From positions 620,001 to 684,000 of the forward strand of contig NZ_LT671417.1 in the NCBI RefSeq assembly GCF_900128445.1: 64,000 bases of DNA, written 5' to 3'. A program made the translations under genes and the position numbers. This stretch comes from Thermophilibacter provencensis. GTDB lineage: Bacteria; Actinomycetota; Coriobacteriia; Coriobacteriales; Atopobiaceae. Positions within the stretch are counted from its first letter, which is position 1; each line of letters begins with the position of its first letter. This document shows, piece by piece, positions 1-64,000 of this stretch. Under the pieces are notes generated by a model. The model had not been told where the DNA came from. It saw only the letters and a program-made list of their open reading frames with translations, and made no database searches.

Positions 1-47
1 GCCGAGGCGCGTCGGAAGGGCTGGCGTGCCTGGGCGACAAAAACTGG

Positions 48-76
48 TTGGCTCGCGGGAGAAAGTCTGCTAGAAT
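48..76 (+). promoter_or_regulatory. sigma-70-type promoter for tRNA-Pro
   Basis: A -35-like TTGGCT (48-53) and a -10 TAGAAT (71-76) are separated by exactly 17 bases and end 12 bases before the mature tRNA. The match is by eye. Confidence 0.6.
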
Positions 77-88
77 ACTCCCCTGCTA

Positions 89-165
<77 letters not shown>

Positions 166-175
166 CGTAGATGCA

Positions 176-206
176 GGGCCGTCGGCGATACGCCGGCGGC
201 CCTTTT
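176..206 (+). terminator. rho-independent terminator of tRNA-Pro
   Basis: A 12-bp stem (176-187 with 191-202, one T-G wobble) closes a 3-base ATA loop and is followed by TTTT, 11 bases after the tRNA CCA end. Confidence 0.85.
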
Positions 207-280
207 GCGTGCGCTGGGGCGAGAAGGGCGCGCGGCCTGCCGTCGGCGCATCCCCGGGCGTCGCGCAACATCGTCGCACG

Positions 281-353
281 CCACAAAAAGAGTGACAGGT
301 TTCGAACGGATGGGGCCGCAAATGCGGCCTCGTTTGTTCGAAACCTGTCACTC
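281..353 (-). terminator. large hairpin terminator of the LPXTG surface protein gene
   Basis: A perfect 18-bp inverted repeat (290-307 with 336-353) encloses a second small hairpin with arms GGCCGCA/TGCGGCC. Read on the minus strand it lies 39 bases past the stop codon of the surface protein gene and is followed by TTTTT, as expected for an intrinsic terminator. The stem is unusually long and contains GTGACAGG, resembling the core of the GTGCAAAAG hairpins elsewhere in this window. Confidence 0.7.
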
Positions 354-391
354 ACGAATGGCGGACTGACGGGGCCCGCGCCGCTGGCGAC

Positions 392-2404
392 TTAGGAGCG
401 CCGCTCGCGGACGATCAGGATGGAGCCGACGGCGACGAGGGGAATCGCCGCGCCGAGCAGGAAGAGGGGGACATTGGTGGTGGCGTCGCCGGTTTCAGGG
501 ATGCCGGCCCTCTGCCGCGCGGAGGCCTTCTTCGTGCCGGACTTCTCGGAAGTGGGGTCGCCGCCACGGACGCCGTTCTTCTCGCCCTGCGGAGAGGTGG
601 ACGAGCCGTCCTTCCCGTCCTGCTGGCCCGAGGTGCCCGGGTCCTTATCGACGGGCTTCCACTGGGCATAGAGGGTGAGGTCGTGGTTGGCGTAGGGGAG
701 CGAGAGGTGCGCGCCCGCGTCGTAGGCGGTTCCCGTCCCGTCGGCCTTGGTGTTCCAGCCGACGAACGCAAACCCCTCGCGCGTGGGCTCCTGCGAAGAC
801 ACCGCAGTCTCGAGGGTCGCCGCCGCGGCGCGGCTCTCCTCCGTCGCGGGGGCGCCGGTGCCGCCATTGGCGTCGTACGCTATCCGATAGTCGCCCATCA
901 CCGTGACGGAGGCGGCGCGAGAGGTCTCGTAGTCCCCGCCCGAGGCGGCGTTCCCGCTGGGGTGGTGGTAGAACCGGACCGCATAGACGCCAGGCAGCGT
1001 GGTGTCCACGTTGTGCTCGACGCGCGCGTGCGTGGTGTCGTCGAGGCTTACCTGGCTTCCGGCGTGGTCGACCATGCTCACGAGGCTGTCGCTGGGCTGC
1101 CACGCGTCGCCGACGGACAGCTCGAGGTCGCGCGTCTGGATGGTGGGGCGCAGGCGCACATGCACGCTGCCGATTCTGATGCCGTCGGCGTTGACGCCGT
1201 CCAGGATGGCCTTGCTGCCGTCGGGGTTGACGATGTCGGCCTCGGCGGCCGCCTTGCGGTAGCGATACTCCTGCATGAGGTCGTCGGACGGGTCGTCGTC
1301 CACGCTGAGGACCCAGTCGGGAAGTCCGGGGTACACCACGGCCGAGCTGCCGGCGCCCACCGACCAGCCGAGGTCCTTGATGGCGTCGCGAATGCGGCGC
1401 AGGTCGATGGTGTAGACGCTGCCCGAGTACATGCTCTGGTTGTCGTCGGGGCTGTGCCGGTCGAGATAGTTGATGTTGTCGATGTGGAAGTCCTCCAGAG
1501 AGACCTCCGGAATGGCCTCCTGGACCTCAGCGGGGACGGGGGTGAACGTTCCGGAGAGGGGACTGCCGTCAGGCAGGAGGGTGACGCCGAGGTACTTCCC
1601 TCCGCCGGAGAAGAGGTCGACCGTCTTGCCGTCGGCGTCCTTCTCGGTCAGCTGCTCCGCGAAGCGCAGGAACGTGCTGGCGCCGGTGTTGCGGCCCTCG
1701 AGCGTCGAGCTGCTCCAGAGCCCTACCCGGGCAAAGCCGTGTCCGTAGAGAACCTCGCGGCTCCGGTTGGTCAGCTCGAGCGGCAGCGTGATGGTCACGG
1801 TCTCCGACGGCTGGATGGAGCCGCTCAGCGCGATGGTCTTGAGGTCGGCCCAGGAGTTGGCGCCGGCATAGGCGCCCGCGGCGTCGCCGAGGGACACGAG
1901 CTCCGTGGAGCCGGAGTCCGCGGAGAGCTTCGCGAAGAGCTCGGTGTCGGGGGCGGTCGTCTCGATGGTCGCCGGGCCGGAGAGCCTCACCACGGGGCGG
2001 TCGTTCCCGCCTCCGCCCGCGTAGTCCCCGTAGGGCGTGGTGACGCGCGCGTTTATGGAGATAGGGGCGTCAGTGGGGTTGGTGACGACGATGACCGCCC
2101 TCAGGTTGCGCACGAGGTCGACGTCGGCGACCGACTTGTCCATGCGATTGACGTCCGTATCGCTCACGTAGGCGTAGTTGGACGTCTGGCCGGAGTCATC
2201 GGTGTAGTAGAGCGCGTACGTGACGCCGGTCTCCGCGGTGACCGGCTCGGCGTTGACGCGGGAGCCGCCCCCAGACTTAGTGCCCGTGTAGAAGCTGTCG
2301 GTGCTCAGGGCCTGCGCGTTCAGCGGCGCCAGTGAGAACGCCAGGGTGGCGCAGATTGCGACGAGCGCACTGATGACGTGCGCCCGCCTGTTGGTGCGGT
2401 GCAT
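392..2404 (-). CDS. LPXTG-anchored surface protein with an InlB-type repeat
   Basis: This 670-residue protein is exported and covalently linked to the cell wall by sortase. The N terminus is a signal peptide (basic MHRTNRRAH, then a hydrophobic run to about residue 33). The C terminus has a sorting signal, IPETG, followed by a hydrophobic helix and a basic RERRS tail. Near residues 515-590 is one Listeria-Bacteroides (InlB B/Flg_new) repeat with the typical GWNT and LYAQW motifs, followed by a low-complexity Gly/Ser/Lys wall spacer. The large central part (40-510) is not recognised, but its beta-rich, Asp/Thr-rich composition suits adhesin-type domains. The start is supported by a GGAGG Shine-Dalgarno. 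It is monocistronic and the ligand is unknown. Confidence 0.85.
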   Translation of the reverse strand: MHRTNRRAHVISALVAICATLAFSLAPLNAQALSTDSFYTGTKSGGGSRVNAEPVTAETGVTYALYYTDDSGQTSNYAYVSDTDVNRMDKSVADVDLVRNLRAVIVVTNPTDAPISINARVTTPYGDYAGGGGNDRPVVRLSGPATIETTAPDTELFAKLSADSGSTELVSLGDAAGAYAGANSWADLKTIALSGSIQPSETVTITLPLELTNRSREVLYGHGFARVGLWSSSTLEGRNTGASTFLRFAEQLTEKDADGKTVDLFSGGGKYLGVTLLPDGSPLSGTFTPVPAEVQEAIPEVSLEDFHIDNINYLDRHSPDDNQSMYSGSVYTIDLRRIRDAIKDLGWSVGAGSSAVVYPGLPDWVLSVDDDPSDDLMQEYRYRKAAAEADIVNPDGSKAILDGVNADGIRIGSVHVRLRPTIQTRDLELSVGDAWQPSDSLVSMVDHAGSQVSLDDTTHARVEHNVDTTLPGVYAVRFYHHPSGNAASGGDYETSRAASVTVMGDYRIAYDANGGTGAPATEESRAAAATLETAVSSQEPTREGFAFVGWNTKADGTGTAYDAGAHLSLPYANHDLTLYAQWKPVDKDPGTSGQQDGKDGSSTSPQGEKNGVRGGDPTSEKSGTKKASARQRAGIPETGDATTNVPLFLLGAAIPLVAVGSILIVRERRS

Positions 2405-2429
2405 GTTTTCCTCCGTTTTGGTCGCGGTT

Positions 2430-2477
2430 GACAGTGTGATTCGCCCACTGTCGCCGAGCGACGCAACGTGATGTCAA
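2430..2477 (-). promoter_or_regulatory. possible promoter/operator of the surface protein gene
   Basis: On the minus strand a consensus -35 TTGACA occupies 2477-2472. Between it and the start codon is an inverted repeat GACAGTG-N9-CACTGTC (2430-2452) that could be an operator. No convincing -10 lies at the right spacing, so promoter assignment is weak. Confidence 0.3.
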
Positions 2478-2493
2478 ACCGGATTTCTTGCCG

Positions 2494-3360
2494 TCAGCCT
2501 GCGCGGTTCAGACGTCCCTCTCGCCGGCAGGTCATCAGCATGTGACGGGAGACGGCGTGGTGCGCGCAGCTGCCAATCACGTGGCCCGCGGCGCGCTTGG
2601 CCGCCTCGCTCGCCCCCTTCGGGGCGTAGGAGTGCGAGAAGCGCTCGAGCATGGCAAGGTCGTTGCCGCCGTCGCCGTAGACGGCCACGTCGCTCTCGAC
2701 GATGCCGAGGTGCCCCGCGAGCCAGGCCACGGCCTCGCCCTTGTTAACGCGCGCGTCGGTGAGCTCGAAGAGGTCGCCGTCGAAGGAGGCGTTCACGATT
2801 GAGCTCGCGTGGTCGGCCACGAAGCCGTTCAGTTCGCGGTGAAGCGCCTCGTCGGCGACGCGGAAGTTGACCTTGCAGATCGGGCGCGCGAGCACATCGG
2901 CGTCCGTCTGGTCGAAGTGGGTGTCGGGGGCGGGCGGTCGCCGGCGCAGCCGGTGCGCGATGAGCCTGCCGAGCAGGCCGGGGGACGGGCGCAACCCCGC
3001 GAGGAAGCTCTCTCGCGTGCCCCGGACATAGGTGCCGTCCTCGGCGATGCAGTTGAAGGACACCCCGGGAAACGCAGCGAGGAGCTCCTCGAGCGCCTGC
3101 GGGCTGAAGCGCGAGAAGCGCAGCAGCTCGCCGCGCGCGTCGCAGATAAGCGCGCCGTTCGCGGAGACGGTTTCGAGCGGAAGGTCGCCAAAGCCGAGCG
3201 CCGAGGCGCGGCGCACGGCCCGTCCGGTCGCGAGCGCCACGTGGCGGCCCGCGTCAAGCACGCGCCTAAGCTGCAGGAGGATGGCGCGGTCCGTCTGGTG
3301 GAGCGCGTTGAAGAGCGTCCCGTCGAGGTCGCTGGCAAAGAGTCTGATCAGGGGTCCCAC
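2494..3360 (-). CDS. Cof-type HAD-superfamily phosphatase
   Basis: Predicted Mg-dependent cytosolic phosphatase of the Cof/IIB HAD group, which usually acts on sugar phosphates or flavin-type phosphates. Motif I DLDGT is near the N terminus, a conserved lysine sits in VNKGEA, and motif IV GDGGNDLAM lies in the C-terminal third, with a C2-type cap between. Start choice is uncertain: the GTG used here gives 288 residues, but a CTG at 3351 is better placed behind GGAGGTG and would start the protein like other family members (xIRLFASDLDGT). A minus-strand -10 TATACT (3388-3383) lies just upstream, implying a very short leader. The substrate cannot be read from sequence. Confidence 0.8.
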   Translation of the reverse strand: MGPLIRLFASDLDGTLFNALHQTDRAILLQLRRVLDAGRHVALATGRAVRRASALGFGDLPLETVSANGALICDARGELLRFSRFSPQALEELLAAFPGVSFNCIAEDGTYVRGTRESFLAGLRPSPGLLGRLIAHRLRRRPPAPDTHFDQTDADVLARPICKVNFRVADEALHRELNGFVADHASSIVNASFDGDLFELTDARVNKGEAVAWLAGHLGIVESDVAVYGDGGNDLAMLERFSHSYAPKGASEAAKRAAGHVIGSCAHHAVSRHMLMTCRREGRLNRAG

Positions 3361-3595
3361 CTCCCACGGCGATACAGGAGGCAGTATATCGCCCCGTCGC
3401 CCCCACATTGGGGATGTCGCCGCTCATCCGCGCGGACCTGCCACTCGCCCAAGGCGACGCAAAGCTGACGCGGCGCGTCGTTTTTTCTCGCTTTTTGAGT
3501 TTGCTCGCGCAAACGTCAAATGGGACGCGAGGAGGATGGAGGCGTGAGGGCGGGGGCCGAGAGGGCCCGAGAAGGGCGAGGGGTCGAGAAGGCCC

Positions 3596-4444
3596 CTACT
3601 GCACCCTCACGGTGCCCTCGAGCACGGTGACCTCTGCATCGCTCGCCACGACCACGTTGTTCCCGGGCTTCTCCGTCCGGTCCGGCCACTCCGGCACGTA
3701 GCCCACGTGAGCGAACTTGCGGCCAAACGCCTGCTCGACCTCGCGTAGCGTGCGCGCCCCGCGGCCCTCGCAGGCGCAGCGAACGTTGGCGAGGTAGACG
3801 CCGTCCTCGGCGAGGTGCTCTCGTACCACCCGCGCGCCCTCGTCGGTGGTGAGCGGCCCGAGCGGGCGCCTGCCCGAGAACGCGTCATTGACAATCACGT
3901 CGTAGGGATTCGCGGCGGCGCGGATGAACCCCCAGGCGTCATCGTTTACCAGGCGAATGCGCCCGTCCTTCTCGGCGCCCGTCTCCTCGAGGCAGGCGTC
4001 TAGGAAGAACTGCCCGCGCGCCAGCGCCGTGATGGCGGGGTCGACCTCGACCACGTCAACGCGTGCTGCGGGCGCGTACGCGGCAAGATACTTGGGGAGC
4101 GAGTACCCGCCGCCGCCCATGACCATAACGCGCAGTGGCCGGTCGGGGGAGCACCCCCGCGCGCGCACCAGCCCCTCGATGATGGAGGCCATCGCGCGGT
4201 GATACTCGCAGGCAAGCTCAAAGCGCAGGTCGTGGGGGATGTAGCTCACGGACTGGAACGTTCCGTTGACGTTGAGCAGGCGCACGGGCGTCTTGTCCTC
4301 GGTCAGGGAGTCAAAGACAAGCGTGAGGCCAAATTTGGTCCGCAGCACGCTCACGCCGCGCCGGCGCAGCCCCCAGAGCAGGACGAGCAGCACTATCGTG
4401 CAGACGACGGTCAGAATGAGGAGGGCGTAGACGAGCTCTCTCAA
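3596..4444 (-). CDS. membrane-anchored spermidine-synthase-like protein
   Basis: A 282-residue protein with one N-terminal membrane helix (about residues 5-27, then RRR), followed by a Rossmann-fold domain of the spermidine synthase/methyltransferase group. Visible motifs are VMGGGGYSLP for nucleotide binding, VDVVEVDP for the acidic loop, and DVIVNDAFSG. Family members transfer aminopropyl or methyl groups; the real substrate is unknown and polyamine synthesis should not be assumed. I chose a TTG start because AAGGGG lies seven bases upstream and the hydrophobic segment begins there; reading further upstream would run through the divergent tatA gene. It shares a 118-base divergent promoter region with tatA. 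Confidence 0.65.
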   Translation of the reverse strand: MRELVYALLILTVVCTIVLLVLLWGLRRRGVSVLRTKFGLTLVFDSLTEDKTPVRLLNVNGTFQSVSYIPHDLRFELACEYHRAMASIIEGLVRARGCSPDRPLRVMVMGGGGYSLPKYLAAYAPAARVDVVEVDPAITALARGQFFLDACLEETGAEKDGRIRLVNDDAWGFIRAAANPYDVIVNDAFSGRRPLGPLTTDEGARVVREHLAEDGVYLANVRCACEGRGARTLREVEQAFGRKFAHVGYVPEWPDRTEKPGNNVVVASDAEVTVLEGTVRVQ

Positions 4445-4471
4445 TATGGGCCCCTTTTCGCGTTTTAGAGA

Positions 4472-4501
4472 TTGTGAGTAGCGCGTAACGTCGGCTATAC
4501 T
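4472..4501 (+). promoter_or_regulatory. promoter of tatA-like/greA
   Basis: TTGTGA (4472-4477) and TATACT (4496-4501) with 18-base spacing, 60 bases ahead of the tatA-like start codon. Confidence 0.6.
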
Positions 4502-4562
4502 AGCTGATGCTGTATTGGGCCTGGGGCCCGTCTGAGACAACGCACCGGAAGGACACTTCATC

Positions 4563-4886
4563 ATGATTCTTGGCATGGGGCCGCTTGAGATCGTCATCAT
4601 CCTCGTCATCGTGCTGGTCATCTTTGGGCCCAAGAACCTCCCCAAGATCGGCAGCGCCCTTGGCAAGACCGTCAAGAACGTCCGCGAGGGCATGGAAGAG
4701 GGCAAGGACGAGAAGGACGAGAGCCCGATTGAGTCCCATGACGACTCCGTCGAGGTCATCGAGGACGAGGACGACGCCGACGCCCCCGAGACCGCTGCCG
4801 ACGACGCGGTGTTCTGCTCCAAGTGCGGTGCCAAGAACGCGGCTGACGCCGGCTTCTGCTCCAAGTGCGGCAACAAGCTCAACTAG
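4563..4886 (+). CDS. tatA: TatA/TatE-like protein with a C-terminal zinc ribbon
   Basis: A 107-residue protein. Residues 1-50 are typical of TatA: a short membrane helix, the FGPKNLP hinge and an amphipathic helix, as in the pore-forming component of twin-arginine export. Residues 50-80 are an acidic linker. The tail is a double-CxxC zinc ribbon (Cys85, 88, 99, 102), which is not part of canonical TatA. The start has a GGAAGG Shine-Dalgarno. No tatC is present, so the Tat role is inferred from the N terminus only. greA follows after 27 bases, probably as an operon. Confidence 0.75.
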   Translation: MILGMGPLEIVIILVIVLVIFGPKNLPKIGSALGKTVKNVREGMEEGKDEKDESPIESHDDSVEVIEDEDDADAPETAADDAVFCSKCGAKNAADAGFCSKCGNKLN

Positions 4887-4913
4887 TGGCACGCGGCAGG
4901 TAGGGAGCAGCGC

Positions 4914-5393
4914 ATGGACAGCACCAAGAAGATCGAGCTCACCTCCGAGGGCCGTCAGAAGCTCGTTGACGAGCTCGCGTACCGCGAGGGCGAGAAGCAC
5001 GACGAGATCGTCGAGCGCATTAAGGAGGCCCGCGGCTTCGGCGACCTCTCAGAGAACTCCGAGTACGACGCGGCCAAGGAGGAGGAGGCGCGCAACGCCG
5101 CGCGCATCAACGAGATCCGCCAGATCCTCTCCGTGGCCACGGTCGTCGAGGCCGGCTCCGCGCACGACCTCACGGTCTCGATCGGCACCACCGTCGAGCT
5201 GAAGGACGAGAAGGGCAAGACGTCCACCTTCACCATCGTGGGCACCACCGAGACCAACTCCCTCGAGCACAAGATTTCCAACGAGTCCCCCGTGGGCAGC
5301 GCCCTGGTGGGCCACCGCGAGGGCGACGAGGTCGAGGTCGTCGCGCCGTCCGGCAAGACGAGGAAGTACGTCATCACGGGGATTTCCCGCTAG
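4914..5393 (+). CDS. greA: transcription elongation factor GreA
   Basis: 159 residues, the standard length. The N-terminal coiled-coil domain inserts into the RNA polymerase secondary channel and stimulates cleavage of backtracked RNA. The conserved GDLSENSEY segment with the acidic tip is present at residues 43-51, and the C-terminal FKBP-like domain ends in the usual SPVG...GDEVEV pattern. It is co-directional with tatA-like and lysS, and a terminator hairpin follows the stop codon. Confidence 0.95.
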   Translation: MDSTKKIELTSEGRQKLVDELAYREGEKHDEIVERIKEARGFGDLSENSEYDAAKEEEARNAARINEIRQILSVATVVEAGSAHDLTVSIGTTVELKDEKGKTSTFTIVGTTETNSLEHKISNESPVGSALVGHREGDEVEVVAPSGKTRKYVITGISR

Positions 5394-5427
5394 GTCGGCG
5401 CTTCCTCTCCGACAAGCAGCAAGCGTG

Positions 5428-5466
5428 GCGCCCCGTGTCTGCGTATCGCAGGTGCGGGGCGCTTCT
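5428..5466 (+). terminator. hairpin terminator between greA and lysS
   Basis: GCGCCCCG (5428-5435) pairs with CGGGGCGC (5455-5462). An inner CTGCG/CGCAG stem extends the hairpin, and TTCT follows. It ends only 16 bases before the lysS start codon and so could also act as an attenuator in the lysS leader. Confidence 0.6.
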
Positions 5467-5482
5467 ATCTGAAAGGGACAAC

Positions 5483-7702
5483 ATGGCAGAGAACACCGCC
5501 GCGGGCATCGCCGCAACCGACGAGCGCGCGATGCGCCGCGCCCGCCGCCAGGCGCTCATCGACGCGGGCGTGAACCCGTACCCCATCACCTCCGAGGTCA
5601 CGGCGCATGCCGCCGAGCTTGAGGCCCAGTACGCCGACCTTGCGGACGGTGCGGACACCGAGGACGTGGTGAGCGTCGCCGGTCGCATCCGGGCGCTGCG
5701 CAAGCAGGGCAAGGCCGCCTTCATCGTGCTCGAGGACGTGAGCGGCTCCATCCAGCTCTTCTGCCGCCACGACGTTCTCGGTGACGAGGCCTGGGGCCTT
5801 CTCGGCAAGCTTGACCTCGGAGACATCCTGGGCGCGACGGGCGCCGTCATGCGCACGCGTCGCGGCCAGCTCTCCGTCTCGCCCACGGCGCTCACCGTGC
5901 TCTCCAAGTCCCTTCGCCCGCTGCCCGAGAAGTTCCACGGCCTCACGGACCGCGAGGTGCGCTACCGCCAGCGCTACGTCGACCTCATCATGAACCCCGA
6001 GGTCCGCGACGTCTTCCGCAAGCGCAGCCGGATCGTCTCCCTCATCCGCCGCTTCATGGAGTCGGACGGCTACATGGAGGTCGAGACGCCGATGATGCAC
6101 GCCATCCTCGGCGGCGCAAACGCCAAGCCGTTCGTGACGCACTTCAACGCCCTCGATCGAGACTTCTATCTGCGCATCGCCACCGAGCTGCCGCTCAAGC
6201 GCCTCATCGTGGGCGGCCTCGAGCGCGTCTTTGAGATCGGCCGGAACTTCCGCAACGAGGGCATGGACCTCACGCACAACCCCGAGTTCACCTCGATGGA
6301 GGCCTACTGCGCCTATGGCGACCTCTCCACGATGAAGACGCTCTCCCAGGACCTCTTCAAGATGATCGCGCGCGAGGTCTGCGGGTGCGAGGAAGGTCAC
6401 GAGGTCATCACCTACCAGGGGCAGGAGATCGACATGTCCGGCACCTGGGCGAGCCGCCCGCTCTCGGAGATCGCCTCTGAGTGCGTGGGCGAGGAGCTCA
6501 CGATGGACACCCCCATCGAGCACCTGCGCGAGATCTGCGAGAAGAACGGGATTGAGGTTCAGCCCAGCTGGGGCGCCGGCAAGCTCCTCTTTGAGCTCTA
6601 CGACGAGCTGGGCGAGAAGACCATCGTCAACCCCACCTTCGTGTGCGACTACCCGGAGGAGGTCTCCCCGCTCTCCAAGCGCAAGGCAGAGGACCCGCGT
6701 CTTACCGACCGCTTTGAGCTGGTTATCGCCGGCCACGAGTACGCCAACGCCTTCTCCGAGCTCAACGACCCCGTCGACCAGGCCGGCCGCTTTGCCGAGC
6801 AGGTTGCCGCCAAGGGCATGGGCGACGACGAGGCCATGGGCTACGACTACGACTACGTGCGTGCCCTCGAGTACGGCATGCCTCCGGCGGGCGGCATAGG
6901 CTACGGCATCGATCGCATGGTCATGCTCTTCTGCGACCAGCCCGCGATTCGCGACGTGCTGCTCTTCCCGGCGATGAAGCCCGAGGCCATCACGCGTGCG
7001 GACATCGAGGCTCAGGTCGCGGGCGTGGTGACTGACAACGCTGCCGCGTCCGTGGATGCCATCGCCGCCGACAGCGAGAAGGTGGCGGCGGCGACTGCCG
7101 AGGCCCCGGCGGCGCTCGTCGCCGGAATAGACCGAGAGGCCGCGCTCGCGCTTCTCGCCGAGCACAATCACGAGGAGTTCCACCTCGAGCACGGCCAGAC
7201 CGTCGGCGGCGTGATGCGCGTCTTCGCCGAGGAGATGGATCCCGACAACGCGGACTTCTGGGAGGTCGTGGGCATTCTGCACGACCTCGACTGGGAGGAG
7301 CATGCCGACGACCCGGCCAACCACACGGTCTACGCCGCCGAGCTGCTGCGCGCGGCGGGCGCCTCCGAACCCCTGATTCGTGCCATCCAGTCGCACAACT
7401 CCGACAACAACCCCGAGCTGCCTGCGCCCGAGCTCCCCATGGAGAAGGTCCTCTTTGCCGTGGACGAGCTCACGGGCCTCATCGGCGCGGCCGTGATTAT
7501 GCGGCCGAGCAAGTCCGTCATGGACTTCGAGGTGAAGTCGCTCAAGAAGAAGTTCAAGGACAAGCGCTTTGCTGCCGGCTGCGACCGCGACGTCATCCGT
7601 AAGGGCGCCGAGCTCTGCGGCTGGGAGCTCGACGAGCTTTTCTCGCGCACCATCGACGCGATGAAGGCCATCGCGCCGGACCGCGACACGTTTGGCAAGT
7701 AA
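5483..7702 (+). CDS. lysS: lysyl-tRNA synthetase (class II) fused to an HD-domain protein
   Basis: A 739-residue protein, about 240 residues longer than usual LysS. Residues 1-500 form a complete class II enzyme: the OB-fold anticodon-binding domain, then the catalytic core with motif 2 (FRNEGMDLTHNPEF) and motif 3 (GIGYGIDRMVM), charging tRNA-Lys. After an Ala-rich linker (about 510-545), residues 545-739 form an HD-superfamily domain with ILHDLDWEE near residue 598 and further conserved His residues, resembling stand-alone HD hydrolases. The ATG at 5483 is preceded by GAAAGGGA. The role of the HD part is unknown; it may hydrolyse a nucleotide or regulate charging. Confidence 0.92.
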   Translation: MAENTAAGIAATDERAMRRARRQALIDAGVNPYPITSEVTAHAAELEAQYADLADGADTEDVVSVAGRIRALRKQGKAAFIVLEDVSGSIQLFCRHDVLGDEAWGLLGKLDLGDILGATGAVMRTRRGQLSVSPTALTVLSKSLRPLPEKFHGLTDREVRYRQRYVDLIMNPEVRDVFRKRSRIVSLIRRFMESDGYMEVETPMMHAILGGANAKPFVTHFNALDRDFYLRIATELPLKRLIVGGLERVFEIGRNFRNEGMDLTHNPEFTSMEAYCAYGDLSTMKTLSQDLFKMIAREVCGCEEGHEVITYQGQEIDMSGTWASRPLSEIASECVGEELTMDTPIEHLREICEKNGIEVQPSWGAGKLLFELYDELGEKTIVNPTFVCDYPEEVSPLSKRKAEDPRLTDRFELVIAGHEYANAFSELNDPVDQAGRFAEQVAAKGMGDDEAMGYDYDYVRALEYGMPPAGGIGYGIDRMVMLFCDQPAIRDVLLFPAMKPEAITRADIEAQVAGVVTDNAAASVDAIAADSEKVAAATAEAPAALVAGIDREAALALLAEHNHEEFHLEHGQTVGGVMRVFAEEMDPDNADFWEVVGILHDLDWEEHADDPANHTVYAAELLRAAGASEPLIRAIQSHNSDNNPELPAPELPMEKVLFAVDELTGLIGAAVIMRPSKSVMDFEVKSLKKKFKDKRFAAGCDRDVIRKGAELCGWELDELFSRTIDAMKAIAPDRDTFGK

Positions 7703-7729
7703 CGGCCTGAGCTCCTTCTCAACTATCTG

Positions 7730-7780
7730 CGCCCCATGGCCGCACTCGCGAATGCCCTCCGCAAGTGCGGCCATGGGGCG
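7730..7780. repeat. 17-bp perfect inverted repeat downstream of lysS
   Basis: Arms 7730-7746 and 7764-7780 are perfectly complementary and contain CATGGCCGCACT/AGTGCGGCCATG; the loop is 17 bases. There is no T-tract on either side, so it is not a classical terminator. The AGTGCGGCC core recurs around the lone nuclease-like gene that follows. Confidence 0.75.
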
Positions 7781-7843
7781 GACTGCATGAGGGCACTCGT
7801 GCAATGTCTGCCGGGGTTTGGCCGCATTCGCGTTCTTATCGTC

Positions 7844-7901
7844 GCGAGTGCGGCCGCACTTCTGGAGGGTGCGCGAGTGCGGCCGCACTTCTGGAGGGTG
7901 C
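7844..7901. repeat. two tandem copies of a 29-bp repeat
   Basis: The unit 7844-7872 is repeated exactly and without a gap at 7873-7901. Each unit contains the palindrome AGTGCGGCCGCACT followed by TCTGGAGGGTGC. It lies 42 bases past the stop codon of the minus-strand gene at 7943-9049. Confidence 0.9.
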
Positions 7902-7942
7902 TTGCGGGCGCACCTAGGCGCGGCGCCCCTACGCCTCCCGGT

Positions 7943-9049
7943 CTACCACGTAGGCTTCTCGCTTGGGACGGCGGGTAGCATCTGGCTCAGAAGGACAATG
8001 CGCGCCTGTCGGGCGTCTGGGTTGCTGAGCGTCTTCCGAACTCTGCGCTCAAACGCGGGGCCCTCCGTGCGCGCAAGGGAGTGAGCGATGAGGGCAAGGT
8101 AGGCGTCGAGGGCCTGGATTGTTCTCACGTTCTTGTAGCTGGCGGGAAACACGGAGATTCCGCATGCCTGGTAGTCGCGGATGCGCCTCTGGTCCTCCTC
8201 AAATCCCTTCTCGCTAATGTGGTCCTTGCCGTTGTACTCCGAGGCCGTGCGCTGCCCGCTCCAGTGAAAGTCCGGGCGCATCTGCCTGTGCTCGACGAGG
8301 CCGAGCACTTCTGGGGGCCATTCGATGGGGACATTCTCCTGAAAGGGCGGAAATTCGACGCCGCCCATCCGTGCGGGCAGTTTGTAGGCAAACGAGAGCA
8401 GCGTCTCCTCCGGCGACCCGGCACCAGACTGCACGAGCGCGGCTGCCCTTCTGGCGCGCTTGATGCCCCTGATGCCGCGCGCCTCCTCAAGAAACGCGAT
8501 GATGCCCTCGGGCGTTGCGATGGGCGGGAGCTCGAAGGCGCAAGGGCCGTGCGCGGGGTCGACGGGGTCGCGGGCGTATGAGCCGCATGCCTCCATGGGG
8601 AATGTCAACAGACGGTAGAACGCCGCGGCGCTGGTGAGCGCCCCGAGCTCCACCTGCCGGCTGAGCTGCTGCTCAACTCGTACGAGGCTGAGCCCAGCCG
8701 ATTCGACAAAGAGGCGCAGCGGCTCACTTCCCGCGCACGGCCATGGCTCGCCCGACGTCCGAAGCACCTCGAGAAACGTGTTCTCGGGAAGGTCCGCGAG
8801 CAGCGCGCGAGACCGGACGCCATGCGCCCCGCTGCGATTGCCTCGCGAGAAAAACGTGAGGCTGAGGGGCGTGCCCGGCTGCACCGGAATCACCTCCTCC
8901 GGAAGGGCGAGCCTCAGCGCAGGAACGTCAAGGATTCCTGGCGCGAGCTCGCGGTGCGCGTTTCCCGCGGGCTCGAGGGCCAGGTCGGGGCTGGCGCGGG
9001 CGAGACGGGTGAGCTTGAGCGAGTCGGTCCCGGCAAGAAAAACGTTCAT
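7943..9049 (-). CDS. lone PD-(D/E)XK/Vsr-like nuclease-domain protein
   Basis: A 368-residue protein of no named family that I can assign. The C-terminal third carries a nuclease-like signature: Asp260, then Glu271 and Lys275 in EYNGK, followed by an arginine-rich helix and a hydrophobic strand (ISVFPA). This pattern fits very-short-patch-repair/DUF559-type restriction-like folds seen in several toxin-antitoxin and abortive-infection proteins. The N-terminal 200 residues are not recognised. The start is set by GGAGGTG directly upstream of ATG at 9049. The gene is monocistronic, against the direction of its neighbours, and sits in a 1.95-kb gap full of GTGCGGCCGCAC repeats. A relative with a degenerate active site lies at 53637-54797. 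Function unknown. Confidence 0.6.
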   Translation of the reverse strand: MNVFLAGTDSLKLTRLARASPDLALEPAGNAHRELAPGILDVPALRLALPEEVIPVQPGTPLSLTFFSRGNRSGAHGVRSRALLADLPENTFLEVLRTSGEPWPCAGSEPLRLFVESAGLSLVRVEQQLSRQVELGALTSAAAFYRLLTFPMEACGSYARDPVDPAHGPCAFELPPIATPEGIIAFLEEARGIRGIKRARRAAALVQSGAGSPEETLLSFAYKLPARMGGVEFPPFQENVPIEWPPEVLGLVEHRQMRPDFHWSGQRTASEYNGKDHISEKGFEEDQRRIRDYQACGISVFPASYKNVRTIQALDAYLALIAHSLARTEGPAFERRVRKTLSNPDARQARIVLLSQMLPAVPSEKPTW

Positions 9050-9654
9050 GGGCACACCTCCGGTCGCAGGGGGTGGCCCAGCATAGCGAGTGCGGGGTTC
9101 CGGGGTGCTCGCATACTCCTCTCCGCGCTCGCGCGCCACTCTGACGAGGTGGGCTGATCACGCGGCAGAAGGGCAGGCAGCGGCTCTGGGAGAAACGGTG
9201 CGTCGATGATGCCCGTTTCGGGCGGGACGCTGCTGCATCGCAAAATCCCTACACGGGTGCGGGTGAGGGCAAGCCGCCCTTTAGCGCCCTCCTGCGGATG
9301 CCCTCCGCAAGCTCCCCTCCCGTGGCCGCTCCCCAAGTGCGGCCGCACCCCGCAAGCCCCCTCTTCAAGTGCGGCCGCACTCGCGACATATTTCACGTGA
9401 GTGCGGGCAATATGTGGGGTAATCTCCGCGAGTGCCCGTTTGGGGGCCGCGATTTGACCGCACTCGCGAGTGCCCTGGCGGGGAGTGCCCCGGCGGGGAC
9501 GCGCCGCAAGAGTGCCCAGCGGAAACGCGCGGCGGGCACCCCCGCAGCACGCGTCAACATCACGAGAAGAACGTCGCGTCGCTTATCGCGTTTGCGCTGG
9601 GCGTGTGGTGGGTACAAACTATAACCGTGAAACGACCATGGGAGGGAACCCTCT
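9050..9654. other. gene-free repeat-rich gap upstream of clpC
   Basis: No gene is supportable here. The stretch holds palindromes AAGTGCGGCCGCAC at 9335-9348 and 9367-9381, an inverted ACATATT/AATATGT pair near 9388-9416, several GCGAGTGCC motifs, and CACGAGAAGAACG at 9561-9573, a variant of a motif found in other gaps of this window. TATAAC near 9618 is a possible -10 for clpC, without a clear -35. Confidence 0.6.
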
Positions 9655-12234
<2,580 letters not shown>

Positions 12235-12240
12235 CGCAAA

Positions 12241-12276
12241 GAGGGGGCGGAGGGGCTGTCGCCGCTCCGCCCCCTC
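12241..12276 (+). terminator. GC-rich hairpin after clpC
   Basis: A 12-bp perfect stem (12241-12252 with 12265-12276) begins six bases after the clpC stop codon. There is no T-run, so termination efficiency is doubtful. A -10-like TATACT at 12301-12306 could start disA transcription. Confidence 0.5.
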
Positions 12277-12363
12277 TCACGACCATTGCCGCGGAGGCCG
12301 TATACTGAGGGATGAGAAGACGGGCCGGCCCGTTGGGGGCCGGCACACACGAAGGGGCCGCCC

Positions 12364-13443
12364 ATGGACGCATCCAAGCTGAGCACGGGTGTCGCGGAGC
12401 GCGAGCAGCGCCTGCAGGACGCCATCAGGAACACCGCCCCCGGCACGCCCCTCAGGGTCGCGCTCGACATGATCCTCGCCGGCCACCTCGGGGCGCTCAT
12501 CTGCGTTGGTGACACCGAGAACGTGCTCGCCGCCGGTGACGATGGCTTCAAGCTCGACGTCTCGTTCACGGCCAACCGCCTCTTCGAGCTCTGCAAGATG
12601 GACGGCGCCGTGGTCATCGACCGCGATATCACCAAGATCCTGCGCGCCAACTACCACCTGAACCCCGACCCGTCGCTGCCCACCTCCGAGACGGGCACGC
12701 GCCACCGCACCGCCGCGCGGATGAGCCTTCTCACCAAGGCGACGGTCATCTCGGTGTCCTCGCGCCGTTCCGTCGTGAACGTCTACGTGGACGGCAAGGG
12801 CTTCCAGATCAAGAGCGTGCGCGACCTCTTCGTCCTGGGCAACCAGCTCACCGTGGCGATGCAGAACACGCGCTCGCAGCTTGACCGGAGCCTGCTGCGC
12901 CTCACGAGCCTCGAGCTCGACGACTGCGTCACGCTCGGCGACCTCACGGACATCTTCTACCTCTTCGAGGTGCTCATGTCCGCGGGCTCCGAGCTCGACA
13001 AGTGCATCGTCCAGCTCGGAAGCGAGGGCAAGATCGCCCAGATGCAGCGCGAGGAGTACCTCTCGGGCGTGGACGAGGCCTACACGCTCATGATTCGCGA
13101 CTATGCGGTCGACTCGTCCGACGAGGCCGCGCGCACCATCCGCAAGCGCCTCCACGACACCGTCAACGCGCAGCTGCGCTCCGCCAAGCTCGTGGCCAAG
13201 ATCCTCGGCTACGGGGACGAGCGCGGCGAGGACTCCATCATGACGCCGCTCGGGCTGCGCACGCTCTCGCGCGTCCCCGTGGTGCGGGACGGCATGGCCG
13301 ACAAGATCGTCGACGAGTACGGGTCGCTCCAGGAGATCCTCGAGGCCGTCGACGACGACCCGCAGCGCCTCGGCGAGATTGGCGTGAAGAACCCCGACAT
13401 CCTCGCCAGCAGCCTGCACCGCATGTGGGGGAAGGGCGAGTGA
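12364..13443 (+). CDS. disA: DNA integrity scanning diadenylate cyclase DisA
   Basis: 359 residues, normal length. It makes cyclic di-AMP from two ATP while scanning DNA for branched structures. The N-terminal DAC domain has the DGA motif (MDGAVVIDRD) and the RHR motif (TGTRHRTAAR). A helical linker follows, and the C-terminal helix-hairpin-helix domain is seen in the last 70 residues. The stop codon overlaps the ispD start (TGATG), so the two are translationally coupled, as in other Gram-positive genomes. Confidence 0.95.
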   Translation: MDASKLSTGVAEREQRLQDAIRNTAPGTPLRVALDMILAGHLGALICVGDTENVLAAGDDGFKLDVSFTANRLFELCKMDGAVVIDRDITKILRANYHLNPDPSLPTSETGTRHRTAARMSLLTKATVISVSSRRSVVNVYVDGKGFQIKSVRDLFVLGNQLTVAMQNTRSQLDRSLLRLTSLELDDCVTLGDLTDIFYLFEVLMSAGSELDKCIVQLGSEGKIAQMQREEYLSGVDEAYTLMIRDYAVDSSDEAARTIRKRLHDTVNAQLRSAKLVAKILGYGDERGEDSIMTPLGLRTLSRVPVVRDGMADKIVDEYGSLQEILEAVDDDPQRLGEIGVKNPDILASSLHRMWGKGE

Positions 13444-14213
13444 TGGGCCCCGACGTCCCGATGCCGTGCGCCTGCGCGGAGCCGAGCCTCGTGGGCGCGT
13501 CCGAGTCGGGCGCGGACACCTGCGCCGTCATCGTGGCGGGCGGCACCGGCGAGCGCTTTGGCGACCCGCGCGGCAAGCAGTTCGTGGACCTCTGCGGCCT
13601 CCCGCTCATGTGCTGGTCGATCATGGCGTTCGACCGCGCGCCCTCCGTGGGGCGGATCGTGGTCGTGTGCGCCCCCGACCACGCCGACCAGGTCGAGGGG
13701 GATGTTCTCGCCTCGCTCTCGCTCACCAAGCCCGTGGCGCTGGCGCCCTCGGGCGCCACCCGCCAGGCCTCGGTGCGCTCCGGCCTGGACGCCGCCCCGC
13801 CCGACCTGCCCCTCGTCGCCGTGCACGACGCGGCGCGCCCGCTTGTGGAGGTCGCGCAGATCGAGGAGGTTTGTGCGGCGGTGCGCACCGACGCATCGCT
13901 GGCTGGTGCCATCCTTGCCACGCGCTCGGTGGACACGCTCAAGCTCGTGGAGGGCAACACGATCGTGGCCACGCCGGATCGCTCCTTCTACTGGGCCGCG
14001 CAGACGCCGCAGGTGTTTACGCGTCGCGCGCTTTGGTCCGCTCACAAGGCTGCCGAGCACGAGGGCTATCAGGGCACCGACGACGCGTCCCTCGTCGAGC
14101 GCCTGGGCGGGCGCGTGCGCGTGGTGGAATCCACGCGCGACAACCTCAAGGTCACGCTCCCCGAGGATCTCGCGCTCGCGGAGGCAACGCTCGAACGGCG
14201 CCTGCTCGGTTGA
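13443..14213 (+). CDS. ispD: 2-C-methyl-D-erythritol 4-phosphate cytidylyltransferase
   Basis: 256 residues. It transfers CMP from CTP to MEP in the non-mevalonate isoprenoid pathway. The nucleotide-binding N-terminal motif is VIVAGGTGERFG (residues 31-42), followed by the conserved VHDAARP and TDDASLVE motifs. The first ~28 residues, including a Cys-rich segment, are an extension beyond the usual start. It is coupled to disA by overlapping stop and start codons. Its usual partner ispF is 15 kb downstream, on the far side of the sugar island. Confidence 0.95.
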   Translation: MGPDVPMPCACAEPSLVGASESGADTCAVIVAGGTGERFGDPRGKQFVDLCGLPLMCWSIMAFDRAPSVGRIVVVCAPDHADQVEGDVLASLSLTKPVALAPSGATRQASVRSGLDAAPPDLPLVAVHDAARPLVEVAQIEEVCAAVRTDASLAGAILATRSVDTLKLVEGNTIVATPDRSFYWAAQTPQVFTRRALWSAHKAAEHEGYQGTDDASLVERLGGRVRVVESTRDNLKVTLPEDLALAEATLERRLLG

Positions 14214-14253
14214 GACAAATGAGCCTGCCCCCGTTGTCTCGGGCTGGGGGTCG

Positions 14254-15480
14254 CTACTCCCGCGTGGTCTTCGGGCCTGTCTCCTCCGCCCTGAGATGTG
14301 CCATCACAAACGGCAGGTACGCGAGCGTGTCAAGGGCGATGAGCGTTGCGCTCAGGATGAGGTGACGCCAGTCCCCTCCGCTGCCTATGAGGGCAATCAG
14401 CGGTGAGGGCATTGACCAGACCACGTAGTGCGTCATGGGGGCAACGAGTCCGAGCAGCGTCGCGAAATAGGCCACGCATAGGTTCAGTGCGCCCGTGAGC
14501 ACAAACGGGACGGCAAGAATCGGGTTGAATACGCACGGCAGGCCAAAGACGATCGGTTCGTTGACGTTGAAGGCGGCGAGGGGCAGGCTTAGCGTCGCGA
14601 GTCCGCGATGGTCGCCGCGACGGGCAAGGATCAGCAGGGAGAGGACGATCCCGATCGTGCAGCCGGTCCCCCCGATCTGCGCGTAGGCGTTGTTGAAGGT
14701 CGTGTTGACAATCTGCCCCGAGTCCAGCGCGGCGAGGAAGATGGGGCCGAACACCGGGGTGATTACCGAGCCGGGGTGGATGCCGCACAGAAACAGGAGG
14801 TTCTGCAGGGCTATGGCGAAGACCGCCCCGGGGAGCGTGGCGGTCATGCCCGCGAGCGGCTCCTGGATGACGTGCAGGAGCAGGTCGTTGAGGCCATATC
14901 CCGTGAGAGAGCGAACGAGCTCCATCACGACGGCGAACAAGGTCGCCGTCAATCCCGTCGCCGCCATGATGCGGAACGAGTCCGAGATCTCGGAGGGGAC
15001 GCCGTCCCCCAGGTTGATGGCGAGCCCCCGGAGCTTCGCGAGGCGCATGAACAGCTCCGCCGAGGCTATCGACACGATGATTGCGAGCGTGATCCCCGTG
15101 GTTCCGACCAGCGAGCCCATCTCGTCGGGAGGAACGGCGACGAAGAATGACGCGACTGAGACGATGGACACGACGATGGGGCGCTCGTAGCCCATGCGGG
15201 TCGCGAGACTGTGTGGGATGAGCAGGGCAAGAAGGATCGAGATGATGCCCAGCGAGCCGTTGATCGCCCGGTCGAGCGCGGCGATGACGAAGGCGATGAC
15301 CTCGCCGGCCCCTCCGCCGACCTCCAGGCTGACCAGAGCGGACCTGAGGAACGTGGCGATGCCGTTGATCACGAAGAGGGGGATGGCCCTCATGAAGGCC
15401 GTCCTGATCGAGGCGAGGTGCCGCTCGTTGCCGAGACTCCGGGCGAGCTTCTCGAGACTGGCGAGCAGCCGGTTACTCAC
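14254..15480 (-). CDS. PTS EIIC component, lactose/cellobiose family
   Basis: A 408-residue integral membrane permease with about ten hydrophobic helices and the family hallmark NVNEPIVFGLP near residue 290. It carries a beta-glucoside-type or related sugar across the membrane while EIIB phosphorylates it. I prefer the GTG at 15480, eight bases behind GAGGAG, over an in-frame GTG at 15489; either way it overlaps the end of the EIIB gene. It is last in the minus-strand operon MFS-regulator-EIIA-EIIB-EIIC and ends convergently with ispD, 41 bases apart. No hydrolase is encoded in this arm, so the sugar cannot be named. Confidence 0.9.
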   Translation of the reverse strand: MSNRLLASLEKLARSLGNERHLASIRTAFMRAIPLFVINGIATFLRSALVSLEVGGGAGEVIAFVIAALDRAINGSLGIISILLALLIPHSLATRMGYERPIVVSIVSVASFFVAVPPDEMGSLVGTTGITLAIIVSIASAELFMRLAKLRGLAINLGDGVPSEISDSFRIMAATGLTATLFAVVMELVRSLTGYGLNDLLLHVIQEPLAGMTATLPGAVFAIALQNLLFLCGIHPGSVITPVFGPIFLAALDSGQIVNTTFNNAYAQIGGTGCTIGIVLSLLILARRGDHRGLATLSLPLAAFNVNEPIVFGLPCVFNPILAVPFVLTGALNLCVAYFATLLGLVAPMTHYVVWSMPSPLIALIGSGGDWRHLILSATLIALDTLAYLPFVMAHLRAEETGPKTTRE

Positions 15481-15793
15481 ATCCCTCACTCCTCGGGCGG
15501 TCCTCCATGAGCTCCCGCGCCTGCCTCATGACCGCCTCGCCATCCATGGTCCCGTACACCCGCATGCTGATGAGCCCGCAGCGGGCACCCGCGGCGGAGG
15601 CAAGGCGCGAGATCTCGTCGAGCTTGTGCCTGATCTGCGGCCCCACGAGAACCACGTCGAACTTCCGGATGGTATCGGCGACGTCGTCCATCCCATAGGA
15701 CTCGACGATGTCATCAGGGTCGGCGTATCTTCTCATCCGACTTACGAGCAGGCTGGTCGTGACGCCACACTCGCAGTAGAGCACCACCTTCAT
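15473..15793 (-). CDS. PTS EIIB component, lactose/cellobiose family
   Basis: 106 residues, the usual size for stand-alone cellobiose-type EIIB. The phosphorylated cysteine is expected to be Cys7 in LYCECGVTTSLLVSRM, aligning with CSAGMSTSLLVSKM of the family; Cys9 is an extra nearby cysteine. It takes phosphate from EIIA and passes it to the sugar. Its ATG overlaps the EIIA stop codon (ATGA). Confidence 0.92.
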   Translation of the reverse strand: MKVVLYCECGVTTSLLVSRMRRYADPDDIVESYGMDDVADTIRKFDVVLVGPQIRHKLDEISRLASAAGARCGLISMRVYGTMDGEAVMRQARELMEDRPRSEGCE

Positions 15794-16158
15794 GCGCTCC
15801 CCCCTTCGCGGGCGCCCACGGTCGAGAGGAGCTCATAGATGTTCACGAGCTCCTCCGCCTGCGGCTCGAGCCCCTTCGCCATCATGAGGTGGTCCTGGGC
15901 ATGGACCAGGATGAGGTCGAGATGGGCGGTCCCCCGGACGCTCGACGCGAGGATCTTGGTCTGGGCCGCCGAGGCGAGGGCGAGCTCCCCCCGACCCTCG
16001 TCCATCAGGACGTGCGCGCGGACGAAGTCCTGGTGGCGCGCCCGTTCGATCGCCCGCGAGAAGGCGGCGCGGGCGCTCCCGGCGTGGAGGATGAGCTCTA
16101 TGCATTCGGGGTGCGCGTCGTCCGCGGGCTGGGTGTCAACTTCGACGTCTGTCTTCAT
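15790..16158 (-). CDS. PTS EIIA component, lactose/cellobiose family
   Basis: 122 residues, helical. The active histidine lies in the family motif VHAQDHLM around residues 85-92. It accepts phosphate from HPr and donates it to EIIB. The ATG overlaps the stop codon of the upstream regulator (ATGA), so the whole arm is translationally coupled. Confidence 0.92.
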   Translation of the reverse strand: MKTDVEVDTQPADDAHPECIELILHAGSARAAFSRAIERARHQDFVRAHVLMDEGRGELALASAAQTKILASSVRGTAHLDLILVHAQDHLMMAKGLEPQAEELVNIYELLSTVGAREGGSA

Positions 16159-18044
16159 GAGATGTCCTCACCGATGGTCTTCATGGTCGATGCAAGCTGG
16201 GCGTAGTCGCGTCGTTTGATGAGATGGCGCACGCTCTTGGAGTCAAAGAGAAAGCGGGCGAGCATCTGGTAGAAGTAGTCGAGGCGGTGTCTGGAGCGTC
16301 TTCCCACGGAGATCAGGAAGATCACCTGCACGTCGTGGCCCGCCCCCCAGGGAATCGGTCGGTCGAGGATCCCCACGCAGCAGAGCGACTCCTCGCTCGC
16401 GATCTTGCGCGGGTGAGGGATCGCCGCCAGGTTTCCGTAGCTCGTGTTCGCGAGGGCCTCGCGTTGAAGAACGAGGTCGTAGAGGTCCCCGTCGATCTTG
16501 ACGCGACTCTCCACCCGCTCGCACATCACCCGTAGGGCCCCGGCCTTGTCCTCTGCGCGGACGTGGGGGATGAAGAGGTCCTCGCGGAAGAACCCCTCGG
16601 GGTCGGGGAGGTCGCTCGAGGCGAAGAGCTGCCTGACGCCGCTCATGTCCGCGGACTCGAGGAAGTAGCCGACCTCCACGACGGGTATGGGCATCTTCTC
16701 CCTGATCGGCGTGGTGGTGAAGATGTAGTCGTACTCGGCGATGTTGAGGCTGCGCAGACCCTGGAGGCTGGTTACGTGCAGCGTCGAGATGAGGTTGCCG
16801 AAGGCGGCGTTGAAGCGGTACTTGAGGAGCTGGGAGCTGGAGGTCCCCGTTGCGCACACGAGGATGATCGACTTCTTGCGCCGCTCGATTCGGCGCTGCT
16901 CGATGGGCATGTCGAAGATGAGCGCAACGAACCCCACCTCGTCCTCGGTGAGGCGCGCGCCAAAGTGCCGCTCGGCCACCCCACAGGCCTGTGAGGCAAC
17001 GGTCCACGCGAGCCCGAAGTTTCGCTTGATGTCGGGGAGCATGGGGTTCCCCTCCTGGATGCCCAGGGCCACGCGGTTGGCGAGAAGGGCGAGGTGGCGC
17101 GAGAGCATCATCAGGAAGTCGAGGTCGTGGGCAATGTCGAGGCCGAAGGTGGCCTCGACGCTCGCGATCATGTCCGCCGCGAGCTTGAGGATGTCGGAGG
17201 GGACGACGATGCCCTGGTCGGACGCGGTGCTCCTCTTGCTCAGGAGGATGACCTCGAGGTAGCGCTTCTCCAGGAGGGGCAGGGGCCTCCCCAGGAAGCC
17301 CTCGAGCATCGTCGCGAGGCTCGAGGCGGCGTCCCTGACGGTCTCGGAGTCCGCGGAAGGCAGGCTGTCGCCGTCGATCGGGTGGCCCTCCCCCAGGCGC
17401 TGAAGCATGGCATAGATGTAGAGGCAGATTTCGTTGAAGCTGTTGTCGGTCGTGTGGTAGCCCGTAAAGGCGACCACGGAGTGGAGGAAGCGTCTGATCT
17501 TGAGGTACGTCTCGTCGAAGCTGTCGTCGAGCAGGTGGTCCACCATCAGTGAGCGGACCGACAGCTCCGGGCCCCTCGCCCTGATTCCGTAGCCCGGGCG
17601 GCGCTCCAGGCTGAGGCGCTCGGAGACGAGGATGCGCTCGACCTCGGCGAGGTCCTGGTAGACGGTCTGCTTGGAGGCGAAGATCTGCTGGGCAACGCTG
17701 TCGGTGGAGAGGTAGGCGTCGCCCGACTCGATGAGCCGCCTCAGGATGTAGCGCACGCGGTCCTCGGAGGTCTGGGGCAGCTGGGCGCGTGGCCGGGCGT
17801 CCTCCCTTCCCACGGAGGCCACGAACCTCTCGTAGTCGTCGCGGTCCTCGACCACGAGGGTGTAGCCCGCCCCGTGCTTCGCCTCGATTCGCGCGCCATG
17901 GGCCCGGAGGGAGGAGCTGAGCTCCGCGAGTCGCGCGCGGGTCGTCTTCTCGGAGAGCCCGAGCTCACCGGCGAGCTCCCGCGCGGTGACGTACTCCCCC
18001 TCGCGGATGCGCCGCATGAGCAGGCGGGTTTGCTCTTGTCTCAT
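16155..18044 (-). CDS. LicR/MtlR-type PTS-controlled transcription activator
   Basis: 629 residues with the full multi-domain layout: two N-terminal helix-turn-helix domains (about 1-60 and 85-150), two PTS regulation domains (about 170-400, with a conserved His in LSRHLALLANR), an EIIB-like domain (ILVCATGTSSSQLLKYRF, near 410-430) and a C-terminal EIIA domain of the fructose/mannitol type (His in AAIPHP). Such proteins bind DNA when phosphorylated appropriately by HPr and the cognate EIIB, so they sense sugar flux. The ATG at 18044 overlaps the MFS stop codon (ATGA). It is the natural candidate to bind the CTACC-type inverted repeats at 19372 and 20213, which is inference. Confidence 0.9.
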   Translation of the reverse strand: MRQEQTRLLMRRIREGEYVTARELAGELGLSEKTTRARLAELSSSLRAHGARIEAKHGAGYTLVVEDRDDYERFVASVGREDARPRAQLPQTSEDRVRYILRRLIESGDAYLSTDSVAQQIFASKQTVYQDLAEVERILVSERLSLERRPGYGIRARGPELSVRSLMVDHLLDDSFDETYLKIRRFLHSVVAFTGYHTTDNSFNEICLYIYAMLQRLGEGHPIDGDSLPSADSETVRDAASSLATMLEGFLGRPLPLLEKRYLEVILLSKRSTASDQGIVVPSDILKLAADMIASVEATFGLDIAHDLDFLMMLSRHLALLANRVALGIQEGNPMLPDIKRNFGLAWTVASQACGVAERHFGARLTEDEVGFVALIFDMPIEQRRIERRKKSIILVCATGTSSSQLLKYRFNAAFGNLISTLHVTSLQGLRSLNIAEYDYIFTTTPIREKMPIPVVEVGYFLESADMSGVRQLFASSDLPDPEGFFREDLFIPHVRAEDKAGALRVMCERVESRVKIDGDLYDLVLQREALANTSYGNLAAIPHPRKIASEESLCCVGILDRPIPWGAGHDVQVIFLISVGRRSRHRLDYFYQMLARFLFDSKSVRHLIKRRDYAQLASTMKTIGEDIS

Positions 18045-19297
18045 GGGATGTCGCCCCCTTCCGCGCTCCCGAGCCGCCGCCCCGTCGGGCGGCGAGAGCC
18101 CCCCGGCGTCGGACAAGCCAACCATATCAGCCCGAGAAGGGCGAGGTCGACCAGATGGACGCCCAGCGCCGCAAAAAGGGCGGTGAGGTAGGTGCCCGTG
18201 AAGTCATAGAGGTAGCCCACGACCGACAGCGAGAGGGCGGACCCGAGGACGCACGCCGCGGACACCACGGGGAACCACCTCTCGTAGTCGCCTCGGCTCA
18301 GCAGCCGCTGGGAGAGCGTCGAGAGGCAGACGCCCGTGACCGAGTAGACCGACCCAAAGAGCGCGGCGCTCGCGATGAGGGCGACGGGCCCCCTGAGGGT
18401 CATCAGCATGCCAATCGACGCGGCGTTGACGAGGATCAGCGCGACGATGGTGGCCCAGGGCCCCACACGGTCGCTGATCGAGCCGGCCGAGAGCTTGAAG
18501 GCGATGTCAGAGAGAAGGGCGGCCGACACCATGAGCGAGCCCGTGGTCGCCCCCAGCCGCAGGGTCTCCGCGTATCCGATGAAGTGCTGGGGAATGCCGG
18601 TGAGGCAGGAGTGCAGCAGGCTGATGGCGGTGAGGGTCGCGACGACGGCGGGAACGCGCGACCGGGGAAGGGAGCCTCCCTGGCCCGTCGCGGCGCGTGC
18701 GGTTCCGTAGGGGGCGCGGCCCACCGTGCCGGGCTCGATCTCGATGCGGCAGATCAGCGCGGGAAGGTTGAGCACGAGCATGAGGCACCCCATGAGCGCC
18801 GTCGTGGGACGCCATCCCAGGGCCGCGATGAGGGCGGAGAGAAGGGGCGAGAAGAGCGCGCCCGCGGTGCCGCCCACCCCGAAGACAAGGCCCGTGACCG
18901 TCCCTTGCCGCTCGTTGAACCAGTTGTTCACCATGACGGTGATGACGACCATCCCAAAGAGCCCGGTGCCCACGCCGCGAATCGCTCCGAGGGCATACAG
19001 CTCGGCGACCGACCCCGCGCCCGCCATGGCCACCGTGGGCGCGACCGCGAGTGCCGTCGCGCAGGCGAGGGTCCTCCTGAAGCCCAGGCGACGGTGAACC
19101 CTGACGGCGAAGAGGGAGACGAGAGCCGACACGGCGTTCGAGATGGTCGTGTGGAGGGCGACGTCCCCTCGCAGCGCCTGAAGCCCCTCGGCCATCGGGG
19201 TGTAGAAGGCGCCGACGGAGTTGATGCAGAGACCGACCGCGGAGGCGAACATCCCGCAGAGCGCGACGACGAGGAGCACGTGGGACTTTCCGGGCAC
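18041..19297 (-). CDS. MFS transporter, OxlT/monocarboxylate-like
   Basis: A 418-residue membrane protein with about twelve hydrophobic helices. It resembles the oxalate/formate and monocarboxylate group of the major facilitator superfamily (GFRRTL loop, GVGTGLFGMVVITVM helix, GSVYSVTGVCLSTLSQ). A plausible job is export of a fermentation acid or uptake of an organic acid, but the substrate is not readable. I chose GTG at 19297 because GAGGAGGT lies directly upstream; a TTG at 19330 is possible. It is the first gene of the minus-strand PTS operon. Confidence 0.8.
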   Translation of the reverse strand: MPGKSHVLLVVALCGMFASAVGLCINSVGAFYTPMAEGLQALRGDVALHTTISNAVSALVSLFAVRVHRRLGFRRTLACATALAVAPTVAMAGAGSVAELYALGAIRGVGTGLFGMVVITVMVNNWFNERQGTVTGLVFGVGGTAGALFSPLLSALIAALGWRPTTALMGCLMLVLNLPALICRIEIEPGTVGRAPYGTARAATGQGGSLPRSRVPAVVATLTAISLLHSCLTGIPQHFIGYAETLRLGATTGSLMVSAALLSDIAFKLSAGSISDRVGPWATIVALILVNAASIGMLMTLRGPVALIASAALFGSVYSVTGVCLSTLSQRLLSRGDYERWFPVVSAACVLGSALSLSVVGYLYDFTGTYLTALFAALGVHLVDLALLGLIWLACPTPGGSRRPTGRRLGSAEGGDIP

Positions 19298-19371
19298 GGT
19301 ACCTCCTCGTCTCGGGAACGCCTTCCTCAATCAACGATAGGCGCGCCGTCCCGGGCGGTCCAATCGGAAAA

Positions 19372-19391
19372 CTACCTCTCGCAAGCGGTAA
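19372..19391. promoter_or_regulatory. putative operator 1 between the divergent island arms
   Basis: The inverted repeat CTACCT-N8-CGGTAA lies between the MFS and hydrolase genes. The half-site extends to AAAACTACC, the reverse complement of GGTAGTTTT. The same geometry and half-site occur at 20213-20232. Confidence 0.45.
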
Positions 19392-19463
19392 AGCATTGAA
19401 TTGTGCGGAGCCGCGCGCCTCGGAGAATGGCCCTGTGGAACCGACGAGGCCAAGGGAGGGGCA

Positions 19464-20198
19464 ATGAGAGGCATCAGGGCGCGGGTGCTGAGAATCTGCG
19501 ACATGACCGTTGACACGGATGCGCTGGTGAGGCCGGACGGCCCGGGGAGCGGGGGAGCAAAGACGGTCATCCCCTGCTGGGCGATGCTCATCGAGCATCC
19601 CGAGGGACTGGTCCTCTTCGACACGGGAGAGCGGACCTGCGAGGACGGGTCGTCGGGTCGGGAGCGGCTCGTCGAGCAGCTCGCGCTGTGCGGGGTCAGT
19701 CCCGAGCACGTGCGGCTCGTCATTCTCTCGCACCTGCACCACGACCACGCGGGCAACCTGGACCTGTTTCCTGACGCCGACGTCGTCGTCCAGCGCCGCG
19801 AGCTGGAGGTCGCCCAGGCCGAGGTGGCGGCGGGGACACCGGGCTCGATCTATCGGAGGGAGGAGATCTCGGGAGCCGTCCGCTGGCGCGTGATCGACGG
19901 GGAGCGCGAGATCCTGCCCGGCATCAGGCTCATCCCGGCCCCGGGTCACACCGAGGGGCTGCAGGCGATGCTCCTCGACCTCGAGCGTCCGATGCTGGTG
20001 ACCTCGGACGCCTGCTACACGGCACGCAACTTCGGGCCGCCCGCACGTCTTCCGGGGCTCTACCGGGACGCGTCCGAGACCCTGCGCTCGGTCGAGCGCC
20101 TACGCGGCATCGCCGGGCGGAGCGGCGCCTTCGTGATGTTCGGTCACGATTCCGAGCAGTTCTCACGGATGCGCCTCGCGCCGGTGCCCTACGAGTAG
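19464..20198 (+). CDS. metallo-beta-lactamase-fold hydrolase, lactonase-like
   Basis: 244 residues of the MBL superfamily, closest by pattern to N-acyl-homoserine lactonase/AttM-like enzymes. The zinc motif HxHxDH is clear in SHLHHDHAG (near residue 93). Further metal ligands are a His in APGHTEG and an Asp in TSDACY, and a C-terminal His lies in GHDSEQ. It probably opens a lactone or hydrolyses an ester or phosphodiester in the cytoplasm. In this setting a sugar lactone is attractive but unproven. The start has GGGAGGGG. It is the first plus-strand gene of the island. Confidence 0.8.
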   Translation: MRGIRARVLRICDMTVDTDALVRPDGPGSGGAKTVIPCWAMLIEHPEGLVLFDTGERTCEDGSSGRERLVEQLALCGVSPEHVRLVILSHLHHDHAGNLDLFPDADVVVQRRELEVAQAEVAAGTPGSIYRREEISGAVRWRVIDGEREILPGIRLIPAPGHTEGLQAMLLDLERPMLVTSDACYTARNFGPPARLPGLYRDASETLRSVERLRGIAGRSGAFVMFGHDSEQFSRMRLAPVPYE

Positions 20199-20212
20199 GC
20201 GCGGAGCGGACC

Positions 20213-20232
20213 CTACCGTTTCCTAGCGGTAG
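20213..20232. promoter_or_regulatory. putative operator 2 upstream of the PTS-GRE operon
   Basis: CTACCG-N8-CGGTAG is a perfect 6-bp inverted repeat, 111 bases before the EIIBC start codon. The right half extends to CGGTAGTTT, matching the extended half-site of operator 1. Confidence 0.5.
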
Positions 20233-20343
20233 TTTCGCTGATGGATGGCGGCCGGCGCGCGCCATAGCATCGGACTCAGATAGCGCGGGGACGGGCCCTC
20301 TCCGCGGACGACTGTGACTGGAGGCACTTCGAAAGGACTTCTC

Positions 20344-21732
20344 ATGACCAACCAAGAGCTGGCAGGAAGGCTCGTCGAACTATTCGGTGGGAAGGAGAAC
20401 ATCAAGGAGCTGATGCACTGTCAGACCCGCGTCCGTTTCCGCGTCTTCGACGAGTCGAAGATCGACCAGGACGCCATCAAGGCTCTCCCGGGCGTCTTCG
20501 GCATCGTGATCAAGGGAGGCCAGTACCAGGTGGTCGTGGGAGGTGAGGCGACCAACGTCTACAACGAGGTGGCGCTCATCACGGGCATCGGCGAGGATGC
20601 CAAGGTCGACGACCCCGACGCGGCGGCGCAGGATGCCGGCCTCGGCGAGAAGAAGGAGAGCGTCTTCGGTCGAGTCATCGACTTCATCTCCAACTGCTTC
20701 ATCCCGATGATTCCGGCCCTCGTGGCAGCGGGCATGCTCAAGGTCGTCTACTCAATCGCGACGATCGCGGGGGTGCCCGCCGAGCTCGGGACCATGCAGA
20801 TCCTGAACTTCGTCGCCGACTCGGGCTTCTACTTCATCCCCATCATCCTGGCAAACTCGGTGGCCAAGCAGCTGGGATGCAACCAGGCGGTCGCCATGGT
20901 GCTCGCGGGCGTCCTGTTGCATAACAACTGGCGCCTCATTGTCGCCGCTGGCGAGCCCATCGACTTCTTCGGTCTCGACGTCCCCCTCCTCAACTACAAC
21001 CAGACGGTCGTGCCCATCTTCCTGACGATCTTCTTCCAGAAGTACGTGGAGAAGCTCATCAACAAGATTACCCCATCCGTGCTGAAGTCCGTCTTCGTCC
21101 CCTTCCTCACGGTTCTTGTCATCGCTCCCTTTGAGCTGCTCGTCTTTGGCCCGATTGGCGAGTACGTGAGCTCCGTGCTCTCCTACGCCGTCAACGCCAT
21201 CTACGCCGTTGCCCCGTGGCTGCTCCCGATGATCGCGGGCGGGCTGACGCCCATCCTCGTCATGACGGGCACCCACCACGCGATGACGCCGATCATCTAC
21301 ACCAACTTCGCCGCGTTCGGGTACGACGCGACCATCTATCCGGGCATGTTCCTCTCCAACATCGCCCAGGGCGGGGCGACGCTCGGCGTCGCGGTGAGGA
21401 CCGCCAACAAGAACACGCGATCCATCGCTGCCTCCACGGGCCTCTCCTGCATCCTGGGCATCACCGAGCCCGCCCTCTACGGCACCGAGCTTCGTCTCAA
21501 GCGCCCGCTCTACGCGGCGCTCATCGGAGGTGCGGTCGGCGGCCTGTACGTGGGCCTCATGAACGTCCGCTGCATGGTCCTCGGCAACCTCGGCATCTTC
21601 GGAATCGTCCAGTACATCACGAGCGACTACCCGATGAACATCGTCCACATCTGCATCGCGGTGCTCATCACCCTCGTGGTCTCGTTCGTGGTCTCGTTCC
21701 TCCTCGGCGCCTCCGACAAGTACGCAGAGTAG
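20344..21732 (+). CDS. PTS EIIBC component, glucose/beta-glucoside family
   Basis: 462 residues. The N-terminal EIIB domain (1-85) has the phosphocysteine Cys26 in MHCQTRVRFRV. A linker at 85-105 leads to a membrane EIIC domain (about 110-450) with ITEPALYGTELR, the family's sugar-site motif. It has no fused EIIA; the matching Crr-like EIIA is the last gene of the same operon (28793-29320). It imports and 6-phosphorylates a sugar that feeds the following enzymes. Related proteins act on sucrose, trehalose, beta-glucosides or N-acetylmuramate. ATG at 20344 follows GAAAGGA. Confidence 0.9.
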   Translation: MTNQELAGRLVELFGGKENIKELMHCQTRVRFRVFDESKIDQDAIKALPGVFGIVIKGGQYQVVVGGEATNVYNEVALITGIGEDAKVDDPDAAAQDAGLGEKKESVFGRVIDFISNCFIPMIPALVAAGMLKVVYSIATIAGVPAELGTMQILNFVADSGFYFIPIILANSVAKQLGCNQAVAMVLAGVLLHNNWRLIVAAGEPIDFFGLDVPLLNYNQTVVPIFLTIFFQKYVEKLINKITPSVLKSVFVPFLTVLVIAPFELLVFGPIGEYVSSVLSYAVNAIYAVAPWLLPMIAGGLTPILVMTGTHHAMTPIIYTNFAAFGYDATIYPGMFLSNIAQGGATLGVAVRTANKNTRSIAASTGLSCILGITEPALYGTELRLKRPLYAALIGGAVGGLYVGLMNVRCMVLGNLGIFGIVQYITSDYPMNIVHICIAVLITLVVSFVVSFLLGASDKYAE

Positions 21733-21814
21733 CGCACCGGGCTCCGTCGCGCGCCCCCTCGTGGCGGAGCCCACCCTCACGACGCGACAGGCACCAGACC
21801 TTGAAAGGGAAGAG

Positions 21815-24607
21815 ATGGACAGAGAATTCGGCTCCGGGTCGTTTGGCACGTGGTTCAGCGACGAGGCGGGCCTCCCGGCGTATCGCTATACCTGTGACCA
21901 GTACCAGCTCCCCGAGGAGCTGCCGCTCGTCAACAAGGACTCCGTGTGGGGCGACTATCGGAACCACTGGAGCCAGATTGGAAACGACCGCATCATAGGG
22001 CTCACCTACAACTTCGGGTACGTGAAGATTCGCCAGGACGAGGGCGGCCCCAAGTTCGTCAACGACTGGGACCCCGAGCGCCGCCAGTATGCGGGAGGGT
22101 TCGGCTACTTCAGGGACGACGAGAGCTGCCTCTCGACGTTCTATCAGGAGCAGGAGGACTTCGAGCGCATCTTCGGGTGCGGCTACTTCACCAAGCGGGT
22201 CTCCGACGGGCGCCTCGGGGTCGAGCAGACCGTTTTCGCGCCCTATGGCGACGACCCCGCGCTCGTCTCGAGGGTCCGCGTGACCAACAACACCGACCAC
22301 GTCGTGCGAGGGCGCTGGTTCGAGTACTGGGGCACCGAGCAGTACCAGATGAGCTACCGCCCCCTCAAGTACACCTACTACACGTCCGCGCGGCCCGACT
22401 ACCACTACTACTTCCGCCGCGAGTTCGGGCGGAACTTCTCGCGGCACTTCCGGGGGCGAGAGGACGGGGCGAGGCTCGACCTGCGCTTCGACGGGTATCG
22501 CTACCCCGAGAGGGACGAGGAGCACGGCATTGCCTCGATTGACGAGGTGAACGGGCTCATCTGCCCGCGGGTGGGCGACCGCAACAACTTCGAGGACCTG
22601 ACCCCTCCCTCCCTGTTCCTCGTGAAGCTCGACGGGGACTCCTCCCTCTCGATGCGTCATGCCTCGGCCTCCTTCTTCGCCAACAGGGACCTGCTGCGTC
22701 CGACGGGCGTCGACTCGGACGTCGATGAGGGCGACCCCGACTCCCTCATCGCCGTCAGCGAGCTCGAGATTGCCCCCGGGCAGACGGCTGAGATCAGCTT
22801 TCTCGTGGGGTACCTGCCCGAGAACGTGGACCTGGATGCCCTGGTGGCCAAGTACCGTGGCCACGTCGACGAGACATTCGCGCGCACGCTCGACCTCTGG
22901 TCGAAGGGGCAGACCACGATCGAGCTCCCGGAGGGCGACGAGGACGGCTGGCTCACGCGCGAGCTCGCCTGGCACAACTACTTCCTCCGCTCGTGCGTCA
23001 CCTATGATCGTGCCCTTGGCGGCCACATCCTCAACCAGGGGTGCAACTACCAGTACATAGTCGGAAACCAGGTGTTCGTGCGCGACGTGGCGCAGCACCT
23101 CATGCCGCTCATCTACAGCGACCCGGGGCTTGCGAGAGAGCTCATCGACTACGAGTTGCGTATGGTCGACAGCACGGGCATGATCTTCGGCGGGATAACG
23201 GGCGACGGTGTCCTCGTCGATGATCCCCGCAACACCGACGGCCTCCCGCCGCACTACGTCATGTCCAACGCGGCCGGCGCCTCGGTGGGGGAGCCCCGTG
23301 AGGACGGTCGGCCGCCCATGGAGCAGCGCTACGACGACCAGGAGCTGTGGCCTCTGTGGGTCGTGTCCGAGTACGTGCTCGCGACCAAGGACCTCGGGTA
23401 CCTCGACGAGGTCAAGACGGGGTACTTCTCGCTCAACAACGAGCCCAGGAAGGTGCTCGACATCCTGAAGCTCCTGTTCCGCTACACCCGCGACGAGGTG
23501 GGCGTGGGCAGGCACGGTCTCGTGCGCACCCTCTGGAACGACTGGTCGCGCGCGCTCCACCACAAGAAGGGCCGTCCCGTCCCGCCCGAGGACGCCCGGG
23601 ACGCCTCGCGCATCGGCGAGAGCCTCTTCACCTCGTCGCTGGGAGCCTATTGCACGGAGGTGTTCGCCGACCTGCTCCATGAGATCGGTGACCCGATGGA
23701 AAACGAGGTCCGCTCGTATAGCGACGGCCTCAAGAAGGCCATAAACAGCGTCTGGAACGGCCGATGGGTGCAGCGCATCTGGGTGAGCGAGAACTACGGC
23801 TTCGTGGGTGACAGGGACGAGTTCTTCATGGAGGGCCAGCCCTGGACGCTCGTGTCGCGCACCCTGCCCGACGACCGGGCGCACACGCTCATCGACAACA
23901 TGCGCGAGCTGGTCATGGACCCCTCGCCCATCGGCGCTGCAAAGCAGCGCGTCGCCCCCGACTTCGACGAGCCCGTCAACGACGGTTGGGTCTGGTGGTC
24001 GCTCAACGGACCCCTCATCTGGGGAATGGTTCCCTACGACCGAGACCTCGCTTATAAGGAGTACAAGAAGAACAGCCTGGCCAACCATGCCGACAAGTAT
24101 CCTGACATCTGGTTCGGCATCTGGAGCGCGGACGACAACTACACCTCGTTCCTGGGGGAGTTCCCCGGGTACACGCGCTTCCGCGACGGCGTTCTCGAGA
24201 ACAAGCGCGCCTATCTCGAGGGCCATCCCGAGCCCTTCGACCGGCCCGATGCCATCAACTTCCCCGTGGGGTGCGTCCACCCGCACGCCTGGCCCCTCTA
24301 TGACGCCATCAGATTCCTGCGGCCCGCCTTCACGGCAGAGGGCGTCAGGATCTCCCCGGCGCTTCCCAAGGAGCGGTATCGGATCTGGTCGAACCTCATC
24401 GGCTACGAGCAGGACGAGGAGGGGATCGGGGGGCACTACCGGCCGGTCTGTTCCGGCGAGTACCGGGTCACGGTCGACGTCTCCGGCATGGGGAGGAGCT
24501 TCGAGCGGCTCGTGGTCAACGGCGAGGAGCGTCCCGTGAGGGTCGAGGGGGGCGAGGTGTCCTTCGTCGGCACGGCTGATGACGACCTCGTCTGGAGGCT
24601 CAGCTGA
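21815..24607 (+). CDS. GH94-like glycoside phosphorylase
   Basis: 930 residues, cytosolic (no signal peptide). The fold order fits GH94/GT36 phosphorylases: an N-terminal beta-sandwich (to about 280), a helical linker, an (alpha/alpha)6 barrel with FVRDVAQHLMP, and a C-terminal cap. Asp576 in LWNDW aligns with the general acid of the DWND motif in cellobiose phosphorylases, although surrounding residues differ (WNDWSRAL instead of DWNDxL). GH94 enzymes split beta-glucosides with phosphate to give a sugar 1-phosphate, saving ATP. Placed after a PTS permease, it may cleave an already phosphorylated disaccharide. It could instead belong to a neighbouring unclassified phosphorylase or hydrolase family. 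Start chosen behind GAAAGGGA. Confidence 0.7.
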   Translation: MDREFGSGSFGTWFSDEAGLPAYRYTCDQYQLPEELPLVNKDSVWGDYRNHWSQIGNDRIIGLTYNFGYVKIRQDEGGPKFVNDWDPERRQYAGGFGYFRDDESCLSTFYQEQEDFERIFGCGYFTKRVSDGRLGVEQTVFAPYGDDPALVSRVRVTNNTDHVVRGRWFEYWGTEQYQMSYRPLKYTYYTSARPDYHYYFRREFGRNFSRHFRGREDGARLDLRFDGYRYPERDEEHGIASIDEVNGLICPRVGDRNNFEDLTPPSLFLVKLDGDSSLSMRHASASFFANRDLLRPTGVDSDVDEGDPDSLIAVSELEIAPGQTAEISFLVGYLPENVDLDALVAKYRGHVDETFARTLDLWSKGQTTIELPEGDEDGWLTRELAWHNYFLRSCVTYDRALGGHILNQGCNYQYIVGNQVFVRDVAQHLMPLIYSDPGLARELIDYELRMVDSTGMIFGGITGDGVLVDDPRNTDGLPPHYVMSNAAGASVGEPREDGRPPMEQRYDDQELWPLWVVSEYVLATKDLGYLDEVKTGYFSLNNEPRKVLDILKLLFRYTRDEVGVGRHGLVRTLWNDWSRALHHKKGRPVPPEDARDASRIGESLFTSSLGAYCTEVFADLLHEIGDPMENEVRSYSDGLKKAINSVWNGRWVQRIWVSENYGFVGDRDEFFMEGQPWTLVSRTLPDDRAHTLIDNMRELVMDPSPIGAAKQRVAPDFDEPVNDGWVWWSLNGPLIWGMVPYDRDLAYKEYKKNSLANHADKYPDIWFGIWSADDNYTSFLGEFPGYTRFRDGVLENKRAYLEGHPEPFDRPDAINFPVGCVHPHAWPLYDAIRFLRPAFTAEGVRISPALPKERYRIWSNLIGYEQDEEGIGGHYRPVCSGEYRVTVDVSGMGRSFERLVVNGEERPVRVEGGEVSFVGTADDDLVWRLS

Positions 24608-24674
24608 CGGCTGCCGGAGCAAGGGGCTTCCCCGGAGTTGGGCGCCCACAACGAAGCAACGAGAGGAGTCGCAT

Positions 24675-25436
24675 ATGAGAAACGTCAGCAAGAGGGCGGC
24701 AGAGCTCATTGAGCCCATGAAGGGAGGCCTTATCGTCAGCTGCCAGACGCAGCCCGATGAGCCCATCTACACGCCTGGGATGTCCACCAAGTTCGCGGAG
24801 TGCGCGGAGTGGGCGGGCGCCGTGGGCATCAGGGCCAACTCCCCCGACCAGATTCGCGACATTAAGAAGCACGTCAAGCTCCCGGTCATCGGCCTCTGGA
24901 AGATCTGGCACGACGACACCGACGTCTTTATCACGCCTACCATGCGCGAGGTCGACGCCCTGGTCGAGGCCGGCGCGGACATCATCGCCCTGGACTGCAC
25001 GGCGCAGAGGACCCATGAGGGAACCGTCGCCTGGGACCTCCTGCCCAAGGCCAAGGAGAAGTACCCCGACATGATTACCTTCGCCGACGTGTCCAACGTC
25101 GAGGAGGCTCGGCGTGCCGTCGCGAACGGGGCCGACATCGTCGCGCCCACGCTCTATGGCTACACGGCGGCTACCAGCAACATCGAGGGCGCCGACTATC
25201 GCATGTTCGCCCAGTTCTGCAGGGAGCTCGGGGATGACGCCTACGTCATGATGGAGGGGCACATCTACACTCCCGACGACGCGATGCGATGCGTCTTCCT
25301 CGGTGCCCACGCGGTCGTGGTGGGTTCGGCGATCACGCGGCCGCACTACACGGCGAAGCGCTTCGTTGACCTCCTCAGCGGATACCAGCACAACTGGCGC
25401 GACGTCGAGAAGGCAAAGCACGAGCAGCACGCCTAG
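24675..25436 (+). CDS. NanE-like sugar-6-phosphate 2-epimerase, divergent
   Basis: 253 residues with the TIM-barrel pattern of N-acetylmannosamine-6-phosphate 2-epimerase (NanE). Shared features are GLIVSCQ at 18-24, VGIRAN at 50-55, the catalytic Lys76 in PVIGLWK, Glu194 in MMEG, and the phosphate-site segment VVVGSAITRP near the C terminus. Differences stand out: the usual EGR is EGH (His196), the loop after Lys76 is altered, and no nanA, nanK or nagA lies nearby. It may therefore epimerise carbon 2 of another hexose or hexosamine 6-phosphate made by the PTS. It is preceded by GAGAGGAG and spaced like an operon gene. Confidence 0.75.
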   Translation: MRNVSKRAAELIEPMKGGLIVSCQTQPDEPIYTPGMSTKFAECAEWAGAVGIRANSPDQIRDIKKHVKLPVIGLWKIWHDDTDVFITPTMREVDALVEAGADIIALDCTAQRTHEGTVAWDLLPKAKEKYPDMITFADVSNVEEARRAVANGADIVAPTLYGYTAATSNIEGADYRMFAQFCRELGDDAYVMMEGHIYTPDDAMRCVFLGAHAVVVGSAITRPHYTAKRFVDLLSGYQHNWRDVEKAKHEQHA

Positions 25437-25510
25437 CGGGCGGACGGGCGGCGCGCCGGTCCGCGGAGCGTCACCCACGAGGCGCGTCGTCTTGAAAGGG
25501 GAACACAGAC

Positions 25511-27805
25511 ATGGCGCACATCAACATCGATGGCGTTCAGAACGTCCAGGTATCAAAGCCAATTCCGTCGGAGAAGACGCCGCTGCAGCAGCTCGAGATC
25601 ATGGAGCGCTACACCGAGACGTACCAGCGCTTCTCTGGGCTGGGCAAGGCCCGTCGCGAGGTCGAGTGCCTCAAGGTGATCTTCCCGACCATGTTCCGGC
25701 GCATCGAGGACGCCGACCTCATAGCCGGCCGTCTCGACTTTCTCCCCATCGGCTTCGGTTCGGTGACCTCCGTCGGTGGGGTGGGGCACTACTGCGTCTT
25801 CCACAAGCTCCGCGCGTTCAGGGAGCAGCTTGACACCGAGGAGCAGAGGGCGCGCGTTGACAGGCTCTACGACTTCTGGCAGGAGCACGATCTCAAGACG
25901 CTATACTGCCAGGACATTCTCGGTGACGCGACAACGGGCTTCTTCATGCAGTACGAGCCGCCCTACATGGCGACGGCGCGCCTCTCGGGCATGATGCTCG
26001 ACTACAACAAGCTCGTACGCCTTGGCGTCGGGGGGATCGTCTCGCAGATCGACGACCGGCTGGACGGCTCCAGTGACGACGAGCGGGACTTCCTCGCCGC
26101 GTGCCGCGACGCGATGCTGCTCTTCCAGGACGTCATCGATCGCGAGGTGGAGCTCTGCGAGGAGGCCATGGAGGGGGCGAGCCCCGCTCGGAGGAGGGAG
26201 CTCGCGCTCATGCGCGACGACCTCGAAGCCGTGCGCACGAGGCCTCCCGAGACCTTCCACCAGGCGCTCCAGCTCTTCTGGCTCTATGCGCTGTGCGCCG
26301 GGTGCATAAACTACGGGCGACTCGACATCGTCCTCGGCCCCTTCCTCAAGCGCGACCTCGACTCCGGCGTCATCACGGACGACGACGCCTACCGCTACGT
26401 CAAGAGCCTGTGGACCATGATCGAGAACCGTCGCACCACGGTGAACGGGCGCGTCATCGTTGGGGGGAAGGGCCGTCCCGACGTTGAGGCGGCCGACCTG
26501 TTCGCGCGGGTCTGCCTGCGCGTCTGCAAGGATTGCCGCTACGTGGAGCCCCAGTTCACGCTGCGGTTCGACAGCGACACCCCGCAGGACATCATGGACA
26601 TGGCCTATGACGCCATCGGTGCGGGGGCCACCTACCCGACCCTTTACAACGACGACGTCGAGGTACCGGCGGTCGAGTATGGCATGCGGGTCCCTCGTGA
26701 GGTCGCCGAGCAGTACGTCCCGTTCGGGTGCACCGAGTTCGTTATCCAGGGGAAGAGCGTTGGGACGCCCAACACCCTGCTCAACCTACTCAAGATTCTC
26801 CAAATCAGTCTCAACGGGGGGCATGACCCCTACGACGGGGTCGACAAGAGCGCTGGCGCGCAGGTCAGGCCCCTGGAGGAGCTCGACAGCTTCGAGAAGG
26901 TCTACGACAACTACTGCAGGGTCCTTGACCGGTACATGGACAAGTCTGTCGAGGACCAGTACCACTCCTATGAGGTCATGAACAGGGAGGTGAGCTTCCT
27001 GTTCACCTCCATCCTGATGGACGACTGCATCGAGCGTGGCCGCGCGCTTCTCGACGGTGGCGTGGAGATCCTCGGGGGGACCAACGAGACGTATGGCAAC
27101 ATCAACACCTCCGACTCCCTCTTCGCGATAAAGCGCCTTGTGTTCGACGAGGGGCGCTATACGCTCAAGCAGGTGGTCGACGCCTGCAATGACGACTTCC
27201 AGGGGCCGGGAGAGGAGCGGCTGCGCCTCGATCTGTGGCACTGCGACAAGTACGGAAACGACCTCGACGAGGTCGACGAAATGGCGAACAGGTGCTACGA
27301 GTACGTGGCCAAGGGCATCCGGGACCGGGGTATCGCCAAGGGGATGGGCTACTACCTCATCGTCATCTCAAACAACCAGACGAACACGGACTGGGGCCAC
27401 ATGACCGCCGCGAGCCCGGACGGGCGTCGCGCGGGGGTGTATCTCAACCCTGCGAACAACCCCCAGGGGGGCGCGGCGACAGGCGGACCCACCGCCATGC
27501 TCAACTCCCTCGCCAAGTTTGACGCGCGCTACCACGCCGGGAGCGTCCAGAACATCAAGTTCACCCCGCGCATGTTCAACCATGACCGGAAGAAGGTGAA
27601 GATGCTGTTTGACACCTACTTCAGGCGTGGCGGGTGCCATCTGATGGTGACGGTGTGCGACAAGGGCGAGCTCGAGGACGCCCAGATGCATCCCGAGAAG
27701 TACCCGGACCTCATCGTCCGCGTCGCCGGCTACAGCGCGGTCTTCGTCGACCTGCCGAAGGACGTGCAGGACGAGGTCATCTCCCGTACCCTCTGGGACT
27801 CCTAG
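25511..27805 (+). CDS. glycyl radical enzyme, dehydratase/C-O lyase type, unassigned
   Basis: 764 residues, full length. The glycyl radical loop RVAGYSAVF places the radical on Gly740. The active-site loop is VPFGCTEF: thiyl Cys407 followed by Glu409, a GCxE signature shared with diol dehydratases, CutC, and the YbiW/PflD group. It lacks the adjacent Cys-Cys of pyruvate formate-lyase, so formate production is unlikely. The residues after the active site (FVIQGKSVGTPN) differ from the GCVEP of glycerol dehydratase and CutC. With a PTS permease and a sugar-phosphate epimerase in the operon, a phosphorylated sugar or anhydro-sugar is the likeliest substrate. That is inference. Its activase lies 11 bases downstream. 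Confidence 0.9.
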   Translation: MAHINIDGVQNVQVSKPIPSEKTPLQQLEIMERYTETYQRFSGLGKARREVECLKVIFPTMFRRIEDADLIAGRLDFLPIGFGSVTSVGGVGHYCVFHKLRAFREQLDTEEQRARVDRLYDFWQEHDLKTLYCQDILGDATTGFFMQYEPPYMATARLSGMMLDYNKLVRLGVGGIVSQIDDRLDGSSDDERDFLAACRDAMLLFQDVIDREVELCEEAMEGASPARRRELALMRDDLEAVRTRPPETFHQALQLFWLYALCAGCINYGRLDIVLGPFLKRDLDSGVITDDDAYRYVKSLWTMIENRRTTVNGRVIVGGKGRPDVEAADLFARVCLRVCKDCRYVEPQFTLRFDSDTPQDIMDMAYDAIGAGATYPTLYNDDVEVPAVEYGMRVPREVAEQYVPFGCTEFVIQGKSVGTPNTLLNLLKILQISLNGGHDPYDGVDKSAGAQVRPLEELDSFEKVYDNYCRVLDRYMDKSVEDQYHSYEVMNREVSFLFTSILMDDCIERGRALLDGGVEILGGTNETYGNINTSDSLFAIKRLVFDEGRYTLKQVVDACNDDFQGPGEERLRLDLWHCDKYGNDLDEVDEMANRCYEYVAKGIRDRGIAKGMGYYLIVISNNQTNTDWGHMTAASPDGRRAGVYLNPANNPQGGAATGGPTAMLNSLAKFDARYHAGSVQNIKFTPRMFNHDRKKVKMLFDTYFRRGGCHLMVTVCDKGELEDAQMHPEKYPDLIVRVAGYSAVFVDLPKDVQDEVISRTLWDS

Positions 27806-27816
27806 GGGGCCGCGCG

Positions 27817-28743
27817 ATGGGAGACGCCGACAAGACGATCACGGTCATGAACCTCGAGCGCTTTGCCACGCATGACGGGCCGGGCATACGTACCGCGGTC
27901 TTCGTCAAGGGGTGTCCTCTCCACTGTCCCTGGTGCGCGAACCCCGAGACCCAGTCGCTCGGTCCCGTCCACTTCGTTGATGGCGAGCGGTGCGTGGGCT
28001 GCGGGGAGTGCGCTCGCAGCTGCCCGAACGGCGCGATCTCCCTCGTGACGGAGGGCGGTCGCCGCCGCCCGCGGGTCGATCCCGCGCGTTGTTCCGGCTG
28101 TCGCGCGTGCGAGCGAGCTTGCCTGCGCGAGGCGATAGTGCTCCAGGGTCACGTGATGAGCGTCGGGGAGGTGCTCTCCGTCGCTGAGCGCGACCGCGAC
28201 TACTATGAGGCGTCGGGTGGGGGCGTCACGCTCAGCGGCGGGGAGCCGCTCATGTTTGCCGACACGGCCCTCGCGTTTCTCCGCGAGGCGCGTGTCCGCG
28301 GCCTTGACACGGCGGTTGAGACCACCGGGAATGTCGCGTTCGAGACGCTGAGAGCCGTCGAGCCCTATGTCGACCACTTTCTCTATGACGTGAAGTCCCT
28401 CGACGAGAGTTCACTCAGGAATGTGGTCGGGGGGAGCGTGAAGCTGAACCAGGAGGGGCTCCGCTGGCTCGCCGCGCGCTGTCCTGACAAGATCAACGCT
28501 CGCGTGGCCGTCATTCCCGGGTTCAACTTCGATGACGAGGAGCTGAAGGGGATCATCGACTGGCTGTGGGAGATTGGGGTGCGTCGCGTCAACCTGCTGC
28601 CCTATCACACCCTCGGTCTGGGGAAGTACGCGAAGCTGGGAAGGGACTACGCATGCTCGAGGAGCTCGCTCAGAGACGAGGACCTCGAGGAGCTGCACGA
28701 GTATGCCCTCTCGCGGGGAATGGAATCGAAGGTCGGGGCGTAG
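27817..28743 (+). CDS. glycyl radical enzyme activase (radical SAM)
   Basis: 308 residues. The radical-SAM cluster is CX3CX2C (Cys33, 37, 40 in KGCPLHCPWC). It is followed by two ferredoxin-type [4Fe-4S] motifs (CVGCGECARSCP and CSGCRACERACL) inserted at residues 55-105, as in activases of dehydratase-type glycyl radical enzymes; the PFL activase lacks that insert. SAM-binding GGEP (SGGEPL) is also present. It abstracts the hydrogen from Gly740 of the upstream enzyme under anoxic conditions. The ATG at 27817 has only a weak GGGGGC ribosome site and probably relies on coupling. Confidence 0.93.
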   Translation: MGDADKTITVMNLERFATHDGPGIRTAVFVKGCPLHCPWCANPETQSLGPVHFVDGERCVGCGECARSCPNGAISLVTEGGRRRPRVDPARCSGCRACERACLREAIVLQGHVMSVGEVLSVAERDRDYYEASGGGVTLSGGEPLMFADTALAFLREARVRGLDTAVETTGNVAFETLRAVEPYVDHFLYDVKSLDESSLRNVVGGSVKLNQEGLRWLAARCPDKINARVAVIPGFNFDDEELKGIIDWLWEIGVRRVNLLPYHTLGLGKYAKLGRDYACSRSSLRDEDLEELHEYALSRGMESKVGA

Positions 28744-28792
28744 CCTGCGAGCCGACCGCAGGAATCACGAGCTGAGACAAGGGGAGGAAGAA

Positions 28793-29320
28793 ATGGGCCT
28801 GTTCGACAGAGTGAGGCAGCGACTCCGTCCCACCGAGGGGAGCGTTGCTGTGGTGACGTCCAAGACCCCGGGCACGGTCTTCTCGCCGACTCCGGGCACG
28901 ATCGTGCCCCTGTGCCAGACGCCTGACCCGGCGTTCAGCGAGGGGATGCTGGGCCAGGGGTGCGGCATCCGACCGGATGCGGGCGTGGTGTACGCTCCGG
29001 TCGACGGGGTGGTCGCGTTCACCACGGAGACCAACCACGCCATCGGCTTTACCTCGGATGATGGGATAGAGGTGCTGATTCACATCGGAATCGACACCGT
29101 CAAGATGAAGGGGCGCGGGTTTGCCCGTCGCGTCGAGGCAAACGAGCGCGTGCGCTCGGGCGCTCCCGTCATGACCTTCTCACGCGAGGCGATTGCCACG
29201 GCGGGCTATGACGATATGGTGTTCTGCGTGGTCGCCAACACGGACGCCTTTCGTGAGGTTACCCTAGAGGCCGATGGGCATGCCGATGCGGGCTCTGACC
29301 TCCTACGGGTGAGCCGGTAG
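28793..29320 (+). CDS. PTS EIIA component, glucose (Crr) family
   Basis: 175 residues. The two facing histidines of EIIA-Glc are His82 (TNHAIGF) and His97 (VLIHIGID), 15 apart as in E. coli Crr; the second is the phospho-acceptor. It relays phosphate from HPr to the EIIB domain of the EIIBC at 20344-21732, which lacks an EIIA. The ATG at 28793 follows GGGGAGGAAG. It closes the glycyl radical operon; ispF begins 36 bases later. Confidence 0.92.
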   Translation: MGLFDRVRQRLRPTEGSVAVVTSKTPGTVFSPTPGTIVPLCQTPDPAFSEGMLGQGCGIRPDAGVVYAPVDGVVAFTTETNHAIGFTSDDGIEVLIHIGIDTVKMKGRGFARRVEANERVRSGAPVMTFSREAIATAGYDDMVFCVVANTDAFREVTLEADGHADAGSDLLRVSR

Positions 29321-29356
29321 CGGCTGCCGCCCGCGGGGCTTCGAGAGGGGGCGCCC

Positions 29357-29839
29357 ATGCTGCGGATAGGACATGGCTTTGACGTTCACGCGTTCGCCGA
29401 GGGGCGTCGCCTCGTGCTGGGCGGCGTCGACGTGCCCGCGGAGCGCGGCCTCGCGGGCCACTCGGATGCGGACGTCGTGGCGCACGCGCTCATGGATGCC
29501 GTGCTCGGAGCGCTGCGCGAGGGCGATATCGGCAAGCTCTTCCCCGACACGGACCCGGCCTACGAGGGCGCCGACTCGCTCGCGCTGATGCGTCGCGTGG
29601 CAGAGCTCGCCCACAGCCGAGGCTGGCGCGTGGCGGACGCCGACTGCACCATTGCGGCGCAGGCGCCCAAGCTCGCCCCCTATCGAGAGCAGATGCGTGC
29701 CAACATGGCCGCGGCCCTCGGCGTTCCCGCCGAGGCGGTGGGAGTCAAGGCCACTACGACGGAGCGGCTCGGTTTCGTGGGGCGCGAGGAGGGGATCGCG
29801 GCGTGGGCCGTCGTCCTGCTTGAGCGCCTGGAGCCCTAG
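29357..29839 (+). CDS. ispF: 2-C-methyl-D-erythritol 2,4-cyclodiphosphate synthase
   Basis: 160 residues, standard. The metal-binding motif GHGFDVH appears at the N terminus and GHSDADVVAH near residue 35; the C-terminal TTTERLGFVGREEGI is also conserved. It cyclises CDP-ME-2-phosphate in the MEP isoprenoid pathway. It normally follows ispD; here the two are separated by the sugar island, and it may be transcribed from the island's operon or its own promoter. Confidence 0.95.
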   Translation: MLRIGHGFDVHAFAEGRRLVLGGVDVPAERGLAGHSDADVVAHALMDAVLGALREGDIGKLFPDTDPAYEGADSLALMRRVAELAHSRGWRVADADCTIAAQAPKLAPYREQMRANMAAALGVPAEAVGVKATTTERLGFVGREEGIAAWAVVLLERLEP

Positions 29840-29905
29840 CTCGGCCCGCGCCGGCCCCGGCGCTATACTGGTCAGACAACGTATCCGAGACGCCAAGGAG
29901 CAAGC

Positions 29906-31384
<1,479 letters not shown>

Positions 31385-31389
31385 GCGCC

Positions 31390-32316
31390 ATGGCGAAGAA
31401 CCAGTCCAGGACCCCGGGCCGCGACGTCCGCGGCGGCAAGGGCAAAGGCGCGCGGCCCATGAGGACGGGCCCGGGCAAGGGCCGCGGCGGACGTCCCCTC
31501 AAAAGAGGTCCGCAGGGCGAGAAGGCCCGCGGGCAGCGTCTCGCGCCGCGTCGCGACGCACGCGACCGGGGAGACCTCATCGAGGGCCGTCGTGCCGTCG
31601 AGGAGGCGCTCGGATGCGGCATGCCGCTGAGGAGCGCCCTCGTGCAGGAGCGCTCCGGCGAGCGTGACCAGGCGCTCGAAAGGATCGCCGCGCGCCTGGA
31701 GGATGCCGGCGTCCCCGTGGAGCGGGTGCCGCGGGGCCGGCTCGATGCGCTGTCGAGCCACGGCGCGCACCAGGGCGTCGTGGTGCGTACGCGCCCCTTT
31801 GAGTATGCCGAGCTCGCCGACGTGATTGCCGCGGCGGGGGAGGGCGACGCCCTCGTCGTGGTGCTTGATCACGTGACCGACCAGGGCAACTTCGGGGCCA
31901 TCGTGCGCACGGCCGAGGTCGTGGGCGCGGCGGGCGTCGTCGTTGCCAAGGCGAGGAGCGCCTCTGTGGGCGTGGGCGCCTACAAGACCTCCGCCGGCGC
32001 CGTCATGCACCTGCCCATCGCGCAGGTGCCCAACCTCGCCCGTGCCATCGAGGATCTGCAGGGGGCGGGATTCTGGGCCTGCGCCGCAACCGAGCATGCC
32101 GAGCAGGACGTCTGGCACGCCCCCATGGGCGGCCGCCTGGCACTGGTCATGGGCTCCGAGGGTGAGGGCATCTCACGGCTGGTGTCCGAGAAGTGCGACT
32201 TCGCGTGCCGCCTTCCGCAGCGCGGCCGCGTGGAGTCGCTGAACGTCGCCCAGGCCACGACCGTGCTCTGCTACGAGTGGCTGCGGCGCGTCGAGACGGG
32301 CGGCGCGGATGCCTAG
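31390..32316 (+). CDS. rlmB: 23S rRNA 2'-O-ribose methyltransferase, TrmH/SpoU (RlmB-like)
   Basis: 308 residues. A basic, Gly/Arg/Lys-rich N-terminal extension (1-60) probably binds RNA. It is followed by the substrate-binding domain and a SPOUT knot domain with VMGSEGEGISRLV and LPQRGRVESLNVAQA, the SAM-binding knot motifs. It methylates a ribose in 23S rRNA, G2251 in E. coli if orthologous. It begins five bases after cysS and overlaps yacP. Confidence 0.9.
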   Translation: MAKNQSRTPGRDVRGGKGKGARPMRTGPGKGRGGRPLKRGPQGEKARGQRLAPRRDARDRGDLIEGRRAVEEALGCGMPLRSALVQERSGERDQALERIAARLEDAGVPVERVPRGRLDALSSHGAHQGVVVRTRPFEYAELADVIAAAGEGDALVVVLDHVTDQGNFGAIVRTAEVVGAAGVVVAKARSASVGVGAYKTSAGAVMHLPIAQVPNLARAIEDLQGAGFWACAATEHAEQDVWHAPMGGRLALVMGSEGEGISRLVSEKCDFACRLPQRGRVESLNVAQATTVLCYEWLRRVETGGADA

Positions 32317-32848
32317 CCCGGAGGGTTCCCGCGAGCTGCTCGTGGTGGACGGCTACAACGTGATCTTCAAGTCGGCCCGCTATCTAGCCCGCATGGACGA
32401 GACCGTCGCGGGCGACCCCTTCGAGCAGGCGCGCGACCTGCTCGTCGCCGACGTGGCGGCATATGCCAAGGGGCGCTACGAGCCCGTGATCGTGTTCGAC
32501 GCCGCGGGCAACGTCTCCCCGGAGCGGCCCGACCTCTCAAAGGCCGGCGTGCGCATGGTCTTCTCGCGCACCGGCGAGTCTGCGGACGCGGTCATAGAGC
32601 GGCTCGTGACCGAGCAGCGCCTGCTGCCGCGCGCCGTGACCGTGGTGACCTCGGATCGCACGATCCGCGCGACGGTGGGCGGCGTGCCCGTGACGCGGAT
32701 CTCGAGCGACGTCCTCGTCGCCGACGTGAACCAGCTGGCCGCGGAGTACGAGAGGGCCAACGCCGAGCGGCAGACGCAGCACATGCGCCTGGAGGACCGC
32801 ATCGACCCTGCCGCACGCGAGAAGCTCTGGCGCATGCTGCGCGGGTGA
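32309..32848 (+). CDS. NYN-domain ribonuclease, YacP/Rae1 family
   Basis: 179 residues. The PIN-like NYN fold shows the acidic residues VVDGYN at the start, VFDA near residue 60 and TSDRTIR near residue 113. In Bacillus the homologue Rae1 cleaves mRNA in the ribosomal A site. The gene overlaps rlmB by eight bases, in the same order as cysS-rlmB-yacP of Firmicutes. Confidence 0.88.
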   Translation: MPSPEGSRELLVVDGYNVIFKSARYLARMDETVAGDPFEQARDLLVADVAAYAKGRYEPVIVFDAAGNVSPERPDLSKAGVRMVFSRTGESADAVIERLVTEQRLLPRAVTVVTSDRTIRATVGGVPVTRISSDVLVADVNQLAAEYERANAERQTQHMRLEDRIDPAAREKLWRMLRG

Positions 32849-33123
32849 CCCCCGGCGCCCCCTCCTCGGGCCCGGCGCTCACTCGTTGCCAGCACTTGCG
32901 AGTGCCGGCCGAGCCGACGCTTCGGGCGGGCACTTCTCGCCAAACGACAGGAATAAGCCAGCACTCGATGTCATGGGCCGCCGCTTCAGCCCGCACTCCC
33001 GGCAGGCACCCACGTGTGCTTGCCCGGGGCACGAAGAGGGCTGGATAGATGAGCCGCGGCGCGAGAGCGGCGAGAAGAACGCACTTCTCGTCGCACGGCC
33101 AACCCGCTATCATGTACAGACAC

Positions 33124-33198
33124 GCCGGCATGGCTCAATGGCAGAGCAACGGTTTTGTAAACCGTGGGTTGGGGGTTCGACTCCCTCTGCCGGCTCCA
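33124..33198 (+). tRNA. tRNA-Thr (anticodon TGT)
   Basis: Acceptor GCCGGCA/TGCCGGC, anticodon stem ACGGT/ACCGT with loop TTTGTAA, T-loop TTCGACT, encoded CCA. The anticodon TGT reads ACA/ACG. A -10-like TATCAT lies at 33108-33113. Confidence 0.95.
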
Positions 33199-33207
33199 GA
33201 AACGTTT

Positions 33208-33238
33208 CGAGGCCGTTGCGTCATGCGCAGCGGCCTCG
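33208..33238 (+). terminator. hairpin after tRNA-Thr
   Basis: CGAGGCCG (33208-33215) pairs with CGGCCTCG (33231-33238); an inner TGCG/CGCA stem extends it. No T-run follows, so it could be a processing or weak termination signal. Confidence 0.45.
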
Positions 33239-33325
33239 CTGCGTTTATCGACCTATGAGTGAATGCCCTGACCTGCGGATGTGTGCAACTCGTGAGTATG
33301 GAGACGCCCGGATACGGGGTATACG

Positions 33326-33354
33326 TTGACAAGTTTTTTTCTCCGGCGTAATCT
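33326..33354 (+). promoter_or_regulatory. promoter of the tRNA-Tyr/Thr/Met cluster
   Basis: Consensus TTGACA (33326-33331), 17 bases, then TAATCT (33349-33354), in front of tRNA-Tyr. Confidence 0.7.
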
Positions 33355-33405
33355 ATCTTCCGCTCGCAGGGGAGAAAGCGCCTTGTGGGTGGCTGAAAAC
33401 GGAAT

Positions 33406-33489
33406 GGGGATGTGGCACAGCGGCAACTGCGGCGGACTGTAAATCCGCTCCCTCTGGGTTCCTTGGTTCGAGTCCAAGCATCCCCACCA
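33406..33489 (+). tRNA. tRNA-Tyr (anticodon GTA)
   Basis: Acceptor GGGGATG/CATCCCC, anticodon loop CTGTAAA, a long variable arm as expected for bacterial class II tRNA-Tyr, T-loop TTCGAGT and encoded CCA. Confidence 0.95.
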
Positions 33490-33492
33490 TTC

Positions 33493-33568
33493 GCCCGTGT
33501 AGCTCAGTCGGTAGAGCACTTCGTTGGTAACGAAGAGGTCACCGGTTCAAATCCGGTCGCGGGCTCCA
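33493..33568 (+). tRNA. tRNA-Thr (anticodon GGT)
   Basis: Acceptor GCCCGTG/CGCGGGC with one G-T pair, anticodon stem CTTCG/CGAAG with loop TTGGTAA, T-loop TTCAAAT, encoded CCA. It starts three bases after tRNA-Tyr. Confidence 0.95.
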
Positions 33569-33595
33569 TTCCCTCTTTCAGTCGCACGGCACCAC

Positions 33596-33672
33596 GCCGG
33601 TGTAGCTCAGTTGGTTAGAGCACGCGGCTCATACCCGCGATGTCACTGGTTCGAGTCCAGTCACCGGTACCA
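33596..33672 (+). tRNA. tRNA with CAT anticodon (elongator Met likely)
   Basis: Anticodon stem CGCGG/CCGCG with loop CTCATAC; acceptor GCCGGTG/CACCGGT with a terminal G-T pair; encoded CCA. CAT anticodons serve initiator Met, elongator Met or Ile2. The body does not show the initiator-specific GGG/CCC anticodon stem, so elongator Met is likeliest, and Ile2 cannot be excluded. Confidence 0.9.
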
Positions 33673-33764
33673 GAGTTCTTAGCGGCGCTTCGGCGCCGCT
33701 TACCATAAGAACGCGTTAGCACTACGGGATGGCCGAACAGGTTGGTTCCAAAAGGAGGATGGCA

Positions 33765-34970
33765 ATGGCCAAGGAGAAGTTCGATCGTTCTAAGCCCCAC
33801 GTAAACATCGGTACGATTGGTCACGTCGACCACGGCAAGACCACCACGACCGCGGCCATCACCAAGGTCCTCTCTGAGACCGAGGGCTGCAAGGCCGACT
33901 ACACCGCCTTCGAGAACATCGACAAGGCTCCCGAGGAGCGTCAGCGCGGCATCACCATTAACGTTGCCCACATCGAGTATGAGACCTGGGAGCGTCACTA
34001 CGCTCACGTCGACTGCCCGGGCCACGCCGACTACATCAAGAACATGATTTCCGGCGCTGCTCAGATGGACGGCGCGATCCTGGTCATCGCCGCCACCGAC
34101 GGCCCCATGGCCCAGACCCGCGAGCACATCCTTCTCGCCCGCCAGGTCGGCGTCCCCTACATCATCGTCTTCCTGAACAAATGCGACATGGTTGACGACG
34201 AGGAGCTCATCGACCTCGTTGAGATGGAGACCCGTGACCTCCTCTCCGAGTACGGCTTCCCCGGAGACGACCTGCCCATCATCCGCGGCTCTGGCCTCGG
34301 CGCCCTCAACGGCGAGCAGAAGTGGGTCGACTCCATCATCGAGCTCATGCACGCCGTCGACGAGTACATCCCGACCCCGCCGCGTGACAACGACAAGCCG
34401 TTCCTGATGGCCATCGAGGACGTCATGACCATCTCCGGCCGCGGCACCGTCGCTACCGGCCGTGTTGAGCGTGGCCAGCTCAAGCTCAACGACCCCGTCG
34501 AGATTGTCGGCATCCGTGAGAAGCAGACCTCCGTTGCCACCGGCATCGAGATGTTCCGCAAGACCATGGACTTCTGCGAGGCTGGCGACAACGTCGGCAT
34601 CCTTCTCCGCGGCATCAAGCGCGAGGACATCGAGCGCGGCCAGGTCATCTGCAAGCCGGGCTCCGTCCAGCCGCACAAGAAGTTCACCGGTGAGATCTAC
34701 GTCCTGACCAAGGAGGAGGGCGGCCGTCACACCCCGTTCTTCGCCGGCTATCGTCCGCAGTTCTACTTCCGTACCACGGACATCACGGGCGACATCCAGG
34801 AGCTCACCGACTCCAACGGCACCAAGGTCGAGATGGCCATGCCGGGCGACCACGTGACCATCACCGCCGAGCTCATCCACGCCATCGCCATGGAGCAGGG
34901 CGACAAGTTCGCCATCCGTGAGGGCGGCCACACCGTCGGCGACGGCCGTATCTCCACCATCATCGAGTAG
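33765..34970 (+). CDS. tuf: elongation factor Tu
   Basis: 401 residues. G1 GHVDHGKT, G2 region RGITIN, G3 DCPGH and G4 NKCD are all intact, followed by domains II and III. It delivers aminoacyl-tRNA to the ribosome. I start at the second of two nearby in-frame ATGs because AAAAGGAGG lies in front of it and [14 protein letters not shown] is the usual N terminus. It follows the tRNA cluster and has its own terminator. Confidence 0.97.
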
Positions 34971-34990
34971 CTTCCCAGGAAGAGACTCAT

Positions 34991-35024
34991 GGACCCGGTG
35001 CCTCCCGGTACCGGGTCCTTTTTT
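34991..35024 (+). terminator. rho-independent terminator of tuf
   Basis: GGACCCGGT (34991-34999) pairs with ACCGGGTCC (35010-35018), followed by six T. A second small hairpin with T-run (CGTCAA/TTGACG, 35035-35051) lies just after. Confidence 0.92.
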
Positions 35025-35085
35025 CGCTCGATCCCGTCAAGTTATTTGACGTTTTTGTGATTCGCTCTTCTCGCTTTGTGTGAGG

Positions 35086-35115
35086 TTGACAGAATGGCTG
35101 CGGTACTGGTAGTGT
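35086..35115 (+). promoter_or_regulatory. promoter of rpmG-trnW-secE-nusG
   Basis: TTGACA (35086-35091), 18 bases, then TAGTGT (35110-35115) preceded by TGG, resembling an extended -10. Confidence 0.65.
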
Positions 35116-35175
35116 TTACCACCGCACCGCGTTCGAGGGAAACTCCCTCCAACGAGAAGCTCTTCAGGAGGATCA

Positions 35176-35325
35176 ATGCGTACTCTAGTTACCCTCGCGT
35201 GCACCGAGTGCAAGCGCCGCAACTACACCACGGACAAGAACAAGTCCAACAACCCGGACCGTATGCAGCTCAAGAAGTACTGCCCGTGGTGCAAGAAGCA
35301 CACGCTTCACAGGGAGACCCGCTAA
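35176..35325 (+). CDS. rpmG: 50S ribosomal protein L33
   Basis: 49 residues. Zinc-binding type with two CxxC pairs (CTEC near residue 9 and CPWC near residue 36) and the [10 protein letters not shown] core of L33. AGGAGG precedes the ATG. Followed by tRNA-Trp and secE in the conserved order. Confidence 0.96.
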
Positions 35326-35344
35326 CTAGGTGGGTTTTCATCAC

Positions 35345-35420
35345 AGGCCAGTAGCTCCAATGGTAGAGCGGCGGTCTCCAAAACCGTTTGTTGAGGGTTC
35401 GAGTCCTTCCTGGCCTGCCA
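35345..35420 (+). tRNA. tRNA-Trp (anticodon CCA)
   Basis: Acceptor AGGCCAG/CTGGCCT, anticodon stem GCGGT/ACCGT with loop CTCCAAA, T-loop TTCGAGT, encoded CCA. It lies between rpmG and secE, as in many Gram-positive genomes. Confidence 0.96.
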
Positions 35421-35429
35421 GATTTCACC

Positions 35430-35457
35430 ACCGGCTTTCCCTTCGGGGATAGCCGGT
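35430..35457 (+). terminator. hairpin between tRNA-Trp and secE
   Basis: ACCGGCT (35430-35436) pairs with AGCCGGT (35451-35457), with an inner TCCC-TTCG-GGGA tetraloop stem. The following TTTCC is a poor U-tract, so attenuation or tRNA processing is as likely as termination. Confidence 0.45.
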
Positions 35458-35490
35458 TTCCATGTAAGGCCCGTTTCTAGGAGTCGACGG

Positions 35491-35880
35491 ATGGCGAACA
35501 AGGACCGTAACAAGAGGAGCGTCCGCAAGGCCCGTGCCGAGGAGCGCGCACGCGTCGAGGCCGCTCAGGCCGCCTCTGCGCAGGGTTCTGACGGCTCCGA
35601 CGGCAAGAAGCCGGCCAAGGGGGTCGTCAAGGCCGAGAAGAAGCCCGCGAAGAATGACGAGAAGAAGTCGGACAAGAGGCCCGGCCCCTTCCGTCGTCTG
35701 CGGAACTACCTTGGTGACGTGCGCTCCGAGATGCGCCGCGTGGTGTGGCCCTCTCGCGACGAGCTCATGAGCTACTCGGTGGCCATCATCGCCATGCTCA
35801 TCGTCTTTGGCATCGTCATCTGGCTCGTTGACTCCGGCATCGTCGCCGCTCTTATCGGCTTCACTGGTCTCAGGGGGTAG
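35491..35880 (+). CDS. secE: preprotein translocase subunit SecE
   Basis: 129 residues: a long charged, Lys/Ala-rich N-terminal extension (1-65), the conserved amphipathic segment with VRSEMRRVVWPSRDEL, and one membrane helix (about 92-120). It clamps SecY in the translocon. The long extension is typical of actinobacterial SecE. It is two bases upstream of nusG. Confidence 0.93.
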   Translation: MANKDRNKRSVRKARAEERARVEAAQAASAQGSDGSDGKKPAKGVVKAEKKPAKNDEKKSDKRPGPFRRLRNYLGDVRSEMRRVVWPSRDELMSYSVAIIAMLIVFGIVIWLVDSGIVAALIGFTGLRG

Positions 35881-35882
35881 GC

Positions 35883-36431
35883 ATGGCTAAGCGTTGGTAC
35901 GTGATTCACACCTACTCTGGTTACGAGAACAAGGTCAAGGCTGACCTCGAGCACCGCATCGAGACCTATGGCCTTGAGGACAAGGTTGTCGACATCCAGA
36001 TTCCGACCGAGGAGGTCACGGAGATCAAGGACGGCGGCAAGCGTGAGACCAAGGAGTCCAAGGTCTTCCCGAGCTATGTCCTTGTCCGCATGGAGGTTGA
36101 CGACAACACGTGGGCCGTGGTGCGCAACACCCCGGGCGTGACGGGCTTCGTGGGGCTTGACGGCAAGCCGACCCCGCTTCGTCGTGACGAGTTTGACAAG
36201 ATCATGCGTCGTGGCGGCTCCCGGGGCACCACGACGGCCGTCCCCAAGCGCGTCGCCACCAACCTCGAGGTCGGGCAGTCGGTCCACGTGCTCTCCGGCC
36301 CGCTCGCCGACTTCGACGGCCAGATCTCTGAGGTCATGCCCGAGTCCGGAAAGGTCAAGGTCATGCTCACCATCTTTGGCCGCGAGACCCCCGTCGAGCT
36401 CACGCTCGACCAGATTTCCGTCATCGCCTAA
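35883..36431 (+). CDS. nusG: transcription termination/antitermination factor NusG
   Basis: 182 residues. The NGN domain starts with WYVIHTYSGYENKVK; the C-terminal KOW domain has VGQSVHVLSGPLADFDGQI. It binds RNA polymerase and couples transcription with translation or Rho. It is co-transcribed with secE and precedes rplK. Confidence 0.96.
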   Translation: MAKRWYVIHTYSGYENKVKADLEHRIETYGLEDKVVDIQIPTEEVTEIKDGGKRETKESKVFPSYVLVRMEVDDNTWAVVRNTPGVTGFVGLDGKPTPLRRDEFDKIMRRGGSRGTTTAVPKRVATNLEVGQSVHVLSGPLADFDGQISEVMPESGKVKVMLTIFGRETPVELTLDQISVIA

Positions 36432-36523
36432 CGGAGTTCCCGCCCGTCCGGTATCGGTGAGGATAGCTTCTCGGACGCGGCGCACACATAGTACGACCCG
36501 ATACGTCTTCAAGGAGTAGAACC

Positions 36524-36952
36524 ATGGCAAAGAAGAAGGTCACTGCCTTCATCAAGCTTCAGATTCCGGCCGGTGCGGCCAACCCCGCGCCTCCCGTCGG
36601 CCCCGCCCTCGGTGCCGCCCAGGTCAACATCATGCAGTTCTGCCAGGCCTTCAACGCCGCCACGCAGGACAAGCAGGGCGACATCATCCCCGTCGAGATC
36701 ACCGTCTACGAGGATCGCTCCTTCGACTTCGTCTGCAAGACCCCGCCCGCGGCGCAGCTCATCAAGAAGGAGCTCGGCCTCAAGAGCGGCTCCGGCGTCC
36801 CCCAGCGCGACAAGGTCGGCCAGCTCACCCAGGAGCAGCTGACCAAGATCGCCGAGATCAAGATGCCGGACCTCAACGCCAACGACATCGAGGCCGCCAA
36901 GAAGATCGTCGCCGGCACCGCCCGCTCCATGGGCGTCACCATCGCCGAGTAG
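36524..36952 (+). CDS. rplK: 50S ribosomal protein L11
   Basis: 142 residues, standard. The N-terminal [21 protein letters not shown] is followed by the C-terminal rRNA-binding domain ending in [10 protein letters not shown]. It forms the GTPase-associated centre. Followed by a long perfect hairpin repeat before rplA. Confidence 0.97.
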
Positions 36953-36957
36953 CGTTT

Positions 36958-37030
36958 CGTGCGTGCAAAGGGGACAGTCCCTTTTGCACGCTTTCACTGT
37001 GCAAAAGGGACTGTCCCCTTTGCACGCACG
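36958..37030. repeat. GTGCAAAAG hairpin repeat, copy 1 (rplK-rplA)
   Basis: A perfect 32-bp inverted repeat (36958-36989 with 36999-37030) and a nine-base loop. Each arm is itself nearly palindromic, centred on GGGACAGTCCC and flanked by GTGCAAA/TTTGCAC. No T-tract. The hairpin begins right after the rplK stop codon. Confidence 0.9.
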
Positions 37031-37073
37031 ATGTGGGAGGGCGGAAAGCCCGTTGACCACAGGAGGTAGCATC

Positions 37074-37781
37074 ATGCCCAAGCACGGAAAGAACTACAAG
37101 GCCGCCGCGGAGAAGGTCGAGAGCACCAAGCTCTACTCCCCGAAGGAGGCCATGGAGCTCGCCAAGGAGCTCGCCCCCGCCAAGTTCGATGAGACCGTCG
37201 AGGTCCACGTCCGCCTCGGCGTTGACACCCGCAAGGCTGACCAGAACGTCCGCGGCTCCATCGCGCTGCCCCACGGCACCGGCAAGACCGTCCGCGTCGC
37301 CGTCTTCGCCGAGGGCGAGAAGGCCCGCGAGGCCGAGGCCGCCGGCGCCGACGTCATCGGCTCCGATGACCTCGTGGCCCAGGTCCAGGCCGGCGAGCTT
37401 AACTTCGACGCCGCCATCGCCACACCCAACATGATGGGCAAGGTCGGCCGTCTCGGCAAGATCCTCGGCCCCCGCGGCCTCATGCCCAACCCCAAGCTCG
37501 GCACCGTCACCATGGACGTCGCCAAGATGGTCGGCGAGCTCAAGGCCGGTCGTGTCGAGTACCGCGCCGACCGCTACGGCATCTGCCACGTTCCGATGGG
37601 CAAGGTGTCCTTCGACACCCAGAAGCTCGTCGAGAATTATGGCGCGCTCATCAACGAGCTGCTCCGCGTGAAGCCGTCCAGCGCCAAGGGCAAGTACGTC
37701 AAGTCCGTCGTCGTCTCCACCACGATGGGCCCTGGCATCAAGGTCGACTCCACCAAGACCCGCAACCTCATGGAGGAGTAG
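37074..37781 (+). CDS. rplA: 50S ribosomal protein L1
   Basis: 235 residues, complete. The conserved [22 protein letters not shown] and [11 protein letters not shown] segments are visible. It binds 23S rRNA at the L1 stalk and in many bacteria represses its own operon. AGGAGG precedes the ATG. Separated from rplK by the hairpin repeat. Confidence 0.96.
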
Positions 37782-37813
37782 TTTCTTCTCGTTTGAAGTT
37801 CCTGTGTCTGCTT

Positions 37814-37861
37814 GACGGGCGTCCAGTGTCGTGACAGAATGTCACGCGCAGGACGCCCGTC
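37814..37861 (+). terminator. hairpin between rplA and rplJ
   Basis: GACGGGCGTCC (37814-37824) pairs with GGACGCCCGTC (37851-37861), with an inner GTGACA/TGTCAC stem. No T-run. It may reduce read-through from rplKA into rplJL. Confidence 0.5.
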
Positions 37862-37962
37862 CTGTATGGAGAACATCGCATGTCCGCTGCCAAAGACAGC
37901 CGGTGCCGCAAGGCTCAAAGGGGTGACCCGCCTGCCGAGGTGGTCTCAGAGATAGCATCTTC

Positions 37963-37998
37963 GAGGACCCCGCTTTGGCTGTGCCGAACGGGGTCTTC
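37963..37998 (+). promoter_or_regulatory. rplJ leader hairpin
   Basis: GAGGACCCCG (37963-37972) pairs with CGGGGTCTTC (37989-37998) with one wobble, 63 bases before the rplJ start. The 280-base rplA-rplJ spacing and structured leader fit an L10(L12)4 autoregulatory leader, but the kink-turn motif was not verified. Confidence 0.45.
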
Positions 37999-38061
37999 TC
38001 ATGCGGAAGGCCCGCCCGAGTCGGCGGCATGCCCGACCGCAGAGAGAAGGAGGTGTACTAC

Positions 38062-38583
38062 ATGCCGTCCAAGTCCAATGTCGAGATGCTCGAGAAGGTC
38101 TCCCACTCGCTGGAGTCCTCTCAGGGCGTGTTCGTCGTCGACTACCGTGGCCTCTCCGTCAAGGAGACCCAGGAGGTTCGTCGCGCGCTGCGCGAGGCTG
38201 GCGCCGAGATGAAGGTGTACAAGAACAACATCGTCAAGCTCGCGCTCGAGAACGCCGGGCTGCCCAACATCGATGACGCGCTCGCCGGCACCTGCGCCTA
38301 CGTCTTCTATGAGAAGGACCCCGTCGATGCCGCCAAGGTCATCAAGGAGCAGTCCGAGAAGCTCAAGAAGATGGCGTTCGTCGGTGCCATCGCCGACGGC
38401 AAGGCCCTTACCGCCGATGAGGCCAAGGCCTATGCCGACCTGCCCAACCGCGAGCAGCTCATGGCTCAGATCGCTGGTCTCATCAGCGGCTTCGCCCGCG
38501 ACATCGCCGTGTGCGTCAAGGAGGTCCCCGCTGGCCTCGCGCGCTCCGTCAACGCTGTCTCCGAGCAGAAGCAGGCCGCCTAG
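38062..38583 (+). CDS. rplJ: 50S ribosomal protein L10
   Basis: 173 residues. The rRNA-binding N-terminal domain (VDYRGLSVKETQEVRRALREAG) and the C-terminal helix that recruits L7/L12 dimers are present. The ATG at 38062 is directly behind AAGGAGGTG and gives the usual L10 length; in-frame upstream ATGs lie in the leader. Confidence 0.96.
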   Translation: MPSKSNVEMLEKVSHSLESSQGVFVVDYRGLSVKETQEVRRALREAGAEMKVYKNNIVKLALENAGLPNIDDALAGTCAYVFYEKDPVDAAKVIKEQSEKLKKMAFVGAIADGKALTADEAKAYADLPNREQLMAQIAGLISGFARDIAVCVKEVPAGLARSVNAVSEQKQAA

Positions 38584-38679
38584 CGGCAACCTGCGGCATC
38601 ATGCCGCGCACCCGGGGCGTCCGCCCCGCACACGCAACAGCAATCCGTGCGCGCCGCACGGGACCGAAAGGAAACAGAA

Positions 38680-39060
38680 ATGGCTAAGCTTACCACCGAG
38701 GAGATCATTGACGCCCTCAAGGAGATGACCCTGCTCGAGGCTTCCGAGCTCGTCAAGGCCATCGAGGAGACCTTCGGCGTCTCCGCCGCCGCCCCCGTCG
38801 CCGCCGTGGCCGCCGCTCCGGCCGCCGCTGCCGCCGAGGAGGAGGAGAAGACCAACTTCGACGTCGTGCTCGAGGGCTTCGGCGACAACAAGATCGCCGT
38901 CATCAAGGTCGTCCGTGCCCTGACCAGCCTCGGCCTCAAGGAGGCCAAGGAGGTCGTCGAGAGCGCCCCGAAGGCCGTTCTCGAGGGCGCCAAGAAGGAG
39001 GACGCCGAGGCCGCCAAGAAGCAGCTCGAGGAGGCCGGCGCCACCGTCACCCTCAAGTAA
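38680..39060 (+). CDS. rplL: 50S ribosomal protein L7/L12
   Basis: 126 residues. N-terminal dimerisation helices, an Ala-rich hinge (about 40-60) and the C-terminal domain with [11 protein letters not shown] and [13 protein letters not shown], the factor-binding surface. Followed by a strong terminator. Confidence 0.97.
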
Positions 39061-39101
39061 GTTCGCTTACTGCTCGGGTTACGCGCTCAGCGCACCTTCA
39101 A

Positions 39102-39132
39102 GGGGTCGGACCTGCGGGTCCGGCCCCTTTTT
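39102..39132 (+). terminator. rho-independent terminator of rplJL
   Basis: GGGGTCGGACC (39102-39112) pairs with GGTCCGGCCCC (39117-39127) with one T-G wobble and is followed by TTTTT. rpoBC therefore needs its own promoter. Confidence 0.93.
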
Positions 39133-39555
39133 GCGTGCGTGCGCCGCGTGCGTTGCGTGGTTGGGGGTTGTGGCAATTCCCGGGCCGGCGGCGTTGGCGT
39201 TTTGGGGCTTATGGCAGCTAGGGCGAGGCGCCAACAGGGAGTTCTTCTCGGCATGTTGCGGAATCTGGGGTCGTGGCAGGCCGATCGCTGCCACGACCCC
39301 AGATTGGGCAACGCCGAACGCGGCGAGAATGCCATAACCCCAGAATTGCCAACGGGGACGATAGGGGCGGGCTGCCGCGGGCCACGGCTGGCTGGCAGGG
39401 GAGACGGGAGGGTCCGCTGACGGCGAGAAGAACGTCGAGCGGCGGGCAAACACCGAACCTTCACATCGAGGTTCTTCTCGCCGTTGCGTTTATGCAGCTC
39501 AAAGGGGTATCTGCGAAAACCTACTCGAAAACGGTAGCCAAGTCAAGACTTTTCA
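39133..39555. repeat. gene-free repeat island between rplL and rpoB
   Basis: No gene is supportable. A perfect 18-bp inverted repeat (39262-39279 with 39288-39305) has the core GGGGTCGTGGCAG/CTGCCACGACCCC. A second inverted pair, 39420-39433 with 39471-39484, has arms ACGGCGAGAAGAAC/GTTCTTCTCGCCGT. Single motif copies lie near 39165 and 39241. The same cores recur after rpoC. Confidence 0.8.
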
Positions 39556-39584
39556 TTGACCATGCCTGGTGGTTTCGGTAACTT
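39556..39584 (+). promoter_or_regulatory. rpoBC promoter
   Basis: TTGACC (39556-39561), 17 bases, then TAACTT (39579-39584), 53 bases before the rpoB GTG. Confidence 0.65.
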
Positions 39585-39637
39585 ATTACGTTGCGACAAT
39601 TGCCGCCTTCCACCCTTTTTGAAGGAGGAAAAGCCTG

Positions 39638-43156
<3,519 letters not shown>

Positions 43157-43161
43157 CGACT

Positions 43162-47583
<4,422 letters not shown>

Positions 47584-47607
47584 GCGCTCGTCCCATACGC
47601 ACCTGAG

Positions 47608-47681
47608 GGGCGGCCCGGTCCTTCTCCCCGGCTCACTGCGCTGCGCGCAGAAGTCGCCGGGCGAGAAGGGCCGGGCCGCCC
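47608..47681 (+). terminator. giant hairpin after rpoC
   Basis: A hairpin of roughly 24 bp with arms GGGCGGCCCGGTCCTTCTC and GAGAAGGGCCGGGCCGCCC, plus inner CCGGC/GCCGG. No T-run. The whole block from the rpoC stop codon (47581-47681) is nearly repeated after the GH3 gene (53146-53246). Confidence 0.6.
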
Positions 47682-47981
47682 TGTGTCGTGTGGGCCGAGG
47701 GTCGCCGACCGCAACGGGCGTTGCGGGCTTTGGGATCATGGCAATTCATGGGGCCGGGGCGTTGCGCGGATGGGGGTTGTGGCAGCGATTGGGCTGCCAC
47801 AACCCCCATCCGCGCAACAGGGCGAGAAGAACGCCCAGTTGACGCCCCGCGCCGATTGCCACAACCCCCATCCGCGCAACGCCCCGCGCGCGAGAACTGC
47901 CACGACCACCAAATCCGCAGCGCGTCCTCAGCGGCGCGGCGAAGCGGGGAGGGCGATGCGGGAGAGACGGTGGCCCCGGCC
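47682..47981. repeat. gene-free repeat island after rpoC
   Basis: A perfect 26-bp inverted repeat (47761-47786 with 47793-47818) contains GGGGGTTGTGGCAG and its complement. The right arm is repeated directly at 47857-47880 (24 bases identical). GGCGAGAAGAACG lies between them at 47821-47833. No gene is seen. Confidence 0.85.
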
Positions 47982-49328
47982 CTATTCAGGGATGGGCAGC
48001 AGCACGTGGACGCGGAAGAGCCCGTCGCGGGCGTCGAAGGTGATCGACCCGCCGTAGCGCTCGGCGACGAGCCGCATGGACTTGGTGCCATAGCCGTGCA
48101 GGCCACCGCCCTTGGTGCTGCCGAGCGAGCCGCCCTCCTGCCTGAGCTCGCCCTCGTAGAAGTTGCGCACCTGGATGACGGCCATCTGGCCCATGCGGCG
48201 AACGCTCACGTCGATGAGGCGGCGCTCAGGGTCGGAGATGGCGTCAGCCGCGTCGATCGCGTTGTCGAGCGCGTTGCCAAAGAGCGAGTAGACGTCCTGC
48301 TCGGACATGAACGACAGGATCGAGCCGTCGGCCGAGCACGTAAGCTCGATATCCTTGCGGCTGCAGAGCAGCCCCTTCTCGGTGAGGATGACGTCGAGGG
48401 CTGGGTTCGAGGTCTGCACCCCGGAATCGTATATCGAGATGAGCCCGTCGATGCTGCGCATGAACTCCTCGCCGGCGCCCGACCTCCCCGAGAGGGAGTG
48501 GACCTGGTGACGGATGTCATGGCAGCGCACGTTGATGGCCTCGATCGTGTCGCGCGAGAGCTCGTACTGACGGCGCTCGTCGGCCATGAGCTGGCGCGTC
48601 GTCGCGGCGTCGGTGCGCATGCGGTTGGAGTAGAGGATCTCGTAGTCAAGATAGAGCGTGAGCGCGCAGATGAAGAGCTGCGCGAGCACGAGGAGCAGGA
48701 AGGCCTCCTCGGGAAGGGCGCCCATGCCGTACAGCTCGCGGATCGAGGTGTCGAGGACGATGTTCACGGCGATGACGCCCAAAAGGACGAGCAGCGTTCG
48801 GCGATCGCCCTCGCCCTCCAGCCGGTCGGTATGGATGCGTCGCACGAGCAGGCGGTATCCCAGCAGGAAGACGACGGCGGCAACGGCAAGCTGGGAGGCG
48901 CTGGAGAGGGGATTGTCGGAGGGGAGGTCGGGCACGGTGAGGAAGCGCAGGGTCTCCCAGAGGGAGTGTGCGAGGTTCTGCAGGGCATAGCCTGCCGTGC
49001 AGCAGAAAACGGCATCCCAGAGGCTCACCTCGAAGACCATCTGGGCGATGGGCACGCAGGCGAGAAGGACCACGACGAAAAACATGATGGTGGCCGCCGC
49101 GGCGGCAAAGTCGCCGAACTGGGAGATGGCCCAGGTCGTGACCGCGGTGTGGAAAAGGGAGCTCGCAAACGAGATGCCAAGACACGTTCCGGCGCACGCG
49201 AGAAGCCGCCAGCGGCCGGCCCTCAGCGGGTAGAGCGCGCAGAAGAGGCCCACGGCCACAAAGATGGTGAGGAAGTTCGGCAAACTGACGAGCAGGGCCC
49301 GCTGGACGAGGCCGAGCAGGCCCGGCAT
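47982..49328 (-). CDS. GHKL sensor histidine kinase, AgrC-like
   Basis: 448 residues. About six N-terminal membrane helices (1-215) form the sensor. A cytosolic helix with the phospho-accepting His in RCHDIRHQ follows, then a GHKL ATPase with N box GNALDNAIDAA and G box GGLHGYGTKS. This architecture is that of peptide-sensing AgrC/ComD kinases, although the signal is not known and no pheromone gene is visible. The ATG overlaps the response regulator stop (ATGA), so they are coupled. It lies divergently from the GH3 gene. Confidence 0.85.
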   Translation of the reverse strand: MPGLLGLVQRALLVSLPNFLTIFVAVGLFCALYPLRAGRWRLLACAGTCLGISFASSLFHTAVTTWAISQFGDFAAAAATIMFFVVVLLACVPIAQMVFEVSLWDAVFCCTAGYALQNLAHSLWETLRFLTVPDLPSDNPLSSASQLAVAAVVFLLGYRLLVRRIHTDRLEGEGDRRTLLVLLGVIAVNIVLDTSIRELYGMGALPEEAFLLLVLAQLFICALTLYLDYEILYSNRMRTDAATTRQLMADERRQYELSRDTIEAINVRCHDIRHQVHSLSGRSGAGEEFMRSIDGLISIYDSGVQTSNPALDVILTEKGLLCSRKDIELTCSADGSILSFMSEQDVYSLFGNALDNAIDAADAISDPERRLIDVSVRRMGQMAVIQVRNFYEGELRQEGGSLGSTKGGGLHGYGTKSMRLVAERYGGSITFDARDGLFRVHVLLPIPE

Positions 49329-50044
49329 CAGAGCGCCCCTCCCAGGTAGGAGGAGAAGTGCTCGATGGCCTCCCGGCGGCGCGAGCGGCTGAGCGGGAGG
49401 AGGTCGCTGTTGGCCATGCTGACGCGCGACCCCTGCATGAGCCGCACGTAGTCCATGTTGACGACGCATCCGCTTGAGATCTGGAGCAGTGGCCCGTCCT
49501 TCTCGGCCGCCTCCATGACCTGCCGGATGGTCCCGCGGAGCATGAGGGGCTCGTCGCCGGTGGTGAGGTGGAAGGCGAGGTCATGGCGGAGCAGCTCCAC
49601 GTAGTAGAGCTCGCGGAGCGGAATCACGCGAACGCCTCCGCCCACCTGGAGGACGATTCTCCCCGCGCCGGCCCGGCTGAGCCGACCCACCACCTTGTCG
49701 AGCGCCATCTCGAGCTTGGGCTGCGTGACGGGCTTGACGATGAAGCCCGCGGCGCCGACCTCGTAGCCGCGCACCGCGTACTGGGCGAGGCTCGTCGTGA
49801 AGATGAGGGGCGTGTCCGAGTCGTAGGAGCGCATGAGCTCGGCCGCTTCCATGCCGTTGATCCCCGGGAGCTCGATGTCAAGGAAGACGAGGTCAAACGT
49901 GCGGGTGCCACGTGCCAGCGCCGTTGCCACCGGGCTCGTCTCTATCTCGAACTCAAGCCCGTGCTTCTCGCCATAGCGCATGACGGCGTCACTCAGGACC
50001 TCCGCATCGTCTGCGTAGTCCTCGACGATAAGAACCTTGTGCAT
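49328..50044 (-). CDS. LytTR-family response regulator
   Basis: 238 residues. Receiver domain with acidic VEDY, phospho-acceptor Asp in VFLDIELPG, Thr/Ser in FTTS and Lys in VKPV. A C-terminal LytTR DNA-binding domain (about 135-238) includes SGCVVNMDYV and LPLSRSRR. It pairs with the overlapping kinase. Its target is unknown; the divergent GH3 gene, 242 bases away, is the nearest candidate. The ATG at 50044 has GGGAGA upstream. Confidence 0.88.
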   Translation of the reverse strand: MHKVLIVEDYADDAEVLSDAVMRYGEKHGLEFEIETSPVATALARGTRTFDLVFLDIELPGINGMEAAELMRSYDSDTPLIFTTSLAQYAVRGYEVGAAGFIVKPVTQPKLEMALDKVVGRLSRAGAGRIVLQVGGGVRVIPLRELYYVELLRHDLAFHLTTGDEPLMLRGTIRQVMEAAEKDGPLLQISSGCVVNMDYVRLMQGSRVSMANSDLLPLSRSRRREAIEHFSSYLGGAL

Positions 50045-50286
50045 GACATCTCCCGCCGGCTCGTTCAGGTCCCTTGCGCTCATCTCAATTGTAAGGGTGC
50101 CGGCGCGCGATGGGCGCGCCTCCGGGCGGCGTGCGCGAGCGGGCGGGGGAGGGCAGAAGACGTCAAAAAACCGACCGATGCCCCCGGACCCCTTATCTCC
50201 TTCAGGTCGTTTTCATACAAAGGACGAGAAGGACGGGCCGCCAGAGGGGCGGACCCATGCACGAGGGAACAAGGGAAGGAGAACGC

Positions 50287-53148
50287 ATGCTCGAGATCAA
50301 CATGGACGACGTGCTCGCCGTGCTGCAGTCGGTCGCGCCGCAGCTCGTCGTCATCGCGATCGCGCTGGTGGCGGCCATTGTGGTCACGGTCGTCGTGGCG
50401 CGCATGGCGGAGGGGAGGCGCAAGCTCGCCCGCTCGCTCACGTGGATCGCGGCCGTGGCCGTGGTCGCGGGCTCGGTGAACGCGATGCTCCTGGGGCCGC
50501 TCAACAGCGCTGTCACCATGGCCACCGCCGAGCGCCACGAGCTTTCGCAGGACACCATCGACAGGACCAACCAGCTTGCCGTGGACATCGAGTCCGAGGG
50601 CATCACCCTGCTTCAGAACAGCGAGGACCTGCTCCCGATGGAGCCGGGCAACGTGAACGTCTTTGGCTGGGCGTCCACCAACCCCATCTATGGCGGCACG
50701 GGCTCCGGCTCGCTCTCCGACGCCTATGAGACGTTGACGCTGCTCGACAGCCTGGAGATGGCCGGCTTCACCACCAACGAGGAGCTCACGAACTTCTACA
50801 CGGACTACTCGACCGAGCGCGGCGTCATCGCCGTCACCGCGGCGGACTGGACGCTGCCCGAGCCGCCGGCGAGCACCTACACCGATGAGCTCATGGCCGA
50901 CGCGCGCGACTTCTCCGACACCGCGATCGTGGTCATCGGGCGCGTGGGCGGCGAGGGCCTCGACCTGCCCACCGACATGGGCGCCGAGGGCGTCACCTAC
51001 ACCAACAACTCCACGGAGTACGCCGACTTCGAGGCAGGCCAGCACTACCTCGAGCTCAGCCGCACCGAGCGCGACATGCTCGACCTCGTGTGCGAGAACT
51101 TCGACAACGTGGTCCTCGTCTACAACGGCGCCAACGCCTTCGAGATGGGCTTCCTTGCGGACTACCCCGAGATCAAGAGCGTGCTGTGGGCGCCGCACCC
51201 CGGCCAGGCCGGCTTCGAGGCGCTGGGCTCGGTCCTCACCGGCGCGGTGAACCCGTCCGGCAAGACGTCCGACACGTTCCTCTATGACCTCACCCAGGCC
51301 CCCACGTGGAACAACTTCGGCGCCTTCCAGTACGACAACGTGAGCGAGTTCGAGGTCGAGAGCGCCCGCGGCATCCGCTCCCCCAAGTTCGTGAACTACG
51401 TCGAGGGCATCTACGTGGGCTATCGCTTCTGGGAGACGGCGGACGACGAGGGGCTCGTCGACTACGAGGCGAGCGTCCAGTACCCGTTTGGCTACGGCCT
51501 CAGCTACACCACGTTCAGCCAGGAGATGGGTCCCGCGAGCTTTGACGGGGACACGGTGAGCTTTGACGTCACCGTCACCAACACGGGCGACGTGGCGGGC
51601 AAGGATGTGGTCGAGGCCTACGTGAACCCGCCCTACACCAATGGCGGCATCGAGAAGGCCACGGCCAACCTCGTGGCGTACGAGAAGACCGCCCTCCTCG
51701 AGCCCGGCGAGTCCCAGACCGTCACCATCAGCTTCGAGGATGACGACATGGCCTCCTACGACTACGAGGGCGCTCGCGCCTACGTGCTCGAGGCCGGCGA
51801 CTACGTGGTCTCCATCAACTCGGACTCCCACACCGTCATCTCCGAGCAGACGGTGAGCGTGCCCGAGACCATCACCTACGACACCGAGGACAACACCCAC
51901 AACGGCGACCTCCGGGTGGCGACCAACGTCTTCGACGACGCCAACGGCGACCTCGAGTACCTCTCGCGCGAGGATGGCTTTGCCAACTACGCCGAGGCCA
52001 CGGCCGCCCCGACGAACTACTCCATGTCAGACGAGTACAAGGCCACGTTCTACAACAACGGCAACTACGATCCCACGGAGTTCGACAACCCCGACGACGA
52101 GATGCCCGTGACGGGCGCCGACAACGGGCTGCGCCTCATCGACCTGCGTGGCGTCGCCTACGACGACCCGCAGTGGGACGCCCTTCTCGACCAGCTGACC
52201 GTGGACGAGATGAACACCCTCATCGCCAACGGTGGCTACCAGAACGCCGCGGTTGACTCCATCCGCAAGATCCGTCTGTCCGACGTCGACGGCCCGGCCG
52301 CCCTGAGGGACAACTTCACCGGCGTGAGCTCGATCGGCCTGCCGTCCAACGTGTCCCTCGCGTGCTCGTGGAACAAGGAGCTCGCCTACGAGTTCGGCGT
52401 GGCGATCGGCGACATGGCGCACGAGATGGAGGTCTCCGGCTGGTACGCCCCCTCCATTAACATCCACCGCTCCGCCTTTGGCGGCCGCAACTTCGAGTAC
52501 TTCTCGGAGGACCCGGTGCTCACGGGCACGCTCGCGGCGCAGCAGGTGCTCGGCGCCGACTCCCGCGGCGTCTATGCCTTCACCAAGCACTTCGCGCTCA
52601 ACGAGCAGGAGACCGAGCGCAACGGCCAGCTCTGCACCTGGGCGAACGAGCAGTCCATCCGTGAGATCTACCTCCGCCCGTTCGAGGAGGTCGTGAAGGC
52701 CGACGTGAGCGTCCAGGCCATGATGGGGTCGTTTAACTACATCGGCAACACCTACGCAAGCGCCCACCTCGGGCTCAACCAGACCGTCCTGCGTGACGAG
52801 TGGGGCTTCGAGGGCATGGTCGAGACGGACTACTTCTCCGGCTTCAACTATGGCTACCAGAACGCCGACCAGCTCATCCGCGGCGGCACCGACATCATGC
52901 TCGCCTCCACCGAGACGACGAACAACGTGGAGGACCAGAGCGCCACGGCGGTCATCCAGATGCGCCGCGCCGCTCACAACATCCTCTACACGGCGGTCAA
53001 CAGCTGGCGCTACGCCGATGGCGACCCGGCCGCCGTCACGCCTGCGTGGCAGATCGCGACCTACGCGGCCGACGTCGTGCTCGGCGTGGCGCTCGTGGGC
53101 CTCGGCGTCGTCGCCGTGAGGCGCTACTCGGCGCGCAAGGCCTCGTAG
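50287..53148 (+). CDS. membrane-tethered GH3 glycosidase with swapped domain order
   Basis: 953 residues. Two N-terminal membrane helices (about 17-38 and 48-66) and one C-terminal helix (about 925-945) tether it. The domain order is inverted relative to classical GH3: the C-terminal-type alpha/beta sandwich comes first (about 95-390), then a fibronectin-III-like domain (about 410-500), and the catalytic barrel last (about 620-910), with KHFALNEQE and the nucleophile Asp848 in VETDYFSG. GH3 enzymes release beta-glucose, xylose or GlcNAc from glycan ends. ATG behind AAGGGAAGGAG. The active site is probably extracytoplasmic. Confidence 0.85.
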   Translation: MLEINMDDVLAVLQSVAPQLVVIAIALVAAIVVTVVVARMAEGRRKLARSLTWIAAVAVVAGSVNAMLLGPLNSAVTMATAERHELSQDTIDRTNQLAVDIESEGITLLQNSEDLLPMEPGNVNVFGWASTNPIYGGTGSGSLSDAYETLTLLDSLEMAGFTTNEELTNFYTDYSTERGVIAVTAADWTLPEPPASTYTDELMADARDFSDTAIVVIGRVGGEGLDLPTDMGAEGVTYTNNSTEYADFEAGQHYLELSRTERDMLDLVCENFDNVVLVYNGANAFEMGFLADYPEIKSVLWAPHPGQAGFEALGSVLTGAVNPSGKTSDTFLYDLTQAPTWNNFGAFQYDNVSEFEVESARGIRSPKFVNYVEGIYVGYRFWETADDEGLVDYEASVQYPFGYGLSYTTFSQEMGPASFDGDTVSFDVTVTNTGDVAGKDVVEAYVNPPYTNGGIEKATANLVAYEKTALLEPGESQTVTISFEDDDMASYDYEGARAYVLEAGDYVVSINSDSHTVISEQTVSVPETITYDTEDNTHNGDLRVATNVFDDANGDLEYLSREDGFANYAEATAAPTNYSMSDEYKATFYNNGNYDPTEFDNPDDEMPVTGADNGLRLIDLRGVAYDDPQWDALLDQLTVDEMNTLIANGGYQNAAVDSIRKIRLSDVDGPAALRDNFTGVSSIGLPSNVSLACSWNKELAYEFGVAIGDMAHEMEVSGWYAPSINIHRSAFGGRNFEYFSEDPVLTGTLAAQQVLGADSRGVYAFTKHFALNEQETERNGQLCTWANEQSIREIYLRPFEEVVKADVSVQAMMGSFNYIGNTYASAHLGLNQTVLRDEWGFEGMVETDYFSGFNYGYQNADQLIRGGTDIMLASTETTNNVEDQSATAVIQMRRAAHNILYTAVNSWRYADGDPAAVTPAWQIATYAADVVLGVALVGLGVVAVRRYSARKAS

Positions 53149-53172
53149 GCGCTCCCCCATACGCACGCGAGG

Positions 53173-53246
53173 GGGCGGCCCGGCCCTTCTCCCCGGCTCA
53201 CTGCGCCGCGCGCAGGAGTCGCCGGGCGAGAAGGACCGGGCCGCCC
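53173..53246 (+). terminator. giant hairpin after the GH3 gene
   Basis: Near-identical to the hairpin after rpoC, with arms GGGCGGCCCGGCCCTTCTC and GAGAAGGACCGGGCCGCCC. It begins 25 bases past the GH3 stop codon, and similarity to the rpoC copy extends back to the stop codon itself. Confidence 0.6.
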
Positions 53247-53290
53247 CGCCTGCCTAGCCGCACCTCGCCGACCGGCGGGGCCAAGAGGGG

Positions 53291-53407
53291 GTCGAAGTTC
53301 TGTAGATTGTGGGCGAGAAGAACGCGGAGCTAATGTGTTATGGCAGGTCAGCCCCTTGCGTGCGGCCGACACTTATGAGTGTCGGCCGCAATGTACAGAA
53401 GTTTGGG
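53291..53407. repeat. MITE-like element, copy 1
   Basis: About 115 bp with imperfect ends GAAGTTCTGTA and TACAGAAGTTTGG, the motif GGCGAGAAGAACG (53312-53324), and an internal perfect 13-bp hairpin (53361-53373 with 53378-53390, arms containing GCGGCCGACACT). Copy 2 in the same orientation lies at 54813-54934. The rest of 53247-53636 holds nothing recognisable. Confidence 0.75.
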
Positions 53408-53636
53408 TGCTTCATCGTGCGGGCTTATCGAGAAGGGTGGGCCGCTCGCGGTCGGGTGGCGGCCGCTGGCTGAAGTGACACGAGGCTGACGCCGACCGTC
53501 GGATTCCGCGCGCTTTGGCAGGCGGCGGACGTAAGCTGCGCACCAAGCCCTTCATGAAATGAATTATCAAATCAGATGGTTCGCCTGTGGCTGAGAGAGC
53601 CAAGACGTCGGCGCGGCAGCGTGATAGGCTCCGCGC

Positions 53637-54797
53637 ATGGAGACCATCATCTGCGACATATCGGCTTTTCAGTACTGGCGCATCCCTCCTGTCGTGCGCC
53701 TGCTCACGGAGGCGCCGCCCGACGACCCCCTGCTGCTCAACCTCGTGGACGGTGAGGAGCTGGAGCGGCTGAGGGCGGGCAGCGCGGAGCTCCCCCTCGC
53801 GCGCGCCTGCTGGGCGTCAGGCGCGCGCTGGCGGGCGGCGGGCCCCGCCTCCCATGAGATCAGACGTGTGGCCGGGAGGCTCGCGGCGGGTCTGGACGGC
53901 CCGATTGACGTGCTTGTCACAAGGCGCACGCAGAGCCGACGCGCAACGCTCGTCCGGCCACGGGTCTGGGCCTCAGGTGTGCCGGAAAGCGAGCTCAGGC
54001 GCGTAGATGACGCGGTTCGTGTGGTCTCTCCGGCGTTTTCTCTGCTCCAGCTGGCCGCGCGGACAAACCTCACAAGGACGGTGCTCCTTGCGTCCGAGCT
54101 CTGTGGGACCTTTGCCGTCTTTGTCACGCCCGACTGCGCGCGCGAGGTGCTGCAGGGGCTGGTGGAGCGCCGACGACTCCCGCGCATAGACGGCTGGTCC
54201 CCGTGCCTTGATGAGAACGGTCTGATAACCGACCTCTGGTCAAGGCGACCGCTTGCGTCGCCCGAGGGGCTGCTGTCCCTGGCGGAGCACGCGGAGGCCC
54301 GGAACGGTCGTGCTCGGCTCGCCGAGGCGGCGCGGCTCGTGATCCCAGGCGCGGCGTCGCCGTTTGAGGTGAGGACCGGGGTGCTACTGGGTTTCCCCCG
54401 GTCGCGCGGGGGAGAGGGGCACACGGGCTTCTCGCACAACAGACGCGTTGCGCTCACGCCCGAGGCGCGGCGGCTTGCCGGACGCGCGTCCTGCTACTGC
54501 GACCTCTACTGGGACGAGGGGGTCGACGTTGAGTGCCCCAGTGCGCTCGCGCACGGAAGTGCCGCCGGCTATCTCTCCGACTCGGACCGCACGACCGCAC
54601 TGGGGCTCATGGGGATCGCGGTCGTGCCGGTCACGTATCCACAGATTACATCCGAGGCGCACCTCCACGCGCTCTCCAAGGCCGTTGCCCGGCAGCGCGG
54701 CATGGAATGGCGCCCGCCAACAGACCATCAGCGCGCGCTCGCGGCGCGCCTGCGTGCCGAGGTGCTTGCTGACTGGGGCGCCCTCCCGTTTGTATGA
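53637..54797 (+). CDS. degenerate nuclease-fold protein, paralogue of 7943-9049
   Basis: 386 residues. It resembles the protein at 7943-9049 over the C-terminal half: SPEGLL and GAASPFEV near 220-250, then the nuclease-like block CDLYWDEG (Asp289) and VDVECPS (Glu299). The catalytic lysine of EYNGK is replaced (ECPSA), so catalysis is probably lost. The N-terminal half has the layout of the AbiEi/DUF559-like proteins of actinobacteria, but I cannot name a family. No strong ribosome site precedes the ATG. The gene is alone and bracketed by two ~120-bp elements. Function unknown; a DNA-binding or antitoxin-like role is possible. Confidence 0.55.
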   Translation: METIICDISAFQYWRIPPVVRLLTEAPPDDPLLLNLVDGEELERLRAGSAELPLARACWASGARWRAAGPASHEIRRVAGRLAAGLDGPIDVLVTRRTQSRRATLVRPRVWASGVPESELRRVDDAVRVVSPAFSLLQLAARTNLTRTVLLASELCGTFAVFVTPDCAREVLQGLVERRRLPRIDGWSPCLDENGLITDLWSRRPLASPEGLLSLAEHAEARNGRARLAEAARLVIPGAASPFEVRTGVLLGFPRSRGGEGHTGFSHNRRVALTPEARRLAGRASCYCDLYWDEGVDVECPSALAHGSAAGYLSDSDRTTALGLMGIAVVPVTYPQITSEAHLHALSKAVARQRGMEWRPPTDHQRALAARLRAEVLADWGALPFV

Positions 54798-54812
54798 GGC
54801 CCCTCCCCAGAG

Positions 54813-54934
54813 GCCCCAAACTTCTGTATATTGTGGGCGAGAAGAGCGTGAAGCCGCTGCGTTATCGCAGGTCAGCGCTTTGCGCGCGGCCGACACTTAT
54901 AAGCGTCGGCTGCAAAGTACAGAAGTTCGGGGGC
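54813..54934. repeat. MITE-like element, copy 2
   Basis: 122 bp with terminal inverted repeats GCCCCAAACTTCTGTA (54813-54828) and TACAGAAGTTCGGGGGC (54918-54934). It has GGCGAGAAGAGCG at 54836-54848 and an internal imperfect hairpin GCGGCCGACACTT/AAGCGTCGGCTGC. It is co-linear with copy 1, from the left end through the hairpin to the right end. Confidence 0.8.
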
Positions 54935-54990
54935 TTTGGCGCCGGTGCGGGGCCGCAGTGGGGCCACAGCGGAGCGCTCTGCTCCGGAAA

Positions 54991-55749
54991 TCACGCAAGC
55001 GGGCGCAGAGAGGCCCGCTCGGCTGAGAAGGCCCGCGTTCCATAGGGCGTCTCAAGGACGGCGCGGCCCCAGGCGTCGATGGTGGCGAGGCGTCCCGTGC
55101 AGAGCGCGTCGCCGGCGGGGGAGAGCGCCACGACCGACTCCCCGAGCCAGGCGAGATGTGCGAGGTAGTCGTCGAGGACAGGCGTGAGCGGACCGTCCTT
55201 CTCGACAAGCGCTCTGATGCTCGCGGTCCAGGCGTCGCAGCGTTCGCACAGGCGCGCGCGCAGCCCCTGCGCAAGCGCCGGGAGGGTCACCTGCACGCCG
55301 AGCTCCTCAAGGCAGGTGGCGCCAAGTCCCCGCGGGGCGCGCTCAACGTTGACGCCGATGCCGCACGCGGCGAACGTCTCTCCGCGTGAATCGCGCGCCG
55401 CCTCGACGAGGATCCCGCTGATCTTGCGTCCCCGGGCGAGAAGGTCGTTGGGCCACTTGAGCAGAACGTCTGTGGTGCCCAGGGCCGAGAGCGCCTCGAG
55501 CGCTCCCAGGCCACAGACGGCGGCGAGCCCAGAGAGGCGCTCCGGGCCCACGTTGGGCCGCAGCACCACGGAGAGGTAGAGGTTGCCCGCAGGGGAGTCC
55601 CACGCGTGCCCTCGTCGCCCGCGTCCCGCGGTCTGGCGTCGCGCGGCGACCGCGAGCCCGTGCGCCGCCCCGGCCCTGCCAAGGGAAAGCGCCTCGTCGT
55701 TCGTGGAGCCAACTTCGTCGAGCACGCGAATCTCGGTTTCGTTTTCCAT
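54991..55749 (-). CDS. birA: biotin-[acetyl-CoA-carboxylase] ligase
   Basis: 252 residues, class I (no N-terminal DNA-binding domain). Biotin/ATP-binding segments include STNDEAL, the GRGRRGH biotinyl-AMP loop, KWPNDLL and GIGVNV; the small C-terminal domain is complete. It attaches biotin to AccB (61174-61515), encoded in the divergent operon, a functionally sensible pairing. The ATG at 55749 follows GGGAGAG. Confidence 0.93.
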   Translation of the reverse strand: MENETEIRVLDEVGSTNDEALSLGRAGAAHGLAVAARRQTAGRGRRGHAWDSPAGNLYLSVVLRPNVGPERLSGLAAVCGLGALEALSALGTTDVLLKWPNDLLARGRKISGILVEAARDSRGETFAACGIGVNVERAPRGLGATCLEELGVQVTLPALAQGLRARLCERCDAWTASIRALVEKDGPLTPVLDDYLAHLAWLGESVVALSPAGDALCTGRLATIDAWGRAVLETPYGTRAFSAERASLRPLA

Positions 55750-55887
55750 ACGCTCTCCCGACCGTTTCCCCCGTTTGCGGCAGGTGTCCGAATGGAACGC
55801 GCGCGTGTGGAGGTATCGTGGCAAAATGATAGGGCATGGAAATGACGACGTTGCGTCGCATCCTGAATTGCTAGCCTACCAAAGAGA

Positions 55888-55903
55888 TGTTGACGCGTTA
55901 ACA
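55888..55903. promoter_or_regulatory. possible operator upstream of fabH
   Basis: TGTTGACGCGTTAACA is palindromic except for one symmetric position and lies 26 bases before the fabH start in the birA-fabH divergent region. Its position suits a fatty-acid-synthesis repressor site; the regulator is not known. Confidence 0.35.
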
Positions 55904-55928
55904 ACAGGGCGAGGCAGGAGGCGAGAAG

Positions 55929-56888
55929 ATGGGATTCCGCATTCTGGGCACGGGCTCGGCGCTTCCGGCGCGCTCCGTTACCAACGACGACCTCTCGGAG
56001 TTCCTAGATACCTCTGACGAGTGGATCTTCCCCCGGACCGGCATCAGGAGCCGTCGCATCTGCACCTCCGAGTCGCTTGACGACCTTGCGTGCGAGGCGA
56101 GCCGCGGCGCCCTCGAGGCGGCCGGCGTCACGCCTGACCAGCTTGACCTCATCATCTGCTCCACGACGAGCGGGGACCACCTCATTCCCGCCGAGGCCTG
56201 CGCCATCGCCGAGCGCCTCGGCGCGACGTGCCCGGCCTTCGACGTGTCGGCGGCCTGCGCGGGCTTCGTCTTTGCCCTCGACGTCGCGGACGGATACTTC
56301 GCGCGCGGCCGCGCGGAGCGCGTGCTCGTCGTCGCGGCGGAGAAGATGAGCCGTCTCGTGGACTGGGAGGACCGCGCCACGTGCGTCCTCTTCGGCGACG
56401 GGGCCGCCGCGGCGGTTCTGTCCGCGGGCGGCCAGAACCCGCTCGCCATGCGCCTCGAGACCGAGCCGTCCGTGGAGATCCTCCACGTGCCCGGCATCGG
56501 GGGCAGCTCGCCCTACGACGCGACCGAGCATCCCGCAAGCAGCCTCTCCATGGAGGGGCGCCGCGTCTTCAAGTTCGGGGTGAACGCCATCTGCACCTCG
56601 GTGACCGAGCTCGCGCGCGAGGCGGGCGTGGCCGTCGAGGACATCGACCACTTCGTCTTCCATCAGGCCAACGAGCGCATCCTGTCGTCTGCCGTCGCCC
56701 GGCTGGGCCTCGATGACGAGAAGGTCGTGCGCTCGCTTGCGGAGACCGGCAACATCTCGAGCGCATGCGTGCCGCTCGCCCTCGACCGGCTCGTCCGCTC
56801 AGGCCAGCTCGGGCCCGGCCAGCTCGTCGCCCTCGTTGGCTTCGGGGCTGGCCTCGACACGGGTGCCTGCCTGCTCCGCTGGGAGTAG
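55929..56888 (+). CDS. fabH: beta-ketoacyl-ACP synthase III
   Basis: 319 residues. The catalytic triad is visible: Cys110 in SAACAGF, His in FHQANERI and Asn in GNISSA. It condenses acetyl- or branched acyl-CoA with malonyl-ACP to start fatty acid elongation. First gene of the FAS-II operon; AGGAGG precedes the ATG. Confidence 0.96.
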   Translation: MGFRILGTGSALPARSVTNDDLSEFLDTSDEWIFPRTGIRSRRICTSESLDDLACEASRGALEAAGVTPDQLDLIICSTTSGDHLIPAEACAIAERLGATCPAFDVSAACAGFVFALDVADGYFARGRAERVLVVAAEKMSRLVDWEDRATCVLFGDGAAAAVLSAGGQNPLAMRLETEPSVEILHVPGIGGSSPYDATEHPASSLSMEGRRVFKFGVNAICTSVTELAREAGVAVEDIDHFVFHQANERILSSAVARLGLDDEKVVRSLAETGNISSACVPLALDRLVRSGQLGPGQLVALVGFGAGLDTGACLLRWE

Positions 56889-56947
56889 GTCGCACATATC
56901 CGTCCATTGGCGCGCCCGACCGGGCGCACGGAACAAAGGAGAACACC

Positions 56948-57184
56948 ATGGCAGATCAGAGCACCTTCGACCGCGTCTGCGCGATCGTCCGCGAGCAGGG
57001 CGGCCTCGATGACGTCGAGCTCACCGCCGAGACCACGCTCGCCGAGGTTGGCCTGGACAGCCTGGCCACCGTCGAGGCCGTCATGGCCTGCGAGGACGAG
57101 TTCGGCATCGAGATTGACGCCGAGTCCAACCCCACCACCATCGGCGAGTTCGTCGAGATGGTCGACGCCCTCCTGGAGAACTAG
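56948..57184 (+). CDS. acpP: acyl carrier protein
   Basis: 78 residues, acidic. Ser38 in GLDSLATVE is the phosphopantetheine site. It carries the growing acyl chain. AAGGAGAAC precedes the ATG; fabK starts two bases after the stop codon. Confidence 0.96.
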   Translation: MADQSTFDRVCAIVREQGGLDDVELTAETTLAEVGLDSLATVEAVMACEDEFGIEIDAESNPTTIGEFVEMVDALLEN

Positions 57185-57186
57185 CC

Positions 57187-58131
57187 ATGCTGCGCACCCC
57201 CATCTGTGACCTTCTCGGCATCGAGAAGCCCGTCTTCCAGGGCGGCATGGCCTGGATCGCCGACGCCTCCCTCGCCGCCGCGGTCTCCGAGGCCGGCGGC
57301 CTCGGCATCATCGCGGCCATGAACGCCAACGCCGACTGGCTGCGCGACCAGATCCACGAGCTTCGCGAGAAGACCGACAAGCCCTTCGGCGTGAACGTCA
57401 TGCTCATGAGCCCGTTTGCGGACGAGGTCGCCCAGGTCGTCATCGACGAGCACGTGCCCGTGGTCGTCACCGGCGCCGGCAACCCCACCAAGTACATGAA
57501 GGCCTGGAACGCGGCCGGCATCAAGGTCATCCCCGTGGTGGCCTCCGTCGCCATGGCAAGGCTCGTCCAGCGTGCCGGCGCCGTGGCCGTGGTGGCCGAG
57601 GGCACCGAGTCCGGCGGCCACATCGGCGAGACCACCACGATGGCCCTCGTGCCTCAGGTCGTGGACGCCGTGAAGATCCCCGTCATCGCCGCCGGCGGCA
57701 TCGCCGACGGGCGCGGGGTCGCCGCCGCCCTCATGCTCGGCGCCGTGGGAGTCCAGGTGGGGACGCGCTTCCTCGTGGCGGAGGAGTGCACCGTGTCCGA
57801 CAAGTACAAGGACATGGTCCTCAAGGCCAACGACATTGCCACGCGCGCCACCGGCCGCTCCACCGGGCACCCGGTCCGCGCCCTCAAGAACCCGTTCTCC
57901 AACAAGTACGCCCAGATGGAGTCTGCGGGCGCGCCCGAGGAGGAGCTCAACGCCTTTGGCACCGGCGCCCTGCGCAAGGCCGCCAAGGAGGGCGACTACG
58001 AGAACGGCAGCTTCCTCTGCGGCCAGATCGCCGGCATGGTGAAGGAGCGCCAGAGCGCGCTTGAGATTGTCGACGACCTCGTGAACGGCGCCGAAAAGGT
58101 CCTGGCAGGAGCGACGCAATGGGTAAGGTAG
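57187..58131 (+). CDS. fabK: enoyl-ACP reductase II (FMN-dependent)
   Basis: 314 residues of the nitronate monooxygenase-like TIM-barrel group. Shown by PVFQGGMAWIADASLAAAVSEAGGLG, the FMN-phosphate site AAGGIADGRG and a conserved catalytic-type His in GGHIGE. It performs the last reduction of each elongation cycle and replaces FabI, which would give triclosan insensitivity. It overlaps fabD by 13 bases. Confidence 0.93.
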   Translation: MLRTPICDLLGIEKPVFQGGMAWIADASLAAAVSEAGGLGIIAAMNANADWLRDQIHELREKTDKPFGVNVMLMSPFADEVAQVVIDEHVPVVVTGAGNPTKYMKAWNAAGIKVIPVVASVAMARLVQRAGAVAVVAEGTESGGHIGETTTMALVPQVVDAVKIPVIAAGGIADGRGVAAALMLGAVGVQVGTRFLVAEECTVSDKYKDMVLKANDIATRATGRSTGHPVRALKNPFSNKYAQMESAGAPEEELNAFGTGALRKAAKEGDYENGSFLCGQIAGMVKERQSALEIVDDLVNGAEKVLAGATQWVR

Positions 58132-59054
58132 CCTTCCTCTTCGCCGGCCAGGGCGCCCAGCACCCCGGCATGTGCGCCGACCTCATCGAGTCAGAGCCCG
58201 CTGCCAAGGCCGTCTTCGACATGGCCGACGCGGTGCGCCCCGGCACCACCGATCAGTGCCTCTCCGGGACGAAGGAGGAGCTGGCACAGACCATCAACAC
58301 GCAGCCCTGCGTCTTTGCCGCCGACCTTGCGTGCGCCCGCGCGCTCGTCGCGCGCGGCGTGACGCCGGACGTGGTGGCGGGCTTCTCGCTCGGCGAGGTC
58401 GCCGCGCTCACCTTTGCCGGCGCCTACTCTGACGAAGAGGGCTTCGAGCTCGTGTGCCGCCGCGCCGAGCTCATGGCAGACGCTGCCGAGAAGAACCCCG
58501 GCGCCATGCGCGCCGTCGTGAAGCTCGACGCCACTACGGTCGAGCGCCTTGCCTCCGAGGCGGGAGACGCGTGGCCCGTGAACTACAACAGCCCGCTCCA
58601 GACCGTCGTCGCGGGTACGCCGGAGGCCTGCGAGAGGCTTGACCTTCTCGTCAAGGAGGCCAAGGGCCGCGCGATGAAGGTCGCCGTCTCGGGCGCCTTC
58701 CACAGCCCGTTCATGGCGGATGCCGAGCGCGGCCTTGCCGCGTACCTCGCGGACGGCCACGCCCCGGCGCAGCCGTCCGTGACCGTGCTGGCCAACCGCA
58801 CGGGCGAGGCCTACCCGGCCGATGAGGCGGCCCGCGTCGAGCTGCTCTCCGGCCAGGTGGCAAACCCCGTCCAGTGGGTCCGCACCCTGCAGAACATGGC
58901 CGCCGACGGCGTCGACACCTTCGTCGAGGTCGGTCCCGGCAAGACCCTCACGGGCCTCGTCTCCCGCACGCTTGAAAACGTCACGGCCCTGCCGTGCGAG
59001 ACCGTCGAGCAGCTCGAGGCGGTTCTCGCCGCGCTTTCCGAGAAGGGGGAGTAG
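58119..59054 (+). CDS. fabD: malonyl-CoA:ACP transacylase
   Basis: 311 residues. GQGAQ near the start, the nucleophile Ser90 in GFSLGE and the catalytic His in SGAFHSPFM are all present. It loads malonyl groups on AcpP. The start lies inside the end of fabK, indicating translational coupling. Confidence 0.96.
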   Translation: MGKVAFLFAGQGAQHPGMCADLIESEPAAKAVFDMADAVRPGTTDQCLSGTKEELAQTINTQPCVFAADLACARALVARGVTPDVVAGFSLGEVAALTFAGAYSDEEGFELVCRRAELMADAAEKNPGAMRAVVKLDATTVERLASEAGDAWPVNYNSPLQTVVAGTPEACERLDLLVKEAKGRAMKVAVSGAFHSPFMADAERGLAAYLADGHAPAQPSVTVLANRTGEAYPADEAARVELLSGQVANPVQWVRTLQNMAADGVDTFVEVGPGKTLTGLVSRTLENVTALPCETVEQLEAVLAALSEKGE

Positions 59055-59056
59055 CC

Positions 59057-59830
59057 ATGGCCGCTGCCAAGACCGGAACCATCGAGCGCGACGCCGAGCG
59101 TCGCGTCGCCCTCGTGACCGGCGCGTCGCGCGGCATCGGCCGCGCCATCGCCGAGGGGCTTGCCGCCGACGGCTTTGACCTCGCGCTCGTCTATGCGGGC
59201 AACGAGGCGGCGGCCGCCGAGGCAGTCGCCGCCTGCGAGGAGGTCGGCGCCACGGTGCGCGCCTATCGCTGCGACGTCTCTGACGCCGAGGCCGTCAAGG
59301 CGACGGTGGACGCGGTTCTCGCCGACTTCGGGAGCGTCTGGGCCCTCGTCAACAACGCGGGCGTCACCCGCGACGGCCTGCTCGTGCGCATGAGCGACGA
59401 GGACTTCTCCCGCGTGATTGACGTCAATCTCAAGGGTGCCTTCCACACCACGCGCGCCCTGACGCGCTCCTTCATGCGCCAGCGCGGCGGTCGCATCGTG
59501 AACATGGCATCCGTCGTGGGCCTCATGGGCAACGCCGGCCAGGCCAACTACGCCGCGTCCAAGGCGGGCCTCATCGGCCTCACCAAGTCCGTGGCGCGAG
59601 AGCTCGCGCCGCGCGGCGTGACGGTGAACGCCATCGCGCCCGGCTTCGTGGAGACGGACATGACGGCGGTTCTCGCCGAGGGCGTCGTCGAGAGCTACGA
59701 GAAGCAGATTCCGCTCGGGCGCCTGGCCAGCGCGGACGAGATTGCCGCCGTAACCCGCTTCCTGGTGAGTGACGCCGCGTCCTACGTGACCGGCGAGGTC
59801 ATCCGCGTCGACGGCGGCATGGCAATGTAA
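59057..59830 (+). CDS. fabG: 3-oxoacyl-ACP reductase
   Basis: 257 residues, short-chain dehydrogenase. Cofactor motif TGASRGIG, the NNAG motif, and catalytic Tyr and Lys in NYAASKAG. It has about 12 extra N-terminal residues. It reduces beta-ketoacyl-ACP with NADPH. The ATG two bases after fabD is preceded by GGGGGAG. A hairpin repeat follows. Confidence 0.95.
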   Translation: MAAAKTGTIERDAERRVALVTGASRGIGRAIAEGLAADGFDLALVYAGNEAAAAEAVAACEEVGATVRAYRCDVSDAEAVKATVDAVLADFGSVWALVNNAGVTRDGLLVRMSDEDFSRVIDVNLKGAFHTTRALTRSFMRQRGGRIVNMASVVGLMGNAGQANYAASKAGLIGLTKSVARELAPRGVTVNAIAPGFVETDMTAVLAEGVVESYEKQIPLGRLASADEIAAVTRFLVSDAASYVTGEVIRVDGGMAM

Positions 59831-59836
59831 CTGGCA

Positions 59837-59911
59837 CGCGTGCAAAAGGGACAGTCACTTTTGCACGCCCACATGACAGACGTGCAAAAGTGACTGTCCC
59901 TTTTGCACGCG
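59837..59911. repeat. GTGCAAAAG hairpin repeat, copy 2 (fabG-fabF)
   Basis: A perfect 31-bp inverted repeat (59837-59867 with 59881-59911) with a 13-base loop. The arms contain GTGCAAAAGGGACAGTCAC. It starts seven bases after the fabG stop and ends 12 bases before the fabF ATG. Confidence 0.9.
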
Positions 59912-59923
59912 TTGGGAGTTGAG

Positions 59924-61171
59924 ATGGAGCACAGGGTAGCAATCACCGGCATCGGCGCCGTTACGCCGCTTGGAAACACTGCCAAGGAGACGTGGGAGGG
60001 CATGGTTGCCGGTCGCTGCGGCATCGGCCCCATCACCCACTTTGACACCGAGGCGTTCAAGGTCAAGGTCGCCGCCGAAGTCAAGGACTTCAACGGCGCC
60101 GAGCTCCTGGGCAAGCAGGAGGCGGCGCACCTCGACCTCTACTCCCAGTACGCGCTCGTCGCCTCCGACGAGGCCATGGCCGACTCCGGCCTCGATGCCG
60201 AGGGATCGATCGACCGCGAGCGCCTGGGCGTCTACGTGGGCTCCGGCACGGGTGGCATCAACGCCTTCGCCGACAACTGCCACACCATCGCCGAGCGCGG
60301 CCCGCGTCGCGCTTCCCCGTTCATGATCACGATGATGATCGCCAACATGGCGACGGGCAACATCGCCATCCGCCACAAGGCCCTTGGCCCCACCCTGCCC
60401 GTCGTGACCGCCTGCGCCACGTCCGCGCACGCCGTGGGGGAGGCCTTCCGCGCGATCAAGCACGGCTATGCCGACGCCATTCTCGCCGGCGGTGCCGAGG
60501 CAGCGATCATGCCCGAGTCCATCGCCGGCTTCACGAGCTGCCGCGCCCTCACGACCAACCCGGATCCCGCCACCGCGTGCCGCCCGTTCGACGCGGAGCG
60601 CAACGGCTTTGTCATGGGCGAGGGCGCCTGCGTGCTCGTCCTCGAGGAGTGGGAGCACGCTGTTGCGCGCGGCGCCCACATCTACGCGGAGGTCGTTGGC
60701 TACGGCAACACCGACGATGCCTACCACATCACCTCTCCCGACCCGGAGGCGGCGGGCATCACGCGCGCCATCAAGCTCGCCGTGGAGGAGGGCGGCGTGA
60801 AGCCCGAGGAGGGCCTCTACATCAACGCGCACGGCACCTCGACCAAGCTCAACGATGCGTCTGAGACCCTCGGCTTCAAGCAGGCCCTCGGCGAGGAGGC
60901 CGCGCGTGCCGCGCACGTCTCCTCGACCAAGTCAATGACCGGCCACATGATCGGGGCCACCGGTGCCGTCGAGGCCATGGCCTGCGCCCTCGCCCTCGAG
61001 AACGGGGTCGTCCCGCCCACGATCAACTATCACACGCCCGACCCGGCGTGCGACCTCGACTACACGCCCAACGAGGCGGTGGAGTGCGAGCTCACCTGGG
61101 CCCTCTCCACCAACCTCGGATTTGGCGGCCACAACGCCGCGCTGGCGCTGCGCGCCGTGGAGAGGAGCTAA
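59924..61171 (+). CDS. fabF: beta-ketoacyl-ACP synthase II
   Basis: 415 residues. Active-site Cys in VTACATSAH, His in INAHGTSTKLND and His in SMTGHMIGATG. It elongates acyl-ACP. The start is behind GGGAG within six bases; the ribosome site lies just outside the hairpin repeat. Confidence 0.96.
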   Translation: MEHRVAITGIGAVTPLGNTAKETWEGMVAGRCGIGPITHFDTEAFKVKVAAEVKDFNGAELLGKQEAAHLDLYSQYALVASDEAMADSGLDAEGSIDRERLGVYVGSGTGGINAFADNCHTIAERGPRRASPFMITMMIANMATGNIAIRHKALGPTLPVVTACATSAHAVGEAFRAIKHGYADAILAGGAEAAIMPESIAGFTSCRALTTNPDPATACRPFDAERNGFVMGEGACVLVLEEWEHAVARGAHIYAEVVGYGNTDDAYHITSPDPEAAGITRAIKLAVEEGGVKPEEGLYINAHGTSTKLNDASETLGFKQALGEEAARAAHVSSTKSMTGHMIGATGAVEAMACALALENGVVPPTINYHTPDPACDLDYTPNEAVECELTWALSTNLGFGGHNAALALRAVERS

Positions 61172-61173
61172 CG

Positions 61174-61515
61174 ATGGACTCTGCGAAGATCTCCCAGATT
61201 GCTGACATCATGAGGGACTACGGCCTCTCGCGCGTGCGCGTCGAGGAGCCCGACGGCTCCGCGGTCGAGCTCGAGTGCGGCGGCGTCGCGCCCGCCCCGG
61301 CGGCGCCTGTCACGCCTGCCCCCGCGCCCTCGCCTGGCGCCGAACCCTTCGTGCGCGTGGGCTCCAAGGTCAAGAAGGGCGAGACCCTCTGCGTCATCGA
61401 GGCCATGAAGGTCATGAACGAGGTCACCGCCGAGGCCGACGGCGAGATCGTCGACATCTGCGTGAAGGACGGCGACCTCGTGGAGTATGGCTGCTGCCTC
61501 ATGAAGATCTACTAG
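61174..61515 (+). CDS. accB: biotin carboxyl carrier protein of acetyl-CoA carboxylase, shortened
   Basis: 113 residues, shorter than the usual 140-160. The N-terminal helix, a Pro/Ala linker (37-53) and the biotinyl domain with Lys79 in IEAMKVMNE are present. The segment that normally opens the biotinyl domain (about ten residues, SPMVGTFY-like) is absent: the linker runs straight into PSPGAEPFVRVGS. It should carry biotin between AccC and AccA/AccD. It starts two bases after fabF. Confidence 0.9.
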   Translation: MDSAKISQIADIMRDYGLSRVRVEEPDGSAVELECGGVAPAPAAPVTPAPAPSPGAEPFVRVGSKVKKGETLCVIEAMKVMNEVTAEADGEIVDICVKDGDLVEYGCCLMKIY

Positions 61516-61542
61516 GTGGAAAAGGGACAGTCCCTTTTCCAC
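61516..61542. repeat. GTGGAAAAG palindrome, single-arm copy (accB-fabZ)
   Basis: A 27-base near-palindrome with GTGGAAAAG and CTTTTCCAC around GGACAGTCC, starting immediately after the accB stop codon. It equals one arm of the long hairpin repeats, with GG/CC in place of GC at the ends. Confidence 0.8.
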
Positions 61543-61558
61543 GTTGGGAGCTGAGAAG

Positions 61559-61972
61559 ATGAACAAGGAAGAGCTCAAGGACCTGCTTCCCCATCGCGAG
61601 CCGATGCTTCTGCTCGACGAGGCGGAGGTCGTCGACGGCGAGGCCCACGGCAAGATCACCATCACCGGTGACGAGTTCTTCGTCCAGGGACACTTCCCCG
61701 GAAACCCCATCGTTCCGGGCGTGATTCAGTGCGAGATGCTCGCGCAGAACTGCTGCGTCCTTCTTGCCGACGACCTTGCCGCCAAGGGCGCCACGCCCAT
61801 GTACACGAGCCTCGACAAGGTCCGCTTCAAGCATCCCGTGCGCCCCGGCGACACGGTGGAACTCACGTGCCGCATCACCAGGAGCCGCGGGCCCTTCCGC
61901 TTTGCCACGGGAGAGGCTCGCGTGAACGGCGAGCTCTGCTGCCAGGCGGAGATGTCCTTCGCGCTCATGTAG
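61559..61972 (+). CDS. fabZ: 3-hydroxyacyl-ACP dehydratase FabZ
   Basis: 137 residues, hot-dog fold. Motif LPHREPMLLLDE and the catalytic His and Glu in HFPGNPIVPGVIQCEML. It dehydrates beta-hydroxyacyl-ACP. Start set by GGGAG ten bases upstream, after the palindrome. Confidence 0.95.
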   Translation: MNKEELKDLLPHREPMLLLDEAEVVDGEAHGKITITGDEFFVQGHFPGNPIVPGVIQCEMLAQNCCVLLADDLAAKGATPMYTSLDKVRFKHPVRPGDTVELTCRITRSRGPFRFATGEARVNGELCCQAEMSFALM

Positions 61973-61979
61973 CGGCCTG

Positions 61980-62063
61980 CCGTGCAAAAGGGACAGTCAC
62001 TTTTGCACGGCACTTGGCATTTGAAGAGAGCGCCGTGCAAAAGTGACTGTCCCTTTTGCACGG
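61980..62063. repeat. GTGCAAAAG hairpin repeat, copy 3 (fabZ-accC)
   Basis: A perfect 32-bp inverted repeat (61980-62011 with 62032-62063) and a 20-base loop. The arms again contain GTGCAAAAGGGACAGTCAC. It begins seven bases after the fabZ stop codon and ends 17 bases before the accC ATG. Confidence 0.9.
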
Positions 62064-62080
62064 TGCGCCAGGAGGCAACG

Positions 62081-63418
62081 ATGTTCGACAAGATTCTCAT
62101 TGCGAACCGCGGCGAGATCGCGGTCCGCGTGATTCGCGCCTGCAAGGAGATGGGCGTCAAGACCGTTGCCGTGTACTCCACGGCCGATGCCGAGGCGCTG
62201 CACGTCGCCCTCGCCGACGAGGCCTACTGCATCGGCGGCCCGCGCCCGGCGGACAGCTACCTCAACGAGGACGCCATCCTCACCGTGGCCCTGCAGTCCG
62301 GCGCCAAGGCCATCCACCCCGGCTACGGGTTCTTCTCGGAGAACTCGCACTTCGCTCGCGAGTGCCAGAAGTGCGGCCTCGTGTTCATCGGCCCCGACCC
62401 GGACGTCATCGACCGCATGGGCGACAAGGACAACGCGCGCCGCACCGCGCGCGAGGCCGACGTTCCCATCGTTCCGGGCTGCGACCTGCTCAAGGATGCG
62501 GACGAGGCGGTCCGCGAGGCGGGGCGCATCGGGTGCCCCGTGCTCATCAAGGCCCGCTCGGGCGGCGGTGGCCGCGGCATACGCAAGGTGGAGGACCCCG
62601 CCGACGCCGGCAAGGCCTTCACCGAGGCGCACGCTGAGGCCGAGGCGGCCTTCGGCGACGGCGAGTGCTACATGGAGAAGTTCGTCTCCCCGGCCCACCA
62701 TGTGGAGGTGCAGGTCCTCGCCGACGCCCACGGCAACGCGGTCTCGCTCGGCGAGCGCGAGTGCTCCGTCCAGCGCCGCAACCAGAAGCTCGTTGAGGAG
62801 AGCCCGGCGCCGTGCCTGGACGCCCATCCCGGCGTCCGCGAGCGCATGCACAAGGCCGCACGCGACCTCACGCGCGCCGTGGGCTACGTGGGCGTGGGCA
62901 CGATAGAGTTCCTCTTCGCCGACGACGGCAACTTCTACTTCATGGAGATGAACACGCGCCTGCAGGTGGAGCACCCGGTCACCGAGTTCGTGAGCGGCGT
63001 CGACCTCGTCAAGTGGCAGCTGCGCGTGGCGGCGGGGGCCGAGCTGCCCTTCTCGCAGGACGACATCTCCATTCAGGGGCATGCCATCGAGTGCCGCATC
63101 AACGCCGAGACGCCGGAGTTCCTCCCGTCGTGCGGCGACGTCACGATGCTGCACGTCCCCGGCGGGCCGCAGGTCCGGTTTGACTCCGCGCTCTACGTGG
63201 GGGCCGTGGTGCCGCCGTACTACGACTCGCTCCTCGGCAAGCTCATCGTCTGCTCGTCGACCCGCGAGGAGGCCATCCGCAAGATGCGCTCCGCCCTCGG
63301 CGAGCTCGTGGTCGACGGCGTGGCCGAGAACAGCGAGCTGCATCTCGACATCCTTGCCAACCCCGAGTTCGTCTCGGGGAACTACCACACCAACCTGATG
63401 GAGCACCTCTATGAGTAA
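62081..63418 (+). CDS. accC: biotin carboxylase subunit of acetyl-CoA carboxylase
   Basis: 445 residues, full length. N-terminal ILIANRGEIAVRVIRA, the ATP-grasp glycine loop ARSGGGGRGIRKV, catalytic MEMNTRLQVEHPVTE and the biotin-site ECRINAE are visible. It carboxylates the biotin of AccB with ATP and bicarbonate. AGGAGG precedes the ATG. It overlaps accD by eight bases. Confidence 0.96.
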   Translation: MFDKILIANRGEIAVRVIRACKEMGVKTVAVYSTADAEALHVALADEAYCIGGPRPADSYLNEDAILTVALQSGAKAIHPGYGFFSENSHFARECQKCGLVFIGPDPDVIDRMGDKDNARRTAREADVPIVPGCDLLKDADEAVREAGRIGCPVLIKARSGGGGRGIRKVEDPADAGKAFTEAHAEAEAAFGDGECYMEKFVSPAHHVEVQVLADAHGNAVSLGERECSVQRRNQKLVEESPAPCLDAHPGVRERMHKAARDLTRAVGYVGVGTIEFLFADDGNFYFMEMNTRLQVEHPVTEFVSGVDLVKWQLRVAAGAELPFSQDDISIQGHAIECRINAETPEFLPSCGDVTMLHVPGGPQVRFDSALYVGAVVPPYYDSLLGKLIVCSSTREEAIRKMRSALGELVVDGVAENSELHLDILANPEFVSGNYHTNLMEHLYE

Positions 63419-64000
63419 GCGAGAGAAGAGCGTCAACGCCCTCGAGGGGCCGATAACCGAGGTGTCGGCGGAGTTCCCCGAGCGCCACATCCTCGTCAAG
63501 TGCCCCGGATGCCGCAGGGTGATCGACCAGTCCAAGTTTGACGAGAACCTCGACGTGTGCCCCCGCTGCGGGCGCCACCTGCGCGTCTCCGGGCGCAAGC
63601 GCATGCGCATGACGGTGGATGCCGGGACCTTCGAGGAATGGGACCGCGAGCTCGCCGCCACGGACTTCCTGGAGTTTCCCGGCTATGTCGACAAGCTCGA
63701 GGCGGCGCGCGAGAAGAGCCACGAGAACGATGCCGTGGTCTGCGGCCGCGGAAAGATCGGCGGCCATGACGCGGCGCTGTTCTTCATGAACGCGGAGTTC
63801 ATGATGGGCTCGATGGGATCGGTCGTGGGCGAGAAGATCACGCGTGCCTTCGAGCGCGCCACGGAGCTCGGCCTGCCGGTCGTGGGCTTCACCGTCTCCG
63901 GTGGCGCCCGCATGCAGGAGGGCACAACCTCGCTCATGCAGATGGCGAAGGTCTCCGCCGCAGTGCGCCGGCACTCCGAGGAGGGGCTGTTCTACCTGAC
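63411..64000 (+). CDS. accD: acetyl-CoA carboxylase carboxyltransferase beta subunit (partial, cut by window end)
   Basis: 196 residues are visible and the frame is open to the last base. The N-terminal zinc ribbon has Cys31, 34, 50 and 53 (CPGC and CPRC). The crotonase-like carboxyltransferase domain begins with MGSMGSVVGEKI and SGGARMQEGT. It forms the acetyl-CoA-carboxylating half with AccA, which should follow outside the window. It is coupled to accC by overlap. Confidence 0.93.
   Translation, partial: MSKREKSVNALEGPITEVSAEFPERHILVKCPGCRRVIDQSKFDENLDVCPRCGRHLRVSGRKRMRMTVDAGTFEEWDRELAATDFLEFPGYVDKLEAAREKSHENDAVVCGRGKIGGHDAALFFMNAEFMMGSMGSVVGEKITRAFERATELGLPVVGFTVSGGARMQEGTTSLMQMAKVSAAVRRHSEEGLFYL

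Follow-up and report, generated by a model that had tools for sequence, protein, structure and literature searches.

Which reaction is catalysed by the glycyl radical enzyme (GRE) that Thermophilibacter provencensis encodes among the components of a sugar phosphotransferase system (PTS), and on which kind of sugar, is the question raised by this locus. The initial annotation of the window (the whole stretch of 64,000 nucleotides that was analysed) had described six genes on one strand as a single operon and had proposed a different radical route for an imported, phosphorylated sugar or disaccharide. The six genes are all real and lie on the + strand with intergenic gaps of 11-82 bases (82, 67, 74, 11 and 49 bases from EIIBC to EIIA) and, as a correction to that description, three further genes sit just upstream of the operon:

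16155..18125, - strand: PRD-type regulator with HTH, PRD and EIIA-2 domains (HTH_11, Mga, PRD, PTS_EIIA_2), kept in L025
18041..19330, - strand: MFS transporter, divergent (MFS_1 93 bits), kept in L025
19401..20198, + strand: MBL-fold lactonase-like protein (Lactamase_B 54 bits; AiiA-like 126 bits, below the cut-off of 375), kept in L025
20344..21732, + strand: PTS EIIBC of the Glc superfamily, nearest to the beta-glucoside model (PTS_EIIC and PTS_EIIB over cut-off; TIGR01995 462 bits)
21815..24607, + strand: GH94-fold protein (Glyco_hydro_94 49 bits, cut-off 27)
24675..25436, + strand: predicted NanE-like sugar-phosphate 2-epimerase, divergent paralogue (NanE 169 bits; PRK01130 241 bits, cut-off 189)
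25511..27805, + strand: GRE of a separate clade (PFL-like 380 bits; Gly_radical 96 bits)
27817..28743, + strand: radical SAM GRE activase (TIGR02494 288 bits, cut-off 174)
28793..29320, + strand: PTS EIIA of the Glc superfamily (PTS_EIIA_1 150 bits)

The EIIB, EIIC and EIIA domains of a Glc-superfamily PTS enzyme II all scored over cut-off, and the best model for EIIBC plus EIIA is the beta-glucoside PTS, under whose full-length cut-off they score because they are separate chains. An aldolase, GldA, a shell protein and an aldehyde dehydrogenase are all missing from the six genes, as had been claimed. The PRD-type regulator is a candidate regulator of the PTS operon, and the gene of the MBL-fold lactonase-like protein, which does not belong to the wider conserved core, is possibly part of the operon unit; promoter- and terminator-like sites occurred in numbers near the shuffled expectation. 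Besides the window genome, G015 alone was found to have the full six-gene set, and absence of the set from all related genomes, which the initial annotation had named as decisive against its reading, is thus not the case. In a second species of the genus all nine genes (the three upstream genes and the six) are syntenic, with identities of 77-95%, and, because the pair of NanE-like and GRE genes also recurs in four phyla, the grouping is more than chance.

The GRE carries Cys407, Glu409 and Gly740 at the positions initially annotated. Gly740 aligns with a Gly in every full-length row, and the Cys-x-Glu motif reads GCTE in 51 of 84 rows and GCGE in 32, one row having no match in the searched stretch. 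With its radical Gly, Cys-x-Glu motif and cognate activase the protein is, by sequence criteria, a GRE of the CxE eliminase class. It shows 22-26% identity to YbiW, PflD, a HypD, a CutC and PflB (25.5% to YbiW and 25.9% to PflD). YbiW and PflD are GREs acting on 1,5-anhydroglucitol-6-phosphate and 1,5-anhydromannitol-6-phosphate, according to PMC12441222 and the PDB titles 8id7 and 8id0. A phylogenetic tree (20 clade rows from the 82 described below; A3, 25 rows) placed the GRE outside the characterised clades compared, and separate YbiW and PflD orthologues carried by the same genome grouped with those of E. coli (support 1.0). The GRE clade alone received a weak support of 0.44, the clade plus its sister branch 0.97. 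Clustering with a clade of known substrate, the other outcome named beforehand as contrary to a different radical route, was looked for and not found.

The residues around the active site also set the clade apart: it lacks the GxH motif seen in YbiW and PflD and has shortened loops, at least 97% of 82 rows retain Arg157 (L027 and L078 left out; L026 and L051, L028 and L149, and L107 and L147 are duplicate records), and one segment pattern is matched by 73 of the 82 rows, 70 of which have no His in the segment. What we claim for the His region is confined to the absent GxH motif, Arg157 and the segment pattern, because alignments disagree on the column opposite the His. A structure model of the GRE compares with the eliminase fold at Z 28-31 and rmsd 3.1-4.2 (over 650 residues aligned), and it gives no hint as to the substrate, because its eliminase matches among the first 27 rows differ by no more than about 1 Z unit.

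A scan for relatives, of which the best 80 of 162 were kept, recovered Bacillota, Bacteroidota, Spirochaetota and Actinomycetota, the carriers being anaerobic bacteria of these four phyla. Judged by their record titles, many carriers are gut or rumen isolates or MAGs. The recurring core comprises the NanE-like epimerase, the oxygen-sensitive GRE and the activase. A NanE-like gene is present on 66 of the 83 stretches and, for 7 of the remaining 17, elsewhere in the genome; at 10 of the 83 loci no clade-type NanE was found in the searched genome, and the NanE-like protein is therefore not indispensable. An activase-family gene occurs on 79 of the 83. In all seven family genomes with a GRE at least 64% identical, the NanE-like gene lies directly upstream of the GRE gene, and gene orders differ across the four phyla. 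The phosphorylating device varies as well (three PTS types, a ROK kinase, or none adjacent): a mannose- or fructose-type PTS replaces the window-type PTS at some other loci, and a ROK kinase, nearest to glucokinases with the human ManNAc kinase third, is found on 34 of 83 stretches. Such swapping of the PTS for a ROK kinase or for other PTS types fits a phosphorylated sugar. No gene of the TAL/FSA family was detected on any of the 89 GRE stretches (E. coli fsaA and window-genome probes, E 1e-6); such genes are present elsewhere in the window genome, one of them about 0.5 kb from the YbiW orthologue.

The recurrent partner of the GRE belongs to a NanE-like subfamily separate from the canonical NanE of the window genome, which adjoins a ROK kinase. 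The six catalytic residues of NanE (Gln, Arg, Lys, Asp, Glu, Arg) and the acetamide-contact residue Tyr165 are kept in 66 of 66 NanE-like rows. All 66 rows also have Phe87; in canonical NanE this position is Tyr in 8 of 9 rows, but the NanE of S. aureus has Phe too. We regard the protein as a divergent NanE paralogue, a predicted sugar-phosphate 2-epimerase.

The GH94-like protein does not share this distribution, being found on only 12 of 83 stretches. In the structural comparison of its model (low confidence, mean pLDDT 57) Foldseek ranks 1-23 were GH94 entries. An alternative GTG start is possible at 21761; numbered from there, Arg597 occupies the position of the GH94 catalytic Asp in the window protein and in L025, and the 12 other aligned rows have Asp. 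We take the catalytic Asp of cellobiose phosphorylase to be the second Asp of D-W-N-D. Since the gene is infrequent and the window copy lacks this residue, a disaccharide phosphorylase is no defining step of the route and was rejected as its core. Thus, of the initial interpretation, the disaccharide-phosphorylase part is weak, whereas the different radical route is supported by the position of the GRE outside the YbiW and PflD clades, by the separate presence of those two enzymes in the genome, by the stretches free of TAL/FSA genes and by the NanE-like epimerase as recurring partner. A pathway based on DeoC is at most a possibility, as no redox-consistent route could be written for it. Of the 9 among 83 stretches that carry DeoC, four have it on the other strand, either about 1 kb or at least 7 kb away, and in one, L078, the GRE itself falls outside the clade.

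We propose, with a confidence that stays somewhat short of even, that the epimerase brings the C2 epimers of a hexose 6-phosphate into equilibrium and that the GRE expels a neighbouring oxygen substituent. EIIBC and EIIA would import a sugar and phosphorylate it, presumably at C6, and it would then feed the module of NanE-like 2-epimerase, GRE and activase. The epimerase may equilibrate the gluco and manno C2 epimers, and the GRE would take one of them, more likely the manno form. The thiyl radical of Cys407 would abstract a hydrogen from a carbinol at C2 or beside it, Glu409 would deprotonate the hydroxyl of that carbinol, and a neighbouring oxygen substituent would be expelled to yield a deoxy-carbonyl sugar phosphate. 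The proposal is based on the retained NanE catalytic set, with which NanE inverts C2 of an open-chain aldose 6-phosphate, on the radical Gly, the Cys and the CxE Glu kept by the GRE, and on the joint occurrence of the two proteins across phyla. An aldehyde at C1 offers a possible rationale, as one GRE plus an epimerase would do where E. coli has two GREs for gluco and manno anhydrohexitols. ManA (7 of 83 stretches) and GH38 (3 of 83), which recur as partners delivering or handling mannose 6-phosphate, were counted in its favour, as were the mannosylglycerate-type locus of L089 and the rarity of amino-sugar genes (both given below); against it, ManA, GH38 and ROK links are minority contexts, 10 of 83 loci have no clade-type NanE in the searched genome, nagA and agaS lie near the pair in G123, and the acetamide-contact Tyr as well as Phe87, the S. 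aureus residue, are compatible with an N-acetyl sugar. Some operons, moreover, show no enzyme beyond phosphorylation, GRE and NanE-like protein that would account for the fate of the product. That the pair constitutes a radical branch point, at which one GRE, supplied by a 2-epimerase, removes water or an alkoxy group from an aldohexose 6-phosphate at C2 or an adjoining position, is possible but doubtful, and this judgement covers jointly the candidate products, e.g., a 2-deoxy-lactone, a 3-deoxy-2-ulose or 1,5-anhydrofructose 6-phosphate. If true, a GRE would here act on a reducing sugar phosphate, and its active site would have been remodelled in comparison with those of the eliminases considered.

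The same residues of the epimerase could serve an amino-sugar route, in which the NanE-like protein converts ManNAc-6P and GlcNAc-6P into each other (or acts on another N-acyl form) and the GRE has one of two roles, forming a ManNAc-type phosphate out of an unusual amino sugar or eliminating the C2 nitrogen group of the manno epimer. We consider this unlikely, yet worth retaining: the catalytic set and the acetamide-contact Tyr are invariant, the mannose-family PTS components of L046 resemble GalNAc systems among others, and nagA and agaS lie about 5 kb from the NanE-GRE pair in G123, but the genome already has its canonical NanE beside a ROK kinase, the ROK kinases of the stretches are nearest to glucokinases, and among 89 stretches nagA was found on only 2, nagB on 1 and agaS on 1. 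These counts are lower bounds because E. coli probes are insensitive (E. coli nanE recovered 38 of 89 stretches and the window NanE 70; E. coli manA none of 89 and a ManA from the loci 7). A sialic-acid or amino-sugar cluster as such is unsupported by the neighbouring genes, as seen with these insensitive probes. The order of the two enzymes might also be reversed, the GRE acting first on an imported 6-phosphorylated glycoside or derivative and releasing a manno-type hexose 6-phosphate that the NanE-like protein (or ManA) passes to glycolysis. The operons with only phosphorylation, GRE and NanE-like protein speak for this order, since their last product should be a common metabolite, as does L089, where a mannosylglycerate-type locus (a mannosylglycerate-hydrolase-like GH38 and MngA-like PTS subunits) adjoins the GRE in a genome without a NanE-like gene; however, the product of the hydrolase-like GH38 gene might by itself set the sugar free, and we know of no radical glycoside cleavage of this kind, so that we give the reversed order a rather low probability.

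Anhydrohexitols have no carbonyl and hence allow no NanE-type epimerisation. The window operon is probably not an anhydrohexitol route, because the genome encodes orthologues of YbiW and PflD separately, that of YbiW next to a gene of the aldolase family; together with the separate GRE clade and the missing TAL/FSA genes nearby, this led us to reject that route as the main reading. A variant of it that uses a different aldolase elsewhere in the genome is improbable for the same reasons, in spite of the PTS-linked GRE, the identical CxE motif and the FrwC-like fructose-type EIIBC (FrwC belongs to the PflD locus) on the distant sister branch. Least probable of all is that the NanE-like protein and the GRE are neighbours through shared ancestry or chance and have no common pathway: distance correlation and within-family synteny partly reflect common descent, but the pair recurs in four phyla with differing gene orders, and the partner is always the divergent NanE subfamily, never the canonical NanE that several of the same genomes also carry.

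Judged from genes and their arrangement, the NanE-GRE pair has the appearance of a new radical sugar route, and among the publications listed by searches of the open-access literature none on this gene set was recognised. The pair points to a subfamily of GREs that is repeatedly accompanied by the same kind of gene across four phyla, and in which a single assay could assign a reaction to more than 100 genes. If the proposed C2 equilibration and elimination is right, radical sugar chemistry would extend beyond anhydrohexitols, and the epimerase would restrict the candidate substrates to sugar phosphates that bear a carbonyl at C1, which is directly testable.

Compared with YbiW and PflD, the window system has in common a CxE GRE, an activase, a PTS link and an expected phosphorylated sugar-type substrate, and differs by its epimerase partner and by having no TAL/FSA gene nearby. 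With other GRE eliminases (glycerol and propanediol dehydratases, CutC, HypD, IslA) its GRE shares the fold, Cys, Glu and Gly but forms a separate clade with different active-site segments. The GH94 phosphorylases (cellobiose, chitobiose) belong to the same fold family as the window protein, which, like that of L025, has Arg for the catalytic Asp. The epimerase resembles NanE (PMC8482478) in its TIM-barrel family and six catalytic residues, and matches solved NanE chains with up to about 160 bits. The signature given there, x-Pro-x-Ile-Gly-Ile-x-Lys-basic, is replaced by Ile-Gly-Leu-Trp-Lys-Ile in the window, the Leu being fixed in 66 of 66 rows, i.e., IGL-x-K-hydrophobic in the paralogue versus canonical IGI-x-K-basic. 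The divergent paralogue is further marked by Gln113, Pro160 and Tyr163 and by a C-terminal extension carrying Trp243, Arg244, Glu247 and His251, and it is linked to a GRE, not to NanA.

Judged from its sequence, the glycyl radical enzyme (GRE) of the window belongs to a subfamily with an altered active site and a recurring NanE-like epimerase partner; among the matches listed, no description of a NanE-linked GRE was recognised in the open-access literature. Gene coordinates bear out the run of six genes on one strand proposed in the initial annotation (intergenic gaps, in order, of 82, 67, 74, 11 and 49 bases), and its positions for Cys407, the CxE Glu409 and the radical Gly740 of the GRE also held.

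19401-20198, +, lactonase-like MBL gene, immediately before the operon
20344-21732, +, EIIBC
21815-24607, +, GH94-fold protein
24675-25436, +, NanE-like epimerase
25511-27805, +, GRE
27817-28743, +, radical SAM activase of the GRE
28793-29320, +, EIIA

An MFS gene and a PRD-type regulator lie upstream of the operon on the - strand, and the nine genes (these two, the six and the MBL gene) are conserved at 77-95% identity in a second species of the genus (G015, locus L025). The MBL gene would suit a lactone product, yet it is outside the wider core of NanE-like gene, GRE and activase.

In a tree including 20 clade rows, the clade of the window GRE and its relatives joins a distant sister branch (G026, G154, G183) with a support of 0.97; taken without that branch, the clade has 0.44. 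Against YbiW, PflD, a HypD, a CutC and PflB, the window GRE shows identities of 25.5%, 25.9%, 25.3%, 23.5% and 21.9%, respectively. Of the four PFL-family places in the window genome, one falls with E. coli YbiW (51.7% identity, support 1.0), another with E. coli PflD (54.2%, support 1.0; G000:C3:713735-715642, L003), and a third is PflB-like. The genome therefore has YbiW/PflD-type genes at other sites, and the system in the window is distinct from them. The YbiW orthologue, outside the window (G000:C3:2613671-2616735; L002, L123), has a gene of the fructose-6-phosphate aldolase (TAL/FSA) family about 0.5 kb away, 42% identical to E. coli FsaA, and this is likely an anhydroglucitol-6-phosphate locus.

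Scanning one genome per species turned up 162 relatives, the best 80 of which (58-77% identity) come, by record title, from Bacillota, Bacteroidota, Spirochaetota and Actinomycetota; with L025-L027 these make 83 loci (L026 and L051 being one record). Within the host family, a GRE was found at E 1e-150 or better in 10 of 140 genomes and a NanE-like match at E 1e-80 or better in 8 of 140, and the NanE-like gene stands directly upstream of the GRE in all seven genomes whose GRE is at least 64% identical. G131 has the NanE-like gene alone, without the GRE, and the three sister-branch genomes have a GRE at 48-50% without it, together with activase, GntR and fructose-type EIIBC. Because no homologues of the window EIIBC, EIIA and GH94-like proteins were found on the 19.5-kb stretches of four genomes (G123-G126), the PTS and GH94-like genes look like local additions to the core; in G124, an EIIC of cellobiose type lies some 7 kb away from the GRE.

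Across the 83 stretches, activase-family genes (79) and NanE-like genes (66) were the commonest, then DeoR (38), ROK (34), Gfo/Idh/MocA and AraC (28 each), GH94-like (12), GntR (11), DeoC, 3-keto-disaccharide hydrolase and xylose-isomerase-like TIM (9 each), mannose-type EIIC (8), ManA (7), fructose-type EIIBC (6), and GldA, GH38 and GH1 (3 each). In nine loci (L058, L061, L065, L071, L077, L085, L097, L100, L105) a gene of the 3-keto-disaccharide hydrolase family is close to the GRE, mostly together with Gfo/Idh/MocA genes, like the 3-keto glycoside route. In L080 (13196-13816), L083 and L098 the activase is succeeded by a phosphatase-like gene of the HAD family, which in L080 and L098 stands between it and the GH94-like gene. 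In L146, nagA (over cut-off) and a gene of the AgaS family (15846-18195) lie about 5 kb from the NanE-GRE pair, and another GRE, different from the first, is located between them (13357-15792). In 89 stretches, E. coli probes, which miss distant relatives (nanE 38/89, manA 0/89), matched fsaA and kbaY in none, nagA in two, and nagB, agaS and nanA in one each; TAL/FSA probes from the window genome matched none at E 1e-6, locus-derived ManA, DeoC and GldA probes matched 7, 9 and 3, and the window NanE 70.

NanE inverts C2 of an aldose 6-phosphate that it binds in the open-chain form, using six active-site residues (as described in PMC8482478), and these are kept in all 66 NanE-like rows (65 loci and the window). 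Nine canonical NanE proteins were compared, one from the window genome, where it is separate and adjoins a ROK kinase, and eight from genomes also carrying this GRE clade or the sister branch. The rows linked to a GRE fall together in a weakly supported group (0.55) and differ from canonical NanE in fixed Phe87 for Tyr, Gln113 for Arg, Pro160 for Thr, and Tyr163, and in a C-terminal extension with Trp243, Arg244, Glu247 and His251 (counted from base 24669, two codons ahead of the ATG). The protein thus appears to be a specialised paralogue whose substrate would still be a six-carbon sugar 6-phosphate carrying a carbonyl at C1. Over 63 loci, distances between GREs are correlated with those between NanE-like proteins (r=0.72, against at most 0.11 in 1000 permutations), and common descent contributes to this.

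Alignment places Arg597 of the window and L025 GH94-like proteins at the catalytic Asp of cellobiose phosphorylase, the second Asp of D-W-N-D; all 12 remaining rows of the alignment retain Asp, including that of L041, an opposite-strand gene outside the cluster. The structure model is poor (mean pLDDT 57) and its top matches are GH94 entries, first 8bou, an N,N'-diacetylchitobiose phosphorylase; canonical phosphorolysis by the window protein is doubtful.

The PTS, NanE-type and CxE-GRE features and their genetic linkage are evident at the sequence level. From these we infer that the imported sugar would be 6-phosphorylated, that the epimerase would equilibrate its C2, and that the GRE would take one epimer and expel an oxygen substituent. 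We favour the manno epimer because partners delivering or handling mannose 6-phosphate recur, namely ManA (7/83) and L089 of Candidatus Epulonipiscium viviparus, where an MngA-like PTS, a mannosylglycerate-hydrolase-like GH38, GRE and activase lie in a row (5281-13169) in a genome that has no NanE-like gene. The PTS subunits match MngA among other fructose-type models, and the GH38 is nearest to mannosylglycerate hydrolase (596 bits; cut-off of 1138 not reached).

Against this reading, ManA and GH38 are minority contexts, and a clade-type NanE is missing from 10 of the 83 loci. When whole genomes were searched for the 17 stretches without it, the gene was found elsewhere for seven (L031, L037, L047, L048, L057, L070, L074) and not for ten (L027, L029, L043, L062, L069, L078, L089, L090, L095, L106), among which the L078 GRE is outside the clade, L027 is of the sister branch, and the contigs of L095 and L106 begin close to the GRE. 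Some operons have no further enzyme gene, which leaves two options: general metabolism takes up the product, or the epimerase works after the GRE. An N-acetyl sugar is a possible substrate, as the acetamide-contact Tyr is retained in the NanE-like protein, and nagA and agaS lie near the NanE-GRE pair of G123.

The predicted GRE fold (mean pLDDT 80) is ordinary and points to no substrate, since its eliminase matches are about equal (first 27 rows: Z 31.2 to 30.1, rmsd 3.1-4.1, 688-713 residues). HypD is reported to require Cys, Glu, one His and two Asp (PMC7077986); Cys and Glu are retained in the clade, and the residue facing the His is alignment-dependent. Where YbiW has G-D-A-H and PflD G-Q-G-H, the clade has T-A-R-L-S-G-M-M-L-D/N-Y (73/82 rows), with E-P-Q in place of Q-P-N, M-V-T in place of Q-F/Y-N in the Gly domain, and two shortened stretches around window residues 264 and 305-316. 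The substrates of YbiW and PflD are 1,5-anhydroglucitol- and 1,5-anhydromannitol-6-phosphate (PMC12441222), as the titles of PDB entries 8id7 and 8id0 likewise give. For a sugar not open to epimerisation, E. coli has one GRE for the gluco form and another for the manno form; here, given the epimerase, one GRE could be enough.
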